A DNA stretch of 64,000 nt from an uncultured Gemmatimonadota bacterium (GTDB taxonomy: Bacteria > Gemmatimonadota > Gemmatimonadetes > Longimicrobiales > Longimicrobiaceae). A program made the position numbers and the translations under genes. The stretch is taken from NCBI GenBank assembly GCA_902805735.1, contig CADCTW010000230.1, forward strand, positions 1 through 64,000, in the 5' to 3' direction. A model generated the notes under the pieces. It was not told where the DNA came from and made no database searches. It saw nothing but the letters and a program-made list of their open reading frames with translations. Positions 1-64,000 of the stretch are shown here, piece after piece (the stretch's first letter is position 1; every line of letters begins with the position of its first letter).

Positions 1-258
1 GATCAGGACGGGCGTGCGGGCCTGGTTCAGGGTGCGCACGGTGGGGAGCGCGTGTGCCAGGCGCAGGTCGCCGCACTCCGAGGCCGCGCCGGCGCCCAGG
101 GCGACGGTGAGGCACAGGCCGCGCTCCACCACGGCGCCCGCGTTCACGTCGTGCACGCTCACCTGCGGCGGCGCCGCTCCCGGCGGCAGCGCGTAGATGG
201 ACGCGCCGGAGAGGAGCACGCTCCCCGCTGACAGGAACCAGCGAAAGGTGTTCGTCAT
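1..258 (-). CDS. N-terminal part of a putative exported protein (cut by window edge)
   Basis: The first 86 residues of a gene that continues beyond the left edge. The ATG at 258 follows a GGAG about 8 nt upstream. Residues 7-25 (WFLSAGSVLLSGASIYALP) form a short hydrophobic stretch ending in small residues, like a signal peptide, so export is likely. The mature part begins with a Pro/Ala-rich segment and then beta-strand-like sequence with two cysteines. The family is not recognised. The start of a large secreted repeat protein (for example RHS/YD type) is a guess from general style only. It lies downstream of the small and tail-fibre-like genes on the same strand. Confidence 0.55.
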   Translation of the reverse strand, partial: MTNTFRWFLSAGSVLLSGASIYALPPGAAPPQVSVHDVNAGAVVERGLCLTVALGAGAASECGDLRLAHALPTVRTLNQARTPVLI

Positions 259-375
259 GTGATCTCCAGGTGGATGGACGCGAAGAGGCCCCCAGACCCG
301 GCGCATCGCCGAGCGGGGGCCTCTACCGGCCGTTGTCTAGTTTTCTCCTGCCCCGAGACTCCGCAGCCTCGTACG

Positions 376-394
376 CCTCTGTGCCTCTGTGTGA
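376..394. repeat. Copy of the dispersed CACAGAGG-type repeat
   Basis: The segment reads GCCTCTGTGCCTCTGTGTG, the complement of the CACACAGAGGCACAGAG core found at more than a dozen gene boundaries in this window. Here it is a single half without a facing inverted copy, lying between the small gene (426-638) and the exported-protein gene. Confidence 0.7.
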
Positions 395-425
395 CCCCCG
401 CAGCCCTACCCCACGAGCCGCAGCT

Positions 426-638
426 TCAGGCCGCCGTAATCCCGGTGTAGGTCACCTGGATCCGCGCGCCGAGCGCCGGGGCGGCGGCCTCATCCACCTC
501 CAGGTAGTGCTGGAAGCCGGGCGTGGGCTGCGGTACGCTCGGGTCGCCGCCCTGCAGCGGGCGGATGCCGATCTGGACGGTTCCGGCGGAGGTGCGGCGC
601 AGCTCCACCACTTCGCAGGTGTGCTGTGCGATCTGCAT
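426..638 (-). CDS. Small hypothetical protein (70 aa)
   Basis: A 70-residue protein beginning MQIAQHTCEVVELRRT and ending QVTYTGITAA. The ATG at 638 has a GGGGAG ribosome-binding site about 10 nt upstream, which supports this start over the longer open frame. It looks soluble, with no signal peptide or membrane segment, and alternating polar/hydrophobic runs suggest a small beta-rich fold. It follows the tail-fibre-like gene by about 65 nt on the same strand and probably shares its transcript. No family recognised; function unknown. Confidence 0.6.
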   Translation of the reverse strand: MQIAQHTCEVVELRRTSAGTVQIGIRPLQGGDPSVPQPTPGFQHYLEVDEAAAPALGARIQVTYTGITAA

Positions 639-703
639 GATCTTGTTCTCCCCGTGTGAGTTGATTCGCGCGCGGGAATCCCCCGCGGCTACCGCGGGCC
701 CGT

Positions 704-1721
704 TCAGGCCTTCTCCAGCCGCTCCAGCCGGTCGCCGATCTGCTGCACCGCGCGCACGAGCACCCCAGCGTGTTCGCCAGGTCGAAGTGCTTCTGCTCCG
801 CGCCGCTGAAGAGCGGGTCCGTGTCCTCCGCCACGATCCCCACGCGGCGGCGCCTGGCCTCGTCCGCACGGTAGGTGAAGCTCATCACGTTCATCCCTCC
901 GATCAGCCCCAGCGCGTCGTCGCGGAAGGGCGCGATCTCCTCCTTGGCCTCGCGGCTGGAGGTCTGGATGAACGACGTCGCGGTGAGGCTGCCGTTCCAG
1001 CGGCCGTTGCCGTCCCTGTCGCACAGCGTGGCGATGCTGTTGGTGTACCCGGTGGAGGTGCGGCGCTCCACGTTCACCCCGGGTTCGGCGGGGTTGGCGT
1101 CTCCCCCGATGGTGAACCAGACCGGCCCCGGGCGGAAGCTGTTGCGGTCGCCGTAGAAGCCCACCCGGGGGCCGGTCTCGAAGGTGTCGCCGGTTCCCAT
1201 CCACAGCGACTTGGTGCGGTCGGTGAGCGCGAAGAGGGCATCGCCGCTGCGGCCCAGGTCGCTGCGGATCTGCCCGGTGGACGTGTTCAGGGACAGGGCC
1301 TCATCTCCGCGGCGGCCGTCGAGATCCCCGCCGTGCCGAAGGTTTCGCCCAGGCGCAGCGCGTACCCCGGCGTGCCCCACCCGGCGTACACGTAGCCGTC
1401 GCCCTGGAGAGGGCCGGCCACGCGGAGCCGCGACATCTCGCCGATGCCCCGGCCGAAGCTGTGCCCGCCCGGCTTCAGGACCCCGCCGGTCGTGGGGGTG
1501 ACCTCCACCTTGACCAGCACCTCGGTGTCTCCGAGCAGGATGTCCTTTTCGAAGACGCCGGTGCTCGGGATCCGGGTATGCGGCAGCGGCCCCGAGCGGA
1601 CTCCGGATGCATCCGTGACGTAGAACGACACGGAAGCCACTTCGTTCGCCGGGTGGACGGTAAGGACCAGGGTCCCGGTCGAGCCGTCCTGGACGCCATA
1701 GACGTTCATCTGCACGCTCAT
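704..1721 (-). pseudogene. Tail-fibre-like protein with C-terminal S74-type chaperone domain, broken by two frameshifts
   Basis: The ATG at 1721 has GGAGG 8 nt upstream. The frame runs about 138 codons, then homology-like sequence continues in a second frame (EALSLNTSTGQIRSD, then SSREAKEEIAPF and RVGIVAEDTDPLF), and the last residues (VLVRAVQQIGDRLERLEKA, stop at 704) are in a third. The middle and end have the layout of the peptidase-S74/intramolecular chaperone domain of phage tail fibres and endosialidases, which trims itself after folding. Adding one G to the coding strand near 1307-1309 and one in the G run at 763-766 restores a single frame of about 338 residues. Both lesions are single-base losses in G runs, so either sequencing error or true inactivation is possible. 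Confidence 0.7.
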
Positions 1722-1836
1722 TGTGCCACCTCCGGCGGACTGGCGGTCCGCGATTCAGGGGAAGGGATCGACATGCTCTCTCCGGCGGTTCGGTAGTTTA
1801 GCCCATTCGGGCACCGGGCTGCCTCTCCGTGCAGCC

Positions 1837-1891
1837 AAAAAAAAGGCCCTGCCCGGGCGCTGTGCCGGGCGGGGCCTTTGCTGGCCTTTTT
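1837..1891 (-). terminator. Strong hairpin with flanking A/T runs
   Basis: A GC-rich inverted repeat (AAAGGCCCTGCCCGGGC, short loop, GCCGGGCGGGGCCTTT) is flanked by eight A on the left and CTTTTT on the right. On the minus strand the stem is followed by eight T, the classic intrinsic terminator shape. On the plus strand a weaker T run follows. It may insulate the tail-fibre-like gene from transcription entering from the right. Confidence 0.6.
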
Positions 1892-2428
1892 CATTGACGC
1901 TCCACGAATCTACAGCGCGGGTGCCAGCGTGTCAATGTCGTCAAATATGTTGATCGTGCGGACCTGGAGAGGTGCTTCGACGGACCTTACGGGGGCGCGT
2001 TTCATCGCGGACGCTCTGGTGCGACCTTGAGAGGTGCTTCCTCCGCGTGACAAAGGGCAATGTAGGGGCGCGATTCATCGCGCCCGCGCTGTCCGCTCCT
2101 CCGTCACGGGCGAGGCGCACGGATCTCCCAGACCGCCAAGGCACGGGCAAGTGGAGGCGGCTGAAGGCACGGGCGCGATGAGCCCAGGTAGTTATGCGCG
2201 TTTTCCTCGATGACCCGCGGCGTATCAAGGCACGCCTGGAGGGGTGGCTCGGGGACAAGCGGCGCAAGTTCCCGCGCTTACGAGGGAGGTGCCACGGACG
2301 TGCCGAGAGACGGGCCTGCTCGGCTTGAACTGTCCAGTGGCTATCGACGGAGCCATGTGTCGGAAGTGTGGAAGGGGGCAGCCGGTAGCCGGCTGCCCCC
2401 CTTCCCAGTGCTGCGTGAGAGCGCGCTT
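1892..2428. other. Gene-free stretch with degenerate repeat fragments
   Basis: No frame here has gene-like composition or a ribosome-binding site. GAGAGGTGCTTC occurs twice (near 1968 and 2030). A short palindromic motif, GGGGCGCGATTCATCGCGCC near 2065, resembles sequence inside the inverted-repeat elements at 25773 and 61165. It looks like decayed intergenic or mobile-element flank. Confidence 0.5.
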
Positions 2429-3175
2429 CTAGAAGGCCGTTGAAGAAGGCCGTCGGCGCATCGACCTACGCGGGTGTCGCGATGAGAGTGGGCGGATCGG
2501 TGCGATGGCAGCGAAGGGCCGACGTCCGCGGGAAGACGCGTGAACAGCCTTTTCCGCGGCAGCGGCCCGGAAACCGGGCAGACGCTTCAGATTTGTTACA
2601 AGCCCGCGAGCTTGGCCTGGAGCTGGACCCTCGTTCGCCCACGCTGGCGCGCCCGGTCCATGCCGGGGATCGTTTGGCCTCGGCGAAGACGTGCTCGCTC
2701 GGGATGCGCAGCCTTCGGCTCCCGCGGTAGCCGCGCGTCTGCTGCAGATCAGGTACGCGGTTCCTTGTCTGGGCGATGCGCACCTTGTCGCGGCGGCGGT
2801 GGTACTGGACCAGGTCGCGGGTGGGACGCTTCCACGTGGCGATCGCCTCGGGCGCCGGGCTCGCCTGCACGGGCATGTGCGGGAGCACGCCCATCGTCGG
2901 CGGCGAAGCAGCCTGTGCCGTTGCCCGCATCCAGGCTCAAGATCGCAAGAGCGGCCGGCAGGGCGAGCGCCTCGCGCTGCTGGAGTACTTCGGCGAGCAT
3001 CTGGGCGTGCGATCTCCCGCTCGGCCCGGGAGTGGGCGCGGCTGACGCGGCGGCGCAGGATCACCCGGCTCTTCATGCCGATCAGGTCGTGCATCAGGTA
3101 GCTCAACCGAGCCTCGCGCCCCTTGCGGTAGAGGCGGGCCTCGGGGCCGCTCGTGGAGCGGTGCGTCTGGTGGAC
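2429..3175 (-). pseudogene. Decayed DDE transposase (IS5/IS1182-like) remnant
   Basis: Pieces of a transposase are spread over at least three frames. The sequence opens near 3175 with HQTHRSTSGPEARLYRKG and REARLSYLMHDL, the TH-STTDP-A-L-RK and LSY--H motif of IS4/IS5-type DDE transposases. GVLPHMPVQAS, RGYRGSRRLRIPSEHVFAEA and RGLVTNLKRL follow in other frames, and AFFNGLL appears near 2440. The 5' third of the gene is absent and no terminal inverted repeats or target duplication could be found. The remnant directly abuts the stop codon of the membrane-protein gene at 3180. Confidence 0.65.
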
Positions 3176-3179
3176 TACT

Positions 3180-4775
3180 TCACCCCGTGCCCACGCCAGC
3201 CGCCCTCGCCGAGAGGTCGATCACCAGGTACCGCTCGTTCTCATACAGCGCGCGGAAGTCGCCGGTCGGGTACTCCGGGGCACGGCGCCCGCCCGCGCCC
3301 CCGCGCACCGCCCTCTTGTCGATCACCGCCGTGTCGTACCCCAGCCGCGCGCGGAGCATCTGGAGGTCGGGGTTCGGAAAGGGGTGGTGCCCCACCCACA
3401 GGAGCCGCGCCGCCGCGATGGACGCGGGGGTGGTGGGGCCCGGGCCCGCGTCCGCGAGGTGGTGCGTCTCGGATGCCACGCGCCGTGCCAGGTGCAGGGG
3501 CACGGCGAGCACCGAGCGCGGGCCCGGCTCGGCGTTGAGGGCCCGCACCAGCTCCGCCCAGTGGGGGTCCGTGCCCGCGCCGGCTTTGGTGCGGACGAAC
3601 GCGGCCGTGTAGGCCAGGTCCATGACCAGGTGCAGGGAAAGCACCGTCACCAGGCCGGCCATGGCCCACTCGCGGGGCGCGTCGGCCAGCGCGGATGCGG
3701 CCAGCAGCGAGAAGGGAAGCACCGCGAAGTTCACGTACCGGTGCGCCTCGCCCAGGAAACGCAGGCCGGGGAGGCTGATCGCGACCATCAGGAACACGGG
3801 CGCGATGGCCCAGGGCGCCAGGAAGCGCGCGGCCGCGGGATCTCCGCCGCCCGCGGGCGGAGCGCCGTGGACGGCCCACGCCGCCACCACCAGCCACAGC
3901 GCCGGCGCCTGGACCAGGAAGGTGGCGGCGGGGCCGGACGACACCTCGAATGCCCAGAGGGCGAGCCGCCTGGGATCGCCCAGCGCGGACCGGAGCCCGC
4001 GGAGCCGGGCGAGCGGACCGGCCAGCGACCCGTGCTGCCACTGCATCTCGCGGGCATAGTAGTGCAGGTAGCGCAGGTGCGAGACCAGCACGCGGTGATA
4101 GTGCCCCCCCGAAAGCCCGTACGCCGCCGCCACCGCCGCGAAGGGGAGGAGGGCCAGGGTCCAGCTCCCGAACCACGCTCCCAGCGGCACCCAGACCAGG
4201 AACAGCGCCTGGAGGGCGAACTTGCTGGAGAGCGCAAGGGCCGCGAAGCAGAGCACCGCCGCGCCGTACCAGAGGGGGTTCCCCAGGAACCCGAAGAGCA
4301 TCGCGCCGCTCCCGGCCGCGAACAGCAGCTCGCCGAAGCCCCGCGCGGTGATCTCAAAGGACCGCAGCGGGCGCGCGGAGAGGAGGAGCGGACTGGTGGC
4401 CGCGAGGAGCCCCGCCACCAGCAGGGCCGCATCGTCGAGCCCCGCCCGGGCGCCCACGGCGAACAGCACCAGGAGCAGCAGGGAGTCGACGATCCCGCCC
4501 CAGAGCGGCTCCACCACGAGGAGAGCCCGCCGCGGGAGGCGCGCCAGCAGCCAGTGCATCCCCCACGGGTACGCGATCTGGGCCGAGTGGGGTGTGCAGC
4601 GGGGCAGGGTGTGGAACGCCTCGCTCCCCCGCTCGCGGATGGCGTCGATGTAGAAAAGGTGGAACAGCGCGTCGAACCCGCGCGCGCCGGGGTTGGCCAC
4701 CACCAGGGCGGGGAGGGCGCGCGAGGCGAAGGTGAGCAGGAGCACCGCCGCCGCGGCGGGCCAGAAGGGTGTCAT
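3180..4775 (-). CDS. Polytopic membrane protein, GT-C-like (polysaccharide locus)
   Basis: A 531-residue protein with about ten hydrophobic segments, starting with an N-terminal helix (residues 5-25) and a short loop containing RGFDALFHLFYIDAIRERG. An acidic/aromatic loop after the first helix and a soluble C-terminal domain of about 150 residues fit the GT-C class of lipid-linked sugar transferases or a polysaccharide polymerase. No motif fixes the exact reaction. It is the last intact gene of the minus-strand polysaccharide locus, and its stop codon lies next to a transposase remnant, so rearrangement may have trimmed the locus here. Confidence 0.6.
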   Translation of the reverse strand: MTPFWPAAAAVLLLTFASRALPALVVANPGARGFDALFHLFYIDAIRERGSEAFHTLPRCTPHSAQIAYPWGMHWLLARLPRRALLVVEPLWGGIVDSLLLLVLFAVGARAGLDDAALLVAGLLAATSPLLLSARPLRSFEITARGFGELLFAAGSGAMLFGFLGNPLWYGAAVLCFAALALSSKFALQALFLVWVPLGAWFGSWTLALLPFAAVAAAYGLSGGHYHRVLVSHLRYLHYYAREMQWQHGSLAGPLARLRGLRSALGDPRRLALWAFEVSSGPAATFLVQAPALWLVVAAWAVHGAPPAGGGDPAAARFLAPWAIAPVFLMVAISLPGLRFLGEAHRYVNFAVLPFSLLAASALADAPREWAMAGLVTVLSLHLVMDLAYTAAFVRTKAGAGTDPHWAELVRALNAEPGPRSVLAVPLHLARRVASETHHLADAGPGPTTPASIAAARLLWVGHHPFPNPDLQMLRARLGYDTAVIDKRAVRGGAGGRRAPEYPTGDFRALYENERYLVIDLSARAAGVGTG

Positions 4776-4804
4776 GCCAATCCCATGTGCACTCGACAGC
4801 AGGG

Positions 4805-4848
4805 CTCACACGGAGGCACGGAGACACGGAGGAGCGGTTCTCTCCGTA
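4805..4848. repeat. Dispersed CACAGAGG-type repeat with partial inverted copy
   Basis: CTCACACGGAGGCACGGAGA followed by CACGGAGGAGCGGTTCTCTCCG. The right end faces the left as a short inverted copy, giving a possible hairpin between the GH43-like gene (stop 4874) and the membrane-protein gene (start 4775). Confidence 0.7.
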
Positions 4849-4873
4849 TCGGCGCGCCTCATAAGATCCGTCG

Positions 4874-5788
4874 TCACCGGTCCGGCTCCAGGTGCGCCAG
4901 GCCGAAGCCGGTGCGCCCGAACCCGTTGCCGTTGTAGAGCATGCGATGCACGCCACCCACCTCCCCCACCCAGGGGTAGGCCTGCGCCTCGCCGTCCCAT
5001 TCGCCGGTGGAGGGGCCGATGCCCGCCTCGTCGTCGCGCCGGGTCCAGTCCATGCCGTCCGCCGACTCGGCGTAGCCGATCCGGTACCCCTCCCCCGAGT
5101 CGCACGAGTACCACATCCGGTACACGCCGCCCTCCCGGCGAACGCAGGGGCGGGCCACGTTGCGCTCTCCCGGCCTGAGCTCGATGGCCACGTGCCCGTC
5201 GCGGCGCCACTCGATCCCGTCGTCCGATTCGGCGTACTTCACGTGGTAGAACGAGTGCAGCCCGTCGGCGGCGCGCTCCCAGCGGAACCCGGACACGTAC
5301 CACATCCGCCACCGCCCGCCGTCTTTCATGACGAAGGGCGAGGTGACGAGGCAGGGATCGTACGGGCTGCGCGCCAGGATGGGAGCCGGCGAGACCCTGC
5401 GGAAGCTGAGCCCCCCGTCGTCGCTGACCGCCAGCCCCACCGAAGCGTAGAACAGCGGGGGCGTGGGCCCGGGGTTCCATCCCACGTAGTACAGGTACAG
5501 CGCCCCCTCGTGCTCCACCACCGAGGCGGGGTACACGCCGTGGTCGTCGAAGAAGCCCAGCGGCCCGGGCTCCAGCACCGGCGCCGCGGCCTCCCGCAGC
5601 ACCGTCCCCGTGTCGAGATCCGCCTCCACCCACCCGATGCTGGAGCGGTTGCCCTCGTCGCGGGCGGCGAAGAAGATCCGGCACACCGTGCCGCCGAGGG
5701 GGAGCGCCACCGGGAGCGAGGCGTGCGTACGGGCCCAGGCCCGCTCGCCGGAGGGCGCGTAGAGACGCCCCTGTTTGCGCCAGCGCAC
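4874..5788 (-). CDS. Five-bladed beta-propeller protein, GH43/GH32-like
   Basis: 304 residues with recurring blade signatures: FYASVGLAVSDDGGLSF, MWYVSGFRWE, VKYAESDDGIEWRRDG, RMWYSCDSGEGYRIGYAES and RMLYNGNGFG. This sugar-binding/hydrolysing propeller is often found in O-antigen and capsule loci. No signal peptide is seen, so a cytoplasmic role on a precursor is possible, and whether it hydrolyses anything is unclear. The GTG start at 5788 lies 1 nt behind the stop codon of the methyltransferase gene, implying translational coupling. Confidence 0.7.
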   Translation of the reverse strand: MRWRKQGRLYAPSGERAWARTHASLPVALPLGGTVCRIFFAARDEGNRSSIGWVEADLDTGTVLREAAAPVLEPGPLGFFDDHGVYPASVVEHEGALYLYYVGWNPGPTPPLFYASVGLAVSDDGGLSFRRVSPAPILARSPYDPCLVTSPFVMKDGGRWRMWYVSGFRWERAADGLHSFYHVKYAESDDGIEWRRDGHVAIELRPGERNVARPCVRREGGVYRMWYSCDSGEGYRIGYAESADGMDWTRRDDEAGIGPSTGEWDGEAQAYPWVGEVGGVHRMLYNGNGFGRTGFGLAHLEPDR

Positions 5789-5789
5789 G

Positions 5790-6428
5790 CTACCCCTCCG
5801 TCCGCACGAGCAGCGTCCACTCGAAGAGCGGGTAGTCGTGCAGCAGCGTCACCCGCCGCGAGATGTTGCGCTTGCAGAAGTCGAAGAAGTAGAGCGGGTC
5901 CCCGTAGAACAGGTTCTCCGCCCGCCAGTCCACGTAGGTGCTGAGGAGGTTGAAGGCGAACCCCCGCCGCGACATGTCGCGCAGGTGCAGAAGCGTGCCC
6001 CCCACGTGGTCCCGCCAGGCGTCGTCCTCCGCGTGCAGCTTCACGTTGAAGGTGCCCGAGACGAAGGAGTAGTCGGCCCGGTGCTGGAGGCGCGGGCTCT
6101 TCACCAGCTCCACCCGCGGATCGGCGGCGAACTCGCGGGCGGCGCGCAGCATCTCGTCGCTGATGTCGTAGCCGCGCCAGTGGACGAGCCCGGCTCCGAA
6201 CCGCTCGTCCAGGTACCGGAACATCGCGCCGTAGCCGCAGCCCAGGTCGTTCACCGTGAACCCGGCGCGGGCGGCGTCCTCCGTCACCAGCTCCGCCAGC
6301 TTGTCGAAGCGCAGCCGCTGGGAGCTCTCGTCCTTCCAACCCACGCTCCTGGACGCCGGGCCGTGCTCCCGCAGGTTGCCGGTGTACAGCTCCGCCAGCC
6401 CCTCCAGCACCCGGTCCACTTCGTCCAT
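5790..6428 (-). CDS. Class I SAM-dependent methyltransferase
   Basis: 212 residues. The SAM-binding motif I is seen as VNDLGCGYGAMFRYL around residues 50-65, followed by the acidic motif II region WRGYDISDEML. The C-terminal half has aromatic-rich sequence (YGDPLYFFDFCKRN). The ATG at 6428 was chosen because GAAGG lies 6 nt upstream; a GTG at 6440 overlapping the previous stop is the alternative. It probably methylates a sugar or a sugar-linked group of the polysaccharide made by this locus; the acceptor cannot be told from sequence. Confidence 0.8.
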   Translation of the reverse strand: MDEVDRVLEGLAELYTGNLREHGPASRSVGWKDESSQRLRFDKLAELVTEDAARAGFTVNDLGCGYGAMFRYLDERFGAGLVHWRGYDISDEMLRAAREFAADPRVELVKSPRLQHRADYSFVSGTFNVKLHAEDDAWRDHVGGTLLHLRDMSRRGFAFNLLSTYVDWRAENLFYGDPLYFFDFCKRNISRRVTLLHDYPLFEWTLLVRTEG

Positions 6429-6436
6429 GCGCGCCT

Positions 6437-7096
6437 TCACATGCGGATCTGGTCGCTGGACCGGGCGTCCGCCTCGGTCCGCACCGGCGCGTACACCTCG
6501 CCGTCGCGGGTGCTCTTCATGATGATGGCCCCGCCGCCGATCACGTTGGCCTGGCCGATGGTGATGCCGTCGCGCAGGGTGGCGTTCACGCCCAGGAAGG
6601 AGTAGTCGCCGATGGTGCAGTGGCCCGAGATCACCACGTGCGAGGTGATGAAGCAGTGGCTGCCGACCGTGCTGTGGTGCCCGATGTGGTTGCCGCTCCA
6701 CATCACCACGTTGTCCCCGATGGTGACGAAGGGCTGCAGGGTGTTGTTCTCGAAGATGAAGCAGTTGTCCCCGATGCGCGTGTCGCCCCAGTGCGTGCAG
6801 CGGGAGCTCACGTAGGTGAGGAGGCGGTACCCCGCGTCGCGGGCCTCGGCGCAGATCGCGGCGCGCACCCGGTTGACGCCCTTGTAGCCCACGGCCACGT
6901 ACATCTCGTGCGTCTCGGGCGGGTACGTTTCGCGGAGCCGCTCAAAGGGCACCACGGGGAGTCCGCGCAGCTCGGCCTGGGACAGGTGCGCCCCGTGCAC
7001 GGTGAACGCGACCACCTCGTGCTCGCTGTCGTGCTCCAGGTAGAACTGCACGACCTCCGCGAAGCTCCCGGTTCCAAACACCACCACCTTGCTCAT
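6437..7096 (-). CDS. NeuD/PglD-type sugar O/N-acyltransferase
   Basis: 219 residues. The N-terminal Rossmann-like domain starts KVVVFGTGSFAEVVQFYL, as in PglD/NeuD proteins that hold the nucleotide-sugar. The C-terminal left-handed beta-helix has hexapeptide repeats (IGDNCFIFENNT, IGDNVVMWSGNHIGHHSTVG, ISGHCTIGDYSFLGVNAT). The HIGHH segment supplies the likely catalytic histidine. It would transfer an acetyl or other acyl group from acyl-CoA to an amino sugar. The start codon overlaps the preceding stop (ATGA), so it is coupled to the GNAT-like gene. Confidence 0.8.
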   Translation of the reverse strand: MSKVVVFGTGSFAEVVQFYLEHDSEHEVVAFTVHGAHLSQAELRGLPVVPFERLRETYPPETHEMYVAVGYKGVNRVRAAICAEARDAGYRLLTYVSSRCTHWGDTRIGDNCFIFENNTLQPFVTIGDNVVMWSGNHIGHHSTVGSHCFITSHVVISGHCTIGDYSFLGVNATLRDGITIGQANVIGGGAIIMKSTRDGEVYAPVRTEADARSSDQIRM

Positions 7097-8145
7097 CTGC
7101 TCTCCCCGGCGTGAACGGGCCCGGCGCCCGTCAGGGCGTGGAAGGGGACGACAAAGAACCCCGGCGCCAGCGCCAGGAGGGCGGCGGGGTCGCGCTCCAG
7201 GATCGAGGGGTCGTTCAGCGCGGTGAGGTATTCGTAGCGGCGGTCCACGGCCGCCCACTTCCGCTTGAACCGGTGCACCCCGGCCTGCGACTGCCAGGTG
7301 CCGCCCCAGTTCCACCAGCGGCAGCCGCGGCGGGCGGCGTCGGCCATCGCGGTCATCACGATCAGCGGCATCGCCTGCGACGAGCGGTGGCCGGCGTCGG
7401 TGGCGGGGGTGAAGTACTCGGCCGTCCGGCCCCAGTAGAACGCCAGCAGCGCGGCCACCACCACGCCCTCCCTCCGCGCCACCCAGAGCTCGTAATCGCT
7501 CCCGGCCCTGAAGTGCCGCGGGTACAGGGCGAAGAACCGCTCGGACTTGGGCGCCCCGCCTACGGCGGTGATGTTCTCGTGGTGCATCCGCCGCAGCACG
7601 TCCGTTTGGCTGGGGTCGGCTTCCACCGTGATCCCCTCGCCCATTGCCTTCCTCACGTTGCGGCGCGCCGACGGGTCCACGGCGGCCATCAGCGCGCTCC
7701 ACGGATCCTCGGCCCCCATCGGAAGGGCGGTGAGCTGCCCGATGCGGTAGTCGGTCACGTCGCGCACGATCTCCGCCGGGTGCGGAGCGCTCAGCGGATT
7801 GCCGACGATCGTGGCGGAGAGGGTGCCGGGGGCGCGTGCCAGGGCGTTGTACTCGGCGGCCAGCGCCGCTCTCGCCTCGGGCGCGTCGGCGAGCACGCCG
7901 CCATTGCTGCCGTAGTAGGGGAGCGAGTTGTACACCCGTCCCTCCGGCGTGTCGAGGTACTGGAGCGGGAGCGACCCAACGATCTCCCCGTCCTTCACCG
8001 CCGCCAGGTAGTGCGCCCGGCACCCGAGCAGCGCCCCCAGGAAGTCACGGTACCGCGGGGACTGGTAGAAGAGCGCACCTTCGTGGCGAGCCAGGTGGCG
8101 CTCGTACGCGTCATCGGCCGCCGGCGCGAGGACTTCGACTTTCAA
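7093..8145 (-). CDS. GNAT/FemAB-like acyl or aminoacyl transferase
   Basis: About 350 residues with the BioF2-like GNAT arrangement: an N-terminal YERHLARHEGALFYQSPRYRDF, a middle SARRNVRKAMGEGI, and the C-terminal signature GGTWQSQAGVHRFKRKWAA seen in FemAB-related proteins of exopolysaccharide loci. It may acylate a sugar or attach an amino acid. The start is uncertain: the frame stays open to 8277, but the upstream part runs through a short tandem repeat. The TTG at 8145 (LKVEVLAPA) is chosen where protein-like sequence begins; it lacks a clear ribosome-binding site. Confidence 0.7.
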   Translation of the reverse strand: MKVEVLAPAADDAYERHLARHEGALFYQSPRYRDFLGALLGCRAHYLAAVKDGEIVGSLPLQYLDTPEGRVYNSLPYYGSNGGVLADAPEARAALAAEYNALARAPGTLSATIVGNPLSAPHPAEIVRDVTDYRIGQLTALPMGAEDPWSALMAAVDPSARRNVRKAMGEGITVEADPSQTDVLRRMHHENITAVGGAPKSERFFALYPRHFRAGSDYELWVARREGVVVAALLAFYWGRTAEYFTPATDAGHRSSQAMPLIVMTAMADAARRGCRWWNWGGTWQSQAGVHRFKRKWAAVDRRYEYLTALNDPSILERDPAALLALAPGFFVVPFHALTGAGPVHAGESR

Positions 8146-8257
8146 GGAGGAGAGCGTGAAAAGCGGAGCGGGACACCCCGGTGGCGCCGGGCGGAATGTA
8201 TCCCAGCCCGCATGTGCAGGCAATGCAATCAGATTCGACCGCTGAACCGCAGTTACC

Positions 8258-8284
8258 AGGCACCAGGCACCAGGCACTAGGCAC
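8258..8284. repeat. Short tandem repeat, CCAGGCA heptamer
   Basis: Four near-perfect copies (CCAGGCA three times, then CTAGGCA) run from about 8258 up to the stop codon of the asparagine-synthase-like gene. The surrounding 8146-8283 spacer shows no other feature. Confidence 0.75.
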
Positions 8285-10164
8285 TACGCATTCAGAAACG
8301 CGCGGCACCACTCCTCGAACGATAGAAGCGACCACAACAGGAGGCGGTGGTTCTCCCGCCCGTCCATGTGCCGGCGCACCACTTCACGGACCGCCTCCGG
8401 GCGGATCCACTCGGCGCTCACCGTGTCGGGGGAGAGCAGCATCCGCTCCACGAAGGCGCGGTTGGGGCCGCGCGTCCATGACGCCTCGGGCGCGGAAAAG
8501 CCCTGCTTGCGCCGCTCCGCCGTGGCGCGGGGAACCAGGTGAGCCACCGCGTCCCGCAGGACCTGCTTGCCGTCGTCCGCCTCCACGTACCCCAGCAGGC
8601 GGCGGGCCTCGTTGTCGGGCAGCTCGCGGAAGCGCTCGAAGTTGCCGAGCTTCAGGCGGGCGGGGATGCTCTGGGCCAGCGCGACGAGGTCGTCGTCCAG
8701 AAAGGGTACCCGCTCCTCCAGCGAGTGGGCCATCGCCAGCCGGTCGCCCACGAGGAGCAGCCCGTGCAGGAACGTCTTCGACTCGAACCAGAGCGCGTTT
8801 CCCACCAGCTCCTCCGGCGTGTCGTACCCGAGCGCCGGGTTGTCCAGGAACATGCCGCGGAACGCGTGGCGCGGCGCGTCCGGGTCTGCGGCGCGGAGCA
8901 CGGCGGGCTGGAAGAAGGCGGCGCGGTCGCCATCTTTGACCAGCCGCTGCCAGTACGCGTAGTAGCCGTCGAGGAAGCGTTCGCGTCCGCGGGCGCGGAA
9001 CACCTTGTAGTACCTCCACGGGTAGCCGCCGAAGAGCTCGTCGCCACCCGCGCCCGAAAGGCAGACGGAGACGGAGCGCGAGGCGAGCCGCGCCGCGAGG
9101 TAGTTCGGGTAGCTCATCCCCACCCGCAGGTCTTCCAGGTGCCGCACCACCGCGGGCAGGGTGGCGGCCAGGTCGGCCGGGGCGATCACCTGCTCGAAGT
9201 GCTCCGTCCCGAACCGCGCGGCCAGCTCCGCGGCGGCCGCGCGCTCGTCGTAGCCGGCCTCCGCCGCGTCGGCGCCCTCCGTCTGGAACCCGCAGGTGAA
9301 GGTGGAGAGCCGGGCCGCGCCCTGGGAGGCGACTGCCGTGATGGAGCCGCTGTCGATCCCCCCGGAGAGGTAGCTGCCGACCGGCACGTCGCTCACCATC
9401 TGGCGCTCGACGGCGCGGGTGAACGCGGCCAGCGTCTGCGCCTCGGCGTCGCGCGCCGTCAGCGCGTCGTCCGGACGGGTGAAGTCGAAGTCCCAGTACC
9501 GCCGCCGGTGCAGCGCGCCCCCGTCGTCCGGGTCGACCCACGCGATGGTGCCGGGGGAGAGCAGCGAGACGCCCTCGAAGAGCGTGTGCTCGCCCAGGAG
9601 GTTCTGGAAGGTGAAGTACTCCACGAGCGCCCCGGCGTTCAGCCGCGCCCGCCCCTGGGGGTGGGCCAGCAGCGCGCGCACCTCGGAGCCGAACAGGAGG
9701 GTGCCGCCGCGCCGCGCGAAGTACAGCGGCTTCACGCCGTAGCGGTCGCGGACCAGGAAGAGCCGCCGGGTGCGGGCGTCCCACAGCGCGAACGCGAACA
9801 TCCCGTTGCAGCGCCGGACGAAGTCGATGCCGTCCAGCAGGTATCCGGCGATCAGGACCTCGGTGTCGGTACGCGAGCGGAAGGCGTATCCGCGCCGCGC
9901 GTACTCCTGGCGCAGCTCGCGGAAGTTGTACACCTCCCCGTTGTACACCAGCGCCACCCGGCCGTCCGCCGAGAACATGGGCTGGCGCCCCGCATCCGAC
10001 AGGTCGATGATCGCCAGCCGCCGGTGCGCCAGCCCCACCGGCCCGTCCACGTGGAGCCCCTCGCCGTCCGGCCCGCGGTGCGCGAGCGCATCCCCCATCG
10101 GCTTCACCTCGCGGGGGTCGACCGAGCCTCCGTCCAGCCGTACGGCACCGGCGATTCCGCACAT
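8284..10164 (-). CDS. asnB: Glutamine-dependent asparagine synthase family amidotransferase
   Basis: 626 residues. It starts MCGIAGAV, with catalytic Cys2 of the N-terminal glutaminase. RGPDGEG, the ammonia-channel region DRYGVKPLYF, and the synthetase domain motifs YLSGGIDSGSI (pyrophosphate loop) and SGAGGDELFGGYPWRYY follow. Length is normal for AsnB. Members in O-antigen loci (WbpS type) amidate uronic acid carboxylates rather than aspartate; the position among sugar genes favours that role, but sequence alone does not decide. The ATG is fixed because Cys must be residue 2. Confidence 0.88.
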   Translation of the reverse strand: MCGIAGAVRLDGGSVDPREVKPMGDALAHRGPDGEGLHVDGPVGLAHRRLAIIDLSDAGRQPMFSADGRVALVYNGEVYNFRELRQEYARRGYAFRSRTDTEVLIAGYLLDGIDFVRRCNGMFAFALWDARTRRLFLVRDRYGVKPLYFARRGGTLLFGSEVRALLAHPQGRARLNAGALVEYFTFQNLLGEHTLFEGVSLLSPGTIAWVDPDDGGALHRRRYWDFDFTRPDDALTARDAEAQTLAAFTRAVERQMVSDVPVGSYLSGGIDSGSITAVASQGAARLSTFTCGFQTEGADAAEAGYDERAAAAELAARFGTEHFEQVIAPADLAATLPAVVRHLEDLRVGMSYPNYLAARLASRSVSVCLSGAGGDELFGGYPWRYYKVFRARGRERFLDGYYAYWQRLVKDGDRAAFFQPAVLRAADPDAPRHAFRGMFLDNPALGYDTPEELVGNALWFESKTFLHGLLLVGDRLAMAHSLEERVPFLDDDLVALAQSIPARLKLGNFERFRELPDNEARRLLGYVEADDGKQVLRDAVAHLVPRATAERRKQGFSAPEASWTRGPNRAFVERMLLSPDTVSAEWIRPEAVREVVRRHMDGRENHRLLLWSLLSFEEWCRAFLNA

Positions 10165-10175
10165 CGGGTGAGCTC

Positions 10176-10199
10176 CTCTCCGTGCCTCAGTGTGAGATC
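10176..10199. repeat. Copy of the dispersed CACAGAGG-type repeat
   Basis: CTCTCCGTGCCTCAGTGTGAGA: a single half copy in the 37-nt spacer between the asnB-like and DegT aminotransferase genes. Confidence 0.7.
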
Positions 10200-10201
10200 G
10201 C

Positions 10202-11395
10202 TCAGCCGAGGCTGGCGCGCAGTTCCTCCACCACGGCGTCCACGTCGTCCGCCGTCATCTGCGCGGCGACGGGAAGGGTAAGTGAGAGGCGGTCGGCCAG
10301 CACCGCGTTGGGATACCGTTCCGGCCGCAGTCCGTAGCGGTCGCGGTACACGTCCAGGAGCACCGGCGCGTGGGTGCCCTGGCGGGTGGAGATCCCCATC
10401 TCCTCCAGGCGCATCATCAGCGCGTTCCGCCGGTCGTGCAGCGCCCCCGCGTTGTGCAGCGTGGGCTCTTCGGGGCGGAAGAGCGTCACGTAGCTCTGGT
10501 ACCCGTGGGTGTATCCGGTCGGCACGGCGGGAGGCGCCAGCCACTCCAGGCCGGCCAGCCGCTCGTCGTACGCGGCGGCGATGGCGCGGCGCCGGTCCAG
10601 GATCCAGTCGGCGCGGTCCATCTGCGCCGAGCCGAGGGCGCCCTGGATGTCGGTCATCCGGTAGTTGTATCCCACGACGTGGTACTCGGCCAGGAGGAAC
10701 GCCCCCTCCCCGTGGTGCCGCTGGTGGTCGGAGCGGGTGGCGCCGTGATCGCGCAGGCTGCGGCAGGCAAGCGCGAGCCGGTCGTCCGCGGTCGTGACCA
10801 TGCCGCCCTCTCCCGTGGTGATCGACTTGCGCGGGTGGAAGGAGAAGCACCCCGCATCCCCAAAGGTCCCCGCGTGCCGCTCGCCGATCCACCCGCCGAA
10901 CGCGCAGGCGGCGTCTTCCACCACCCACAGCCCGTGCTTCTCCGCCAGGCGGCTCACCGCGGGCATGTCGGCGCACAGCCCGAAGAGGTGGACGGGCAGG
11001 ATCCCCACCGTACGGTCGGTCACCAGCGCCGCCGCCTGCTCCGCGTCGATGTTGAAGGTGGCCAGGTCCACGTCGCAGAACACGGGCTTCGCGCCCTCGT
11101 ACTCGATCACGTTGGCGGTGGACACCCAGGTGAACGCGGGGACGATCACCTCGTCGCCGGGTTTGAGGCCCAGCGCCTTCACGGCCATGTGCAGGGCGGT
11201 GGTGCACGACGAAGCCGCCACCGAATGCGCCGCCCCCGTGTAGGCCGAGAATTTCCGCTCGAAGTCCGCCACCCTGGGCCCCTGCACGACCCATCCGCTC
11301 GCGAGCGGCTCCTGGATCGCCGCCGCCTCTTCGGGGCCGAACACGGTGCGGGTGATGGGAAGATCGTACTTCCTGGTGCTCGTGAGCATGGTCAT
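10202..11395 (-). CDS. DegT/DnrJ/EryC1/StrS-family sugar aminotransferase (WlbC/WbpE-like)
   Basis: 397 residues. PLP-dependent family signature: SSCTTALHMAVKALGL near the N-terminus, EDAACAFGG, and the Schiff-base lysine in FSFHPRKSITTGEGGMV (about residue 190). Such enzymes transfer an amino group from glutamate to a keto-sugar nucleotide. With the Gfo/Idh oxidoreductase (13882) and hexapeptide acetyltransferase (13283) it forms the WlbA-WlbC-WlbB set making a 3-amino, then 3-acetamido, uronic acid from UDP-GlcNAcA. The first ATG (11395) is taken; MLTSTRK two codons later is equally possible and neither has a good ribosome-binding site. Confidence 0.88.
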   Translation of the reverse strand: MTMLTSTRKYDLPITRTVFGPEEAAAIQEPLASGWVVQGPRVADFERKFSAYTGAAHSVAASSCTTALHMAVKALGLKPGDEVIVPAFTWVSTANVIEYEGAKPVFCDVDLATFNIDAEQAAALVTDRTVGILPVHLFGLCADMPAVSRLAEKHGLWVVEDAACAFGGWIGERHAGTFGDAGCFSFHPRKSITTGEGGMVTTADDRLALACRSLRDHGATRSDHQRHHGEGAFLLAEYHVVGYNYRMTDIQGALGSAQMDRADWILDRRRAIAAAYDERLAGLEWLAPPAVPTGYTHGYQSYVTLFRPEEPTLHNAGALHDRRNALMMRLEEMGISTRQGTHAPVLLDVYRDRYGLRPERYPNAVLADRLSLTLPVAAQMTADDVDAVVEELRASLG

Positions 11396-11450
11396 CGTTC
11401 GGTTTCCCTACCTGATGCGAAATCCGGCTGAACCGTTTGCCCTCGCAGGA

Positions 11451-11840
11451 GCGAATGAATTCGCCGCTGGAACCCTGCGAAGTGCCCTGCGGGGCACTGT
11501 GTCGGACCAGGGCGCGGTCGAGGCGCGGGGTCATGCGGACACCGGCCGGGCCGGAGTTCGCTGCCCCAGGAGCGAATGAATTCGCCGCTGGAACCACGCG
11601 AAGTGCCCTGCGGGCACTGTGTCGAGGTGACCAGGGCGCGGTCGAGGTGCGGGGGTCATGCGAACACCGGCCGGGCCGGAGTTCGCTGCCCCATGAGCGA
11701 ATGAATTCGCCGCTGGAACCACGCGAAGTGCCCTGCGGGCACTGTGTCGAGGTGACCAGGGCGCGTTCGAGGCGCGGGGTCATGCGGACACCGGCCGGGC
11801 CGGAGTTCGGCCCCCCAGGAGCGAATGAATTCGCCGCTGG
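11451..11840. repeat. Tandem array of a 121-125 bp unit, four copies
   Basis: Copies begin GCGAATGAATTCGCCGCTGG at 11451, 11572, 11697 and 11821. The first three are full length (121, 125 and 124 nt to the next) and end CCGGCCGGGCCGGAGTTCG; the fourth diverges after about 40 nt. Differences between copies are not codon-patterned, and no frame is credible as a protein. The array lies just upstream of the aminotransferase gene on its 5' side and may affect its expression. Confidence 0.85.
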
Positions 11841-11947
11841 AACCACGCGAAGTCCCTACGGGGACTCTACGGTCCACTCCCGGTGGAAGTCACAGACCGC
11901 GCAGGCGGTCTTCGCGCAGGTCCAGCGGCGAATTCATTCGCTCCTGG
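11815..11947. repeat. 26-bp perfect inverted repeat closing the tandem array
   Basis: CCAGGAGCGAATGAATTCGC (first 20 nt of the left arm, 11815-11840) is matched by its exact complement at 11922-11947. The 81-nt loop holds a second palindrome, GAAGTCCCTACGGGGACTC. The right arm points away from the array, so the last repeat head is duplicated in inverted orientation. Confidence 0.85.
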
Positions 11948-11972
11948 ACGACGCACGCCGCCGACTTATCCA

Positions 11973-12147
11973 TCGGCGCGGCGGGCGTCCACCGCCGCGA
12001 TGTCCCGTCGGCGCGGCGGGCGTCCACCGCCGCGATGTCCCGTCGGCGCGGCGGGCGTCCACCGCCGCGATGTCTCGTCGGCGCGGCGGGCGTCCACCGC
12101 CGCGATGTCCCGTCGGCGCGGCGGGCGTCCACCGCCGCGATGTCCCG
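11973..12147. repeat. Five tandem 35-bp repeats copied from the epimerase 3' end
   Basis: Units start at 11973, 12008, 12043, 12078 and 12113, each TCGGCGCGGCGGGCGTCCAC followed by CGCCGCGATGTCCCG. Copies are nearly identical. The same unit occurs once at 12231-12265, where it encodes the C-terminal RDIAAVDARRADG of the epimerase. There are no unique spacers, so this is not a CRISPR array. Because 35 is not a multiple of three, each unit would change reading frame. Confidence 0.88.
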
Positions 12148-12223
12148 GCGGCGCCAATCGACCAGGCTCTGCACCCGCTCGTCCAGGCCGATCGTCCGCT
12201 CCTGGACGACGCACGCCGCCGGC
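12148..12223. repeat. Partial duplicate of the epimerase C-terminal coding segment
   Basis: 12147-12198 repeats 12264-12315 with few changes: GCGCCAATCGACCAGGCTCT versus GCGCCAGTCGATCAGGCTCT. On the minus strand it would encode LDERVQSLVDWRRRD, matching LDEGLQSLIDWRRRD of the intact gene. CTCCTGGACGACGCACGCCG also occurs twice, at 11941 and 12199. The period between the duplicates is 117 bp, which is in frame. Confidence 0.8.
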
Positions 12224-13210
12224 CTATCCGTCGGCGCGGCGGGCGTCCACCGCCGCGATGTCCCGGCGGCGCCAGTCGATCAGGCTCTGCAGCCCCTCGT
12301 CCAGGCCGATCGTCCAGCGGAAGCCCAGGTCGCGCTCGGCCGCTTCGGTGGTGCCGACGCGGTTGGTCACGAAGGTCTGTCCGGCCGGTTCGTACAGGAT
12401 GCCGGCGTCGCTCCCCGACAGGCGGATGAGCGACTCGGAGATCTCGCGGATGGAGGTGCCGATGCCGCGTCCCACGTTGTAGCACTCGCCGCTCGCGCCG
12501 GAGCGGAGCGCGGCCACGTTGGCGCGGGCCACGTCCGTCACGTGCACGAAGTCGTACTGCTGCGAGCCGTCCCCGTACACGACGGGGGGAAGGCCCCGGT
12601 CCAGGCGGTCCAGGATCTTCATCATCACCGCGATGTACGCGCCCTTGTAGTCCTGCCGCGGGCCGTAGACGTTCATGTAGCGCAGCCCCGCCCACGAAAG
12701 GCCGTACCGATCGCCCAGACTCTTGAACATGTGCTCGCCCGAGATCTTGGTCGCGCCGTAGAAGGTGAAGTTGTTGTACGGGTGGTCCTCGTCCATCGGG
12801 AGGTGCACCGCGTCGCCGTACACCGAGGCCGAGGACGAGAAGACCACCCGCTCCACCCCCTTCGCGACCGCCGCCTCGATCACGTTGTACGTACCCCGCA
12901 CGTTGACGTCGAACGCGGCGCGCGGGTACTCGTGGCACTGCAGCAGCCAGAGCGCCGCCAGGTGCACCACCCCGTGCATCCCCTCCATCGCGGCGGCCAG
13001 GATGTCGCTGTGCAGGATGTCGCCCCCGTGGGGCGAGATGGAGACGCGCGGGTCCGTGAGCGCCTCGCGCAGGTTGTCGCGCCGGCCGCGGAAGAAGTTG
13101 TCGTAGACCACCACCTCCGCCACGTCCGTCTTCAGGAGCTCGTCCACCACGTGGCTGCCGATGAACCCCGCGCCGCCCACCACCAGGATACGCTTGCCGG
13201 ACAGATCCAT
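12224..13210 (-). CDS. NAD-dependent epimerase/dehydratase (SDR, UDP-sugar)
   Basis: 328 residues. Extended SDR: NAD-binding GGAGFIGSH at residues 12-20, SSSASVYG, and the catalytic Tyr/Lys in YGATK. The sugar-binding side has RYMNVYGPRQDY. The domain order fits UDP-glucose/GlcNAc 4-epimerases and related dehydratases; the exact sugar cannot be read. The last 13 residues (RDIAAVDARRADG) coincide with a 35-bp repeat unit that is amplified just beyond the stop codon, so the C-terminus has probably been altered by repeat events. ATG 13210 begins MDLSGKRILVVGG. Confidence 0.85.
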   Translation of the reverse strand: MDLSGKRILVVGGAGFIGSHVVDELLKTDVAEVVVYDNFFRGRRDNLREALTDPRVSISPHGGDILHSDILAAAMEGMHGVVHLAALWLLQCHEYPRAAFDVNVRGTYNVIEAAVAKGVERVVFSSSASVYGDAVHLPMDEDHPYNNFTFYGATKISGEHMFKSLGDRYGLSWAGLRYMNVYGPRQDYKGAYIAVMMKILDRLDRGLPPVVYGDGSQQYDFVHVTDVARANVAALRSGASGECYNVGRGIGTSIREISESLIRLSGSDAGILYEPAGQTFVTNRVGTTEAAERDLGFRWTIGLDEGLQSLIDWRRRDIAAVDARRADG

Positions 13211-13245
13211 TGAGAATCGCTTCGATCGGTGAAAAGAAGGACAAG

Positions 13246-13271
13246 GATCTCACGAGGAGGCACGGAGAGAA
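13246..13271. repeat. Copy of the dispersed CACAGAGG-type repeat
   Basis: GATCTCACGAGGAGGCACGG followed by AGAGAA, a degenerate half copy between the acetyltransferase and epimerase genes. Confidence 0.6.
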
Positions 13272-13282
13272 ACGCTCCGAGC

Positions 13283-13885
13283 CTACCCGGGAGCCAGCTC
13301 GTCCGGTCCCGCGAGTACGTAGCGGTCGCCGCAGCTCCCGCAGGTGGTGCCGTCGCCCGGCTCCCCCGGCTCGGCCAGCCGCTCTCCGCACTGGCACATC
13401 CACCCCACCCGCCGCGCCGGCACGCCCGCGACCAGTCCGTAGGCCGGCACGTCGCGGGTGACCACCGCGCCCGCCGCCACGAACGCGTACGGGCCCAGGT
13501 CGTGGCCGCACACGATGGTGGCGTTGGCGCCGATGGAGGCACCCCGCCCCACGCGCGTGGGGCGGTACTCGTGCTTGCGCGAGACGTGGCTGCGCGGGTT
13601 CAGCACGTTGGTGAACACCATGGAGGGGCCGAGGAAGACGTCGTCCTCGCAGTGCACGCCCTCGTAGATGCTCACGTTGTTCTGCACCTTGACGTTGTCG
13701 CCCAGCCGGGTGCCGGGCATCACCACCACGTTCTGCCCCACGGAGCAGCGCTCCCCGATTGCCGCGCCGCCCATCACGTGGCAGAAATGCCACACGCGGG
13801 TGCCCGCGCCGATCACCGCGCCCTCGTCCACGTAGGCGGACTCGTGCCGGTACCAGCCCCCCGGCATCTCCCGCATCTCGCTCAC
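13283..13885 (-). CDS. WlbB/WbpD-like UDP-sugar 3-N-acetyltransferase
   Basis: 200 residues, left-handed beta-helix with hexapeptide turns ([49 protein letters not shown]). HFCHVM and [14 protein letters not shown] match the WlbB/WbpD group, which acetylates the 3-amino group of UDP-2-acetamido-3-amino-glucuronate using acetyl-CoA. An unusual C-terminal tail of about 35 residues carries CQC and CGSC, a likely zinc ribbon. The GTG at 13885 overlaps the stop of the oxidoreductase gene (GTGA), supporting that start; ATG 13876 is the alternative. Confidence 0.85.
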
Positions 13886-14919
13886 GCGGGCGTGACCTCG
13901 TACGCCAGCCGTCCGGCCACCAGGGCGGCCTGGGCGCGCTCCAGTACCCGCACCACGCGGAGGCCGTCGCGGGCATCGCTGCGCGGCGGGCTGCCTGTCG
14001 CGATCGAGCGCAGGAACTCGGTGCACTCGATGGCGAGCGGCTCCTGCCCGCCGATCCGCGGGGAGACGATGTCGCCGTCGCGGGGGGCGAAGAGCACGGG
14101 CTCCGGGGGCGCCGCGGGGTCGGCTCCGGAGGCGCGGCGGTCCAGCCCCTTGTCGAACACGCGCACCTTCTCGCGCGGGTCCATGTCGTTGAACACAACC
14201 ATCTTCTTGGAACCCACCACGGTCAGCCGGCGCTCCTTGTGGGGGTCCAGCCAGCTCACGTGCACGTGCGCTACACGGCCCGAGGGGAAGCGAAGGGTGA
14301 TGAACACCACGTCTTCGATGTCCGCCTGGAGGAATCCCTGGCCGCTCGCGCTGACCTCCTCCGGCTCCTCGTCCAGCAGGTACAGGAGCATGGAGATGTC
14401 GTGCGGAGCGAGGCTCCACAGGGCGTTTTCGTCGCTGCGCAGCTTGCCCAGGTTGAGCCGCTGCGAATACGCGTAGTACACCTGCCCGAGCTCACCCTGC
14501 TCGATCATGTTCTTGATGTGCTCCACCGCCGGGTGATACTCCAGCAGGTGGCCCACCATCAGGATGCGCCCCGCTTCTTCGGCGGCGCGCGTAACCCGCT
14601 CCGCGTCCGCCACCGAGAGCGCCAGCGGCTTCTCCACGAAGACGTGCTTCCCCGCCTCCAGCGCCTGCACCGCCATGCCGGCGTGCAGCGGAGCGGGCGT
14701 CGCGAGCACCACCCCCTGTACCTCCGGGTCTTCCAGCACGGACTGGTACGAGCCGGTGATCCGCACTCCGCCGTACTGCCTGCGCACCTTCTCGCGCACC
14801 GCGGCGGACAGGTCGCACGCCACGCGAAGGTCCGAGAGCGCGGCGAAGCTGCGCAGCAGGTTGGCGCCCCAGTAGCCGCATCCGACGACCGCCGTGCGCA
14901 CGTGGTGCAACTCGCTCAT
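13882..14919 (-). CDS. Gfo/Idh/MocA oxidoreductase (WlbA/WbpB-like)
   Basis: 345 residues. The N-terminal Rossmann motif is [29 protein letters not shown] holds the conserved EKP lysine. The C-terminal alpha/beta substrate domain contains [10 protein letters not shown]. In WlbA/WbpB this enzyme oxidises C3 of UDP-N-acetylglucosaminuronate with NAD, giving the 3-keto sugar for the aminotransferase. The adjacent, overlapping acetyltransferase supports that pathway. The UDP-GlcNAc 6-dehydrogenase that makes the substrate is not in the window. Confidence 0.85.
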
Positions 14920-14959
14920 CGCTGGAGCTCCTGGATGGCCCCGATTGCGCCCGGCCCGC

Positions 14960-16927
14960 TCAAGCGGAGACCCGTGCGGCGCGAGCCGGCGCCCCGTGCC
15001 TGGCGGGCAGGGACGACGCGTCCGGCCCGTCGAGGTCGTCGCCGTAGGGGTAGTACACGTCCTGCGCGACGGCCGTGGAGTCCGGATCGTTGAGCACCGC
15101 GCCCACGACGTCGGCGCCGACGCTGGCGAGCTGCTGAACGGCCCGCTGGGCCGCGCCGCGGTCGGTGCGGCCCGCGCGCACCACCACGAGAACCCCGTCG
15201 GCGGCCGTGCCCAGGATGCACGCGTCGGCGGCGGCGAGCAGCGCGGGAGTGTCCAGGACCACCAGGTCGAACTGCCTGGAGAGAAGGTCCAGGGTTTCCC
15301 GCATCTGCCCGCCGCCCAGCAGCTCCGCGGGGTTCGGCGGCAGCACGCCGGCCGGGAGAAGGTACAGCCCGCCGACGGCCGTCTCGCGCAGCGCCTGGTC
15401 GAGGGGAACGTGCCCGAGGATCACCTGGGTGAGCCCCGGCTCGCGGGGCATGCCGAACAGCGGGTGCAGGCGCGGCTTGCGCAGGTTGCAGTCTACGATG
15501 GCGATGCGCAGCCCCTGCTGCGCGTACGCCACGGCCAGGTTGGCCGCGGTGGTCGTCGTCCCTTCCGCTGGCGAGGCGCTGGTGACGGCCAGGCTCTTCA
15601 TCGCCCGCGCCGCCGGCGAGAAGAGGAGCTGGGTGCGCAGCCTCCGGTACGCCTCCGCGCCGGGAGAGCGGGGGGCGGAGACGGTGACCAGGGTGTCCGC
15701 GCCGCCCTCGCCCGTCCCGCCCCTCGGCAGGGCGGCCCGGCGCAGGCGGCCACCGCCAGGCCCGGCGATCCGCGGGATCAGCGCGAGGCCCGGAACGCCG
15801 AGCAGCTTCTCCAACTCGTCCCGGCGCCTGACCGACGTATCGAGGCTCTCCCTCAGGAACGCCGCGCCCGCGCCGAGCGCCAGCCCCATCACCACCCCGA
15901 GCGCCAGCTTGACCGGCATGCGGGTGTCGAGGGGAGCCCCGGGCAGCGGCGCCGCATGGACGATCTCCACCTGCCCCGCTTCCACCGCCTCCGCGACGCG
16001 GGCCCGCCGCAGCTCGTGCCGGAGCTGCTGCCGGTCCGCCATCAGCTCCTCGCGCCGCACCTCCATCAGCCCGCCGGAGCCGAACATCTCCGCCAGCACC
16101 GAATCGCTCCCCCGCAACTGCTCTTCCAGGGCCACGCGGCGGCGGCGCGACTGCTCCTGCGCGGCCCTGGCGTTCACGCGCTGGAACACGACCATGGCCG
16201 CGTTCACCACCCGCCGCGCGAGCTCCGGGTCGGGCGACGTGTACTCCACCGCCACCGCGTCCGTCTTTTCCCGCAGGCGGGTGCTGAGACTGGAGCCCAG
16301 GTGGTCGATCGCCCGGTCCCGCGGCCGGATCGCGAGCCGAGCGGCCTGGACCTCGGGACGGGAGCGCACTGTGAAGCGGACCCCCGGCAGATCGACGGGC
16401 TCGCCATACCTGGCGCGTGCCACGGCATCGCCGGACGTGGCCTTCACCCCATCCGCCCCGAAGGCCAGCCGGATGATCCGGGACTCGCCGGGCGCAAGCG
16501 TGACGGCGGCACCGCTCAGCTCGCTCACCCGGATGCCACCCGGCGCGGCCTGCAGGCGCAGCCCCTCGCGATCCACCACCTCCCCCAGCACCTGCCGGCC
16601 CCTGAAGACCTCCAGCTGCGAGAGCAGGGGGTTGGTGCCGGTGCCATAGATGGCCTTCGCCACCTCCTCGTCCAGGCGGCTCGCCGGGGACGACCGGGTG
16701 TCGGCCAGGCGGAAGAGGCCGCTGGCGCGATAGGCCGGCACCCGGTCGAGCACCCGGTGCGCCGTGAGCGCGGACACGAGGACCGTCACCGCCGCCACGA
16801 GCCAGGCGTGCCGCCGGAGGATGGACATCAGGCCGTGGACGTCCATCGCCTCCTCACCCCACGGCCCCTGCGGAACGGCTCTACGCGAGCCGTCAGGATC
16901 ACGCTGGACGGACTCAATGCTGGACAT
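14960..16927 (-). CDS. Wzz-type chain-length protein fused to a BY-kinase domain, probably catalytically dead
   Basis: 655 residues. First membrane helix around residues 40-60, a periplasmic Wzz-like part with coiled coil (RRRRVALEEQLR), second helix at about 336-358 (PVKLALGVVMGLALG), then a cytoplasmic tyrosine-autokinase-like domain. The P-loop reads SPAEGTTTTAANLA: position 457, normally Lys, is Thr (ACG). The Walker A' motif reads VDCNLRKP, with Asn481 in place of the second Asp. Walker B (LVVLDTPA) is intact and the tail has only YYPY. It should still control polysaccharide chain length or export, but kinase activity is doubtful. The start is uncertain; MDVHGLMSIL, 27 codons later, follows GAGGAGG. 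Confidence 0.82.
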   Translation of the reverse strand: MSSIESVQRDPDGSRRAVPQGPWGEEAMDVHGLMSILRRHAWLVAAVTVLVSALTAHRVLDRVPAYRASGLFRLADTRSSPASRLDEEVAKAIYGTGTNPLLSQLEVFRGRQVLGEVVDREGLRLQAAPGGIRVSELSGAAVTLAPGESRIIRLAFGADGVKATSGDAVARARYGEPVDLPGVRFTVRSRPEVQAARLAIRPRDRAIDHLGSSLSTRLREKTDAVAVEYTSPDPELARRVVNAAMVVFQRVNARAAQEQSRRRRVALEEQLRGSDSVLAEMFGSGGLMEVRREELMADRQQLRHELRRARVAEAVEAGQVEIVHAAPLPGAPLDTRMPVKLALGVVMGLALGAGAAFLRESLDTSVRRRDELEKLLGVPGLALIPRIAGPGGGRLRRAALPRGGTGEGGADTLVTVSAPRSPGAEAYRRLRTQLLFSPAARAMKSLAVTSASPAEGTTTTAANLAVAYAQQGLRIAIVDCNLRKPRLHPLFGMPREPGLTQVILGHVPLDQALRETAVGGLYLLPAGVLPPNPAELLGGGQMRETLDLLSRQFDLVVLDTPALLAAADACILGTAADGVLVVVRAGRTDRGAAQRAVQQLASVGADVVGAVLNDPDSTAVAQDVYYPYGDDLDGPDASSLPARHGAPARAARVSA

Positions 16928-16962
16928 GGGATTCGGGAGTGATCGCGAAAGGGACCAGTTCG

Positions 16963-16985
16963 TTCTCCGTGCCTCTGCGTGACAC
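16963..16985. repeat. Copy of the dispersed CACAGAGG-type repeat
   Basis: TTCTCCGTGCCTCTGCGTGA: a half copy abutting the stop codon of the GT4 gene at 16986. Confidence 0.7.
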
Positions 16986-18203
16986 TCAACGCGCCAGCGC
17001 CCCCGCCGCCGATCGGTACACCTCGATGGTGTCGCGTGCGGTTCGTTCGGCGCTGAAGAGACTGGCGCGCACCGACCCGAGCTGCGCCAGCACGCCGCGG
17101 AGCGCGGGTGAGGCCACGATGTCCGTCATGGCGCGGGCGATGTCCGCCGGGTCGTAGGGGTCGAAATACACCGCGGCGTCGGCGCCCACCTCGGGGAGCG
17201 CCCCCGCGCGTGCCGCCGCGACGGGGGTGCCGCATGCCCCCGCCTCCAGCAGGGGGAGCCCGAAGCCTTCGTAGAGGCTCGGGAAGACGTACAGCTCCGC
17301 CGCGCGGTAGAACGCGGGGAGGTCGTGGTCCGGGACGTAGCCCGGGAGCACGACCCGGCCCTGCAGCCCCAGCGCCGCGATGGTGTCGTGGAGCGCACCC
17401 AGCTCGTTTCCACGCCCCGGCTTGCCAACCAGCACCAGGGTGCGGCCGCTCAGCGGCCCCGAGCTCACGAGCGCGAACGCCTCCACCAGCCGGCGGAGGT
17501 TCTTGTGCGGGCTGAGCGTCGCCACCGAGAGCACGAAGGGCGACGCGATGCCGTACGCGCCCACCCGTTCGCGTGCATCCTCCAGCGATGGGATCTCGAA
17601 CTCTCGCGGCGTGAGCAGCACCGTGCGCACCCGCTGCGGGTCGACGCGCGTGCGGGCCAGGACCTCGCGGCGGGTGAAATCGGAGATCGTGATCAGCCAG
17701 TCCGCGCGGTGGCAGGACGGCACCCGCTCCGACTCGAAGACCCTCGCCGTCCAGGCCGTGGGCACCTCGTCCAGGCTCTCGCGGTAGAACTGCGACGAGA
17801 AGTCGTGCACCGTCAGCACCGTGGGGAGCGGAAACGCCGGCGGCACCAGGTTGCCGGGGAAGTGCATGAGGTCCAGCCCGTCCAGCCGGGCCCGCCAGCG
17901 CAGCACGGAATACTCCCACGCCACGCGCCGGTACACCTCGAACAGCCCCGCCGGGATGGGGCAGACCACGTGGCGGAAGTTCGGGAGCGTGGTCTCGAAC
18001 AGGTGCCGGTTGCGCTGGGTCACGTAGAGGACGTACTCGTTGCGCGAGTCCACCTTGCGCAGCCCGTCCACCAGTCGGCGCAGATACGTCTCGCCCCCGC
18101 CGTTCACGCCGGGGCGCAGCGACAGCAGGTCCACACCGATCCGCAGCGGGCGGTCCGCCGGAGGGGCGGCCGGGGGCCTCTTCTTCGCGATCACGCGGCC
18201 CAC
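16986..18203 (-). CDS. Glycosyltransferase family 4
   Basis: 405 residues, GT-B fold. N-terminal glycine loop GVNGGGETYLRRLVDGLRK. The C-terminal donor domain has SVATLSPHKNLRRLVEAF and the E-x7-E signature in YEGFGLPLLEAGACGTPVA. It adds a sugar from a nucleotide-sugar donor to the lipid-linked chain on the inner face of the membrane. The GTG start at 18203 directly follows the stop of the membrane-protein gene without a gap. A basic N-terminal lead (about 20 residues) may be untranslated if a later GTG is used. Confidence 0.88.
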   Translation of the reverse strand: MGRVIAKKRPPAAPPADRPLRIGVDLLSLRPGVNGGGETYLRRLVDGLRKVDSRNEYVLYVTQRNRHLFETTLPNFRHVVCPIPAGLFEVYRRVAWEYSVLRWRARLDGLDLMHFPGNLVPPAFPLPTVLTVHDFSSQFYRESLDEVPTAWTARVFESERVPSCHRADWLITISDFTRREVLARTRVDPQRVRTVLLTPREFEIPSLEDARERVGAYGIASPFVLSVATLSPHKNLRRLVEAFALVSSGPLSGRTLVLVGKPGRGNELGALHDTIAALGLQGRVVLPGYVPDHDLPAFYRAAELYVFPSLYEGFGLPLLEAGACGTPVAAARAGALPEVGADAAVYFDPYDPADIARAMTDIVASPALRGVLAQLGSVRASLFSAERTARDTIEVYRSAAGALAR

Positions 18204-19652
18204 TCACGACCCCCGGGCAAGGGCGTACAGGCAGAACACCACCACGGAGCAGAGGAGCATGGAAACGTAGAGTAGCAGGCGTTGGCGCAGGTATCCGATG
18301 CCGGCCGCGCTCAGCACGAGCATCAGGGGAACCCCCTGCACCAGGTATCGCGGATTGCTGAAGTAGCCGGCCAGCGCTACGCCCAGCGCCATGGCCAGCA
18401 CCAGGCCGGCGAGAAAGATCCCGGCCGCGGCACGCTCGCGCACCGCGCCGGCCATCCCGGCCAGCAGCCCGGGGAGCAGGAGGAGCCAGAGGATCTGCCC
18501 GGGCATCAGGAAGGTCCCGATGCTCATCATCCCACCCGTCGTGCCCGGAAGGGGGAGGACGAAGGGGAGCACCATCGCCGCCAGCAGCAGGTGCGGTGCC
18601 AGGAGGAGGTTCCTGCCGTACAGGTACCGCGTGAGCCCCGAGCTGCCCGCACCCACCTCGTTCGCCCAGCTTTCGCGCGCCACCGCCACGGAGGTGAGCG
18701 GGTTGGGGAAGCGGGCCAGCAGGTCCATCTTCCCGCCGAGCCCGGCGCCCTGCAGGACCGCCAGGAACAGGAGCAGCACCCCGCCCGCGACCGCCAGCGC
18801 GGCCAGCTTGCTCCCGCGCCGCCGCCCCGTGAGCCCCACCAGGAGCGCGGCGGAACCCACGATGGTGACCCCCGTGTCCGGCCGGATCATGAACAGCGGG
18901 ACCAGCGAGGCGCCCAGGGCGCACACCGACCGCGCCGACACCTGGCGGGAAATGGCAATGGCGGCGGACGCGCACGCCACCACGAAAAAGGACAGGACCA
19001 CGTCCTTGTACACCATCCCCGACCAGACCAGCAGCGTGGGCAGGAACGCCGCCAGGTACCCGGCGACGGCCGCGCGCCGCCTGTCGTAGACCTGCAGGGC
19101 CAGGAAGAAGGCCACCACCGCCGCCCCCGCCCCGAAAAGCCCGTTGAGGAGCAGGGGCGCCACGGCCACGCGCCCCGTCAGCGCAAAGACGGCGCCGACC
19201 AGATAATAGTAGCCCGGGTCCTTGTCGGTCAGGTGAACCGTGGGCGATCCGCTCCGCCACGCCTCGGCCACGGCCCAGCCGCTCGCCTCCCAGTGGAGGT
19301 AGTCCTTCCCCCCCTCCAGCCCCGGCAGCCCCGCGATCATCACGGCCCCCGTGATGAAGAGCGCCGCCACGTACCGCGCGAGGAAGCCCCCCACGAACAG
19401 CCGCGTCACGAAGACGCGGTCGCTCGGCGCCAGCAGCACCACCATCCCCGCGCCGAGGGCCATGAACGCCGCGCCGGTGACCACCCCCACCGCGGCGTGG
19501 TGCACCCCGCCCACCGCGGCGAACGCCAGCGTCGCCACGAGCGCGGCGGCCCAGAGCACGGCCAGCCAGGCGGGGAGCGCGCCCGGCGCCGGCTCCCGCG
19601 CCGCGGGGCCGGCGGCCACCCGGGGCGGACGGGCCGCGTGCGCGTGCGTCAT
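18204..19652 (-). CDS. Polytopic membrane protein (GT39/ArnT-like or polymerase)
   Basis: 482 residues with about eleven hydrophobic segments. After the first helices, a loop has PGLEGGKDYLHWEASGWAVA and DKDPGYYYLVGAVFALTGR. This resembles the acidic first loop of GT-C glycosyltransferases, which use polyprenyl-phosphate sugars; a Wzy-type polymerase is the alternative. The ATG at 19652 overlaps the stop of the upstream GT4 gene (ATGA), so translation is coupled. Confidence 0.7.
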   Translation of the reverse strand: MTHAHAARPPRVAAGPAAREPAPGALPAWLAVLWAAALVATLAFAAVGGVHHAAVGVVTGAAFMALGAGMVVLLAPSDRVFVTRLFVGGFLARYVAALFITGAVMIAGLPGLEGGKDYLHWEASGWAVAEAWRSGSPTVHLTDKDPGYYYLVGAVFALTGRVAVAPLLLNGLFGAGAAVVAFFLALQVYDRRRAAVAGYLAAFLPTLLVWSGMVYKDVVLSFFVVACASAAIAISRQVSARSVCALGASLVPLFMIRPDTGVTIVGSAALLVGLTGRRRGSKLAALAVAGGVLLLFLAVLQGAGLGGKMDLLARFPNPLTSVAVARESWANEVGAGSSGLTRYLYGRNLLLAPHLLLAAMVLPFVLPLPGTTGGMMSIGTFLMPGQILWLLLLPGLLAGMAGAVRERAAAGIFLAGLVLAMALGVALAGYFSNPRYLVQGVPLMLVLSAAGIGYLRQRLLLYVSMLLCSVVVFCLYALARGS

Positions 19653-20893
19653 CCCGCTCCCGCCAGGTGCTCTCGGAACAGCTCGGCGAACTGTGCCGCC
19701 GGGTCGCGGGCCATGATCGGCCCGACGAGCGCGAAACCCTCGCGGATCAGCGAGCGCCGCAGGTCGCCGTCGTCCAGCACGCGGCGCAGGCTGCCGGCCA
19801 GGGCCCGCGGGTCGCCGGGGGGCACCAGCAGCGCCTGGTGGCCGTCCCGCAGCAGGAAGGGGATCCCGCTGACGGCGCTGGCGACCACCGGAAGGCTGTG
19901 CCCCATCGCCTCGTAGATCACCCGCGGAAAGCCCTCGCTGTACGTGGGGAGCACGAAGATGTCGGCGCGCCGGTAGAAGCCGAAGAGCTCGGCGCCCGAG
20001 GCGACGAACCCGTGGAACGTCACCTGGCCGGCCAGGCCGGCGCGCGCGGCCTGCGCGGCGAGCGCGGCCCGCTCGGGGCCGTCGCCCACGATGTCCAGGA
20101 CCAGGTCCCGCCCCTCGCCCCGCAGCGCCTGGAGCGCCTCCAGCAGCACGGGCACGCCCTTGCGGCGGTTGAGGCCGCCCACGTACAGCAGACGCACCGG
20201 GCTCGCGGCGCAGGTGTCGCCGCGGCGAACCATGTGGGACGGCGTCATCTCCAGGATGGGCGCGGTCTCGTACACCGGCCTTCCCTCGCCACCGTACTTG
20301 TCCAGCAGCGCGCGGCCGGCGGTCAGGCCCAGGGCCGTCGTGCGCATCATCCACCCCTCCCAGCGGGTGAGGAGGAAGCGGTACGGGCGAAAGAGGAGCC
20401 CGCGCACGCCGCGCCACCGGAAGGTGAAGGGGGTGATCTCCTCCCAGTCGTTGGCCAGGTACACCGCGGCGGGACGCCGGAAGAAGAAGTGGTTCACCGT
20501 GTAGGCGACACCACCCTGGTAGCTGGGAACGAACGCGTACACCACGTCCCAGCGGCGGATCCGGCGCACCACGCGCAGGGCGCTGCGGAGGTGGTGCCAG
20601 AGCGAGGGCAGCATCTTCCCCGAGCCGGAGGGCGGGGTGGGGAGCGGCTCCACCCGCACGCGCGGGTCCAGCAGCGGGTCGTCGGTCCTGAACCCCGGGT
20701 GCCCGGGGGTGAGGACGTGCCCGCACACGGTCACCGAGCCGAAGTGGCCGCACAGGCTGCTGGCGAGCTGCCCGTACGGCTTGAAGATACGGTACGCGCT
20801 CCCGTCGTACGAGATGGGGCCGGGGAGGACCAGCGTCACGCCGCGCCCGCTGGCGGAGTGGACGGGGCCGGCCGGCGCCGGCGGCGCGCTCAC
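19649..20893 (-). CDS. Glycosyltransferase family 4
   Basis: 414 residues, GT-B. VTLVLPGPISYDGSAYRIF at the start; donor domain with RLLYVGGLNRRKGVPVLLEA and the signature YSEGFPRVIYEAMGHSLPV. An uncommon aromatic middle (VNHFFFRRPAAVYLANDWEE) marks the acceptor side. The GTG at 20893 overlaps the stop of the phosphatase-fold gene (GTGA), which fixes this start against the much longer open frame upstream. Confidence 0.87.
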   Translation of the reverse strand: MSAPPAPAGPVHSASGRGVTLVLPGPISYDGSAYRIFKPYGQLASSLCGHFGSVTVCGHVLTPGHPGFRTDDPLLDPRVRVEPLPTPPSGSGKMLPSLWHHLRSALRVVRRIRRWDVVYAFVPSYQGGVAYTVNHFFFRRPAAVYLANDWEEITPFTFRWRGVRGLLFRPYRFLLTRWEGWMMRTTALGLTAGRALLDKYGGEGRPVYETAPILEMTPSHMVRRGDTCAASPVRLLYVGGLNRRKGVPVLLEALQALRGEGRDLVLDIVGDGPERAALAAQAARAGLAGQVTFHGFVASGAELFGFYRRADIFVLPTYSEGFPRVIYEAMGHSLPVVASAVSGIPFLLRDGHQALLVPPGDPRALAGSLRRVLDDGDLRRSLIREGFALVGPIMARDPAAQFAELFREHLAGAG

Positions 20894-22011
20894 CGGAGCA
20901 CCTGCGCCTGGCGCATGGCCCGGCGCAGCTCGCCGTACACGGCGGTGGTGCGGAAGCTGGGCCGCGGCAGGTCCTCCGAGGAGAGGAACACCGCCTGCTG
21001 GCTGGGAAGCGCCGGATGGTACCCGTGCAGCCCCTTCCCCGTGCCGCGGCCCAGGAAGCTGGGCGAGATCCCCAGCCCCTCGTCCACCACCCAGATCAGG
21101 TCGCCGAAGGCGCGCGAGGTCACGCCGTACTCGCTCCGCTCCTCCTCGGCGACGAGCGCCCCGTGGCGCTCCTCGGCCAGGTGCGCCGCCATCTCGCTCC
21201 TGAGCCCCGGGTCCGGCACCCAGAAGCGCGCCAGGGTCGCGTCCAGGAAGTACATGTACCGGTCCGGCCGCGGCCGGCCGAAGTGCCGCTCCACCCGCAT
21301 GTCGTAGGGGCCCCGCACGTTGGCGGCGCCGTGGTCCGAGACCACCGCCACGTAGCCGTCCGGGTTGGCCTGGCGGAACGCCGCGACCAGCTCGCCCAGC
21401 CACGCGCGGTAGTCCTCGATCCGCGCCAGGAACTCGGGCGACCCCACTCCGGTGGAATGGACCAGCGAGTCGAGGTCGGGAAGCGACAGGAACAACCCCT
21501 CCCCGGGGCGCACCGCGGCGAGCGCGCGCTCCACCAGCACCCGGTCCCGGCCGGGCGGCCGCACGTTCCGCAGCCGCGAGTGCAGCACCAGGGTGCCCCG
21601 GAACCCGGGGGAGCTCAGCAGGGTGGGGTGGGGAAACGACGGGTCGAACGGATAGCTCCCCGTGGGCTCGAACGCGCCCAGGTACGAAAAGGGGATGTTG
21701 CCCGTGTACCCCGCCACCCGCGAAAGCGCGCGGTGCGCCGCCCGGTCCAGGTAATACGCGTGGCGGAGCGGCGACAGCAGCCGCAGGGCCGGCGCCCACC
21801 CGCGCAGCCACGAGTTTCCCGGATTGTAGTTGAAGATGTTCAGGAAGCCGAGCTCGTCGGGGGTCATCCCCGCGAACAGCTCGGCCACCAGGTTCACGCT
21901 GTACCCGAACCCCGGACGCACCGAGGCGCGCCCCGGCAGCTCGGGCAGAAACCGCTCCGGCAGGTACGAGAACGGCAGGCAGTCGATGAAGACGATCAGG
22001 CTCGGCCGCAC
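20890..22011 (-). CDS. Alkaline-phosphatase-fold hydrolase/phosphotransferase
   Basis: 373 residues. Begins RPSLIVFIDCLPF (metal-binding Asp) and later has LPDLDSLVHSTG and VAVVSDHGAANVRG, the DSLxH and SDHG metal ligands of the nucleotide pyrophosphatase/phosphodiesterase and phosphoglycerate-mutase superfamily. In surface polysaccharide loci such proteins may transfer or remove phospho-substituents; the substrate is unknown. The GTG at 22011 follows GGAGG at about 5 nt and overlaps the nucleotidyltransferase gene by 16 nt. Confidence 0.75.
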   Translation of the reverse strand: MRPSLIVFIDCLPFSYLPERFLPELPGRASVRPGFGYSVNLVAELFAGMTPDELGFLNIFNYNPGNSWLRGWAPALRLLSPLRHAYYLDRAAHRALSRVAGYTGNIPFSYLGAFEPTGSYPFDPSFPHPTLLSSPGFRGTLVLHSRLRNVRPPGRDRVLVERALAAVRPGEGLFLSLPDLDSLVHSTGVGSPEFLARIEDYRAWLGELVAAFRQANPDGYVAVVSDHGAANVRGPYDMRVERHFGRPRPDRYMYFLDATLARFWVPDPGLRSEMAAHLAEERHGALVAEEERSEYGVTSRAFGDLIWVVDEGLGISPSFLGRGTGKGLHGYHPALPSQQAVFLSSEDLPRPSFRTTAVYGELRRAMRQAQVLR

Positions 22012-23282
22012 GACTCCTCCAGAACCGAGTAGAGATACGCGCGCCGCGGCCCGAACCAGCGACTGCTTCCGACCAGGTAGTCCACGTACCCGCGCCGCGC
22101 CGCCAGGAACCGGTCCACGTCGCTCCCGCCCCGCGGACGGAAGCCGGGCCAGAGCCTCGCCAGCGAGCGGTCGGCGAGATCCAGGCTCGCCGCCGCGCCG
22201 CGGCCGTGGAGCAGGGCGGAGAGGGCGGCGTTCAGATTCAGCAGGAAGCCCAGCTGCTCCGGGCGCTTGGCCCGGAGCAGCCACGGGATCGCGCGGTGCG
22301 GCCGCGCCACCGCCCCGGTGCGCACCGCCAGGTACGCCTCGTAGGCCCGCCTGCGCGGCGTCTCAACCGGCCACAGCCGCCGCCCCTGGGCCACGGCCGC
22401 GCGGGCGATCTCCACGTCCGAAGCGGCGGCGGAAAGCGACAGCAGCATGCGCAGCCCGGCGCGGAACGCCTCCAGCACCTCCAGGTGAAGCTGCGGGGGC
22501 TCCTGCTGGAAGCGCAGGCGGAGCTTCCCCTCCAGGCTGCGCTCCAGCAGCTCCGCCGAGCCCGGCGCGAAGTACCGGGCCAGCGGCGGCCGGGCGGCCT
22601 CGGCGCGCCAGGCGCGCACCCGCTTTTGGAAGGTGGGGATCATCACGCCCGCGTGGGGCAGCAGCCAGGTGGTGAGGTCCAGCGCCTGCCTCGCCCAGGT
22701 GTAGCGCGCCGTCCGCGCGTCTTCCGGCGTGCCCGCGCCCCGTACCAGGGCGGCCGGGACGCGGAAGACCATCTCCCAGAGCCGGTGGATGGGCACCTCG
22801 TTGAGCTGCCGCAGGTCGATGCTGCGGGCGTCCAGCGCGGGGAGCTCCCCGCGCACGTCGGCGCCGAGCAGGGTGCGGCCGGTCGCGCGGACGTCCCAGC
22901 AGCGAAAGGTGGGCGGGTGGCGCCGCAGCCGCTCCAGGGTGGTGAGGCTGGCGTCCAGGTGAAAGAGCCGCGGCCCGGCACGGTTCACACGCTCCTCCAC
23001 CGCCCTCAGGGCCCGTGCGGCGCCCGCCCAGCCTGCGCCGCCGGGCGGGGCATCCCCCACCACGTACATCTCGATGTCGCTGCCGAGCTGCACCTGCCCC
23101 GCTCCGTCGCGCCACCAGGTGAGCTCCCCGCGCGAAGCGCTGCCGTGCAGCAGCACCGAGTGCGGGCGGAGGGCGGCCAGGATCCGCACCGTCTCGTCCA
23201 GGAGCGCCCTCACCTCCGGAGGATATCCGTATTCCCGGCAGAGCGAATCTACGGCCGTCCCGGTGGAGGTGTCCGCGTCCAT
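21996..23282 (-). CDS. Polymerase-beta-superfamily nucleotidyltransferase
   Basis: 428 residues, first gene of the minus-strand polysaccharide locus. The N-terminal nucleotidyltransferase core shows VLLHGSASRGELTWW followed by LGSDIEMYVVG (GS-x-n-SDxE; the second acidic residue is Glu). The rest is alpha-helical and unrecognised. It may adenylylate or uridylylate a small molecule or the polymer, or be a regulator. The frame is open to 23411; ATG 23282 (MDADTSTG) is used because the upstream part is low in protein-like composition. Confidence 0.65.
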   Translation of the reverse strand: MDADTSTGTAVDSLCREYGYPPEVRALLDETVRILAALRPHSVLLHGSASRGELTWWRDGAGQVQLGSDIEMYVVGDAPPGGAGWAGAARALRAVEERVNRAGPRLFHLDASLTTLERLRRHPPTFRCWDVRATGRTLLGADVRGELPALDARSIDLRQLNEVPIHRLWEMVFRVPAALVRGAGTPEDARTARYTWARQALDLTTWLLPHAGVMIPTFQKRVRAWRAEAARPPLARYFAPGSAELLERSLEGKLRLRFQQEPPQLHLEVLEAFRAGLRMLLSLSAAASDVEIARAAVAQGRRLWPVETPRRRAYEAYLAVRTGAVARPHRAIPWLLRAKRPEQLGFLLNLNAALSALLHGRGAAASLDLADRSLARLWPGFRPRGGSDVDRFLAARRGYVDYLVGSSRWFGPRRAYLYSVLEESCGRA

Positions 23283-23488
23283 CGCCCGTTCCCGGTCAGC
23301 GGGGGCCGTGCCGGCGAGGCGGCGCGGCATCGGCCCATTCCTGGTTGCGCGGCAGCCTTCCGGAAGCCGCGAGAGCAGGACCGCGCGGGGATTCAACAAG
23401 TTAGAGAACAATATCTTAGCCCCGCAAGCCCCGGCAGCGCAGCGGCCTCACGCGGTGCGGGTAAGCGCAGACGGCAGGCTCTGGACTC

Positions 23489-23547
23489 TTTGTGTCTCTG
23501 TGTCTCTGTGTCTCTGTGTCTCTGTGTCTCTGTGTCTCTGTGTGAGA
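23489..23547. repeat. Microsatellite-like expansion of TGTGTCTC
   Basis: About seven copies of the octamer TGTGTCTC in a row, ending TGTGTGAGATC. The unit is part of the dispersed CACAGAGG-type repeat, so this appears to be an expanded copy. It lies in the divergent spacer (23283-23628) between the polysaccharide locus and the small membrane-protein gene. Confidence 0.85.
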
Positions 23548-23628
23548 TCATTTTGTCCTGTAGCGTACGGCGGCACGGCCGTTGCCTGTTGGCGGCACAT
23601 GCTACTACGCGCCCAGCCGATCCAGGCG

Positions 23629-23781
23629 ATGGACGAATACGACGAGCCGGAGGTGCACCGGCGCGTGGACGACGACATGCTCGAAGACGGGCTCGTGATG
23701 CGGGCCGCGTGGGCGTGGGCGCTGTTCGCGCTGGGGCTTGCCGTTGCCATCGGGCTCTTTTTCGTCTACACTCCCCGCTGA
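23629..23781 (+). CDS. Small single-span membrane protein (50 aa)
   Basis: MDEYDEPEVHRRVDDDMLED, then the hydrophobic helix WAWALFALGLAVAIGLFFVY and a short PR tail. An acidic cytoplasmic end and one transmembrane helix are seen. ATG 23629 is preferred; ATG 23599 (MLLRAQPIQA) is an in-frame alternative. It lies about 55 nt before thrS and could be co-transcribed. No family recognised. Confidence 0.6.
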   Translation: MDEYDEPEVHRRVDDDMLEDGLVMRAAWAWALFALGLAVAIGLFFVYTPR

Positions 23782-23784
23782 AAT

Positions 23785-23807
23785 CCGCCCGGCCACCGGC
23801 CGGGCGG
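23785..23807 (+). other. GC hairpin between the small membrane gene and thrS
   Basis: CCGCCCGGCC-ACC-GGCCGGGCGG, a perfect 10-bp stem immediately after the stop codon at 23781. No T run follows, so it may be an RNA-stabilising or weak terminator structure in the thrS leader. Confidence 0.5.
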
Positions 23808-23837
23808 CCTCCATCCCATAGCATCGCAGAGCAGTCC

Positions 23838-25772
23838 GTGGATACGGTCAAGGTTTCCCTCCCCGACGGGTCCGTGCGTGAAGTGCCGCGCGGGGCCCCC
23901 GTGCGCGCCGTGGCCGAGGCCATCGGCCCGCGCCTGGCCAAGGCCGCCGTCGCCGCCCGGGTGGACGGCGAAGTGGTGGACCTGGTGCGCCCCCTCGATG
24001 CCGACGCCGCCGTCCAGATCCTCACGGAGAAGGACGCCGACGCCCTGGGCGTGCTGCGCCATTCGGCCGCCCACATCCTGGCCACCGCCGTGCGCCGCGT
24101 GCGGCCCGACGCCGGCATCGGCTTCGGGCCGGCCATCGACAACGGCTTCTACTACGACTTCCAGGTCGACCCCCCCTTCACCCCCGAGGAGCTGGAGCGC
24201 ATCGAGGGGGAGATGGCCAAGGTCGCCACCGCCGACGACCCCTTCGAGCGCCGCGAGGTGACGCGGGACGAGGCGCGCGAGCTGTTCGCGGACGACCCGC
24301 TCAAGCTGGAGCGGCTGGAGGAGCTGGGCGACGACGAGACGATCAGCGTGTACCGCAACGGCCCCTTCCTGGACCTGTGCCGCGGCCCGCACGTCCCCAC
24401 CACGGGGCGCCTCAAGCACTTCAAGCTCCTCAACATCGCCGGCGCGTACTGGCGCGGCGACGAGAAGCGGCAGATGCTGCAGCGCATCTACGGCACGGCC
24501 TTCTTTGGCAAGGACGAGCTGGCACAGCACCTCCACCAGCTGGAGGAGGCCAAGCGGCGCGACCACCGGCGGCTGGGGAAGGAGCTGGAGCTCTTCATGT
24601 TCCACCCCGCGGCCCCGGGGTCGGCGTTCTGGACGGAGCGCGGCACCACCATCTACCAGACGCTCAACGAGTACATGCGCGAGCTGCAGCTCCGCAGCGG
24701 CTACGGCGAGGTGAAGACGCCCCTCCTCTTCAACAAGTCGCTGTGGGAGGTGAGCGGGCACTGGGGCAAGTACCGCGAGAACATGTTCCTGGTGCTGGAC
24801 GCGGAGTCGGGCGAGCACGACTTCTCGCTGAAGCCCATGAACTGCCCGTCGCACCACCTGCTGTACGCGGCCAAGAAGCACTCGTACCGCGAGCTGCCCA
24901 TCCGCTACTGCACCTTCGACGTGCTCCACCGCAACGAGGTGTCCGGCGCGCTGAGCGGGCTCACGCGGGTGCGGCAGTTCCAGCAGGACGACTCGCACAT
25001 CTACCTGGCCGAGTCGCAGATCGAGGACGAGGTGAAGCGGCTGGTGGCGCTGATCCAGGAGGTGTACGGCACCTTCGGGCTCACGGCCACGGCCAAGTTC
25101 GCCACGCGCCCCGAGCAGCGCATCGGCGACGACGCCATGTGGGACCGGGCGGAGAACGCGCTGCTGGTGGCGCTGGAGTCCACGGGGCTCCCGTACGAGC
25201 TGAAGCCGGGCGACGGCGCCTTCTACGGCCCCAAGATCGACTTCGACGTGCGCGACTCCATCGGCCGGAGCTGGCAGCTCGGCACCATCCAGCTGGACTA
25301 CGCGGCGCCGGAGCGCTTCGATCTGAGCTACGTGGGCGAAGACAACCAGGCGCACCGCCCGGTGGTGATCCACCGCGCCATCTGCGGCTCGTTCGAGCGC
25401 TTCATCGCCATCCTGATCGAGCACTTCGCGGGCGCCTTCCCCGTGTGGCTGGCCCCCGTGCAGGTGGTGGTCGTCCCCATCTCCGACGACCAGGCCGCCT
25501 CCGCGCGCCAGTACGGCGACGAGCTGCGGGCCGCGGGCGTGCGCGTGCACGTGGACGACCGCAACGAGACGCTCAACTACCGCATCCGCGAGGCGGAGAC
25601 GGCCAAGGTGCCGTACATGGCCGTGATCGGCGGGCGCGAGGCGGAGGGGGGCACGGTGGCCGTGCGGGTGCGCGGGGCCGGGCGCAAGCAGGAGATCGTG
25701 GAGCGCGGGGTGCTTGCGGACCGCATCCGGGAGCAGGCGCGCACACGCACGCTGCAGGTGGGGTTCGAGTAA
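23838..25772 (+). CDS. thrS: Threonine--tRNA ligase
   Basis: 644 residues. TGS domain first (VKVSLPDGSVREVPRGAPV); editing domain with HSAAH and NGFYYDF; catalytic class II core with the zinc ligand in MNCPSHHLLY and motif 2 RNEVSGALSGLTRVRQFQQDD; anticodon domain with VWLAPVQVVVVPIS. It charges tRNA-Thr and clears mischarged serine. The GTG start at 23838 (VDTVKVSL) is chosen from the TGS domain start; the open frame extends far upstream through unrelated DNA. It is followed 1 nt after its TAA by an inverted-repeat element, then infC. Confidence 0.96.
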   Translation: MDTVKVSLPDGSVREVPRGAPVRAVAEAIGPRLAKAAVAARVDGEVVDLVRPLDADAAVQILTEKDADALGVLRHSAAHILATAVRRVRPDAGIGFGPAIDNGFYYDFQVDPPFTPEELERIEGEMAKVATADDPFERREVTRDEARELFADDPLKLERLEELGDDETISVYRNGPFLDLCRGPHVPTTGRLKHFKLLNIAGAYWRGDEKRQMLQRIYGTAFFGKDELAQHLHQLEEAKRRDHRRLGKELELFMFHPAAPGSAFWTERGTTIYQTLNEYMRELQLRSGYGEVKTPLLFNKSLWEVSGHWGKYRENMFLVLDAESGEHDFSLKPMNCPSHHLLYAAKKHSYRELPIRYCTFDVLHRNEVSGALSGLTRVRQFQQDDSHIYLAESQIEDEVKRLVALIQEVYGTFGLTATAKFATRPEQRIGDDAMWDRAENALLVALESTGLPYELKPGDGAFYGPKIDFDVRDSIGRSWQLGTIQLDYAAPERFDLSYVGEDNQAHRPVVIHRAICGSFERFIAILIEHFAGAFPVWLAPVQVVVVPISDDQAASARQYGDELRAAGVRVHVDDRNETLNYRIREAETAKVPYMAVIGGREAEGGTVAVRVRGAGRKQEIVERGVLADRIREQARTRTLQVGFE

Positions 25773-26017
25773 GGGCGGCCCTCACCCGGCAGCTTACAGC
25801 TGCCACCCTCTCCCAGTAACTGCCCTGGGAGAGGGGACTACGTCGTGCGCGGCGAGCGGCGACCCAGCACGCCGAGAGGGCAGGCGCGACGAATCGCGCC
25901 CCTGCCAATCCATGCGCGGCGAGCGGGCCCCCGCGGCACCGCTCGCGAAGTAGTCCCCTCTCCCACGCTGTTTGTGGGAGAGGGTGGCAGCTGTAAGCTG
26001 CCGGGTGAGGGCCGCCC
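25773..26017. repeat. MITE-like element with 43-bp perfect terminal inverted repeats
   Basis: The left arm 25773-25815 begins GGGCGGCCCTCACCCGGCAG, and the right arm 25975-26017 is its exact complement. A second, inner pair (TGGGAGAGGGGACTAC and its complement near 25950) means each end can also fold alone: CCCTCTCCCAG-TAACTGCC-CTGGGAGAGGG on the left. The centre holds GCGCGACGAATCGCGCC. No ORF of its own. It starts on the base after the thrS stop codon; related elements lie at 38564 and 61165. Confidence 0.85.
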
Positions 26018-26022
26018 CGCCG

Positions 26023-26051
26023 TTGACAGGTCCGTCGTCACCTGATAGATT
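26023..26051 (+). promoter_or_regulatory. Sigma-70-type promoter of the infC operon
   Basis: TTGACA (26023-26028), 17-nt spacer, TAGATT (26046-26051). A perfect -35 and spacing make this the best promoter in the window. It fires into a leader of about 200 nt ahead of infC. Confidence 0.75.
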
Positions 26052-26197
26052 CTGCCGTTCAATGCTGGACAAGCGGGGGCCGGCAGGCCCTCCACCTTTC
26101 GGCTTCGTTCCCTTGCAGGGGCGAATGCTGCCGGGTCCGCGCATCGCGCCTCGCCCAACTCGTGCCTCCACCGGAGCACGGAGTGCGTGTGCGCGTG

Positions 26198-26230
26198 GAC
26201 GGATCTGAGCGTTTCAGATCCGTCTTTTTT
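26198..26230 (+). terminator. Leader terminator/attenuator ahead of infC
   Basis: GACGGATCTGA-GCGTTT-TCAGATCCGTC (overlapping T) followed by TTTTTTGTTT. A complete intrinsic terminator between the promoter at 26023 and the infC start at 26257. Its position within one leader transcript points to attenuation, as known for infC-rpmI-rplT operons controlled by L20 or other factors; the antiterminator partner was not identified. Confidence 0.75.
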
Positions 26231-26256
26231 GTTTCCCCGATTCGGAGAGCGGCACC

Positions 26257-26937
26257 ATCCAAGAGAAAGTGCGGGTGAATCGGCAGATCCGTATCAGCCC
26301 CGTCCGGGTGATCAGCCCGGAAGGCGAGCAGCTCGGGATCCTGCCGATCGAACGGGCGCAGGAGATCGCGGAAGAGCAGGGGCTGGACCTGGTGGAAGTC
26401 GCACCGCTGGCCCGGCCGCCGGTCTGCCGCATCATGGACTACGGCAAGTTCAAGTACGAGGAGCAGCGCCAGCAGCGCGAGGCGCGCAAGAAGCAGCACC
26501 ACGTACAGATCAAAGAAGTCAAGATGCGTCCCGGGATCGAGGACCACGACTATGACTTCAAGCTGCGCCACGCCCGCCGCTTCCTCGAAGAGGGGAACAA
26601 GGTCAAGCTGACCATGATGTTCCGCGGCCGCCAGATGGCGCACCCCGAGTTCGGCCGGCAGGTGCTGGACCGGGTGTCGCAGGCCGTACAGGACATCAGC
26701 AAGGTAGAGTCGCACCCGATGATGGAAGGGCGCAGCATGGTGATGATGCTCGCGCCGCTCAAGATGCCCACGCCGCCCTCCGGTGGCGGTTCTGACCGGC
26801 CCGCCCCCACGAACGACGGGGGGGGCGCACGCCCCGCACCCGCGTCCGCGGGTGCGCCTCAACGGCCCGCCCCGGCAACGGTGCGGGCTCCCGAACGGCC
26901 CGCGCCGCCCGCGGCGGGGTCGCAAGAAAGGAAGTAA
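26257..26937 (+). CDS. infC: Translation initiation factor IF-3, ATC start, with Pro/Ala-rich tail
   Basis: 226 residues if started at ATC 26257: [23 protein letters not shown] lies 9 nt before the ATC, whereas the first conventional start (GTG 26269) has no useful site; IF3 genes classically use AUU/AUC so that IF3 represses its own mRNA. The N-domain has [16 protein letters not shown] and the C-domain [17 protein letters not shown]. It binds the 30S subunit and checks initiator tRNA. The last 56 residues form a disordered extension with repeated RPAP motifs, unusual for IF3. rpmI follows 4 nt downstream. Confidence 0.93.
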
Positions 26938-26941
26938 TCCG

Positions 26942-27136
26942 ATGCCGAAGATGAAGACTCACCGGGGTGCGGCGAAGCGCTTCAAGGTCACGGCCAAGGG
27001 CCGCGTGAAGCGTGGCAGCGCCATGCACAGCCACATCCTCACCAAGAAGTCGCCGAAGCGGAAGCGGAACCTGCGCGGCACCACCATGCTCGCCAAGCCG
27101 GACGAGAAGCGCGTGAAGCGCCTCCTCCTGGCCTGA
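26942..27136 (+). CDS. rpmI: Ribosomal protein bL35
   Basis: 64 residues, [20 protein letters not shown] at the start and the usual Lys/Arg-rich body. Normal length. GGAAG precedes the ATG by a few nt at the end of infC, so translation is likely coupled. Component of the 50S subunit. Confidence 0.96.
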
Positions 27137-27167
27137 TTCCGCAACCGACTAGAGAGGGTTTGCACCC

Positions 27168-27524
27168 ATGCCTCGCGTAAAGAACAACGTCGCCCGCCTC
27201 CGGCGGAAGCGGCAGATCCTGGCGGACGCCAAGGGGTACTTCGGCCGCCGCAAGAACCTGTACAAGACGGCGAAGGAAGCCGTGGAGCGGGCCCGCCGCT
27301 ATGCGTACCGGGACCGCAAGAACCGCAAGCGCGAGTTCCGCCGCCTGTGGATCATCCGCATCAACGCCGCGGCGCGCCAGAACGAGCTTTCGTACTCGCG
27401 CTTCATGAACGGCCTTCGCCGTGCCGGCATCGAGATCGACCGCAAGGTGCTCGCGGACCTCGCCATCCGCGAGCCGCAGGCCTTTGAGCAGCTCGCCAGC
27501 GCCGCCAAGGCGAACCAGGGCTGA
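27168..27524 (+). CDS. rplT: Ribosomal protein bL20
   Basis: 118 residues, [18 protein letters not shown], then [19 protein letters not shown]. Normal length and highly basic. It is needed for early 50S assembly and in other bacteria represses the infC-rpmI-rplT mRNA by binding its leader; the leader terminator upstream of infC would be a natural target. GAGAGGG sits upstream of the ATG. Confidence 0.96.
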
Positions 27525-27549
27525 GCTCGCTCCTGTTTCGGCTTTGCGC

Positions 27550-27581
27550 AGCGGCGCCGTGGAAGTTTCCACGGCGCCGCT
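27550..27581 (+). terminator. Hairpin at the end of the infC-rpmI-rplT operon
   Basis: AGCGGCGCCGTGGAA-GT-TTCCACGGCGCCGCT: a perfect 15-bp stem 25 nt after the rplT stop. A T run is lacking (CGTGCTTTGC follows), so termination efficiency is uncertain. Confidence 0.6.
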
Positions 27582-27637
27582 CGTGCTTTGCGGGGTAGCC
27601 AAACGCGGGGGCGCCGTTCAGATTGTGAAAACCTGGG

Positions 27638-27669
27638 TCTCACACAGAGGCACAGAGACACAGAGAGAG
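27638..27669 (+). repeat. Dispersed CACAGAGG-type repeat overlapping the pheS ribosome-binding site
   Basis: TCTCACACAGAGGCACAGAG followed by ACACAGAGAGAG, ending 2 nt before the pheS ATG. Its GAGAGAG tail is the only purine-rich site available for ribosome binding. Confidence 0.8.
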
Positions 27670-27671
27670 CC

Positions 27672-28700
27672 ATGAGCATCACCGAAGAGCTGATCGCGCA
27701 GCTGCGCGGGCTGGAGCACGAGGGGGGAGCGGCGATCCGCTCGGCGGGCGGGGCGGAGGCGCTGGAGGCCGCGCGCATCGACTTCCTGGGGCGCAAGGGG
27801 CGCCTGACGGGCGTGCTGCGGCGGCTGGGCGAGCTGGCTCCCGCGGAGCGCCCCATCGTCGGCGCCGAGGCGAACCGGGTGCGCGATGCTCTTGCCGCCC
27901 TGTTCGACGAGAGCGCGGCGGCGCACACGGCGGCGGCGGACACGGGGCCCAGGGAAGACCTGACGCTGCCGGGGCGCGCGCCGTGGCGCGGCGGGGTGCA
28001 CCCCGTGCGGGTGGTGGTGGACGAGATCTGCGAGATCTTTCGCGACCTGGGGTTCAGCCGCGTGGCCGGGCCGGAGGCGGAGACGGCGGAGTACAACTTC
28101 ACCAAGCTCAACTTCCCGCTGGACCACCCGGCGGCGGACATGCACGACACCTTTTACCTGGGCGAGGGGACGCTGCTGCGCACCCACACCTCGCCCATGC
28201 AGGCGCGCATCATGGAGGCGCACGCGCCCCCCATCCGCGTGGTGATCCCGGGCACCGTGTACCGCCGCGACCCGTTCGACGCCAGCCACGCCCCCGCCTT
28301 CGAGCAGATCGAGGGGCTGGCCGTGGACGAGGGGATCACCTTCGCGGACTTCAAGGCCACGATGTCGCAGTTCGTCCGCCGCTTCTTCGGCCCGGACGCG
28401 AAGACGCGCCTGCGCCCGTCGTACTTCCCGTTCACCGAGCCCTCGGCCGAGATCGACATGTCGTGCATGATCTGCGGCGGCTCGGGATGCAGCGCGTGCA
28501 AGGGCACGGGGTGGATGGAGATCGGCGGCGCCGGGATGGTGCACCCCAACGTCTTCAAGCACGCGGGCCTCGATCCGGAGCGCTACACGGGCTACGCCTT
28601 CGGCATGGGCCCGGGACGCATCGCGATGCTGCGGTACGGGATTACGGACATCCGGCTGCTGTACGAGGGGGATGTGCGCTTCCTGGGGCAGTTCGTGTAG
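27672..28700 (+). CDS. pheS: Phenylalanine--tRNA ligase alpha subunit
   Basis: 342 residues. N-terminal coiled arm, then class II core: HPVRVVVDEICEIFRDLGF, motif 2 GTVYRRDPFDASHAPAFEQ, and motif 3 AFGMGPGRIAMLRYGI. A cysteine cluster (CMICGGSGCSACKGTG) lies in the core. Forms the (alpha-beta)2 enzyme with PheT. The partner gene is not adjacent: a SMI1-type gene and an inverted-repeat element lie in between. Confidence 0.96.
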   Translation: MSITEELIAQLRGLEHEGGAAIRSAGGAEALEAARIDFLGRKGRLTGVLRRLGELAPAERPIVGAEANRVRDALAALFDESAAAHTAAADTGPREDLTLPGRAPWRGGVHPVRVVVDEICEIFRDLGFSRVAGPEAETAEYNFTKLNFPLDHPAADMHDTFYLGEGTLLRTHTSPMQARIMEAHAPPIRVVIPGTVYRRDPFDASHAPAFEQIEGLAVDEGITFADFKATMSQFVRRFFGPDAKTRLRPSYFPFTEPSAEIDMSCMICGGSGCSACKGTGWMEIGGAGMVHPNVFKHAGLDPERYTGYAFGMGPGRIAMLRYGITDIRLLYEGDVRFLGQFV

Positions 28701-28721
28701 CGGTGCCAGCCTCGGTTGCCG

Positions 28722-28848
28722 GGCGAGTGAACTCGCGGCAACCAAGGCACCAAGTCCGCCTGCGCGGACTGGAGGGTCCGGGTTGATGCTGGAGGATACA
28801 GTCCGCGAAGGCGGACTTCGTGCTGTTGTTGCCGCGAGTTCACTCGCC
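28722..28848. repeat. Nested inverted repeat between pheS and the SMI1-like gene
   Basis: Outer arms of 21 nt: GGCGAGTGAACTCGCGGCAA-C at 28722-28742 and its exact complement at 28828-28848. Inner arms: AAGTCCGCC at 28752-28760 and GGCGGACTT at 28810-28818. No coding potential. The layout (two-tier palindrome just after a stop codon) resembles the elements at 25773 and 61165, but the sequence is different. Confidence 0.8.
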
Positions 28849-28901
28849 GGTGACCGGTCGGCTCACCGAAACCTGGATCGCCCGTGGAGCGCGCGAACGA
28901 C

Positions 28902-29372
28902 ATGACCGCACTCCTGGCGCGGCTGGTGGAGCGGTGGGGGGAGCAGGGGATCCGGCCGGCGGGTGGGGCGGGGGAGGAGGAGCTGCGGGCGTTCGAGGAG
29001 CGGCACGGCGTGCGGCTTCCGGAGGATCTGCGGGCGTACTTCCGCACCGTCGGGGGGATCGCGGTGGATGGAGAGAGCGCGGCGCTGGACCAGGACCTGA
29101 TCCGCTTCTGGCCGCTGCGCGAAGTGAGCACGCTGGCGAGCGCGTGGGTGCCGGCGCCGGACGCGGAGCGCTGGTTCGTGATCGGCGATTACGCGATGTG
29201 GACGTGGGCGTACGTGGTTCGCCCGTCGTCCGGCGATCCCGGCCCCGTCGCCGTGAGCCTCGGCGGGACGGAGCTGCTGCCGCTCGCCGGTTCGTACCGG
29301 GAGTTCATCGAAATGTACCTCCGGCGAGACCCCCGGGTGATCTCGCCTGACCACGTAATACAACGCGGATAG
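28902..29372 (+). CDS. SMI1/KNR4 (SUKH) family protein
   Basis: 156 residues. EEELRAFEERHGVRLPEDLR followed by AYFRTVGG is the SUKH-domain opening, and GSYREFIEMYL closes the domain. Family members often act as immunity proteins against contact-dependent or polymorphic toxins, or as general binding modules; no toxin gene is adjacent here. ATG 28902 is used; GTG 28884 is an in-frame alternative. Neither has a strong ribosome-binding site. It interrupts the usual pheS-pheT pair. Confidence 0.78.
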   Translation: MTALLARLVERWGEQGIRPAGGAGEEELRAFEERHGVRLPEDLRAYFRTVGGIAVDGESAALDQDLIRFWPLREVSTLASAWVPAPDAERWFVIGDYAMWTWAYVVRPSSGDPGPVAVSLGGTELLPLAGSYREFIEMYLRRDPRVISPDHVIQRG

Positions 29373-29398
29373 GGGCTTCGGAGCGAACGGCATCCACC

Positions 29399-29426
29399 GT
29401 TCCCCGTTCCCCGTTCCCCATTCCCC
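29399..29426 (+). repeat. Tandem GTTCCCC heptamers before pheT
   Basis: Three GTTCCCC units and one ATTCCCC end 7 nt before the pheT ATG, where a ribosome-binding site would be expected. The same heptamer occurs twice before dnaG (61521-61536). Confidence 0.8.
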
Positions 29427-29433
29427 GCCGTCC

Positions 29434-31782
29434 ATGAACGTCTCGTACCGCTGGCTCAAGGCCCTCGCACCCGGCATCCAGGGAAGCGCGCAGGAGATCG
29501 CACACCGCCTGGCCCTCCTGGGCGCGCCGGTGGACGAGCTCACGGACCTCGGCGCGGGGATCGGCGACGTGGTGGTCGCGCGCGTCGAGGAGGTCAAGCA
29601 GCATCCCAACGCGGACCGGCTGCGCGTCACGCGCGTCGACGCCGGCGGCGAGTTCGTGCAGGTGGTGTGCGGCGCGCCCAACGTGGAGGCGGGGCGGCTT
29701 TATCCCTTCGCGCCCGTCGGCGCGTCGCTCCCCGGCGGCATCCACATCGGCAGGGCCAAGCTGCGCGGCGAGGTGAGCGAGGGGATGCTCTGCTCGGCGC
29801 GCGAGCTGGGGCTGGGGCGCGACCACGCCGGGCTCATGACCCTGAACGGCGACTGGGCCCCCGGCACGCGCTTCGTGGACGCCCTGGGGCTGGACGACCA
29901 TCGCATGCTGATCGACGTCACGCCCAATCGCGGCGAGCTGCTCTCGCACGTGGGCGTGGCGCGCGAGCTGGCCCCCGGCGGCGCGGCGGGCGTGGAGCTC
30001 CCCGCATTCCCCAACGCCTCCGGCGTGCGGCTGGAAACGCGCGCGGGCGGCTCGCGGGGCGAGCTGGCGGGCGTCGCGGTGCACATTGAAGACGAGGCCG
30101 GGTGCCCGCGCTACATGGGCGCGACCGTGCGCGGGGTGCGCGTGGGACCGTCGCCCGAGTGGCTGGCGACGCGGCTGCGCGCGGTGGGGCTGCGCCCCAT
30201 CAACAACATCGTCGACGCCACCAACTACGTGCTCTTCGAGCTGGGACAGCCGCTCCACGCCTTCGACCTGGCCAAGCTGCGCGGCGGCGAGGTGCGCGTC
30301 CGCCGCGCCCGCGACGGCGAGACCCTTACGACGCTGGACGGCGCCGAGCGCGCCCTCGTAGCCACCGACCTGGTGATCGCCGACGCGCAGGGAGCGGTGG
30401 CGATCGCGGGGGTGATGGGCGGGGCCAACAGCGAGGTGGATGATTCCACCACGGACCTCTTCCTGGAGTGCGCCCTCTTCGAGCCGAAGACGGTGCGGCG
30501 CACGCGCAGCCGCCTCGTCCTTTCCACCGACGCGTCGTACCGCTTCGAGCGCGGCGTGGACCCCGAGGGGCAGCCGCGGGCGCTGCAGCGCGTGGCGGAG
30601 CTGATCGTGGCCGTGGCGGGCGGCGAGGCCGCGGAGGCGGTGGATCTCAATCCGCGCCCCTGGGAGCGGCGCACCGTCGCGCTGCGGCCGGAGCGGGTGC
30701 GGCGCGTGCTGGGCACCAGCGTGCCCCCGGCCGAGATCCGCACCCTTCTGGAGGAGATCGGGTTCGGGGTGAGCGGCGATTCGCCCATCCAGGTCGTGGT
30801 CCCCGGCTTCCGAGGCGACGTGGAGGAGGAGATCGACCTGATCGAGGAGATCGCCCGGCGGCGCGGCTACGACTCGTTCGCGGACGAGCTGGCCCCGTTC
30901 CGCCCGAGCAGCGTCCCCGAGTCGCCGCAGGTGGAGGTGGAGCGGCGGTTCGCGGAGCGCCTGGTGGGCTGGGGCTTCCTGGAGGCGCGCACCACCGGCT
31001 TCGCGCCGGAGAGCGCGGGCGAGGTGCGCGTGCTCAACCCGCTCTCGGCCGAGGAAGGCTTCCTGCGCGGCGCGCTCACGCCCGGGCTGCTGCGCCGGGT
31101 GGAGCACAACTTCGCCCACGGCGTGCGCGACGTGCGGCTCTTCGAGGTGGGCACCGTCTTCCGCGCGGGGCCGGAGGGCGGGGTGCCGCACGAGGAGCGG
31201 CGCGTGGCGGCGGCGTTCAGCGGGCTGCGCGCGCCGCGCCACTGGACGGGCGACGCGGGGAGCTACGAGGTGTGGGACCTCAAGGGGATGCTGGAGGAGC
31301 TCGCCCGCGAGTACCCGGAGGCGCGCGTCGAGGCGGTGGGCCACGCCTTCACCGTCGCGGGCGGGGAGGGGAGCCTGGGCGGCGGCGGGCGCGCGGAAGG
31401 GGTGGACGCGCCCGCGTGGGCCTCGCCCGTGTGGACGCTGGAGCTGCGCCTGCCGGCCCAGCCCCTGGACCGGCGCGCCGTGCGCTACGTGCCGCTCCCC
31501 ACCCAGCCCGCGTCGGAGCGCGACCTGGCGCTGCTGGTGCCGCACGGGGTGACGGCCGAGCAGGTGGGCGCCACCGTAGTGGACGCCGCCTCCGCGCTGC
31601 TGGAGGGGCTCGCCCCCTTCGACCTGTACGAGGGGAAGGGGCTGCCGGAGGGGACGCGCAGCGTGGCCTGGCGCCTGCGCTTCCGCGCCGCCGACCGCAC
31701 GCTGACCGACGCCGAGGTGGACGGGGAGGTGGAGCGCGTGCTGCGTGCCCTGGAGGATCGCCACGGTGTCCGACGCCGCTGA
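29434..31782 (+). CDS. pheT: Phenylalanine--tRNA ligase beta subunit
   Basis: 782 residues. MNVSYRWLKALAPG at the start; tRNA-binding OB domain with ADRLRVTRVDAG and CGAPNV; B3/B4 editing domain; B5 domain; core with PLSAEEGFLRGALTPGLLRR; C-terminal ferredoxin-fold anticodon-binding domain (LPTQPASERDLALLVP, ending in SVAWRLRFRAADRTLTD). Normal length. There is no Shine-Dalgarno sequence before the ATG, only CCCC-rich heptamers, so initiation may rely on weak structure or coupling. The stop overlaps the next gene by 17 nt. Confidence 0.95.
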   Translation: MNVSYRWLKALAPGIQGSAQEIAHRLALLGAPVDELTDLGAGIGDVVVARVEEVKQHPNADRLRVTRVDAGGEFVQVVCGAPNVEAGRLYPFAPVGASLPGGIHIGRAKLRGEVSEGMLCSARELGLGRDHAGLMTLNGDWAPGTRFVDALGLDDHRMLIDVTPNRGELLSHVGVARELAPGGAAGVELPAFPNASGVRLETRAGGSRGELAGVAVHIEDEAGCPRYMGATVRGVRVGPSPEWLATRLRAVGLRPINNIVDATNYVLFELGQPLHAFDLAKLRGGEVRVRRARDGETLTTLDGAERALVATDLVIADAQGAVAIAGVMGGANSEVDDSTTDLFLECALFEPKTVRRTRSRLVLSTDASYRFERGVDPEGQPRALQRVAELIVAVAGGEAAEAVDLNPRPWERRTVALRPERVRRVLGTSVPPAEIRTLLEEIGFGVSGDSPIQVVVPGFRGDVEEEIDLIEEIARRRGYDSFADELAPFRPSSVPESPQVEVERRFAERLVGWGFLEARTTGFAPESAGEVRVLNPLSAEEGFLRGALTPGLLRRVEHNFAHGVRDVRLFEVGTVFRAGPEGGVPHEERRVAAAFSGLRAPRHWTGDAGSYEVWDLKGMLEELAREYPEARVEAVGHAFTVAGGEGSLGGGGRAEGVDAPAWASPVWTLELRLPAQPLDRRAVRYVPLPTQPASERDLALLVPHGVTAEQVGATVVDAASALLEGLAPFDLYEGKGLPEGTRSVAWRLRFRAADRTLTDAEVDGEVERVLRALEDRHGVRRR

Positions 31783-32062
31783 GGCTGCCGCCGCGCCCGA
31801 GTGGGAGCGGCTGGAGCGCGCGGCCCACGCCGCCGCCGCGGCCGTCGCGGAGCTGCGCCGCCGCGCCACGGAGGCGGAGGCCGAGGTGCAGCGCCTGCGC
31901 CGCGAGCTGGAGCTGGTGGGCGCCGCGCCCGCCGGTGACGCGGGCGACGAGCTGCGGCGCCTGCGCGCCGAGAACGCCCTGCTCAGCAGCCGCACGGGGG
32001 AGGCGCGCAAGCGCATCCGCTCCCTCATGGCCAAGCTCGCCATCCTGGAGGCCCGCCGGTGA
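31766..32062 (+). CDS. Small coiled-coil protein between pheT and zapA
   Basis: 98 residues from GTG 31766 (VSDAAEAAAAPEWERLE). Heptad-rich and charged: ELRRRATEAEAEVQRLRREL and RRLRAENALLSSRTGEARKR. No membrane segment. It overlaps pheT by 17 nt and its stop overlaps the zapA start (GTGA), so the three are translated together. The coupling to a ZapA-like protein suggests a division-related partner, which is inference. No named family recognised. Confidence 0.72.
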   Translation: MSDAAEAAAAPEWERLERAAHAAAAAVAELRRRATEAEAEVQRLRRELELVGAAPAGDAGDELRRLRAENALLSSRTGEARKRIRSLMAKLAILEARR

Positions 32063-32364
32063 CCCGTTCGCGCCGCACCGGGACGCGCCACTCCGTCTCC
32101 GTGGAGATCGCGGGGGAGAAGCACGTCCTGCGCTCCGACCTGCCCCCCGAGGACACGCGCGCCATCGCCGCGCACGTGGACTCCACCATCCGCGCCGTCC
32201 CCGGCTACCAGACGCTGGAGCCGTTCCGCGCCGCCACCCTGGCCGCGCTCTCCATCACCGACGAGCTGTTCCGGCTGCGCGAGGAGCTGAAGCGCCTGCG
32301 TGAGGAGGTGGCGCAGAGGACGGGCGGCCTCGCGGCGGTTCTCGAGGGCGCGGCGGAGGAATAG
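32059..32364 (+). CDS. zapA: Cell division protein ZapA-like
   Basis: 101 residues. VSVEIAGEKHVLRSDLPPED is the ZapA N-terminal domain, followed by AALSITDELFRLREELKRLR as the dimerising coiled coil. ZapA bundles FtsZ filaments at the division ring. GTG start overlapping the previous stop. Followed by a copy of the dispersed repeat and then rny. Confidence 0.85.
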   Translation: MTRSRRTGTRHSVSVEIAGEKHVLRSDLPPEDTRAIAAHVDSTIRAVPGYQTLEPFRAATLAALSITDELFRLREELKRLREEVAQRTGGLAAVLEGAAEE

Positions 32365-32395
32365 TCTCACACGGAGGCACAGAGCCACGGAGAAG
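32365..32395. repeat. Copy of the dispersed CACAGAGG-type repeat
   Basis: TCTCACACGGAGGCACAGAG followed by CCACGGAGAAG, starting on the base after the zapA stop codon. The remaining spacer to rny (to 32570) holds a GCGGGCTGAAGCCCGC hairpin at 32540-32555 and TATAAT at 32562, but no clear -35. Confidence 0.75.
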
Positions 32396-32570
32396 AACAC
32401 CGCGCGCTTGTAACGGGGTTGCGTACACCCCGCAAAAATACGTAAGTTGACTTTGCGGCTCCCTGCCGCCGCGCCATGGGGCGCGCATGAAACGGTGGCG
32501 GATCGCACGCTCTGCCACCGCGTTTATTTTCGATGAGACGCGGGCTGAAGCCCGCCCTGGATATAATCTT

Positions 32571-34133
32571 ATGGAAATCCTGCTGATCGCCGTGGCCCTC
32601 CTCGTGGGAGCGGCTGCCGGCTTCTTCGTGGGGAAGAACGTACTCGAAAGCCGCCTCCGCGCGAGCCGCGCCACCGCCCAGGACGAGGCCGAGCGCATCC
32701 GCGGCGCCGCCGTGCAGGACGCGGAGGCGCTGCGCAAAGCCGAGGTGCTCAAGGGGCGCGAAGAGGCGATCCGCGCCCGCGAGGAGTGGGAGCGCGAGGA
32801 AGCCCGCCGGCGCGACGACGTGGAGCGCGTGGAGCGGCGGCTGCAGGAGCGCGAGGAGGCGCTCGACCGCAAGTTCCACCTGCTGGACGAGAAGGGGCAG
32901 GCGCAGGAGCAGCGCGCCGAGGCCGTGGCCCGGCGCGAGAAGCGGCTGGAGCAGGAGGAGAAGGAGATCCTGGTGCGCGCCGAAGAGGTGCAGCACCGGC
33001 TGGAGTCGCTCGCCGGCCTTTCGGGCGACGAGGCGCGGCGTCAGCTCATGCACCAGCTGGAGGAGGAGGCCAAGGCCGCCGCCACCCACCGCATCCGCGA
33101 GATCAAGGAAGAGGCGCGCAGGAACGCCGAGCGCGAGGCCAAGGAGATCATCTCCCTCGCCATCCAGCGCATCGCCGCGGACCACACGGCCGAGACCACC
33201 GTGTCCGTGGTCGCCCTGCCCTCGGACGAGATGAAGGGACGCATCATCGGGCGCGAGGGGCGCAACATCCGCGCGTTCGAGCAGGCCACGGGGATCGACG
33301 TGATCATCGACGACACCCCCGAGGCCGTCGTCCTTTCCGGCTTCGACCCCATCCGCCGCGAGACGGCGCGGTTGGCGCTGGAGAAGCTGGTCTCCGACGG
33401 GCGCATCCACCCCGGGCGCATCGACGACGTGGTGGCCAAGGCGCGCAAGGAGGTGGAGAACGGGATGCGCGAGGCCGCCGAGGAGGTGCTGTACGAGCTG
33501 GGGATCCACGGCGTGCACCCCGAGGTGGTCAAGGTGCTGGGGCGCTTGAAGTTCCGCACCTCGTACGGGCAGAACCAGCTCCTGCACTCCAAGGAAGTGG
33601 CGATCCTGGCCGGGAACATGGCGGCCGAGATGGGCTTCGACGCCACGCTGGCCAAGCGCATGGGGCTGCTGCACGACGTGGGGAAGGGGATGACCCACGA
33701 GCACGAGGGGACGCACGTGGAGCTGGGGTGGAACCTGGCCAAGAAGCACAACGAGCCGCCCCAGGTGCTCAACGCCATCAAGGCGCACCACGACGAGGAG
33801 CCGCACCTCTTCCCCGAGTCGTTCCTGGTGACGGCCGCGGACGCCATCAGCGGGTCGCGCCCCGGCGCGCGGCGCGAGATGTTCGAGACGTACGTCAAGC
33901 GGCTGGAGAAGCTGGAGGAGATCGCCCTCTCCTTCCCCGGCGTGGAGCGCTGCTTCGCCATCCAGGCCGGCCGCGAGCTGCGCATGATGGTGATCCCGGA
34001 GCAGGTGACCGACGAGGAGATGTCGCGCCTGAGCGAGGATACGGCGCGGCGCATCGAGGCCGAGCTCCAGTATCCCGGGCAGATCAAGGTGGTGGTGGTG
34101 CGCGAGACGAAAGCGGTCGACTTCGCCCGCTGA
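32571..34133 (+). CDS. rny: Ribonuclease Y
   Basis: 520 residues. N-terminal membrane anchor MEILLIAVALLVGAAAGFFV, long coiled coil (about residues 25-200), KH domain with EMKGRIIGREGRNIRAFEQ, and HD domain with HSKEVAILAGNMA and LLHDVGKGMTHEHEG. Length is typical. It starts mRNA decay by endonucleolytic cuts at the membrane. ATG 32571 begins the membrane anchor and is preferred over the upstream in-frame ATG 32487. Confidence 0.95.
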   Translation: MEILLIAVALLVGAAAGFFVGKNVLESRLRASRATAQDEAERIRGAAVQDAEALRKAEVLKGREEAIRAREEWEREEARRRDDVERVERRLQEREEALDRKFHLLDEKGQAQEQRAEAVARREKRLEQEEKEILVRAEEVQHRLESLAGLSGDEARRQLMHQLEEEAKAAATHRIREIKEEARRNAEREAKEIISLAIQRIAADHTAETTVSVVALPSDEMKGRIIGREGRNIRAFEQATGIDVIIDDTPEAVVLSGFDPIRRETARLALEKLVSDGRIHPGRIDDVVAKARKEVENGMREAAEEVLYELGIHGVHPEVVKVLGRLKFRTSYGQNQLLHSKEVAILAGNMAAEMGFDATLAKRMGLLHDVGKGMTHEHEGTHVELGWNLAKKHNEPPQVLNAIKAHHDEEPHLFPESFLVTAADAISGSRPGARREMFETYVKRLEKLEEIALSFPGVERCFAIQAGRELRMMVIPEQVTDEEMSRLSEDTARRIEAELQYPGQIKVVVVRETKAVDFAR

Positions 34134-34143
34134 ACGACGGGGG

Positions 34144-34192
34144 CTCACACAGAGACACAGAGGCACAGAGAACCCATTTTCTCTGTGCCTCC
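34144..34192. repeat. Dispersed CACAGAGG-type repeat with facing inverted copy (hairpin)
   Basis: CTCACACAGAGACACAGAGG, CACAGAGAA, loop CCCATT, TTCTCTGTGCCTCC. The inner 13-14 nt pair perfectly. It sits in the rny-ymdB spacer just before the ymdB-like start. Confidence 0.85.
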
Positions 34193-34216
34193 TTGTTGCG
34201 CATCGGGGGAGGGGGA

Positions 34217-35029
34217 TTGAAGATCCTGTTCGTGGCGGACGTGATCGGGTCGCCGGGCCGGCGGGTGGTGGCGCAGCTCCTGAAGCTGGTCAGAAAGGAC
34301 GTGGGGGCGGACGCGGTGGTGCTCAACGGCGAGAACTCCGCCGGCGGCTTCGGGATCACGCCGGACATCGTCCGCGAGTTCCTGGAGCTGGGGGTGGACG
34401 TCATCACCACCGGCAACCACGTGTGGGACAAGAAGGAGATCCTTCCCCTCCTCAAGACCGAGCCGCGCCTGCTGCGGCCGGCCAACTACCCGCCGCCCAA
34501 CCCGGGCCGCGGGCACGTGGTGGTCAGGGTCGGCGCGGTGCGGCTGGCGGTGATCAACCTGCAGGGGCGCACCTTCATGGCCCCGCTGGACGACCCCTTC
34601 CGCATGGCCGAGGCCCTGCTGGCGGAGCTGCGCGGCGAGGCGGACGTGGTGGTGGTGGACTTCCACGCGGAGGCCACCAGCGAGAAGCAGGCGTTCGCGC
34701 GCTTCCTGGACGGGCGCGTGGCCGCCGTGGTGGGGACGCACACGCACTGCCAGACGGCGGACGAGCGCGTGCTCCCCGGCGGCACGGCGCAGATCACGGA
34801 CCTGGGGCTCACCGGCGGGCTGGGCGGGGTGATCGGGATGAAGACCGAGCTCTCGGTGGAGCGGCAGCGCACGCAGGCCCGCGGCGAGCGGCTTCAGCCG
34901 GCCGACGAGGAGCTGACGCTGCAGGGCGCAGTGGTGGACGTGGACGAGACGACCGGGCGCGCCCGCTCCATCCAGCGGGTGAGCGTTCCCTACGAGCGGG
35001 TCCTCCAGGGGGAGTACAGGAAGAAGTGA
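34217..35029 (+). CDS. ymdB: YmdB-type metallophosphoesterase (2',3'-cyclic nucleotide phosphodiesterase)
   Basis: 270 residues. KILFVADVIGSPGRRVVAQL, LNGENSAGGFGI, TTGNHVWDKKEIL, VVVDFHAEATSEK and VGTHTHCQTADE together are the TIGR00282 family, dinuclear-metal phosphoesterases often found next to rny. In Bacillus YmdB cleaves 2',3'-cyclic nucleotides and affects biofilm and motility. The TTG start at 34217 (LKILFVA) follows a GGGGGAGGGGGA tract. The stop overlaps the folD start. Confidence 0.93.
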   Translation: MKILFVADVIGSPGRRVVAQLLKLVRKDVGADAVVLNGENSAGGFGITPDIVREFLELGVDVITTGNHVWDKKEILPLLKTEPRLLRPANYPPPNPGRGHVVVRVGAVRLAVINLQGRTFMAPLDDPFRMAEALLAELRGEADVVVVDFHAEATSEKQAFARFLDGRVAAVVGTHTHCQTADERVLPGGTAQITDLGLTGGLGGVIGMKTELSVERQRTQARGERLQPADEELTLQGAVVDVDETTGRARSIQRVSVPYERVLQGEYRKK

Positions 35030-35937
35030 GCGCGCGCATCATCGAGGGTACCCGGATCGGGCGCGAGATCCGCGCCGAAGTGGCGGCCGAGGTCGAGCGC
35101 CTGCGCGGCGAGGAGGGCGTGGTTCCCGGCCTCGCCGTGATCCTGGTGGGGAACGACCCCGCCAGCGAGGTCTACGTGCGCAGCAAGACGCGGGCGTGCG
35201 CCGAGGCGGGGATGAACGACCGCCTCCTGCACCTGGACGCGGACGTCAGCGCGGACGAGCTGTTCGGGGTGATCGACGGGCTCAACGCCGACCCGGCGGT
35301 GCACGGCATCCTGGTGCAGCTCCCCCTCCCGCCGCACATCGACCCCAAGTCGGTGCTGGAGCGGGTGAGCCCCGCCAAGGACGTGGACGGCTTCCACCCC
35401 CTCAACGTGGGGCGCGCCTTCGTGGGCGACCCGGCGGGCTTCCTCCCCGCCACCCCGGCGGGGGTGATGGAGCTGCTGCGGCGCGAGGGGGTGCCCACGC
35501 ACGGGCGGCACGCCGTGGTGGTGGGGCGCAGCCTGATCGTGAGCAAGCCGCTGGCGTCGCTGCTCCTGGCCCCCGGCCCCAACGCCACCGTCACCCTGTG
35601 CCACCGCCACACCGCCGACCTCGCCTCGCACACGCGCCTGGCGGACATCCTGGTGGTGGCCGTGGGGAAGCCGGGGCTGATCACGCGCGAAATGGTGAAG
35701 CCCGGCGCCGTCGTGCTGGACGTGGGCACCACCCGGGTTCCCGACCCCGCCCATCCGCGTGGCTACGTGATCCGCGGTGACGTGGATTTCGAGGCCGTGC
35801 GCGAGGTGGCATCCGCCATCTCCCCCGTGCCGGGCGGGGTGGGGCCCATGACCATCGCCATGCTCCTGCGCAACACGGCCGAGGCCGCCCGCCGCGCCGC
35901 CGCCCGCGCCCGCCGCCGCGCGGGGAGCGCCGCGTGA
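35026..35937 (+). CDS. folD: Methylenetetrahydrofolate dehydrogenase/cyclohydrolase
   Basis: 303 residues. PGLAVILVGNDPASEVYVRS and KTRACAEAGM (catalytic Lys), HGILVQLPLPPHID, VVGRSLIVSKPLASLLL, and the C-terminal PVPGGVGPMTIAMLLRNT. Bifunctional: interconverts 5,10-methylene- and 10-formyl-tetrahydrofolate using NADP. A short Arg/Ala-rich tail follows the usual end. GTG start overlapping the ymdB stop; stop overlapping xseA (GTGA). Confidence 0.96.
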   Translation: MSARIIEGTRIGREIRAEVAAEVERLRGEEGVVPGLAVILVGNDPASEVYVRSKTRACAEAGMNDRLLHLDADVSADELFGVIDGLNADPAVHGILVQLPLPPHIDPKSVLERVSPAKDVDGFHPLNVGRAFVGDPAGFLPATPAGVMELLRREGVPTHGRHAVVVGRSLIVSKPLASLLLAPGPNATVTLCHRHTADLASHTRLADILVVAVGKPGLITREMVKPGAVVLDVGTTRVPDPAHPRGYVIRGDVDFEAVREVASAISPVPGGVGPMTIAMLLRNTAEAARRAAARARRRAGSAA

Positions 35938-37181
35938 CGTACGACCTTTTCTCGTCCGCGGGAGCCAGCGAGCGTCCCCCGCGGGGGATGAACGAGGCGC
36001 GCAACGAGGACGCCGCCCGCGCCGTCGCCGCCCGCCAGGCGGATGCCGGCTTCCCCGCGGCGCGCCCGGCGCGCGCCGAGTGGACGGTGGCCGACGTCAA
36101 CGCCGCCGCGCGCGAGCTGATCGAGGGCGTGCTCCCGCCCATGTGGGTGGCGGGGGAGGTGAGCAACTTCACGAAGGCGCGCTCGGGGCACTGCTACTTC
36201 ACCCTGCGCGGCCCCGACGCCCAGCTCCGCTGCGTGATGTGGCGCGACGAGGCCCGCCGCCTCCCCACCGCCCCCGCCGAGGGGATGGAGGTGCGCGCGC
36301 TGGGGCGGGTGACGCTGTACGAGCTGCGCGGCGAGTTCCAGCTGGTGGTGGCGGAGCTGGAGGGGCGCGGCGAGGGGCTGTGGAAGCTGGCCTTCGACCA
36401 GCTCCGCGCGCGGCTGGACGGGGAAGGGCTCACCTCCCCGCTGCGCAAGCGGCCCGTCCCGGCGCTCCCGGCGTGCGTGGGCGTGGTGACTTCGCCGTCC
36501 GGCGCGGCGCTGCACGACGTGATCTCGGTGATCCGCCGCCGCGCGCCGTGGACGCGCATCGTGCTCTCGGCCGCGCGCGTGCAGGGCGAGGGCGCCGCGG
36601 GCGAGGTGGCGCGCGCCATCCGCCGCATCGGCGCGGCGGGGGTGGCGGACGTGCTGATCGTCGGCCGGGGCGGTGGCTCGGTGGAGGACCTGTGGGCCTT
36701 CAACGACGAGGCGGTGGCCCGCGCCATCGCCGAGTCGCCCGTGCCCGTGATCTCCGCCGTGGGGCACGAGACGGACTTCACCATCGCGGACCTGGTGGCG
36801 GACCTGCGCGCCCCCACCCCATCCGCCGCCGCGGAGGCCGCGGTGCCGGATGGCGCGCAGCTCCGCCGGGCCGCCGCCCAGCTCGGCGGCCGGCTGGCCC
36901 GCTGCACCCGCGAGCGCCTGGCGGACGCGCGCGAGCGTGCCCTGGAGGCGCGCCTGGACCTGCACGACGCGGGGAGCACGCTGCTGGCCGCCCGCCGCGA
37001 GCAGGCTGCGGCGCTGGCGGGGAAGCTGCACGCCCTGTCGCCGCTGGCCGTGCTGGCGCGCGGGTTCGCCGTCCCCGTGTCGCCGCAGGGGCGGGTGCTG
37101 CGCACCGCCGCCGATTTCGCGCCGGGCGAGGAGTTCCGGCTGCGGCTGGCGGAGGGCTCCGTGCGAGCCCGGGCGGAGTAA
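35934..37181 (+). CDS. xseA: Exodeoxyribonuclease VII large subunit
   Basis: 415 residues. The OB-fold N-domain begins at about residue 50 (EWTVADVNAAARELIEGVLP, WVAGEVSNFTKARSGHCYF). Catalytic region with VGVVTSPSGAALHDVISVI, VGRGGGSVEDLWAFNDE and SAVGHETDFTIADLVAD. The coiled-coil region before the end is shorter than in E. coli. Degrades single-stranded DNA with XseB. xseB is not adjacent but 16 kb away at 53175, with an opposite-strand island between them. Confidence 0.94.
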   Translation: MTYDLFSSAGASERPPRGMNEARNEDAARAVAARQADAGFPAARPARAEWTVADVNAAARELIEGVLPPMWVAGEVSNFTKARSGHCYFTLRGPDAQLRCVMWRDEARRLPTAPAEGMEVRALGRVTLYELRGEFQLVVAELEGRGEGLWKLAFDQLRARLDGEGLTSPLRKRPVPALPACVGVVTSPSGAALHDVISVIRRRAPWTRIVLSAARVQGEGAAGEVARAIRRIGAAGVADVLIVGRGGGSVEDLWAFNDEAVARAIAESPVPVISAVGHETDFTIADLVADLRAPTPSAAAEAAVPDGAQLRRAAAQLGGRLARCTRERLADARERALEARLDLHDAGSTLLAARREQAAALAGKLHALSPLAVLARGFAVPVSPQGRVLRTAADFAPGEEFRLRLAEGSVRARAE

Positions 37182-37189
37182 GGACTGGG

Positions 37190-37220
37190 CTCACACAGAG
37201 ACACAGAGACACGGAGAAAA
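37190..37220. repeat. Copy of the dispersed CACAGAGG-type repeat at the left island edge
   Basis: CTCACACAGAGACACAGAGA followed by CACGGAGAA, lying between the xseA stop and the converging tail-collar gene stop at 37223. It therefore marks the junction of the housekeeping string and the island. Confidence 0.8.
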
Positions 37221-37222
37221 GC

Positions 37223-38536
37223 TTAGAGCTTGATGATGTAGGCGAGCACGAAGAAGGGGGGGCGGTTCTCGTGGGAGTTGCCGCCGCCGGTGTGGTTGGT
37301 CTGGAAGCCGTGCGAGTGCTCGCCCGAGTAGTCCGTGTTCACGCGGCCGCGCCAGTGCATCTCGTTGGGGTCCCCATTGCTGCCGCCCCCCCATCCCATG
37401 TCCACCGTCGTGTCGCCCCAGATCCAGCGCTGGCGCTTGGACAGCCCGTCCGCGTCGGTCCCCTCGATCCAGTGGTAGTGGCTGCCGCCGACGTCCGTCT
37501 GCCCGCCGTGCGAGTGCGAGGGCATCTCCCCTTCGTTGAGCTGCACGCGCGAGGCGCCGCCCGTGAGGCGCGGGGCATGGTACTCCGGCTCACGCGGGTC
37601 CAGCCCCACCACAAAGCGCCCGCGCAGGTCCGGCCGCCCTTCGCCGCCGTCGCAGAGCGCCCAGCCGCGCGGCACGCCGTCCGCGGCGCCGGACCACAGG
37701 ATGATCCCGCCCACGGGCATCACCGCGCCCGTCTGGTCCTCGATGCGCCCCGCCACCTGCAGGCTGCCGTCCAGCCGCGCCGGTCCCCTCACCGTCAGGT
37801 CGCGCACCACCAGGCTCGGATCGCTCACCACCACCCAGGCGGTGAAGTGCTCCTCCACCGTGAACCCGTGCGCCTGCACCTCCACCACGAGCGTGAAGAG
37901 GGTGGTCTCGGCGAGCGGGGGCGAGGTCCAGCGGCGCACGTGCGTGACGTCCTCGTCGCGGTCGTCCCAGTAGATGCGGTAGGTGGCGGCGGGGCTCCCC
38001 GCCCAGGTGAGGTCCACCGTCTCCTGGTTGTGGATGCGCAGGCGGGTCGGCTGCAGGTCGCCGGCGAAGAAGCCCTCGGGGAACTTGGAGACGAGCAGCG
38101 TGCCGAAGCGCGTCCGCGGGCTCTCGTCCGAGTCGGTGGCGACCTCCTCCACTTCCAGCGGAGTGGTGCCCACGTACGTGCTCACGTGGATCCCCGCGAT
38201 CACCAGGGCGAGCCCCTGCGTGGTGATCGTCCCCATCTCCGCCGTGTCCGGCCGCGCGGCGAAGCGCCCGCTGCCCAGCGGCGAGAGCATCCACCCCTTG
38301 GTCTGCGCCTCCGCGCGGAAGGAGTCCACCTCGGTGAGGTCCGCAGCGTCGGGTTCCTTGGGGTCGCCGACGCGCACGGAGAGGATGATTTCCCGCACGG
38401 TGACCGGCACCGCTCCGGCGTTGGTGACCACCACCGTGACCGCCGCGTTCTCCGCGTGCGCGTGCAGGGGGAGGGGAGAGGTGGAAAGGTCGTAGCTGAG
38501 GAGGGTGCCCTCCTGGTTGCCGCGCGTAAGTCGCAT
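37223..38536 (-). CDS. Tail-fibre-like protein with phage tail-collar domain
   Basis: 437 residues. The N-terminal half (about 270 residues) is a beta-rich module shared with the next gene upstream: TSPLPLHAHAENAAV, SVRVGDPKEPDAADLTEVD, KFPEGFFAGDL, WTSPPLAETTLF and VSDPSLVVRDLTV. The C-terminal half is a tail-collar domain: GGIILWSGAADGVPRGWALC, RPDLRGRFVVGLD and several HSH/HSHG motifs, ending in PPFFVLAYIIKL. Such domains form trimeric receptor-binding fibres. ATG 38536 (MRLTRGNQEG) is chosen by match to the paralogue's start. Last gene of the island operon. Confidence 0.78.
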   Translation of the reverse strand: MRLTRGNQEGTLLSYDLSTSPLPLHAHAENAAVTVVVTNAGAVPVTVREIILSVRVGDPKEPDAADLTEVDSFRAEAQTKGWMLSPLGSGRFAARPDTAEMGTITTQGLALVIAGIHVSTYVGTTPLEVEEVATDSDESPRTRFGTLLVSKFPEGFFAGDLQPTRLRIHNQETVDLTWAGSPAATYRIYWDDRDEDVTHVRRWTSPPLAETTLFTLVVEVQAHGFTVEEHFTAWVVVSDPSLVVRDLTVRGPARLDGSLQVAGRIEDQTGAVMPVGGIILWSGAADGVPRGWALCDGGEGRPDLRGRFVVGLDPREPEYHAPRLTGGASRVQLNEGEMPSHSHGGQTDVGGSHYHWIEGTDADGLSKRQRWIWGDTTVDMGWGGGSNGDPNEMHWRGRVNTDYSGEHSHGFQTNHTGGGNSHENRPPFFVLAYIIKL

Positions 38537-38563
38537 TTCGAGGATGAGTTGTAGGTGTGGATC

Positions 38564-38735
38564 GGGCCCCCTCCCCCCGTCCCCCTCCCCCGCAAACAGC
38601 GCGGGAGAGGGGGCGATTTCCACGCACGGGTGGGGTGAGAACGGGCCTGCCGCGCGCGTGGGCCCTGAGTCCCCTCTCCCATGCGGGTACGGGGAGAGGG
38701 TGGCAGCTGCGAGCTGCCGGGGGAGGGCGTCCCTC
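38564..38735. repeat. Degenerate inverted-repeat (MITE-like) element between the two tail-fibre-like genes
   Basis: The right end (TCCCCTCTCCCATGCGGGTA, then CGGGGAGAGGGTGGCAGCTG and GAGCTGCCGGGGGAGGGCG) matches the right end of the elements at 25773 and 61165. The left end (CCCCCTCCCCCGCAAACAGC, then GCGGGAGAGGGGG) keeps only the hairpin. It begins just behind the stop codon of the 38736-40193 gene, the same placement as the other copies. Confidence 0.7.
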
Positions 38736-40193
38736 TTACGGCCGCCTGGCGAGGGCGGGGGGGAGCACGGCCGGGCGCCCGCTCTCCAGCGACTCGCGGA
38801 CGGGGGCGATCACCAGCCAGTCGAACCCGGTGTCGCCGGTGCCGCCGGCGCACTCGCCCACCGTGAAGCCGCTCCCGTCACGCTCGCCCGCGTAGAGGCC
38901 GTTGCAGGGGCCGGCGGCGGTCAGGAGGACGCGGTAGCCGGCTTCGTGGGCCATCAGGTCCGCAGTGGGGCCGTCGAAGTCCACGCGCCCCACGCCGCCG
39001 CGAAGCCGGCCGCGCCCGCTCAGGTGCACCTCCGCCGCGGGCGAGAGGGGGGAGGCCATCACGCGCGGGCCCGCCTGCGTGGGAAGCTGCGTCAGCACGG
39101 AGGCGCCCGCCTCGGTGTGGATGGGCCCGGTGCTGTAGAGCATGGTCGCCCCCTCCGGCCCGATCAGGTACAGGCCCATGCAGTGGTCGATGGCCGTATC
39201 GGCGTAATTGGCCATGACCATGACGCAGTCTGAACGCGTCACTTCCAGCGTGGCGTTCCTCCCCACCGTCAGCGCAAGGTCGCGGACGTTGGCGGTGAGG
39301 CTCCGCCCGATCTGCGCGGCGCGGAGCTGCGCCGTTCCGTTCGAGGTGAGGTCGCCGGCGGTGAGCGTGTCCAGCGTGGCGCCCCCGGTCACCCGCGCGC
39401 CGCCGTGGAGCGTGGCGAGGTTCTGCACCGTGAGGTCGTGGGCGACCACGCTGGGGTTGGAGACCACCACCGTGACGCTGAACGACTCCGTCACCGTCTC
39501 GCCGTCCTGCTGGGCCCGCACGTCCAGGATGAAGGTGGTGTCGTGCGCCAGGGGCGGGCTCGTCCAGGCGCGCACCTCCGTCACGTCCTCCGACTCGTGG
39601 TCCCAGCGCAGGGTGTAGGCGGCGGCGGCGGCGCCGGTCCAGGTGAGCCGCACCGTGCCGCCGTAATCCACCGACGGAGCGCCCGCCACCAGGTCGCCCG
39701 CGAAGAAGCCGTAGGGGAACTTGGGGAGCAGCACCGTGGCGGCGCGGTCGGCGTACTCGGTTCCGTCCGCGGACGAGTGCTCGGCGATGTCGAGCGGCGA
39801 GGTGCCCACCCGTGTGCTCACCCGGATGTTGCCGATGGTGAAGCTGAGTCCCCCCGTGGTGAACTCGGCCGCCTGCGGGGTGCCAGGCGTGGCCACGAAC
39901 CGCCCGTTCCCCGCGTACGCGATGGTCCAGTCGCCCCCGGCGGCCTCCACGGTGAACCCGCCGTCCACCTCGGTGAGGTCGATGGACTCGGGCTCGTCCG
40001 GATCTCCCACCGTGATCCCGAGGGTGATGCGGTTGGCCCAGACCGGGGCGTCCGAGTTGTTCCCCACCACCACCGTGATCGCGCCCAGCGACGGCGGAGC
40101 GGCTCCCGCCGGGCTCGCCTGCAGCGGGAGCGGAGAGGTGGTGGCGGCGTAGGTGAGCAGCGTGTCGGACGAGGAGAGCCGGGTCAGGTGCAT
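38736..40193 (-). CDS. Tail-fibre-like protein, paralogue with different C-terminus
   Basis: 485 residues. The N-terminal module is clearly related to the neighbouring gene: TSPLPLQASPAGAAPP, GITVGDPDEPESIDLTEVDG, KFPYGFFAGDLVAG, WTSPPLAHDTTFILDV and VSNPSVVAHDLTVQNL. The C-terminal half is a different beta-rich domain with SLTANVRDLALTVGRNATLE and no collar or S74 signature. ATG 40193 has AAGG upstream. A modular fibre with an exchanged tip is the natural reading; the receptor is unknown. Confidence 0.72.
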   Translation of the reverse strand: MHLTRLSSSDTLLTYAATTSPLPLQASPAGAAPPSLGAITVVVGNNSDAPVWANRITLGITVGDPDEPESIDLTEVDGGFTVEAAGGDWTIAYAGNGRFVATPGTPQAAEFTTGGLSFTIGNIRVSTRVGTSPLDIAEHSSADGTEYADRAATVLLPKFPYGFFAGDLVAGAPSVDYGGTVRLTWTGAAAAAYTLRWDHESEDVTEVRAWTSPPLAHDTTFILDVRAQQDGETVTESFSVTVVVSNPSVVAHDLTVQNLATLHGGARVTGGATLDTLTAGDLTSNGTAQLRAAQIGRSLTANVRDLALTVGRNATLEVTRSDCVMVMANYADTAIDHCMGLYLIGPEGATMLYSTGPIHTEAGASVLTQLPTQAGPRVMASPLSPAAEVHLSGRGRLRGGVGRVDFDGPTADLMAHEAGYRVLLTAAGPCNGLYAGERDGSGFTVGECAGGTGDTGFDWLVIAPVRESLESGRPAVLPPALARRP

Positions 40194-40276
40194 GGGGGCC
40201 TTGGGATCAGAGTGCGGCGGCGGGCACTCGCCGCCCACGGGGAAGCAGTAGGGGCTCACCACCACGAACCGCAAAG

Positions 40277-40343
40277 ATCTCACACGGAGGCACGCAGACA
40301 CGGAGAGAAGCTCTTCTCCGTGTCTCTGTGCCTCTGTGTGAGT
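40277..40343. repeat. Dispersed CACAGAGG-type repeat as long hairpin
   Basis: TCTCACACGGAGGCACGCAG, ACACGGAGAGAAG, CTC, then TTCTCCGTGTCTCTGTGCCT and CTGTGTGAG. The two halves are near-perfect complements, giving an arm of about 30 bp. It lies between the 1228-aa gene and the tail-fibre-like genes (40194-40362 spacer) and could terminate or uncouple transcription within the island. Confidence 0.85.
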
Positions 40344-40362
40344 CCCGCGGTTCGAACACCCA

Positions 40363-43300
40363 TCAGTGCTGCGGCTCCTTGGGAAGGAAGCGCAGGTGGC
40401 CCTCGCGGAGGGAGGCGGGGAGCTCGCTCAGCTCCGCGCGGTCGCCCGCCGCGGCCAGGGGGCGGATCAGCGGGCCGGAGCCCAGCAGCTCCACCCACTC
40501 CCACACCCCGTTGCGCTCGGCGGGGAGGGGGTAGGGGAGGGGGCGCGGCGTGCGGTCGGGGTCCGTGCCCTCGGCCACCGGCGCGCCGGGAAGGGGGCGC
40601 AGCACCGCCAGGAGCGGCCCCGTGCGGAAGGTCGCCTGCATGGCCGCCATGGGCCCCTCCACGTAGCGCGCGGGGAGGCCGATCTCGCGCTGCGGGAGGA
40701 TGCCGCAGCGGGCGCTCACGGTGCCGCGCGGGTCCAGCACCAGGGTGACGCCCACCGGCGCGGCGCCGGGCGCGGTGTTGAGGGGCACGCGCAGGCGGTT
40801 GCCCTCGCCGATGGGAGCCAGGTAGCCCCCCGGCGCCACCCCGGGGAGGGGGTGGGTGGCGTTGAAGCGGCCGTAGTCGTCGCCCGTGAAGTACCCCATC
40901 AGCCCGTCGCGGCGCGACTCCACGTCGCCCAGCTCCACGTCGAACGAGTAGCCGGCGAAGGGCGCCTTCACCGGCGCGAAGGTGAAGGGCCAGCTCGGGT
41001 CGGCCAGGGGCTCGCCCATCAGCTCCAGCCCCACCGCGGCCCGCACCACGGCCAGGGGGCGGCCGATCAGCGCGTTGAGGAGGAGGTCCGAGCGGTCGCC
41101 CAGCGGGTCCACCGACCAGGTGGTCTCGTCGATGGTCTCCAGGAAGTCCGAGAGCGCGGCGGCGCCGGCCTTCACCAGCCCGGCCACCAGGTCGCCCAGG
41201 TGGGGCTCCAGCGAGCGGAGCGCCTCCACCGTGCCGGGGGCCGGCATCCCCGGCGCGGGGTCCCACACGGGGACCAGGGTGCCGTCCGCCCGGGCGGCGG
41301 GGCGCAGCTCGCCCAGGATGGCGCCGTCCGCGTCGTACACCGCCAGCGCGCGGTCCAGGTGGTTGGGGAGGAGCCACCCGCACAGGGGCGACCCGCCGGC
41401 CGCCAGCCGCAGCGAGCCCCCGGAGTGTGGGGCCGTCCACTCGAAGGTGAGGCGGGCGGGCTGCAGCAGGCGCGGGCCGAGCTGCACGGCCGTCCCCACC
41501 GTGCCGTCCACCACCGGGCGGTCGGGGACCAGCGCGGGCGCCCGCAGGGGCACGAAGTGGCTCGGGTCCGCGGGCGTCACCTCCAGCGTCTGTCCGAAGC
41601 GGTCCACCACCGCCACGCGGGTGAAGACGAGCTGCCCCGCCCGCATCCCCTCGAACGACGACGACGGCGCGTCGAAGCGCTTGCCCGTGGCGGCGATGGA
41701 CTGCGGCACCGAGTGGTCGCCCGCCCCCACCAGCTCGCCCAGGGTGCGCCCCAGCGCCCCCACCGGTGTGGTGCGGTCCGGCGCCAGGTTGCTGCGCGGG
41801 TCGCGCAGGGCGATCTGCGCGTGCAGCCCGCTCAGCGTCTGCGAAAGGAGGTCCCACCCGTCCTTGCGCTCGATCAGCTCGCTGAGCGCCGCCAGCTCCG
41901 CGCTCTCCGGGTGCTCGTCCGTGTACTGCTTGATGCGCGCGCGCAGCTGGAACTCCGGGCGCGGCGTGAGCACCGAACGCCCCGAGAGGACGCGCGGCTG
42001 CGGCGCCGGCACGTCGTTCCCCGCGCGCCGGTACTCCCGGCCGTCGTACGCCCAGTACCCGCTGCCGTCCGCCTGGAAGGGGATGGGATACCAGCTCACC
42101 TGCCATTCCAGGAAGAGGGGGAGCCAGGGCGGGCTCCACAGCCCCAGCTCCAGGTCGGGGAGGGTGCCGGTGACATCGCCGTGCTGGACGATGGCGCGCT
42201 CGGCTTCCGCGATGGTCCCCGCGTCGTCCCGGCCCCACGCCGCCCGCGAGAGGGCCGCCGCGTTCCCCGGGTCCAGCAGGTACGCTTCGCGAAGGGCCGC
42301 CTCCACCGCGTCCGGCAGCCCGGCGAGCTGCACCGCGGGCGCCGCGCTCCCCGCGTGGTCCAGCGTGAGCCGCGACGCCCCGCCCAGGGGGAGCGTCAGG
42401 GAGACGGAGGCGACCACCTGGTCCGGCGTGCGGCAGGCGCGGGTGTCGCGCGGGCGCAGGGTGCCGCTCTGGCGCGCGCCCGCCACCAGGATCACGGGAT
42501 CCGCGGGGGCCCAGAAACGCGGCTCGGCGCTGGCCTTCAGCACCCGCCCGGCGGAGAGCGCGGGGGGCGCCGCCACCCCGGGCACCGTGCCGCCCGTGGA
42601 GAGCGCGTCCACCCGCGCGCGCGCCTCGCCCGCTTCCGCGGCGGCCGCCAGCACGCGCGCGGGGAGGGCGTCGGGCGCGTCGCCCAGCGCCGCCTGGAAC
42701 TGCGCCGGCGTGGTGCGCCAGGGGTAGCGGGACGGGTTCCCGCCCGAGAAGGCGCGGGCCGCGCGGGCCTTCCACGCCAGCTCGAAGAGCTCCCGCTGCA
42801 GCCCCGCCAGGTGGAGGTTGGCGGCGTCCAGCCGCGCCTGCGCCGCGTTGAGGGGGTCCAGGAGCTGCGCCTCGGCCGCGAGCTGCGCGGGGGAGGGCGG
42901 CGGCGGCGGCGCGGGCGGGATCTCGCCCGGGGCGGAGGGGAGCGGGGGATCGGCGGATGAGACCTCCCAGCGCGTTCCCGCGGGGCTGGAGCCGAACCAC
43001 GCGTCGCGGATGGCGCGGTCCAGCTGCGCGTCGCCCCCCGGCTGGTCCAGCAGGGGGAGGAGGCCGTACTGGAAGGCTTCCAGGAGCCGGGCGGTGTGCT
43101 CCGGCTCCCTGCCGTCCTCGCGCACCTGCGCCTCCACCAGCGCGGTGAGGGCGTCGATGGAGGTGTTCCCCACGGACAGGCGCACGGCGCCGGGGCCGGG
43201 AAGGTCGGGCTCCAGGTCGGCGCCGGGCTGCCACTTCACGCCCGGCACGGTGCCGTGGCAGAGGATGCGGCGCGGGAGGGCGCCGCCCGCGAGCGTCCAG

Positions 43301-44049
43301 CCCAGCTCCGCCAGCCGCGCGTGCAGCGCCTCGGGGCCCCTGGAGGCGTCCCAGCCGGCGAGGGGATCGTCGCCCGGCTGCGCGTACCAGCCGGCGACGA
43401 AGTAGCTGAGCGTCCCCGCCGGGACGCCGCGCAGCGCCAGCTCGTCGTGGATGGAGAGGACGTTCTGGTTGTGGGGCTGGAAGGCGCTGAACGACAGGTT
43501 GCCGGGCGCCACCGCCGTCAGCCACCCCCCCGGGTGCCCCGGCTCCCGGTACCCCTCGGGCCCCAGCGGCACCTTGCGCCCCAGCCGCACGGGCACCGGC
43601 TCCGCGCCGGTGGAGCGCGGGTCCAGGAAGCGGGCGCTGCGCCCCGGGTCGTCTTCGGTGGCGAAGTGGCCGGGGACGGGGTCCGGCGTGCGGGCGGGCC
43701 ACACGTAGTCGCTTTCCACCACCCACGCCGCGGCGTGGCGGGCGTCCGGCTCGCCGTGGTACCGCACCACGAGCCAGCGGTTGGGGATGGGGGGAAACTT
43801 CACGGCGCCCGTGCCGGGGTCCTGCCGCCCCCGGCGCAGCCCGTCGGGAAGCGTCCACGCCAGGTACACGCCCTGGTTCTCCGGCCTCTGCGTGAAGGTG
43901 TCGTCCACGTACTCGAAGGCGTTCCCTTCGGGCGCGGCGGCGGCGGCCAGGTTCTCGTACACCATCGGCCAGCGCCGGAAGTTGCGCGACCGGCCGGTGA
44001 CGACCATCGCGGTGACGTCTACCGGTACCAGCAGGGTGGGATCGCTCAT
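40363..44049 (-). CDS. Large hypothetical protein (1228 aa) of the DUF6603 island
   Basis: A 1228-residue protein with no signal peptide or membrane helix. The N-terminal 120 residues carry GVYLAWTLPDGLRRG and FPPIPNRWLVVRYHGEPD, a motif recalled from other very large uncharacterised bacterial proteins. A Pro-rich linker lies near residues 370-385 (PPAPPPPPSP), then a helical segment, then mostly beta sequence to the end. No enzyme motif found. ATG 44049 is followed closely by MVYENLAAAAAPEG. It is 19 nt downstream of the 773-aa gene and must be in the same operon. Structural component or assembly scaffold is inference only. Confidence 0.72.
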   Translation of the reverse strand: MSDPTLLVPVDVTAMVVTGRSRNFRRWPMVYENLAAAAAPEGNAFEYVDDTFTQRPENQGVYLAWTLPDGLRRGRQDPGTGAVKFPPIPNRWLVVRYHGEPDARHAAAWVVESDYVWPARTPDPVPGHFATEDDPGRSARFLDPRSTGAEPVPVRLGRKVPLGPEGYREPGHPGGWLTAVAPGNLSFSAFQPHNQNVLSIHDELALRGVPAGTLSYFVAGWYAQPGDDPLAGWDASRGPEALHARLAELGWTLAGGALPRRILCHGTVPGVKWQPGADLEPDLPGPGAVRLSVGNTSIDALTALVEAQVREDGREPEHTARLLEAFQYGLLPLLDQPGGDAQLDRAIRDAWFGSSPAGTRWEVSSADPPLPSAPGEIPPAPPPPPSPAQLAAEAQLLDPLNAAQARLDAANLHLAGLQRELFELAWKARAARAFSGGNPSRYPWRTTPAQFQAALGDAPDALPARVLAAAAEAGEARARVDALSTGGTVPGVAAPPALSAGRVLKASAEPRFWAPADPVILVAGARQSGTLRPRDTRACRTPDQVVASVSLTLPLGGASRLTLDHAGSAAPAVQLAGLPDAVEAALREAYLLDPGNAAALSRAAWGRDDAGTIAEAERAIVQHGDVTGTLPDLELGLWSPPWLPLFLEWQVSWYPIPFQADGSGYWAYDGREYRRAGNDVPAPQPRVLSGRSVLTPRPEFQLRARIKQYTDEHPESAELAALSELIERKDGWDLLSQTLSGLHAQIALRDPRSNLAPDRTTPVGALGRTLGELVGAGDHSVPQSIAATGKRFDAPSSSFEGMRAGQLVFTRVAVVDRFGQTLEVTPADPSHFVPLRAPALVPDRPVVDGTVGTAVQLGPRLLQPARLTFEWTAPHSGGSLRLAAGGSPLCGWLLPNHLDRALAVYDADGAILGELRPAARADGTLVPVWDPAPGMPAPGTVEALRSLEPHLGDLVAGLVKAGAAALSDFLETIDETTWSVDPLGDRSDLLLNALIGRPLAVVRAAVGLELMGEPLADPSWPFTFAPVKAPFAGYSFDVELGDVESRRDGLMGYFTGDDYGRFNATHPLPGVAPGGYLAPIGEGNRLRVPLNTAPGAAPVGVTLVLDPRGTVSARCGILPQREIGLPARYVEGPMAAMQATFRTGPLLAVLRPLPGAPVAEGTDPDRTPRPLPYPLPAERNGVWEWVELLGSGPLIRPLAAAGDRAELSELPASLREGHLRFLPKEPQH

Positions 44050-44068
44050 GTCAGGCGGCGGTGGGGGA

Positions 44069-46390
44069 TCACGTCTGGGGCGGGAAGCTGAGCCGGGCGG
44101 GCGCCCTCACCATCTGCACGGCGAGCTCGGCGGGGGTCAGCAGGGCGGGCGCCGGGGCGGGGCGGCTGCCGGCCACGCCGCTCGCCAGCGACGCCACCAG
44201 GCCGGTGCCGTCCGCCGCGACCAGGTTGAGGACGCGCCCTTCGCGCAGCGCGGAGGTGCCCGTCACCTGCACGGTGGCGTTGAGGGGATGCCCCACGGCG
44301 CCCGTCACCGCGCGCAGCTCCACCGCCCCCGCTTCGTCCACCCCGAAGCGCAGCCCCTCCTGCGGCTCGGTGATGTCCACCCGGTCGGGGACGCCCGCCC
44401 ACAGGCAGAAGAGCACGCTGCCGGAAAGGCGCTCCATGCGCAGGACGGGGAGCAGGGTGTCGCCGGAGGTGGCCCGCACCGAGAGCGCGGGCCACCCGCT
44501 CACCATCTCGGAGCGCAGCAGCATCCCCGACGCCACGGCGGGGAGGGCGGCGGGGAGCGACGCGGCCATGACCCCCGGGTGCACGGGGACGGCGGCGCGC
44601 AGGGCGGCCGCCCGCTCCCCCGCCGCGGCGCGGAAGCGGTCGTAGAGCGCGTCCAGCATCAGCCGGTCGCGCCCGTTGTGCGAGCCCACGCTCAGCGCCC
44701 CGTCCACCGCCGCCTCCACCCAGCTCTGGTCCAGGTAGAAGAAGCGGAGCGACTCCGCGGGCAGCATGCGCGCGTCCGGCACCAGGTGGGCGAAGGGGAC
44801 GCCTTCCAGCAGCGAAAGCCGCCCCAGCCACGACGCCAGCGGCGCCAGGTCCGCCTCCGCCTCCTCGCGCAGGATCGCCTGCACCTCGTCGCGGGCCAGG
44901 AAGTCGGCGATCACCTGCGCCGGGGTGGCCGCGGGCGGGTCGGGAACCACGGCCGCGCGCGGGCCGTCCGGTTTCGCGCCGGGCGCCGGAGCGGCGGGGG
45001 GCGCGGACGCCGCGGCTGCCACCTGCCCGGTGATCCCGCCCAGCAGCTCCGTCATGCGTGCGCGGAACGGGTCCCCCTGCAGCAGCTCCGCGAGGGTATC
45101 GGGCGTGTCCAGGTGCACGCTGTGCAGGCGGGCCAGGAGGCGGTCCAGCAGGCGCCGTCCGCGCCGGTGGAGGTTGAGGAGGCGCAGGCAGAAGTCGCCG
45201 TCGCCCAGCGCCAGGGCGCGCCCCACCGTCCAGGCCGCCGAAAGGGAGTGGTCGAAGGTGCGCGTCTCGTCATCCCACGCGGCCGCGGCGGAGGCGCTGC
45301 CGAAGGGGGACTGCTTGGGGACTCGCGTCGTGATGACGGGGGACAGGGGGCCACGGTACCAGGCGAAGCTGCGGTCGCCCGTGCGGGCCTGGTAGTCCAG
45401 CGGCACGAAGCCCTGCCGCAGCCGCCGCTCGGCCGAGCGCACGGCCAGGGGGCGGGTGTCGCCCGCCACGGCCGGGGGCGCGGCCAGGCGCAGCATCATG
45501 GCCTCGCGGTCCGCCGCGCCCGCCGCGGCCAGCCCGGTGGCGAGCGCCTGGAAGGTGGCGCCGTGCTCGGCCAGCGTCTCGAACTTCCACCCGAAGAGGG
45601 AGACCAGCCGCACCGCGCCCGGGGTGCCGTCCGCGCGGCGGGGGAGGGTGGCACCGTCGGCCAGCAGGGGCTCGACGCCGTCCAGCGACACCAGGTGCAC
45701 CACGGTGGTGAGCGACGGGGCGCCCACCGGCGGCTCGGAGGGGAGGCGGTTGGCGATGGCGACCGAGAACCACCCGGGGTCGCGCATCCCCAGCGCCTCG
45801 CGGTCGCCCGGGTTCACCTGGCGGCAGTGGGCCAGCCAGGGGAGCTCGGCGCGGCGCGGCATCACCCGCGCGAACACGTCGGAGGGAACCTCGATCCACC
45901 GGCACTGCAGCGCCCGCTCCGCCTCCGTGACGCCGGCCGGGGCGGGGGGCGTGACCCCGGCCGCGGGCACCAGCATGTCCGCCACGGTGCCCGCGTGCGC
46001 GTAGAGCCCGCCTGGCCCCGGCTCCGGCCCCAGCTCGCCGGGCTCGAACACCAGCAGCGCCATCCACGGAGCCTCGCGCGGGGCGCCGCCGGCCAGCGCG
46101 CGCTCCCAGGGAAGGGTGCGCTTGTTGAGCACCAGGTGGGGGAGGATCTCCGCGTAGCGCCCCGTGGTCTCCGCCACCGGGTACTGCGCGTGGATCTCCG
46201 CCGGGTCCAGCGCGAAGCGCGGCCCCCGCACCGAGAACGCCTGCGCGCGGTCCGGGATGGGCGTGGTGGCGGCGCTCACCGTCTGCTGCAGGGTGAGCCG
46301 GTACTCCGCGTCCGCCAGGGCAGGGAGATAGTGGTCGAAGAGCTGGAGGTCGCCCAGCGGGAGCACGGCCGTCTCGGGGTTGGCGCTCAT
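44069..46390 (-). CDS. Large hypothetical protein (773 aa) of the DUF6603 island
   Basis: 773 residues starting MSANPETAVLPLGDLQLFDH. Mixed alpha/beta sequence with an Ala/Pro linker (SAPPAAPAPGAKPDGPRA) near residue 460 splitting it into two parts. PWMALLVFEPGELG and SFAWYRGPLSPVITTRVPKQ are the most ordered-looking segments. No signal peptide, membrane helix or known catalytic motif. ATG 46390 overlaps the stop of the DUF6603 gene (ATGA), so the two proteins are made together, probably in fixed ratio. Unknown function. Confidence 0.72.
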   Translation of the reverse strand: MSANPETAVLPLGDLQLFDHYLPALADAEYRLTLQQTVSAATTPIPDRAQAFSVRGPRFALDPAEIHAQYPVAETTGRYAEILPHLVLNKRTLPWERALAGGAPREAPWMALLVFEPGELGPEPGPGGLYAHAGTVADMLVPAAGVTPPAPAGVTEAERALQCRWIEVPSDVFARVMPRRAELPWLAHCRQVNPGDREALGMRDPGWFSVAIANRLPSEPPVGAPSLTTVVHLVSLDGVEPLLADGATLPRRADGTPGAVRLVSLFGWKFETLAEHGATFQALATGLAAAGAADREAMMLRLAAPPAVAGDTRPLAVRSAERRLRQGFVPLDYQARTGDRSFAWYRGPLSPVITTRVPKQSPFGSASAAAAWDDETRTFDHSLSAAWTVGRALALGDGDFCLRLLNLHRRGRRLLDRLLARLHSVHLDTPDTLAELLQGDPFRARMTELLGGITGQVAAAASAPPAAPAPGAKPDGPRAAVVPDPPAATPAQVIADFLARDEVQAILREEAEADLAPLASWLGRLSLLEGVPFAHLVPDARMLPAESLRFFYLDQSWVEAAVDGALSVGSHNGRDRLMLDALYDRFRAAAGERAAALRAAVPVHPGVMAASLPAALPAVASGMLLRSEMVSGWPALSVRATSGDTLLPVLRMERLSGSVLFCLWAGVPDRVDITEPQEGLRFGVDEAGAVELRAVTGAVGHPLNATVQVTGTSALREGRVLNLVAADGTGLVASLASGVAGSRPAPAPALLTPAELAVQMVRAPARLSFPPQT

Positions 46391-49300
46391 GGTGCGGATG
46401 CCGGGGAAGGAGTGGCCCGCAGGGGCGTGTCGGAGAAGATCTGTGCGGCGTCGCGAGCCACCCCGGCCAGCGACCCCGCCATGGCGGGCGCCAGCCCCAG
46501 CGCCTCCAGCGCCGCGAAGACCTCCGCGCGCGCCCCGTTCGCCTCCGCGCCGGCCGCGCCCGCGGCGATCGCCGCGACGGTGCCGGCGTCGGGGACCGCG
46601 GCCACGCCGCCCCGCTGGGCGGGGGAAAACGCGAGCTGCGTGGTGGTGGAGACGGGCTCGTAGCTGAGGTCGCGCGCCACGTCCACCGGGCCCGGGGTGG
46701 AGCCGGCGCGCGCCTTCGGGGGGCGCACGCGGAAGCCGGTGAGCTGCGCGGGGAGCATCGCCGCCTGCGCCCTGGGCCGCTCGTCGCCCAGGGGCGTTCC
46801 CCACATGGCCTCAGGATGGCGCTGCGCCTCGGATTCCACCGACCATCCCTCACCCACCAGGTCCACCACCGCGCCGTCGCGGGTGACGGTCAGGGTCTTG
46901 GGGGTGGTGACGCCCGCCGTGTTCATGGGGCGGATGGCGAGGGGGCTCCCCGCCGAGTGGCGCGCCGAGGTTCCGCCGGGCATCGCCAGGCGCAGCTCGC
47001 TGGCCGGAATGGCGGAGCGGGTGCTGAAGGACAGCTCGTCCGGCCGCGCCACCCACTCCCCGGCGCCCGTCTTCTGGATCCCGTCCGCCGCCAGGGTGAG
47101 GAGGGCGTCATCCGGCGGCAGGAGCTCGCGGAACCCTTTCCAATCCACCGATTTGGCCCCCGACCCCGCGGCGGAGCCGAAGGGGATGGTAAACGAGATG
47201 ACGTGCCAGTCCACGCGCACCTCGCCCCCCGTGGGCGGGCCCCAGATGTGGAGGTCCGCGCCGATCTCCACCGACACGGTGACCGTGGTGAGCCACAGGT
47301 CCAGCCGGTACGAGGCGCCCACGCTCACCCCGATCCACGCGTCGAAGCTGAAGGGGTGCCAGTGCGCCAGGAAGTCCGCGCCGGCGCGGAACCAGGCGCG
47401 CAGGTCGCCGCTGTGGAAGGTGGCCTCCAGCGACACCCCGGCCATGATCGCGGAGGGGGTGAGGGCGAAGTAGGCGCCGCCCTTGAGCGTCACCTGGCTG
47501 GAGACCTGCCAGTTGAAGCCCAGCCGCTCCAGCGCCGGGTAGTGCGCCGGCCGCGTGAACGACGGGTGGTAGCCGCCCACCGAGAGAACGAAGTCGCCCG
47601 CGTGCTCCCCCGCGTACCAGCAGAAGAAGGCGAAGCCGCCCGTGAGCCGGCAGCTGGGGTGCAGCAGGTACGAGCTGCGGCTGAGCACCGCGCTCACCCC
47701 CAGGAAGCCCTCCATGGGTTTGAACACGGCGGCGAGCTGCATCTCCACCCGCGCGAACACCACCGGGCTGTTGGGCGGCAGCACGACGGACGAGATCCCC
47801 AGCAGCGCCAGCGACACGTCGCGCTGCCCCAGGTTGGCCACCGCCAGCGCGCGGGTGTTCACCAGCTTGTAGGAGGTGAACTGCAGCCCCGCCGCCACCC
47901 AGAGCTGCCCCGGCTCGGCGCTCACCCACGCGGGGCCGGGGCGCGTGGTGCTGGTGCCCTGCAGCACCCGCAGCACCTCCAGCGGCCCCGCCCCCGTGCC
48001 CCCCGCCGCCGCCGGGTCGCTGAGCCCGGCCACCAGGGGGAAGTCCTGCACCTCGTCCGGCCCCGGGATGCGCAGGTGCGAGTTGATCCCCAGCCCGCCG
48101 GCCAGCCCCATCACGAAGAAGGCGGGGTCGCCGCCCAGCGGCGCGTCCAGCACCCCGAACACGAACATGGAGGGGACTCCGGCCGCGCTCCCGAACGCCC
48201 CCACGGCGCCGATCCCGTACTCGCCCATCTTGAAGCGCGCCAGCCCCGCGTACTCCCAGTCCATCCCCGCGGGTGGCGGGTTCATCCTCATCAGCGCGCC
48301 CGAGACGAGGAGCGGGTCGCGGTTCACCTCCAGCCCCAGCCCGTCCAGCCCCAGCCCGACGTTCAGCGGGGGCTTGATGGCGGACGACACCTGCAGCCCG
48401 AACAGGGAGAAGCTCACCCCGGCGATCCCCAGCCCGCCGTCCAGCAGCACCGTGACCCGGCCGGTTTTGTAACGGAAGCCGATGCGCTGAAGGGAGAGCG
48501 GACCGATGCTCTTCTGCAGGTTGAGCCAGGTGGTGCCGTCCTGCGGGGCCACGGCCTGCGCCGGCGCAGGCCCCGTCTGCGCCGTGGCGCCGGTGAGCGG
48601 CACCTGCGTGCCGGACGAAGCGGTGGCCGGGAGCCGCGCGTTCCCCGGTGCCGGGGACGCCGCCGCGGTGCCCAGCGTAAGCGTGTGCACCGCCTCTCCC
48701 AGCCGCGCCGTCACCGAGAGCGTGGGCCCCGCCCCCAGCCCCGTCGCCGGGACGCGGGGGAGTCCGGCGGGGACCAGCGCGTCCAGGGTGCCCACGTCGC
48801 CCGGCGCCACCGGCGCGGAGGCCAGCCAGAGCGAGATGTCGTCCAGCGAGAACGCCAGCGACGGGGGGATGGCCGGCCCCACCACCGGGAGCTCGCGCAG
48901 CGACTTCTTGGGCGCCACCTCCAGCGCGAACAGGTAGCGCGCCTTGGGCCCCGACGCGTCGGCGATGAACACGGCGCCGCCGTAGTGCAGCGAGTGGGCG
49001 GTCAGCGCCAGCCGCTTGTTGCTGAAGTCGTAGGTGAAGGAGGCCTCGTCCAGCGCCAGGTCCAGCCCCTCCGGGATCTCCGGCATCTCGAAGCCGAACA
49101 GGTCGGCCAGCGAGCCGAAGCCCAGCGTGGTCTTCTTCCCCGTGGCGTCCGCCACCGCCTTCCACTCACCACGGAAGGTGGTGGTCGCGGACGAGCCCTG
49201 GGTGCTAGCCGTGGGGGCGTCGTCGCCGGAGTTGCCGACCGCGGGCGCATCGCCGCCGGAGGCGCCGGCCGTGGGGGCATCGCCGCCGGAGGTGCCGGCC

Positions 49301-51189
49301 GTGGGGGCGTCGCCGATGGAGGTCCCGGCCGTGAGCGCGGCGTCGCCGGCCGCGGACGCCTTTGCAAAGGTGAGGGTGAACGACTGCCCCTCCACCACCA
49401 TTGAGCCGGAGACCAGGAGGTCGAAGCCCGGCCGCGTGGCGTCGGTGGACGGCTTCACGTCCAGGGTGAAGCCCAGCTCCACCGGGTGGTCGGCCAGGGT
49501 GAACCCGCCGCGGCAGCCGAAGTGGATGGCGCGGGTGCCGGTCTCCACCCGCACGTCGAAGTCGCTGAGGTAGAAGCTGCGCACCGCCTCCGGCACCGGC
49601 ACGCCACACGTGTCCGCCACCGTGTCCAGCAGCGTCCCCAGCGGGATGCGCTGGTCCGCCCCCGTCTTCCCCGTGAAGATCCACCCGCCCCCCGCCTTGG
49701 GGAGCTCGGCCGATACCCAGAGGTCCACCCCCGCCACCGTGAACGAGCCCGCGACCAGCACCTGCGGCGTGGTGGCGGGGTCGTTGGTGAGCTGCAGCCG
49801 GAGCCCGTTGATGACCCAGGTGAAGAGGCCGAAGTCCAGCGGCCAGTGCCCGGCCAGCTCCACCTGCAGCGCGTAGGTGCGTCGCGTCAGGGTGAACTCG
49901 AAGTCGTCCACCAGCACCAGGGGCACGGTGATCCCCGGCCCCACGAAGTCTTGGAGGATGTCGCTGAGCCGCAGCGTGGTGCCGGCCTTGAGCCCCGCCT
50001 GCACCGTCCAGCTCCCCGAGTCGGCGCGCAGCTCCAGCACCCCCGCGGTGCCCATCTCCAGCTCGCCGCTCACCGTCATGCGCGGGGAGCGGCTGCCGAA
50101 CGGATCGCCCAGCGTGAAGAGCAGCTTCACGTTCTGCAGGGCGAAGACGCGGCCGGAGCCGGGCAGGGCGAAGAGCTTCCACTGGCCCACGCTCTCGATC
50201 CCCAGCCCCACCATGGCGATGCGGGGCGAACCGGCCAGGTTCATGTCCACGAACAGGTCGTTCAGCCGGATCACGTTCCCCAGGTCGAACCCCTCGTCCC
50301 GGGGCAGGTGGTCGGTGATCTTGACCTGCGACGCGAGCCCGGGGCCCAGCAGTTCCTGGATCTCGTCGAGCGCCGCGCTCACCGAGTCCGTGATGTCGGC
50401 CGAGAACCGCGCGCGCCCGGAGGTGCCCACCTCCGCGCGCAGGGGAAGGGAACGCGGCTTCCCCGCCGCGGTGAAGGGAATCTCCATCGCCAGCGCCAGG
50501 AAGGAGGTGGCGTCCCAGCGTCGGCGGGCCGAGTTGTAGGCGAGGCGCGACGCCACGGACACGCGCACGTCCGTGGCGGTGGCGATCCCCAGGTCCACAC
50601 GCGGCACCGCCGGGGCGGCGAGCACCACCCCGTTCAGCGCCGCCCCCCGCTTCGCCAGCGCCACGGTTCCGTCCAGCTCCAGCCGGGGGACGGAGAGCAG
50701 GTCGGCCAGCCCCGCGGTGGCCGCCGCCAGGTCCGCGCCGCCCCGCAGCGACAGCCCGGCGGGCCCGCCGTCCGGGTGCGAGCGGAGGGTGAGGGTGGGC
50801 GCGCCGTCCGCCGCGAAGGGGAGCGTGCCGGCCAGGGTGCCCGCCAGCGGCGGAAAGCCCGCGCCCATCCGCCACGCCGCGCCGGGGTGCCCGGTGAGCA
50901 CGAACCCCGCGGTCCCATCGTCGCGCAGGAGCACGCGCAGCTCGGTGCGCGTCCCGCGGAAGGGCAGGTCCACCCCGGTGCCGCTCACCACGATCACCGC
51001 CGAGCCGTCCGTGGGCTCCGTGAAGGGGCTCGCGTCCGGCGTCAGGGTGACGGCCGCGCCGGGGAGGGCGGCCTCCGCCACGGCGGTGGCGGCATCCGAT
51101 CCCAGCGAGGCCACCGGGAGCGAATAGCTGCCGTCCGCGCGCAGCCCGCCGCGCACGATGGTCCTGAGCTGGTCAGCGGTGATGGTCAC
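46387..51189 (-). CDS. Giant DUF6603-type protein (1600 aa)
   Basis: 1600 residues, almost entirely predicted beta. The C-terminal half (about 885-1365) has the features I associate with DUF6603: ARFKMGEYGIGAVGAFGSAA, FVFGVLDAPLGGDPAFFVMG, CRLTGGFAFFCWYAGEHAGD, VLSVGGYHPSFTRPAHYP, YFALTPSAIMAGVSLEATF and DLHIWGPPTGGEVRVDWHVI. The N-terminal half repeats shorter beta modules. A repetitive linker of ten-residue units lies at about 613-660. No signal peptide. The many amphipathic strands could form a long beta-solenoid or lipid-transfer-like groove, but this is speculation. GTG start at 51189, 27 nt after the metallo-beta-lactamase gene. Confidence 0.8.
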   Translation of the reverse strand: MTITADQLRTIVRGGLRADGSYSLPVASLGSDAATAVAEAALPGAAVTLTPDASPFTEPTDGSAVIVVSGTGVDLPFRGTRTELRVLLRDDGTAGFVLTGHPGAAWRMGAGFPPLAGTLAGTLPFAADGAPTLTLRSHPDGGPAGLSLRGGADLAAATAGLADLLSVPRLELDGTVALAKRGAALNGVVLAAPAVPRVDLGIATATDVRVSVASRLAYNSARRRWDATSFLALAMEIPFTAAGKPRSLPLRAEVGTSGRARFSADITDSVSAALDEIQELLGPGLASQVKITDHLPRDEGFDLGNVIRLNDLFVDMNLAGSPRIAMVGLGIESVGQWKLFALPGSGRVFALQNVKLLFTLGDPFGSRSPRMTVSGELEMGTAGVLELRADSGSWTVQAGLKAGTTLRLSDILQDFVGPGITVPLVLVDDFEFTLTRRTYALQVELAGHWPLDFGLFTWVINGLRLQLTNDPATTPQVLVAGSFTVAGVDLWVSAELPKAGGGWIFTGKTGADQRIPLGTLLDTVADTCGVPVPEAVRSFYLSDFDVRVETGTRAIHFGCRGGFTLADHPVELGFTLDVKPSTDATRPGFDLLVSGSMVVEGQSFTLTFAKASAAGDAALTAGTSIGDAPTAGTSGGDAPTAGASGGDAPAVGNSGDDAPTASTQGSSATTTFRGEWKAVADATGKKTTLGFGSLADLFGFEMPEIPEGLDLALDEASFTYDFSNKRLALTAHSLHYGGAVFIADASGPKARYLFALEVAPKKSLRELPVVGPAIPPSLAFSLDDISLWLASAPVAPGDVGTLDALVPAGLPRVPATGLGAGPTLSVTARLGEAVHTLTLGTAAASPAPGNARLPATASSGTQVPLTGATAQTGPAPAQAVAPQDGTTWLNLQKSIGPLSLQRIGFRYKTGRVTVLLDGGLGIAGVSFSLFGLQVSSAIKPPLNVGLGLDGLGLEVNRDPLLVSGALMRMNPPPAGMDWEYAGLARFKMGEYGIGAVGAFGSAAGVPSMFVFGVLDAPLGGDPAFFVMGLAGGLGINSHLRIPGPDEVQDFPLVAGLSDPAAAGGTGAGPLEVLRVLQGTSTTRPGPAWVSAEPGQLWVAAGLQFTSYKLVNTRALAVANLGQRDVSLALLGISSVVLPPNSPVVFARVEMQLAAVFKPMEGFLGVSAVLSRSSYLLHPSCRLTGGFAFFCWYAGEHAGDFVLSVGGYHPSFTRPAHYPALERLGFNWQVSSQVTLKGGAYFALTPSAIMAGVSLEATFHSGDLRAWFRAGADFLAHWHPFSFDAWIGVSVGASYRLDLWLTTVTVSVEIGADLHIWGPPTGGEVRVDWHVISFTIPFGSAAGSGAKSVDWKGFRELLPPDDALLTLAADGIQKTGAGEWVARPDELSFSTRSAIPASELRLAMPGGTSARHSAGSPLAIRPMNTAGVTTPKTLTVTRDGAVVDLVGEGWSVESEAQRHPEAMWGTPLGDERPRAQAAMLPAQLTGFRVRPPKARAGSTPGPVDVARDLSYEPVSTTTQLAFSPAQRGGVAAVPDAGTVAAIAAGAAGAEANGARAEVFAALEALGLAPAMAGSLAGVARDAAQIFSDTPLRATPSPASAP
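49206..49352 (-). repeat. Five 30-bp tandem repeats in the DUF6603 gene
   Basis: Units begin at 49211, 49241, 49271, 49301 and 49331, exactly 30 nt apart, encoding variations of GDAPTAGTSG. In frame, so copy number can change without breaking the protein. It forms a flexible Gly/Ala/Thr linker between the two halves. Confidence 0.85.
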
Positions 51190-51216
51190 GGCGGCGCGGG
51201 AGAAGGGGGAGGGAGG

Positions 51217-52509
51217 TCACTCGCCGGTGAGCGCGTAGGTGAGGTAGTCCACCTGCCCGGTGAGCCCGGTAAGGTGGATGTCCTTGGTGGAGTTGCCGCG
51301 GTAGCACAGGTACCCCTCCGCCGGGCTGAGCGCCACGAACACGTCCGTCACGTCCTCCTGGTCCGCGCGGATGTAGTGCGGCCCCTCGCTCACCGGCTCG
51401 TCGTCCACCTTGGACTGCTTCCGCTCCAGCTTCACGCCGTCCCTGCGCCACTGGTCCAGCTGGGCGAGGGCCTGGTTGGTGGTTCCCTTCTGGAAGCGGG
51501 GGTCCCGCTGCCACGCGTCTACCCTGTGGCGGGTGACGTCCTGCACCGTGGCCATGTAGCGGTCGATGACGTCCTTCCCCGGCAGGTGGTGCGAGTACTC
51601 GATCAGGTCCACGCTCACCGCCACGCTCTTGGGCCTGGTGGCGTTCACGAAGTCGGGGCTGGACGATGTGCGGGAGCTCCCGTGGTGGGGCGCCTGCAGG
51701 GTCACCAGGCCGCTGATCAGCGCGCCGCGGTTCGCCACCAGGAACCGCTCGGTGGAGACGGTTGCGTCGCCGCACAGCAGCGCCTTCTCGGTGCCGAGCT
51801 GCAGCAGCGTCACCAGGCTTCCCGCGTTCCTCCCCCCCGCGTCCGACTGGTCGTCCGTCGCCTTGGCGACGCCCCCCGCGATGATCTTGACGCTCCAGGC
51901 CCGCTTCTTGGACGCGGTGGTCCCCCACGCCACCTCCAGCACTCCCGTGTTGAGCGGGGTGTCGGCGTACGGCTTGTCCGTGGCGCCCCAGTTCCACGTC
52001 CGCACGCCGGAGGCGGTCGCGTTGAGGAGCACCAGGTGGAGCCGCTTCACCCCCAGCCGGTTGTAGATGGTGTCGCTGGCGCCGGACTTGGCGTACGCCG
52101 CCAGGGGCGAGTTGACGTCCTTGGAGCCGAAGCTGAAGTAGACGTCGTTCACCGGGATGGTGGCGGTGGTCTGCGCCTCGACTTTGACGCCGTCCAGGGT
52201 GGTGGCCTCGATCTTCGCGCCCAGGAGCATGCCGGCGATCTGGTTGCAGTGGTCCAGGTCCGGATGCGTGAGGATCAGGGCGTCCAGGCCGCCGCGCTTC
52301 GCGACGCCGTCGTCCGAGCGCAGCATCATGTGCGCGCGCAGCCACGCGGTGTCGCTCAACCCGCCCGTGGAGCCGCAGTCCACCAGGATGCGCTTGCCGT
52401 CCGGGCAGGAGATCAGCACGCAGTCGCCCTGGCCCATGAAGAGGAAGGTGATGCGGATCTCCTCGGCCGGGTCCGGCTTGTCCTCGGTCACGTCCATCAT
52501 CTCGGACAT
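51217..52509 (-). CDS. ComEC/Rec2-like metallo-beta-lactamase-fold hydrolase
   Basis: 430 residues. FLFMGQGDCVLISCPDGKRI then LVDCGS, the HxDxDH motif at residues 82-87 (THPDLDHCNQI), CGDATVS, and the late LQAPHHGSSRTSS: the set of metal ligands seen in the ComEC C-terminal domain and stand-alone relatives. Likely a metal-dependent phosphodiesterase/nuclease, or a regulator of a nucleotide or polymer. No signal peptide. ATG 52509 has AGGAG 7-8 nt upstream, the best ribosome-binding site in the island. First gene of the operon. Confidence 0.8.
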   Translation of the reverse strand: MSEMMDVTEDKPDPAEEIRITFLFMGQGDCVLISCPDGKRILVDCGSTGGLSDTAWLRAHMMLRSDDGVAKRGGLDALILTHPDLDHCNQIAGMLLGAKIEATTLDGVKVEAQTTATIPVNDVYFSFGSKDVNSPLAAYAKSGASDTIYNRLGVKRLHLVLLNATASGVRTWNWGATDKPYADTPLNTGVLEVAWGTTASKKRAWSVKIIAGGVAKATDDQSDAGGRNAGSLVTLLQLGTEKALLCGDATVSTERFLVANRGALISGLVTLQAPHHGSSRTSSSPDFVNATRPKSVAVSVDLIEYSHHLPGKDVIDRYMATVQDVTRHRVDAWQRDPRFQKGTTNQALAQLDQWRRDGVKLERKQSKVDDEPVSEGPHYIRADQEDVTDVFVALSPAEGYLCYRGNSTKDIHLTGLTGQVDYLTYALTGE

Positions 52510-53174
52510 GCGGTCACTCCTGCGGGGTCGGGGCGGTGAGGCGCGCGAGGCGGGGGGGAGCGGCGGTCGCGCGCCCCGGCGGAGGCAGAGGAGCCCGTCC
52601 GCGCGGCGGGCGGGCGGAGCCCGGGGCGCGAGCAGCCTCGGCGCGCGTGACACCGTGCGGGAGCACGCACCTCCACACGTCCTCCGCGCCCGCGTCCCGG
52701 GTGGCGCGCAGGCGCCGCGCGGCGGCGGTGGAGAGCGACAGCGGCGTGCGGAGGTCGTACGCCGAGAGTGGGGAGAGAGATACCACGCCCGATGCCCTGC
52801 ACGTCGGTGGCGCGACGGCGGCCGGGGTGCGCGGAGCGGCGGGTGCCGGGACGATTGCGGACAGGGTGCGGACGGGATGCGGTGGGCAGGGTACTGCCGC
52901 GGGTGCCTCGGCGCACGATAGGCGCTGTTCCCTGATCCCGCAAGTTTGTAAGCAGGATGGCCGGATTGACCGCGCGGCGCGGGTGCGGGTAACTCGCGGC
53001 GGGGCACTGGCGTGGGGGCGTGCCGGGAAACACGCGGCTGCCGCTCGGAAGTCGCCAGGATTGCCACGAATGCGTCGGGCGGGAGCCGCGCCGTCTGGAA
53101 TACGCGGGGCGCGGGCGGTATCTTGCCGCGCAGCCGGCGGCATCCAATCCCTTTGTGCACGAGCCCGTTTCCCC
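52510..53174. other. 665-bp spacer between the island and xseB
   Basis: No credible gene on either strand. It must contain the promoter of the minus-strand island and the start region for xseB; TTGACC at 52966 on the plus strand has no good -10. A few GC-rich inverted repeats occur, but no dispersed-repeat copy was recognised, unlike the other island edge. Confidence 0.5.
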
Positions 53175-53426
53175 ATGAAGCAGCCTTCCCCCGCGACAGG
53201 GGCCGTCCCCACCTTCGAGGCCGCGCTGGAGCGGCTCACCGAGATCGTCTCGCGCATCGAGGGCGAGCCGCTGGAGCTGGAGGAGTCACTCGCCCTTTTC
53301 GAGGAAGGGGTGGGCCTGCTGCGCGAGATGGAGGGGGTGCTGGACGGGGCGGAGGGGCGCATCCACCAGCTCATGGACGACGGCGCGGGCGGGCACCGCT
53401 TCGCCGACTTCGCCGGCGAGCCGTGA
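53175..53426 (+). CDS. xseB: Exodeoxyribonuclease VII small subunit
   Basis: 83 residues. FEAALERLTEIVSRIEGEPL and LEESLALFEEGVGLLREME are the two-helix XseB signature. Normal length. It binds XseA, whose gene is 16 kb upstream beyond the island. GTGA overlap with ispA. Confidence 0.94.
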   Translation: MKQPSPATGAVPTFEAALERLTEIVSRIEGEPLELEESLALFEEGVGLLREMEGVLDGAEGRIHQLMDDGAGGHRFADFAGEP

Positions 53427-54355
53427 GCGCACCCGGCACGCACCCGCCGGCGGGGGCCGGGCTCCACGACTTCCTGCGCCGCGAGCGCGAGCGGGTGGAC
53501 GCGGCGCTCCTCCGCCTCACCGATCGGCTGGCGGCGGACGCGGCGCCGGGGCTGCGCGAGCCCATCGCGTACGCGCTCGCCACCCCGGGCAAGCGCCTGC
53601 GCCCCACCCTGTGCGTGGCGGCCTGGCGCGTCGCGCGCGGCGAGCCCGTGCCCGGGGCCGTGTACCGCCTGGCCTGCGCGGTGGAGATCGTCCACACCTA
53701 CTCGCTGGTGCACGACGACCTCCCCTCCATGGACGACGACGCCCTGCGCCGCGGGCGCGCCACCGTGCACACCGTCTTCGGCGTGGGGCGCGCCACGCTG
53801 GCCGGCGCGGCGCTGATCCCCGCCGCCATGCGCGCGCTGGACGCCGCGGCCGCCGAGCTGGGCCTCCCCGCGGAGCGCCGCGGGCGGCTGGTGGCGGAGC
53901 TGTGCCGCGCCTCCGGCGCGCTGGGAATGGTGGGCGGCCAGCTCCAGGACCTGCAGAGCGAGGCCCGCCCCACCGGCGCCGAGGCGCTGGAGAGCATCCA
54001 CCGGCGCAAGACGGGCGCGCTGCTGGCCGCGTCGCTGCGCGTGGGCGCCCTGGCCGCCGGCGCGAACGAGGCCACGGTGGCCGCCCTGACGGTCTACGGC
54101 GAGGACCTGGGCCTCGCCTTCCAGATCGTGGACGACGTGCTCGACGTCACCGCCAGCGCCGAGGCGCTGGGCAAGACCGCGGGCAAGGACGAATCCGCGC
54201 GCAAAGCCACCTATCCCGCCCTCTATGGCCTGGATGGCGCCCGCGCCCTCGCTGCCCGCCGCGTGGACGAGGCCCTCGCCGCGCTGCACGGTGCCGGCAT
54301 CGCCTCCCCGGAGCTGGAAGCCCTCGCGCGGTTCGTGCTGGAGCGGCGGAACTGA
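53423..54355 (+). CDS. ispA: Short-chain (farnesyl/geranylgeranyl) diphosphate synthase
   Basis: 310 residues. First aspartate-rich motif VHDDLPSMDDD with the bacterial two-residue insertion, GKRLRPTLC before it, MVGGQLQDLQSE, and the second motif FQIVDDVLDVT. Condenses IPP with allylic diphosphates to make the precursor of quinones and polyprenols. GTG start overlaps the xseB stop. An extra N-terminal stretch (APGTHPPAGAGLHDFL) is variable in the family. Confidence 0.93.
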   Translation: MSAPGTHPPAGAGLHDFLRRERERVDAALLRLTDRLAADAAPGLREPIAYALATPGKRLRPTLCVAAWRVARGEPVPGAVYRLACAVEIVHTYSLVHDDLPSMDDDALRRGRATVHTVFGVGRATLAGAALIPAAMRALDAAAAELGLPAERRGRLVAELCRASGALGMVGGQLQDLQSEARPTGAEALESIHRRKTGALLAASLRVGALAAGANEATVAALTVYGEDLGLAFQIVDDVLDVTASAEALGKTAGKDESARKATYPALYGLDGARALAARRVDEALAALHGAGIASPELEALARFVLERRN

Positions 54356-54358
54356 AGA

Positions 54359-54388
54359 GGAGGCACGGGACCAATCTCCGTGCCTCCC
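54359..54388. repeat. Degenerate CACAGAGG-type hairpin after ispA
   Basis: GGAGGCACGG-GACCAATCT-CCGTGCCTCC: a perfect 10-bp stem directly after the ispA stop, built from the same GGAGGCACGG core as the dispersed repeat. The rest of the 54389-54757 spacer shows a loose inverted pair (GATCTACTG near 54418 and GTAGATC near 54476) but no gene. Confidence 0.65.
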
Positions 54389-54757
54389 CTGAATCCGCAC
54401 CGTGGCGCGGAGCGAAGGATCTACTGTCGGTGCCCTGGAAAGCGGCTCGTCGCTCCGGCCCCTTGCCGGGCGAGAGTAGATCATTCATTCGCCGCCGGAG
54501 TGTGGAGCGCGGGGCGAGGAACGGAGCGGCGGCTCTCCCAGGACGACAAGAAGTAGATCCGCCCGGATCACGGGATGCACAGCAGTTTCGTTAAACGGTA
54601 TGGGGCGATCACGGCCGCCTCCCCGGGCTTGGGGGTGCGCAGCGATGGGCGAGCATGGCCAGCCGGCTAGTGTTGCGCCGGCCTATGAGATGGGAAGGAA
54701 GGAGCCCTCGCGACACGGGGCCGAAACCCTTCGCCTGGACCCCACACTGGATCGGGC

Positions 54758-55234
54758 TCAGCGGTCCAGGCTTCCGAACCGCACGTGGTTGAAGTTGAAC
54801 ACGTCGGCCCCGGACGATGCAAGCCGACCATAGAGAGGAAGATCGTCGGTGAGCACGGCAACACGGTCGCGTGCGGCGTGCGCGACCGCGGTATCGGTCA
54901 GGCCGAGCTGCAGGTAGACTGGTTCGGAGGCGAGCGTCGCACTCGGGTAGTAACGTTCGTCTGACTGGACGATGAGGCCAGCAAGCACGGCGAGTGCCCT
55001 GCCGCGAAGTGGCTCCGCGAGCTGTCCTGCGAGGTTGCTCGTCTCGGTCATCACGTGCGGAGTGGTCACGAGCAACTCGAATTCGTTCACGAACTCCGCG
55101 AGGAGCTCGAAGTCTGCTCGGGTATACGCGCGCGTTCGGTTGAACCGGTCAATCTGCCGCGGGTCGGCCATGCCGACCACCAGCAGGACCAGGAGGTTGG
55201 TGTCCACCAGCAGGGCTTTGCGCGCCGCTGGCAT
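54758..55234 (-). CDS. PIN-domain protein (putative RNase toxin)
   Basis: 158 residues. LLVDTNLLVLLVVG holds the first catalytic Asp, FNRTRAYTRADFELL follows, TETSNLAGQ supplies the second acidic residue, and LTDTAVAHAARDRVAVLTDD the last two. This is a PIN ribonuclease fold. It overlaps the partner gene by one nt (TGATG) and is opposite to the flanking ispA and dxs. Whether it is a toxin of a toxin-antitoxin pair or a solitary processing nuclease is open. Confidence 0.75.
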   Translation of the reverse strand: MPAARKALLVDTNLLVLLVVGMADPRQIDRFNRTRAYTRADFELLAEFVNEFELLVTTPHVMTETSNLAGQLAEPLRGRALAVLAGLIVQSDERYYPSATLASEPVYLQLGLTDTAVAHAARDRVAVLTDDLPLYGRLASSGADVFNFNHVRFGSLDR

Positions 55235-55524
55235 CACGCAACTTCCCTCATCTTCATACCGTGAACCGTGCCCGTCTCGGCTTCGACCCTGAACACCTTG
55301 TATACGCGCGGGAGCTTCTGCAGTTCACCCGTACCTGTGGAGAGCAGCAGAGACCCTTTGTTTTCCCTGACTGCCGGCTCCACCCAGCCCAGCGTGATGT
55401 TCCAGACCTGTTCGTCGCTCGACAGCTCGACTTCCTCCACTCGGAGGTGCCGAAGCTCCTCGTCGGGGAAGAGCTGACGCGCGTACGCGGTGGCGGCCTC
55501 TACCGCCTGCTTTACGTCGATCAT
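55234..55524 (-). CDS. Small partner protein of the PIN-domain gene (96 aa)
   Basis: 96 residues starting MIDVKQAVEAATAYARQLFP. Helix-strand sequence with EEVELSSDEQVWNITLGWVE and LQKLPRVYKVFRVEAETG, which reads as a small antiparallel beta-sheet protein. No DNA-binding helix-turn-helix or ribbon-helix-helix is obvious, so a standard antitoxin assignment is weak. The gene order (small protein first, PIN second, overlapping) is antitoxin-like. Confidence 0.62.
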   Translation of the reverse strand: MIDVKQAVEAATAYARQLFPDEELRHLRVEEVELSSDEQVWNITLGWVEPAVRENKGSLLLSTGTGELQKLPRVYKVFRVEAETGTVHGMKMREVA

Positions 55525-55629
55525 AGAGCTTCGTGGTGTAGGGTGGGCGAGGGCTCCACGATATCGCAGAATCCACACCGGGACCAGTATGCCCGTGGCG
55601 CACTGGCGCGGATGGGAGCGGGGCTGGAG

Positions 55630-55658
55630 TTGACGCGCGGCTTCGCACTTTGTATTGT
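55630..55658 (+). promoter_or_regulatory. Putative sigma-70 promoter upstream of dxs
   Basis: TTGACG (55630-55635), 17-nt spacer, TATTGT (55653-55658). Located between the divergent small partner gene and dxs. Confidence 0.5.
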
Positions 55659-55716
55659 AAAGCGGAGGAGGCGCGCAACACGGCCGGCCTTGTGGCGCCG
55701 CGTGGGTGTGCAAAGG

Positions 55717-55745
55717 TTGGTTGAGCGCGGCTCACCGTCTAGATT
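55717..55745 (+). promoter_or_regulatory. Second putative promoter upstream of dxs
   Basis: TTGGTT (55717-55722), 17-nt spacer, TAGATT (55740-55745), about 50 nt before the dxs start. The -10 is identical to that of the infC promoter at 26046. Confidence 0.5.
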
Positions 55746-55793
55746 GTAGCGCTTGCGAGTGGACGCCCATTGAGATCGGAAGGAAGGAGCGCC

Positions 55794-57731
55794 GTGGCAC
55801 TTCTCGACAGAGTCAAATCCCCCGCGGACGTGCGCGCACTCCCGGCCGAGGAGCTTCCCGCCCTCTGCCAGGAGGTGCGCGACCGTGTGATCGACGTGGT
55901 GGCCGCCCACAAGGGCGCGCACTTCGGCTCCAACCTGGGCTCGGTTGAGCTCACGGTGGCGCTGCACCGCGCCTTCGACACCCCGCGCGACCAGCTCATC
56001 TGGGACGTGGGGCACCAGGCGTACCCGCACAAGATCCTGACGGGGCGCAACGACGCCATGCCCAGCATCCGCAAGCGCAACGGGCTTTCCGGCTTCCTGC
56101 GCCGCGACGAGAGCGAGTACGACGTCTTCGGCGCGGGGCACGCCGCCACCTCCATCTCGGCCGCCGTGGGGATCGCCGCCGCGCGCGACCTGCGCGGCGA
56201 CGACTACGAGGCGATCGCCGTGATCGGCGACGGCTCCATGACGTGCGGGCTGGCGTACGAGGCGCTCAACAACGCCGGGCACACGGACCGGGACCTGATC
56301 GTCGTCCTCAACGACAACCAGATGTCCATCTCCCCCAACGTGGGGGCGCTCCACAAGTACCTGGGCGTGCACAAGCGGATCACCGAGGTGCGCACCTCGC
56401 CCCTCTACAACCGCATCCGCAGCGAGGTGAAGCGGCTGGTGCACGCGGCGCCCCGCATGGGCACGCTGGGCGAGATGGTGGAGCACTTCGCCGTGCGCGC
56501 GGACGACGCCTTCAAGGGGATGTTCGTGCCGGGGATGCTCTTCGAGGAGCTGGGGTTCCGCTACGTCGGGCCGGTGGACGGGCACGACGTGGAGCAGCTC
56601 GTGGACACCTTCCAGCAGGTGCGGAAGATGACGGGCCCGCGGCTGGTGCACGTGCTCACCACCAAGGGGAAGGGCTTCGCGCCCGCCGAGGCGGACCAGG
56701 TGAAGTGGCACGCGCAGGGCGGCTTCGACCGCACCACCGGCGCGCCGCTCAAGGTGGCCGCCGCGGGGCTCCCCCGCTGGCAGAACGTCTTCGGCCAGGC
56801 GCTCACCGAGCTCGCCACGGAAGACCGGGACGTGGTGGCGATCACGGCCGCCATGTCCACCGGCACGGGCACGGACATCTTCGAGAAGTCGCACCCGGAG
56901 CGCTTCTTCGACGTGGGGATCGCCGAGGGGCACGCCGTGACCTTCGCCGCCGGGCTGGCGACGCAGGGAATCAAGCCGTTCGTCGCCATCTACTCCACCT
57001 TCTTGCAGCGTGCCTACGACTCCATCATCCACGACGTCGCGCTGCAGGACCTGCAGGTGTGCTTCGTGATGGACCGCGCGGGGATCGCGGGCGACGACGG
57101 GCAGACGCACCACGGCGGGCTGGACATCGCCTACATGCTCGCCGTACCGGGGATGACGGTTGCGGCGCCGCACGACGCGGACGAGCTGATCGGGCTGCTG
57201 AAGCTGGCGCTGGAGTGGAAGCACGGCCCGTTCGCCATCCGCATCCCCCGCGACACGGTGCCCGCCCTGCCGCGCCCCGTCGCCGAGATCGAAGCGACCC
57301 CGCACGGCACCTGGGAGACGCTGCGCGCGGGGAGGGAGGTGGCGATCCTGGCCGTGGGGACGATGGTGGCCCCCGCGCTGGCCGCCGCCGAGATGCTGCA
57401 GCGCGAGGGGATCTCGGCCACCGTCGTCAACGCGCGCTTCGTGAAGCCGCTGGACGAGCGCACGCTGGAGCGCCTCTTCCCCGCGCACGAGCAGCTCCTG
57501 ACGGTGGAGGAGGGGACGGTGGTGAACGGCTTCGGCACTTTCGTGCGCGGGTACGTGGCGGAGCGCTGGCCGGGGGTGCGGGCCGCCTCCATGGGGCTTC
57601 CCGACCGCTTCGTGGAGCACGGCGAGCGCGCGGAGCTGCTGGGCGAGCTGGGGCTGACGGCGGAGGGGATCGCGGCGCAGGCGCGCGAGCTGGCGGGCAA
57701 GCCGCTGCGGAAGCTGCTTGAAACGGCCTGA
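55794..57731 (+). CDS. dxs: 1-deoxy-D-xylulose-5-phosphate synthase
   Basis: 645 residues. Thiamine-diphosphate motif GDGSMTCGLAYEALNNAG to VLNDNQMSI, transketolase pyrimidine domain with DVGIAEGHAVTFAAGLA (catalytic Glu) and DRAGIAGDDGQTHHG. First enzyme of the non-mevalonate isoprenoid pathway: pyruvate plus glyceraldehyde 3-phosphate. The GTG at 55794 is preferred over the upstream frame start because AGGAAGGAG lies 5 nt before it. It feeds IspA. The stop overlaps nadK. Confidence 0.95.
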   Translation: MALLDRVKSPADVRALPAEELPALCQEVRDRVIDVVAAHKGAHFGSNLGSVELTVALHRAFDTPRDQLIWDVGHQAYPHKILTGRNDAMPSIRKRNGLSGFLRRDESEYDVFGAGHAATSISAAVGIAAARDLRGDDYEAIAVIGDGSMTCGLAYEALNNAGHTDRDLIVVLNDNQMSISPNVGALHKYLGVHKRITEVRTSPLYNRIRSEVKRLVHAAPRMGTLGEMVEHFAVRADDAFKGMFVPGMLFEELGFRYVGPVDGHDVEQLVDTFQQVRKMTGPRLVHVLTTKGKGFAPAEADQVKWHAQGGFDRTTGAPLKVAAAGLPRWQNVFGQALTELATEDRDVVAITAAMSTGTGTDIFEKSHPERFFDVGIAEGHAVTFAAGLATQGIKPFVAIYSTFLQRAYDSIIHDVALQDLQVCFVMDRAGIAGDDGQTHHGGLDIAYMLAVPGMTVAAPHDADELIGLLKLALEWKHGPFAIRIPRDTVPALPRPVAEIEATPHGTWETLRAGREVAILAVGTMVAPALAAAEMLQREGISATVVNARFVKPLDERTLERLFPAHEQLLTVEEGTVVNGFGTFVRGYVAERWPGVRAASMGLPDRFVEHGERAELLGELGLTAEGIAAQARELAGKPLRKLLETA

Positions 57732-58611
57732 CGGCGCGGGGCCGCGGCGCCTGGGCGTCGTCGGCCATCCTCGCTACGCCCTGTTCGGGGCCGCCCTGGC
57801 CCGCCTCCTCGGGTTCGCCGCGGAGCGCGGGCTGGAGCTGTTCCTGGAAGAGGACCTGCTGGAGGTGGCCCCCGACGCGCCCCTCCTGACCCCCGACATC
57901 GTCCCCACCCTGGACGTGCTCCTCACCCTGGGCGGCGACGGCACGCTGCTGCGCGGCGCCCGGCTGGTGGCGCGCGACGCGGTTCCGGTGCTGGGGATCA
58001 ACCTGGGGCACCTGGGGTTCCTGACCACGGCCCCGCCCTCGGAGCTGGAGCCGGCGCTGGAGCGGTGGCTGGGCGGCGACTTCGAGCTGGACCGGCGCAT
58101 GGCGCTGGCGATCCGCTCCGTAGCGCCGGACGGCGGCACGGGCGGCGAGTACCTGGCGCTCAACGACGCCGTGCTGCACAAGGGCGGCTCGGCGCGCGTG
58201 ATCCGGCTCAAGGTGACGGCGCTGCGCGAGGAGGTGGGAAGCTACAGCGCGGACGGGATCATCCTGGCCACCCCCACCGGCTCCACCGCCTACTCCCTCT
58301 CGGCCGGCGGCCCCATCGTCCACCCGGACGTGGACTGCATCATCGCCACCCCCATCTCGCCGCACACCCTGAGCGTGCGCCCCCTCGTGCTCCCCGCCGA
58401 GGAGATGCTGACGGTGGAGGTGCTCACGCCCAGCGAGGAGCTGATCCTGACCATCGACGGCCAGGAGAGCGAGCGGCTGACCCCCGGCGCGCGCGTCGTG
58501 GTCTCCCGCGCCGGGCACCGCGTGTGCCTGGTGCGCTTCCCCGAGCGCACCTTCTTTTCCACCCTGCGCCGCAAGCTGCGCTGGGGGGATCTGGAGGAGC
58601 GCGAAAGATAG
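57718..58611 (+). CDS. nadK: NAD kinase
   Basis: 297 residues. LLTLGGDGTLLRGARL (GGDGT), GINLGHLGFLT, the NE/D-type substrate site LALNDAVLHKG, and ATPTGSTAYSLSAGGPIVHP. Phosphorylates NAD to NADP. TTG start at 57718 inside the end of dxs, with GGAAG 4 nt upstream, so the two are coupled. Normal length. Confidence 0.94.
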   Translation: MKRPDGAGPRRLGVVGHPRYALFGAALARLLGFAAERGLELFLEEDLLEVAPDAPLLTPDIVPTLDVLLTLGGDGTLLRGARLVARDAVPVLGINLGHLGFLTTAPPSELEPALERWLGGDFELDRRMALAIRSVAPDGGTGGEYLALNDAVLHKGGSARVIRLKVTALREEVGSYSADGIILATPTGSTAYSLSAGGPIVHPDVDCIIATPISPHTLSVRPLVLPAEEMLTVEVLTPSEELILTIDGQESERLTPGARVVVSRAGHRVCLVRFPERTFFSTLRRKLRWGDLEERER

Positions 58612-58614
58612 GGG

Positions 58615-58677
58615 CTCACACAGAGACACAGAGGCACAGAGATCAGTTCATCTCTGTGCCTCTGTGTCTCTGTGTGG
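58615..58677. repeat. Dispersed CACAGAGG-type repeat as near-perfect 27-bp hairpin
   Basis: CTCACACAGAGACACAGAGG, CACAGAGAT, loop CAGTTC, ATCTCTGTGCCTCTGTGTCT and CTGTGTG. The best-preserved inverted pair of the family in this window. It begins 4 nt after the nadK stop. Confidence 0.9.
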
Positions 58678-58788
58678 CATCAACAACCTTTCAGCGCAAG
58701 CCGCATTCGGTTATTGTTCGGGTGAACGGGATGGTGTCTCACGGGTACACACCGTGCTAGTTTGGAGGCACCCTCAAGTCTGATCCGG

Positions 58789-61164
58789 ATGAATCCGCAC
58801 GCTCTCAACGTCCTGGAATACAGGGACGCGCTGGACATCGTGGCGCGCTACGCGTCGTCTTCGCTCGGCGGGGACGCGGTGCGCGCGCTGGAGCCCTCGG
58901 CCGACCTGGGGTGGATCGAGCCGGAGCTGGCGCGTGTGGACCAGATGCGCGGCTTCCTCCGCGGCGACTCGGGGTGGTACATCCCCGCCATCCCCGACGT
59001 GCGCGACCCGTTGCGCAAGCTGCGCGTGGAGGGCTCCGTCCTGGACGGCACGCAGCTCCGCGACGTGGCCACGCTGCTGGCCTCGTCGCGGGTGACGCGG
59101 CGGGCCTTCCAGGGCCAGGCGGCCAGCTTCCCGCTGCTGGCGATGATGGCGTCCGCGCTGGTGGAGGCGGAGAAGGAGGAGGCCGAGATCGGGCGGACGG
59201 TGGACGAGAACGGCCACGTCCGCGACGAGGCCTCACCCGTCCTCTACCGCACGCGGCGCGAGATCAAGAGCGCGCGCAACCGGCTGGTGGAGCGGCTTGC
59301 GTCCTACGTGTCGTCGCTCCCCGCGCACTACCAGGTGCCGGACGCGTCGGTGACGGTGCGCGAAGGGCGCTTCGTGATCCCCATCCGCCGCGAGGGGCGC
59401 GGCGAGGTGGGCGGGATCGTGCACGACGAGAGCGGCACGGGCGCCACCCTGTTCGTGGAGCCGCCCGTCGCCGTGGAGATGATGAACCGCCTGCGCGAGC
59501 TGGAAGCCACGGAGCAGCGCGAGGTCACGCGCATCCTGCGCGAGCTCTCCGCGCGGCTGCGGCCGTACCAGCCGGAGCTGCTGGCGACGCTGGACGCCAT
59601 GGTGGCGCTGGACTCGGTGTACGCGCGGGCCCGCTACGCCATCAAGAGCGACGGGCACGTGCCGCGCCTGCTTCCCGCGGGCACGGAGGAGTACGAGGTG
59701 GTGAACGGCTACCACCCCGTGCTCCAGGCCCGCAACGCCACGGTCGTCCCCTTCCACCTGCGCATGGAGCCGGGGGAGCGCACGCTGCTCATCTCCGGCC
59801 CCAACACGGGCGGCAAGACGGTGCTGCTGAAGGCGATCGGGCTGATCTCGCTGCTGGCGCAGAGCGGGATCGTGCCCCCGGTGGGGCCGCGCTCCACGCT
59901 CCCCATCTTCCGGCAGGTCTTCGCGGACATCGGCGACGAGCAGAGCATCGAGGCCTCGCTCTCCACCTTCTCCGCGCACCTCAAGAACCTGCGCGAGGCG
60001 ATGGACGGCGCCGACTGGGAGTCGCTGGTGCTGACCGACGAGATCGGGAGCGGGACGGACCCGGTGGAGGGCGGCGCCCTGGCCCGCGCCATCCTGATCG
60101 AGCTCACCCGCCGCGCGTCCTTCACCGTCGCGACCACGCACCTGGGCCAGCTCAAGCTGCTGGCCACGGAGGAGCGCGGGGTGGTGAACGCGTCTCTGCA
60201 GTTCGACGCGGAGCGGCTGCAGCCCACCTATCGCCTGGTGAAGGGGATCCCCGGCCGCTCCTACGGCCTGGCCATCGCGCGGCGGCTGGGGATGGCGCAG
60301 TCGGTGCTGGAGCACGCGGAGTCCGCGCTGCCGCAGGGCGAGCGCGACGTGGCCCGCCTGCTGCTGGACCTGGAGGCGAAGGAGCAGCGCCTCTCCGACT
60401 CCACGATGGCGCTGGAGCGGCAGCTCGCGGAGACGCGGGCGCTGCAGGAGAAGCTGGAGGAGCGGGAGCGCGGGCTGAAGGAAAAGGAGCGCGACGCCGA
60501 GCGCCGCGCGCGGCAGCAGGCGCGCGACCTCCTCCTCCGCTCCCGCGCGGAGGTGGAGGCGGCGATCCAGGAGGTGCGCGGCGCCGCCGACGCCGCGCTG
60601 CTCGACGAGGCCGCCCGCGCCGCCCGCCGCCGCGTGGAGGAGGCCGCCTCCCGCCAGCGCGAGCGCGTGCCGAAGGAGCGCAAGCAGCCCCCGGCGTCGG
60701 CCCCGCGGCGCGACGAGGTGGCGCTGGAGGCCGGGGTGCGGGTGCGCATCGCGTCGCTGGGCCGCACGGGCACGGTGATCGAGGTGCGCGACGGCAAGGC
60801 GCTGGTGGAGGCGGGCTCCATCCGCATCCTCCTCCCCCACGATGACCTTTCGCCGCTCCCCGCGGGCGACCAGGGGCGCGAGAAGAAGGCGTCCAGCGCC
60901 TCCTACGTGCACAGCGCCGAGGCGCACCCGGAGGTGGACCTGCGCGGGATGCGCGTGGACGAGGTGGGGACCATGCTGGCGCGCGCCGTGGACGACGCGA
61001 TCATGGCCGGCCTCCCATCGTTCCGCATCATCCACGGCAAGGGCACCGGCGCCCTGCGCGCGCACGTCCGCGACCTCATCAAGAACGACCGCCGCATTCT
61101 CACCTCCCGCGAGGGCGAGCGGTACGAAGGCGGCACGGGCGTGACGGTAGTGGAGTTCGCGTGA
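58789..61164 (+). CDS. mutS2: Endonuclease MutS2 with Smr domain
   Basis: 791 residues. MNPHALNVLEYRDALDIV at the start, clamp/lever regions, Walker A SGPNTGGKTVLLKAI, Walker B TDEIGSGTDPVEGG, a long coiled coil (about 510-640), and a C-terminal Smr nuclease domain with EVDLRGMRVDEVG and IIHGKGTGALR. Linked to recombination suppression and, in other bacteria, collided-ribosome rescue. ATG 58789 matches the family's usual first residues; TTG 58762 is the alternative. Confidence 0.94.
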   Translation: MNPHALNVLEYRDALDIVARYASSSLGGDAVRALEPSADLGWIEPELARVDQMRGFLRGDSGWYIPAIPDVRDPLRKLRVEGSVLDGTQLRDVATLLASSRVTRRAFQGQAASFPLLAMMASALVEAEKEEAEIGRTVDENGHVRDEASPVLYRTRREIKSARNRLVERLASYVSSLPAHYQVPDASVTVREGRFVIPIRREGRGEVGGIVHDESGTGATLFVEPPVAVEMMNRLRELEATEQREVTRILRELSARLRPYQPELLATLDAMVALDSVYARARYAIKSDGHVPRLLPAGTEEYEVVNGYHPVLQARNATVVPFHLRMEPGERTLLISGPNTGGKTVLLKAIGLISLLAQSGIVPPVGPRSTLPIFRQVFADIGDEQSIEASLSTFSAHLKNLREAMDGADWESLVLTDEIGSGTDPVEGGALARAILIELTRRASFTVATTHLGQLKLLATEERGVVNASLQFDAERLQPTYRLVKGIPGRSYGLAIARRLGMAQSVLEHAESALPQGERDVARLLLDLEAKEQRLSDSTMALERQLAETRALQEKLEERERGLKEKERDAERRARQQARDLLLRSRAEVEAAIQEVRGAADAALLDEAARAARRRVEEAASRQRERVPKERKQPPASAPRRDEVALEAGVRVRIASLGRTGTVIEVRDGKALVEAGSIRILLPHDDLSPLPAGDQGREKKASSASYVHSAEAHPEVDLRGMRVDEVGTMLARAVDDAIMAGLPSFRIIHGKGTGALRAHVRDLIKNDRRILTSREGERYEGGTGVTVVEFA

Positions 61165-61517
61165 GGCGGGCCCTCACCCGGCAGCTTACGGCTGCCACCC
61201 TCTCCCAGTAACTGCCCTGGGAGAGGGGACTAAGTCGTGTGCGGCGAGCGGCGGCCCAGTGCGCCGAAAGGCCGGGCGCGATGGATCGCGTCCCTACGAA
61301 GCCGGTCGCGGCGAGCCGGGGTGATGCCCGTTCGTGGTAGAGGCGCGTGGAGGAAACGGCGGCCCGGAGGAGTTGCCGTCTCTGAGCCACTTCGTGAGTC
61401 CCGCTGTTCGCAACCAGCGGGCGCGCCGGCCCAAGCCGTAACCGCACGGAAGTAGTCCCCTCTCCCATGGGGTTTATGGGAGAGGGTGGCAGCTGTAAGC
61501 TGCCGGGTGAGGGCGTC
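61165..61517. repeat. MITE-like element with 38-bp terminal inverted repeats
   Basis: Arms 61170-61207 (GCCCTCACCCGGCAGCTTAC at its start) and 61477-61514 are complementary with one mismatch. The ends carry the same CTGGGAGAGGGGACTA hairpins as the element at 25773; the interior is longer and includes GCGCGATGGATCGCGTCCC. No ORF of its own. It begins directly behind the mutS2 stop codon. Confidence 0.85.
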
Positions 61518-61520
61518 TCC

Positions 61521-61536
61521 GTTCCCCGTTCCCCAG
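61521..61536 (+). repeat. Two GTTCCCC heptamers before dnaG
   Basis: GTTCCCCGTTCCCC followed by AG, about 13 nt before the dnaG GTG; same unit as the pheT upstream repeat. Confidence 0.6.
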
Positions 61537-61548
61537 GCTTGTTGGACA

Positions 61549-63408
61549 GTGCCGATCCCGGATCACCTCGTCGAACAGGTCCGACAGCAGGCGGACCTCG
61601 TGGAGATCGTCTCGGAGCACACGCGCCTCAAGCGCTCCGGGAGGACCTTCCGGGGGCCGTGCCCGCTGCATGGCGGGGAGGGGCCCAACTTCTCGGTGGA
61701 TCCGGCGAAAGGGTTCTACAAGTGCTTCGTGTGCGGGGAAGGCGGCACGGTCTACACCTTCCTGATGAAGCACCTGGGGATGAGCTATCCCGAGGCGATC
61801 CGCTCCGTGGCGGAGCGGGTGGGGATCGAGATCCCCGACGAGCGCGAGCGGCGGCAGGAGATGGACCCCAACCAGCCGCTGTACGAGGTCAACACCTTCG
61901 CGGCGGACTGGTTCCAGAAACGCCTCTGGGAAGACGACCGCGGCAAGACCGCGCGCGAGTACCTGGAGCGGCGCGGGATCAGCCGCGAGACGGCGGAGCG
62001 CTTCGGGCTGGGGTGGGCGCCCGAGGAGTGGACGGCGCTGGGCGACGCCGCCCGCAAGCACGGCATCGACAACGGCCGCCTCCTGGCGCTGGGGCTCGCC
62101 AAGGAGTCCAGGAACGCGCGTGACCCGTACGACGCCTTCCGCGGACGCATCATCTTCCCCATCGAGGACCTGGGCGGGCGCGTGGTGGCGTTCGGGGGGC
62201 GCATCCTGGGAGAGGCGGACGAGCGGACGCCCAAGTACCTCAACTCGCCCGAAACGCCCGTCTACCACAAGGGCAGCGTCCTGTACGGCCTGGGATGGAG
62301 CCGCGGCGCCATCCGCAAGGAAGAGGCGGTGCTGGTGGTGGAAGGGTACATGGACTACGTGTCGCTCGCCTCGCACGGGGTCGGCAACGCCGTGGCGCCG
62401 CTGGGCACGGCCATGACGCAGGACCAGGCCGAGCTGATCGCGCGCTACGCGCCGCGCGCAATCCTCCTCTACGACAGCGACAAGGCCGGCCTCAAGGCCA
62501 CCTTTCGCACGGGCGACGAGCTGCTGCGCGCCGGCGTGGAGGTGCTCGTCGCCACGCTCCCCGAGGGCGAGGACCCGGACTCGCTGGTGCGCGACAAGGG
62601 GCAGGCCGCCCTGCGCCGCTTCCTGGACGACGCGGTGGACGTGCTGGAGCGCAAGATCCAGATCCTGGAGCGCAAGGACTTCTTCTCCAGCATCAAGGGG
62701 ACGCGCCAGGCCATCGACGCCCTCCTCCCCACCGTGCGCGCCGCCTCGGACGAGCTGGTGCGGGGGATGTACATCGGCCGCATCGCCGAGAAGACCAGCG
62801 TCCCCCGCGAGACGCTGGAGCGCGAGGTGGGGAGCGCGCGGGACACCCGGCCGCCCGGCGTGCCGGAGCGCCGCCGCCGCGACGAGGGGCGCCGCGCCGA
62901 CGACTTCGTGCCGCCGCCCGCCAAGGCGGACATCCGCACCAACGCGGAGCGCTCGCTCCTCCTGCTGATGGTGCACGACGAGCGCTGGGTGGAGGAGGCG
63001 ATCAAGCACGTGGAGCCGGGCATCCTCTCGTTTCCCCTCTACCGCGCCCTCTACCAGGGCCTGCTGGACGTGGAGGGCCAGCGCGACGCGGAGGGGGAGT
63101 GGCTCACCCGCTTCGCCCCCGAGGTGCTGCCGCTGCTGGAGGAGCTGCGCGGCGACCCAGAGGTCGCCACGATGGTGCCGGCCGAGGCGTTCTTCCGGGG
63201 CAGTGTGGCGCAGATCTTGGAGCGCGCCCACCTGGAGCGCCTCGCGGACCTCAACCGGCAGCTCAACATCGCCAGCCCCGAGCAGCAGATGATGCTGCTG
63301 CGCGAAAAGGCGGACCTGGTGAAGTCGATGCGCGAAAACGGGTACCTGCGCAGGCCCGGCTACCTGCAGACGCTCACGCAGAAGGCGTCGCCGTACCGTT
63401 CCGATTAG
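61549..63408 (+). CDS. dnaG: DNA primase
   Basis: 619 residues. CHC2 zinc finger (CPLHGGEGPNFSVDPAKGFY then KCFVCGEGG), TOPRIM domain with AVLVVEGYMDYVSLA and LLYDSDKAGLKA, and a C-terminal helicase-interaction region (SLLLLMVHDERWVEEAIKHV). Makes RNA primers for replication. GTG 61549 (PIPDHLVEQVRQQADLVEIV follows) is chosen because it is where family-like sequence begins; the ribosome-binding site is weak and the upstream DNA belongs to an inverted-repeat element. Confidence 0.94.
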   Translation: MPIPDHLVEQVRQQADLVEIVSEHTRLKRSGRTFRGPCPLHGGEGPNFSVDPAKGFYKCFVCGEGGTVYTFLMKHLGMSYPEAIRSVAERVGIEIPDERERRQEMDPNQPLYEVNTFAADWFQKRLWEDDRGKTAREYLERRGISRETAERFGLGWAPEEWTALGDAARKHGIDNGRLLALGLAKESRNARDPYDAFRGRIIFPIEDLGGRVVAFGGRILGEADERTPKYLNSPETPVYHKGSVLYGLGWSRGAIRKEEAVLVVEGYMDYVSLASHGVGNAVAPLGTAMTQDQAELIARYAPRAILLYDSDKAGLKATFRTGDELLRAGVEVLVATLPEGEDPDSLVRDKGQAALRRFLDDAVDVLERKIQILERKDFFSSIKGTRQAIDALLPTVRAASDELVRGMYIGRIAEKTSVPRETLEREVGSARDTRPPGVPERRRRDEGRRADDFVPPPAKADIRTNAERSLLLLMVHDERWVEEAIKHVEPGILSFPLYRALYQGLLDVEGQRDAEGEWLTRFAPEVLPLLEELRGDPEVATMVPAEAFFRGSVAQILERAHLERLADLNRQLNIASPEQQMMLLREKADLVKSMRENGYLRRPGYLQTLTQKASPYRSD

Positions 63409-63410
63409 GC

Positions 63411-63436
63411 CTCACACGGAGGCACGGAGACACAGA
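63411..63436 (+). repeat. Copy of the dispersed CACAGAGG-type repeat
   Basis: CTCACACGGAGGCACGGAGA followed by CACAGA, between dnaG and the next gene, ending just before its AAGGAGG ribosome-binding site. Confidence 0.8.
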
Positions 63437-63446
63437 AGGAGGACGC

Positions 63447-64000
63447 ATGAAGCTGGATGACCTGGAGACGCCGGCGGCGCTGGTGGATGTGGGGCGCATG
63501 CGGGCCAACCTGCGGCGCGCGGCTGAGTACTGCCGGGCGCACGGGCTGGCGTGGCGGCCGCACGCCAAGACGCACAAGACCCCCGAGCTGGCGGCGGAGC
63601 AGATGCGGCTGGGCGCCACGGGCGTCACCGTGGCCACGCCGCGCGAGGCGGAGGTGATGGCGTCCACGGTCGACGACATCCTCCTCGCGTACCCGCCCTT
63701 CGGTGCCAGCAAGATCGAGCGGCTGATGCGCCTGCCGGAGTACGTCCGCCTCACCGTGGGGCTGGACTCGGCGGAGGCGCTGGATGCGCTGGCCGCGGCG
63801 GCGCGGCGGGCGGGGCGCAGCGTGGGCGTGCTGGTGGAGCTGGACGCGGGGATGGGGCGCGTGGGGCTCGGCTCGCCCGAGCACGCAGTGGAGCTGGCGC
63901 GGCGCGCGGCGCAGACGGAGGGGGTGGAGTACCGGGGGATCATGTTCTACCCGGGCCACATCCGCGGTCCCGTGGCCGAGCAGGATGCCGCCCTCGCCAC
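63447..64000 (+). CDS. DSD1/D-threonine aldolase-like PLP enzyme (5' part)
   Basis: The first 184 codons of a gene cut by the window end. LETPAALVDVGRMRANLRRA and RPHAKTHKTPELAAEQM (PLP lysine in HAKTHK) are typical of the alanine-racemase-fold family of D-threonine aldolases and D-serine dehydratases; VELDAGMGRVGLGS and FYPGHIRGP agree. Probably degrades or interconverts a D-hydroxy amino acid. ATG 63447 follows AAGGAGG at 5 nt, an excellent site. Confidence 0.85.
   Translation, partial: MKLDDLETPAALVDVGRMRANLRRAAEYCRAHGLAWRPHAKTHKTPELAAEQMRLGATGVTVATPREAEVMASTVDDILLAYPPFGASKIERLMRLPEYVRLTVGLDSAEALDALAAAARRAGRSVGVLVELDAGMGRVGLGSPEHAVELARRAAQTEGVEYRGIMFYPGHIRGPVAEQDAALA

What the first reader, a model, noticed from the sequence alone, without database searches (positions are those of the whole stretch)
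37223..52509. DUF6603-centred six-gene island as a possible undescribed system
One operon reads: ComEC-like metallo-beta-lactamase (51217-52509), 1600-aa DUF6603-type protein, 773-aa unknown (ATGA overlap), 1228-aa unknown (19-nt gap), then two modular fibre-like proteins, one with a phage tail-collar domain. The order, spacing and strand are uniform, and the unknowns are very large, beta-rich and lack export signals. Giant beta protein + nuclease-like enzyme + fibre proteins could be a surface-delivered or intracellular particle, a polymer-handling machine or a defence unit. None of the known secretion, eCIS or toxin component families could be recognised.
Basis: partly seen in the sequence, partly recalled or inferred. 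Interest (0 to 1): 0.9.

Follow-up and report, generated by a model that had tools for sequence, protein, structure and literature searches.

The report
Modular toxin-like complex built on DUF6603
Six neighbouring genes form one copy of a widespread, apparently undescribed bacterial and archaeal system in which a fixed core of very large proteins travels with one swappable enzyme, often toxin-like, and one swappable binding protein, as expected of a protein particle that carries an enzyme to a target cell.

Summary
The window holds a six-gene island (ComEC-type MBL enzyme, DUF6603 1600 aa, P773, P1228, two fibre-like proteins) that splits xseA from xseB; these genes overlap by 4 nt in four of eight relatives, so the island was gained laterally. 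A P1228 profile found 140 relatives (80 kept) in about a dozen phyla and archaea. 72 of 80 loci carry DUF6603+P773+P1228; the other 8 begin at a contig end. Of 35 loci drawn by DUF6603 alone, 34 carry P773 or a counterpart. Core proteins have no relative in Pfam except DUF6603 itself, and no significant PDB match. Two positions vary: the gene before DUF6603 is an exchangeable hydrolase (MBL, DNase I-like, HNH-like, M91, M64, S8, trypsin, LCAT, PhoD, RIP-like); the gene after P1228 is an exchangeable tip (collar fibre, lectin-like, propeller). Closely related cores carry unrelated enzymes. I read it as a new effector-carrying particle. Delivery to other cells is inferred, not shown; an intracellular defence complex remains possible. 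No paper in the held library mentions DUF6603.

The parts
51217..52509 (-). Variable enzyme position: ComEC-type metallo-beta-lactamase-fold hydrolase (predicted nuclease), no signal peptide seen
   Evidence: Lactamase_B 3e-9; TIGR00361 ComEC_Rec2 2.8e-14, below its equivalog cut-off; MGQGDC, THPDLDH, CGD, PHHGS present (that these are ComEC signatures is recalled)
46387..51189 (-). Core 1: DUF6603 giant protein, 1600 aa
   Evidence: PF20248 1.9e-142 at residues 891-1364
44069..46390 (-). Core 2: P773, no Pfam/PHROG/NCBIfam/PADLOC/PDB sequence relative; two genes (N and C parts) in many relatives
   Evidence: AlphaFold2 mean pLDDT 82.0, pTM 0.76; no significant PDB fold match
40363..44049 (-). 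Core 3: P1228, no family over cut-off; beta domains plus long helices at 387-434 and 462-484
   Evidence: AlphaFold2 of residues 1-1200, mean pLDDT 82.9, pTM 0.84; no significant PDB fold match
38736..40265 (-). Variable tip position, protein 1: fibre-like; conserved N-terminal FIB domain; C-terminal part similar to that of the Paenibacillus tuaregi fibre (L026)
   Evidence: likely start near 40193 by eye
37223..38536 (-). Variable tip position, protein 2: FIB domain plus tail-collar/Gp10-like C-terminus
   Evidence: PHROG 1800 3.9e-32; PDB 6ov6 8.2e-14; the same C-terminal signature in L047 and L103 tips
35934..37181 (+). Flanking core gene xseA (left edge of insertion)
   Evidence: Overlaps xseB by 4 nt in L147, L148, L153, L154; gene name by eye
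53175..53426 (+). Flanking core gene xseB (right edge of insertion)
   Evidence: gene name by eye

Best explanation
The island is one copy of a modular effector complex. DUF6603, P773 and P1228 build a conserved protein scaffold. One or two 'tip' proteins dock to it through a conserved N-terminal domain and bind a target surface with an exchangeable C-terminal module (phage collar, lectin-like LamG, beta-propeller). One exchangeable hydrolase, usually encoded just before DUF6603, is the cargo; in this window it is a ComEC-type MBL nuclease. The particle assembles in the cytoplasm (no signal peptides), leaves the cell by lysis or an unknown route, and brings the enzyme to or into another cell. 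Shown here: the recurrent three-gene core, the two variable positions, different enzymes on closely related cores, lateral insertion. Inferred: assembly into one particle, docking by the FIB domain, release, binding, delivery.
For: Core: 72 of 80 P1228 loci carry all three; 59 have them adjacent in one order, 3 with an insert, 9 in permuted order, 1 on mixed strands, 8 incomplete. By DUF6603 alone: P773 in 29 of 35 loci with the first profile, 34 of 35 with a second profile built from type-B members. Cargo: 34 of the 80 loci have a same-strand gene within 250 nt before DUF6603; I assign 25 as enzyme-like: MBL 7, EEP/DNase I-like 6, HNH-like 5 (motif by eye), M91 1 and a relative of it 1, trypsin 2 (one over cut-off), LCAT 1, DUF4135 1, RIP-like 1 (4e-4, just under cut-off). 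Type B adds PhoD, M64 and S8. M91 is named 'Effector protein' in Pfam. Exchange: P1228 72% identical, HNH-like against RIP-like (L044/L069); 63%, M91 against EEP (L048/L049). Tips: N-domains of 21 of 22 FIB proteins form one blastp cluster while C-terminal parts fall into 9 groups; LamG plus collar in L047; propellers. Export signals: 2 of 39 upstream genes and 0 of 30 FIB proteins are signal-like by a hydropathy rule, against 117 of 467 other genes.
Against: No experiment; no secretion route; none of the six proteins matches a lysis family in PHROGs. I saw no conserved small gene beside the nuclease-type cargo in the clusters that could be an immunity gene. In type A2 the gene before DUF6603 is a conserved ~200-aa protein of unknown function (7 of 39 rows), not an obvious enzyme. 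9 of the 34 upstream genes are not recognisable enzymes, and 46 of 80 loci give no such gene to judge. PhoD, M64, S8 and astacin are also ordinary secreted hydrolases (recalled). On the same hydropathy rule 37 of 87 P1228 and 3 of 64 DUF6603 proteins are signal-like; I read the former as a hydrophobic first strand. MBL nucleases and trypsin-like proteases also serve intracellular phage defence (PMC12799240, passages), and one plasmid copy lies near CATRA and CHAT conflict genes.
Confidence: 0.5

Rival explanations
1. Intracellular conflict or anti-phage complex: the giant core and tip sense an invader and release or activate the enzyme inside the cell.
For: The MBL resembles defence MBLs (LmuA 2.2e-13, RTasMBL 1.1e-12; 6A-MBL 5.9e-11 and Avs1a 6.3e-8); MBL and trypsin both occur at the enzyme position; few signal peptides; beta-propellers can sense (recalled); a plasmid copy sits near CHAT and CATRA genes.
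Against: No NTPase, STAND or other signalling domain in the core by Pfam at E<=1, and no PADLOC match at E<=1 to the five non-MBL proteins. [quoted passage not shown] no trypsin match in the window island. Tips carry extracellular-type modules (collar, LamG, TSP3). M91 and RIP-like cargo are unusual for phage defence (recalled).
Confidence: 0.25
2. Extracellular enzyme-display or digestion complex: the core presents hydrolases (phosphatase, proteases, lipase, nuclease) to surfaces or polymers for feeding, not as a weapon.
For: PhoD, M64, S8, LCAT and nucleases are nutrient-scavenging classes (recalled); astacin/M10 genes follow the core or tip in four loci (cluster C3); tips include lectin-like and propeller domains.
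Against: Such enzymes are normally Sec/Tat exported (recalled), and signal-like N-termini are rare here (2 of 39). RIP-like, M91 effector and HNH-like cargo have no evident feeding role. Unrelated enzymes on related cores look like conflict.
Confidence: 0.15
3. Unknown divergent branch of a phage-tail-derived (eCIS-like) or Tc-like delivery machine.
For: Collar tip and fibre logic; no signal peptides as in eCIS (recalled); one plasmid copy (L106) has a baseplate-V-annotated gene some 9 kb away.
Against: No Tc, Rhs or contractile-tail domain in the core; no significant fold match (parts barely tested); among the 25 PHROG families shown of 75 matched by 117 neighbour genes there are tail, fibre and collar hits but none named sheath, tube or baseplate; no P1228 relative in phages or viral contigs.
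Confidence: 0.07

Closest known systems
Umbrella toxins of Streptomyces (PMC13274773, abstract and section list seen)
   Same: Particles with diversified lectins for targeting and polymorphic toxin domains, as that abstract states
   Different: No shared family noticed, but Umb sequences were not compared directly; the enzyme here is a separate gene; export signals rare; spread over many phyla including archaea
Extracellular contractile injection systems (PMC12923769, passages seen)
   Same: Fibres with a conserved N-terminal anchoring domain and variable C-terminal binders, including collar and beta-propeller
   Different: No sheath, tube, baseplate, DUF4157 or Pvc16 match in the six proteins; DUF6519 (eBAP5) not matched
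Tc (ABC) toxin complexes (recalled)
   Same: Giant proteins plus an exchangeable enzyme
AVAST type 1 / Hachiman / LmuA MBL nuclease-protease pairs (PMC12799240, passages seen)
   Same: MBL-fold, ComEC-like hydrolase
   Different: No sensor ATPase and no paired trypsin in the window; scores far under the Avs1a and 6A-MBL cut-offs
PF20248 / DUF6603
   Same: The window protein is a clear member
   Different: A domain without assigned function; no paper in the held library mentions it

Membership tests
DUF6603 (PF20248) | Pfam score over the curated cut-off | tested here: met
   475.8 bits against 27
ComEC-type MBL hydrolases | MGQGDC, HxDxDH, GD and HHGS signatures (recalled) with a Lactamase_B match | tested here: met
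   full ComEC equivalog not met (52.2 of 190 bits)
AVAST type 1 (Avs1a) | NCBIfam Avs1a over cut-off, with paired trypsin-like protease | tested here: not met
   31.8 of 420 bits; no Trypsin match in the six proteins
6A-MBL anti-phage system | NCBIfam NF058524 over cut-off | tested here: not met
   42.1 of 220 bits
eCIS / contractile tails | Sheath, tube and baseplate genes in the operon | tested here: not met
   None of the six proteins matches one; neighbour scan of relatives shows none among the 25 of 75 families listed; one plasmid relative has a baseplate-V-annotated gene some 9 kb off
eCIS fibres | eBAP1-5 anchoring domain | tested here: inconclusive
   DUF6519 (eBAP5) not matched; eBAP1-4 models not at hand
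Tc toxins | TcA/TcB/Rhs domains (that Pfam holds such models is recalled) | tested here: not met
   No such Pfam match at E<=1 in the six proteins
Tc toxins | Tc fold of the scaffold | tested here: inconclusive
   No significant match for P773 or P1228; DUF6603 not modelled
Umbrella toxins | UmbA/B/C homologues | tested here: inconclusive
   No Pfam or NCBIfam family over cut-off in the core but DUF6603; Umb sequences not compared
Phage tail fibres | Collar/Gp10-type C-terminal domain | tested here: met
   PHROG 1800 3.9e-32 for 37223-38536; Pfam sub-threshold
Toxin-delivery particle (functional class) | Released particle that brings enzyme to target cells | not testable with these tools
   Needs experiment

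The most novel reading that the evidence does not exclude
An undescribed class of prokaryotic effector-delivery machine, unrelated by detectable sequence or fold to contractile or Tc systems: a DUF6603-P773-P1228 scaffold with a plug-in enzyme and a plug-in targeting tip, shared by bacteria and archaea, with a second architecture (type B) that keeps DUF6603 and a P773-N-like protein but uses other large partners.
Probability: 0.45. Interest if true: 0.95.

Novelty: categorically new. Interest (0 to 1): 0.86.

Why it matters
Systems with a fixed scaffold, swappable enzymes and swappable targeting tips are few, and each has opened a field. DUF6603 is found in 3 of 194 to 9 of 235 sampled genomes per phylum, each sample including a seed genome chosen because it has it. 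The core spans bacteria and archaea, and in the three annotated plasmid records viewed it is named only 'hypothetical protein' or 'DUF6603 domain-containing protein'. The work gives DUF6603 a context, predicts what two protein families without relatives are for, and gives a finder (DUF6603 next to P773) for new enzymes of conflict or predation. It can be tested in culturable hosts such as Herpetosiphon, Hyalangium or Streptomyces.

Tried and rejected

Dropped rows: of 140 P1228 relatives only 80 were returned. The upstream list has 38 rows: three are the window and two window-phylum loci, and one (L067) is on the other strand and over 2 kb away; 34 remain. The 9 unrecognised are L041, L042, L056, L062 (a FIB-labelled tip), L068, L070, L096, L098, L103. 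The DUF6603 loci fetched are 38: 35, plus three (L121, L125, L126) from genomes reached through P1228, which I leave out of the 34-of-35 count (with them 37 of 38). Of the hits I did not fetch five that are already among the 80, one contig-end fragment over cut-off, and three below cut-off. L125 repeats L028 and L146 repeats L043 (same gene lengths; by eye). The second P773N profile was built from six type-B proteins, four of them in this sample (all four also hit the first profile). The fibre comparison uses 22 of 30 FIB proteins.
Full report
What is there. On the minus strand of the window, 37223-52509, six genes lie head to tail: an MBL-fold enzyme (430 aa), a 1600-aa DUF6603 protein, P773, P1228 and two fibre-like proteins, with gaps of 27, -4, 19, 97 (about 170 with the likely start) and 199 nt. 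DUF6603 is unambiguous. P773, P1228 and fibre 1 have no family above a curated cut-off in Pfam or NCBIfam, and no PHROG or PADLOC match at E<=1. Fibre 2 ends in a tail-collar/Gp10-type domain. The MBL has all ComEC-type signatures (recalled as such).

It is an insertion. Left is xseA (to 37181), right xseB (from 53175); gene names are by eye. I fetched this junction from eight relatives. The two genes overlap by 4 nt in four (L147 and L148 of the same genus, L153, L154). L151 has a gap of some 170 nt, L149 a small 126-aa gene, L150 two helicase genes, and L152 ends within xseA. G273 and G251 (L147, L148) have no DUF6603. So the island is a gain, and the junction has been used more than once. 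No integrase was seen among the island's genes and no direct repeat over 9 nt at the edges.

The core recurs. A profile of P1228 and three same-phylum relatives found 140 relatives in genome contigs, 80 kept. By record title (phylum assignment recalled) these are Actinomycetota, Pseudomonadota, Acidobacteriota, Myxococcota, Bacteroidota, Chlorobi, Chloroflexota, Bacillota, Nitrospirota, cyanobacteria, Spirochaetes, SAR324, Gemmatimonadetes and two archaeal lines. Six-frame HMM search: 72 of 80 carry DUF6603, P773N and P1228. The 8 others all begin at a contig end, with under 600 nt before P1228's open frame in seven and 3.8 kb in L089. Order: 59 DUF6603-P773-P1228 adjacent, 3 with an insert, 7 with P1228 first, 2 with P773-P1228 before DUF6603, 1 mixed strand, 8 incomplete. 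P773 is one gene or two.

The reverse test. PF20248 occurs in 9 of 298 genomes of the window's phylum, own included, and in 11 of 346, 9 of 378 (93), 9 of 235 (94), 5 of 251 of which 4 over cut-off (95) and 3 of 194 (96) for the phyla of L036, L057, L064, L047 and L103; each of these counts includes the seed genome. None of 14 control genomes has it. From I fetched 35 loci not already held. 19 have P773 and P1228; 15 have P773 or a counterpart without P1228 in the stretch fetched (some cut by contig ends; L123 and L124 have a P773 of type A); 1 (L116) is a 5.6-kb contig with DUF6603 alone. The first P773 profile alone finds 29 of 35; the type-B profile adds five. In the window's phylum, of 9 genomes, 5 have P773 and P1228 (own included), 3 are type B (G192, G080, G048), 1 is a weak partial hit. 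DUF6603 neighbours are thus not random.

The enzyme position. Of 34 of the 80 loci with a same-strand gene within 250 nt before DUF6603, 25 are enzyme-like. MBL 7. EEP/DNase I-like 6: WN, E and SDH invariant in all six, GDFN present; Exo_endo_phos over cut-off for L043, below for L046, not found for L024 and L026 at 0.01, not run for L049 and L091; DNase I chains at 1e-5 with the joint profile, beside designed-protein hits that I take as spurious. HNH-like 5: HHxxP motif by eye; no Pfam match for the two run. M91 1 over cut-off (L048) and a relative with HQLVH in place of HELVH (L045). Trypsin 2: one over cut-off, one at 0.006. LCAT-type lipase 1, just over cut-off, and DUF4135 1. RIP-like 1 (20.4 of 21 bits). 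Nine are not recognised. In the second sample with its three added loci (39 DUF6603 genes) the position holds MBL 6, PhoD-like 5 (one below cut-off), M64 2, S8 1, the repeated LCAT and EEP loci, the ~200-aa A2 family in 7 (DUF6603 of 3233-3493 aa), and unknown, distant, opposite-strand or no gene in 16. In some relatives this stretch is masked by the operators and was left alone. Enzymes differ on related cores: P1228 72% identical with HNH-like against RIP-like (L044/L069), 63% with M91 against EEP (L048/L049).

The tip position. FIB proteins occur in 24 of 80 loci and a family called G286_4 in 16 of 80 (I read the latter as a propeller by eye, Pfam found none in L101 and G159 and a GH-like stretch in G286). 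Others are annotated beta-propellers, LamG plus sub-threshold Gp10_C (L047), TSP3 repeats (L077). FIB N-domains of 21 of 22 proteins cluster together while their C-terminal parts fall into 9 groups: a docking half and a variable half. The ending ENRPPF..L.YI is shared by the window, L047 and L103.

Mechanism. A fixed scaffold, one exchangeable hydrolase and one exchangeable binder is the logic of umbrella particles and eCIS, but no part of eCIS was found. Export signals are rare (2 of 39 upstream genes, 0 of 30 FIB, against 117 of 467 other genes, by a hydropathy rule). P1228 scores 37 of 87 on that rule, which I read as its hydrophobic first strand; 33 of 64 DUF6603 proteins have a TM-like hydrophobic stretch, so a membrane role is open. 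The particle would be made in the cytoplasm and released by lysis or an unknown route. I hold delivery at 0.5. The main rival is an intracellular defence complex (0.25), because MBL nucleases with trypsin-like proteases do this in AVAST and Hachiman (PMC12799240, passages); the paired protease is not seen in the window, nor a sensor ATPase. A digestion complex is 0.15.

Structure. P773 and P1228 give fairly confident models, P773 and P1228 both mixing strands and helices, without a significant PDB relative.

Novelty. No paper in the held library names DUF6603 or PF20248, and two broader searches gave only analogues or nothing. bioRxiv and most subscription papers were not searchable.

Noticed in passing
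L150 2542-6218 (genome G180, same genus): Two helicase genes (XPB/RAD25-like and Helicase_C_3) sit at the same xseA-xseB junction that holds the island in the window: a possible insertion hotspot.
   Followed up: partly
for example L111, L113, L118, L131, L132, L134, L135; G192, G080, G048: Type B: a second DUF6603 architecture (DUF6603 mostly 970-1150 aa, P773N-like protein, then further large proteins of about 1240-1900 and 510-630 aa where the contig allows) with PhoD, M64, S8 or trypsin-like enzymes upstream in several.
   Followed up: partly
L112, L129, L140-L144, G286, G159: Type A2: DUF6603 of 3233-3493 aa preceded by a conserved ~200-aa protein that overlaps it by 4 nt in 7 of 9; no obvious enzyme at that position.
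   Followed up: no
L071, L078, L087, L088: Astacin/matrixin-like metalloprotease genes (cluster C3) follow the core or tip.
   Followed up: no
L047, L060, L076, L082-L084, L103; L062, L081: The same genes in permuted order (P1228 - tip - MBL - DUF6603 - P773 in most), as if only co-transcription, not order, matters.
   Followed up: no
L104 (Streptomyces plasmid NZ_CP108443.1): Plasmid copy some 5-9 kb from CHAT and CATRA conflict genes, with transposases nearby; other plasmid copies in Embleya, S. clavuligerus and Paenibacillus.
   Followed up: no
L106 (Paenibacillus polymyxa p-YT9A): Baseplate-V-annotated protein and a small GH-E nuclease gene within about 9 kb of the core.
   Followed up: no
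window 54758-55524: Two small minus-strand genes between the genes I read as ispA and dxs, conserved at about 45-49% in three relatives; not identified.
   Followed up: no
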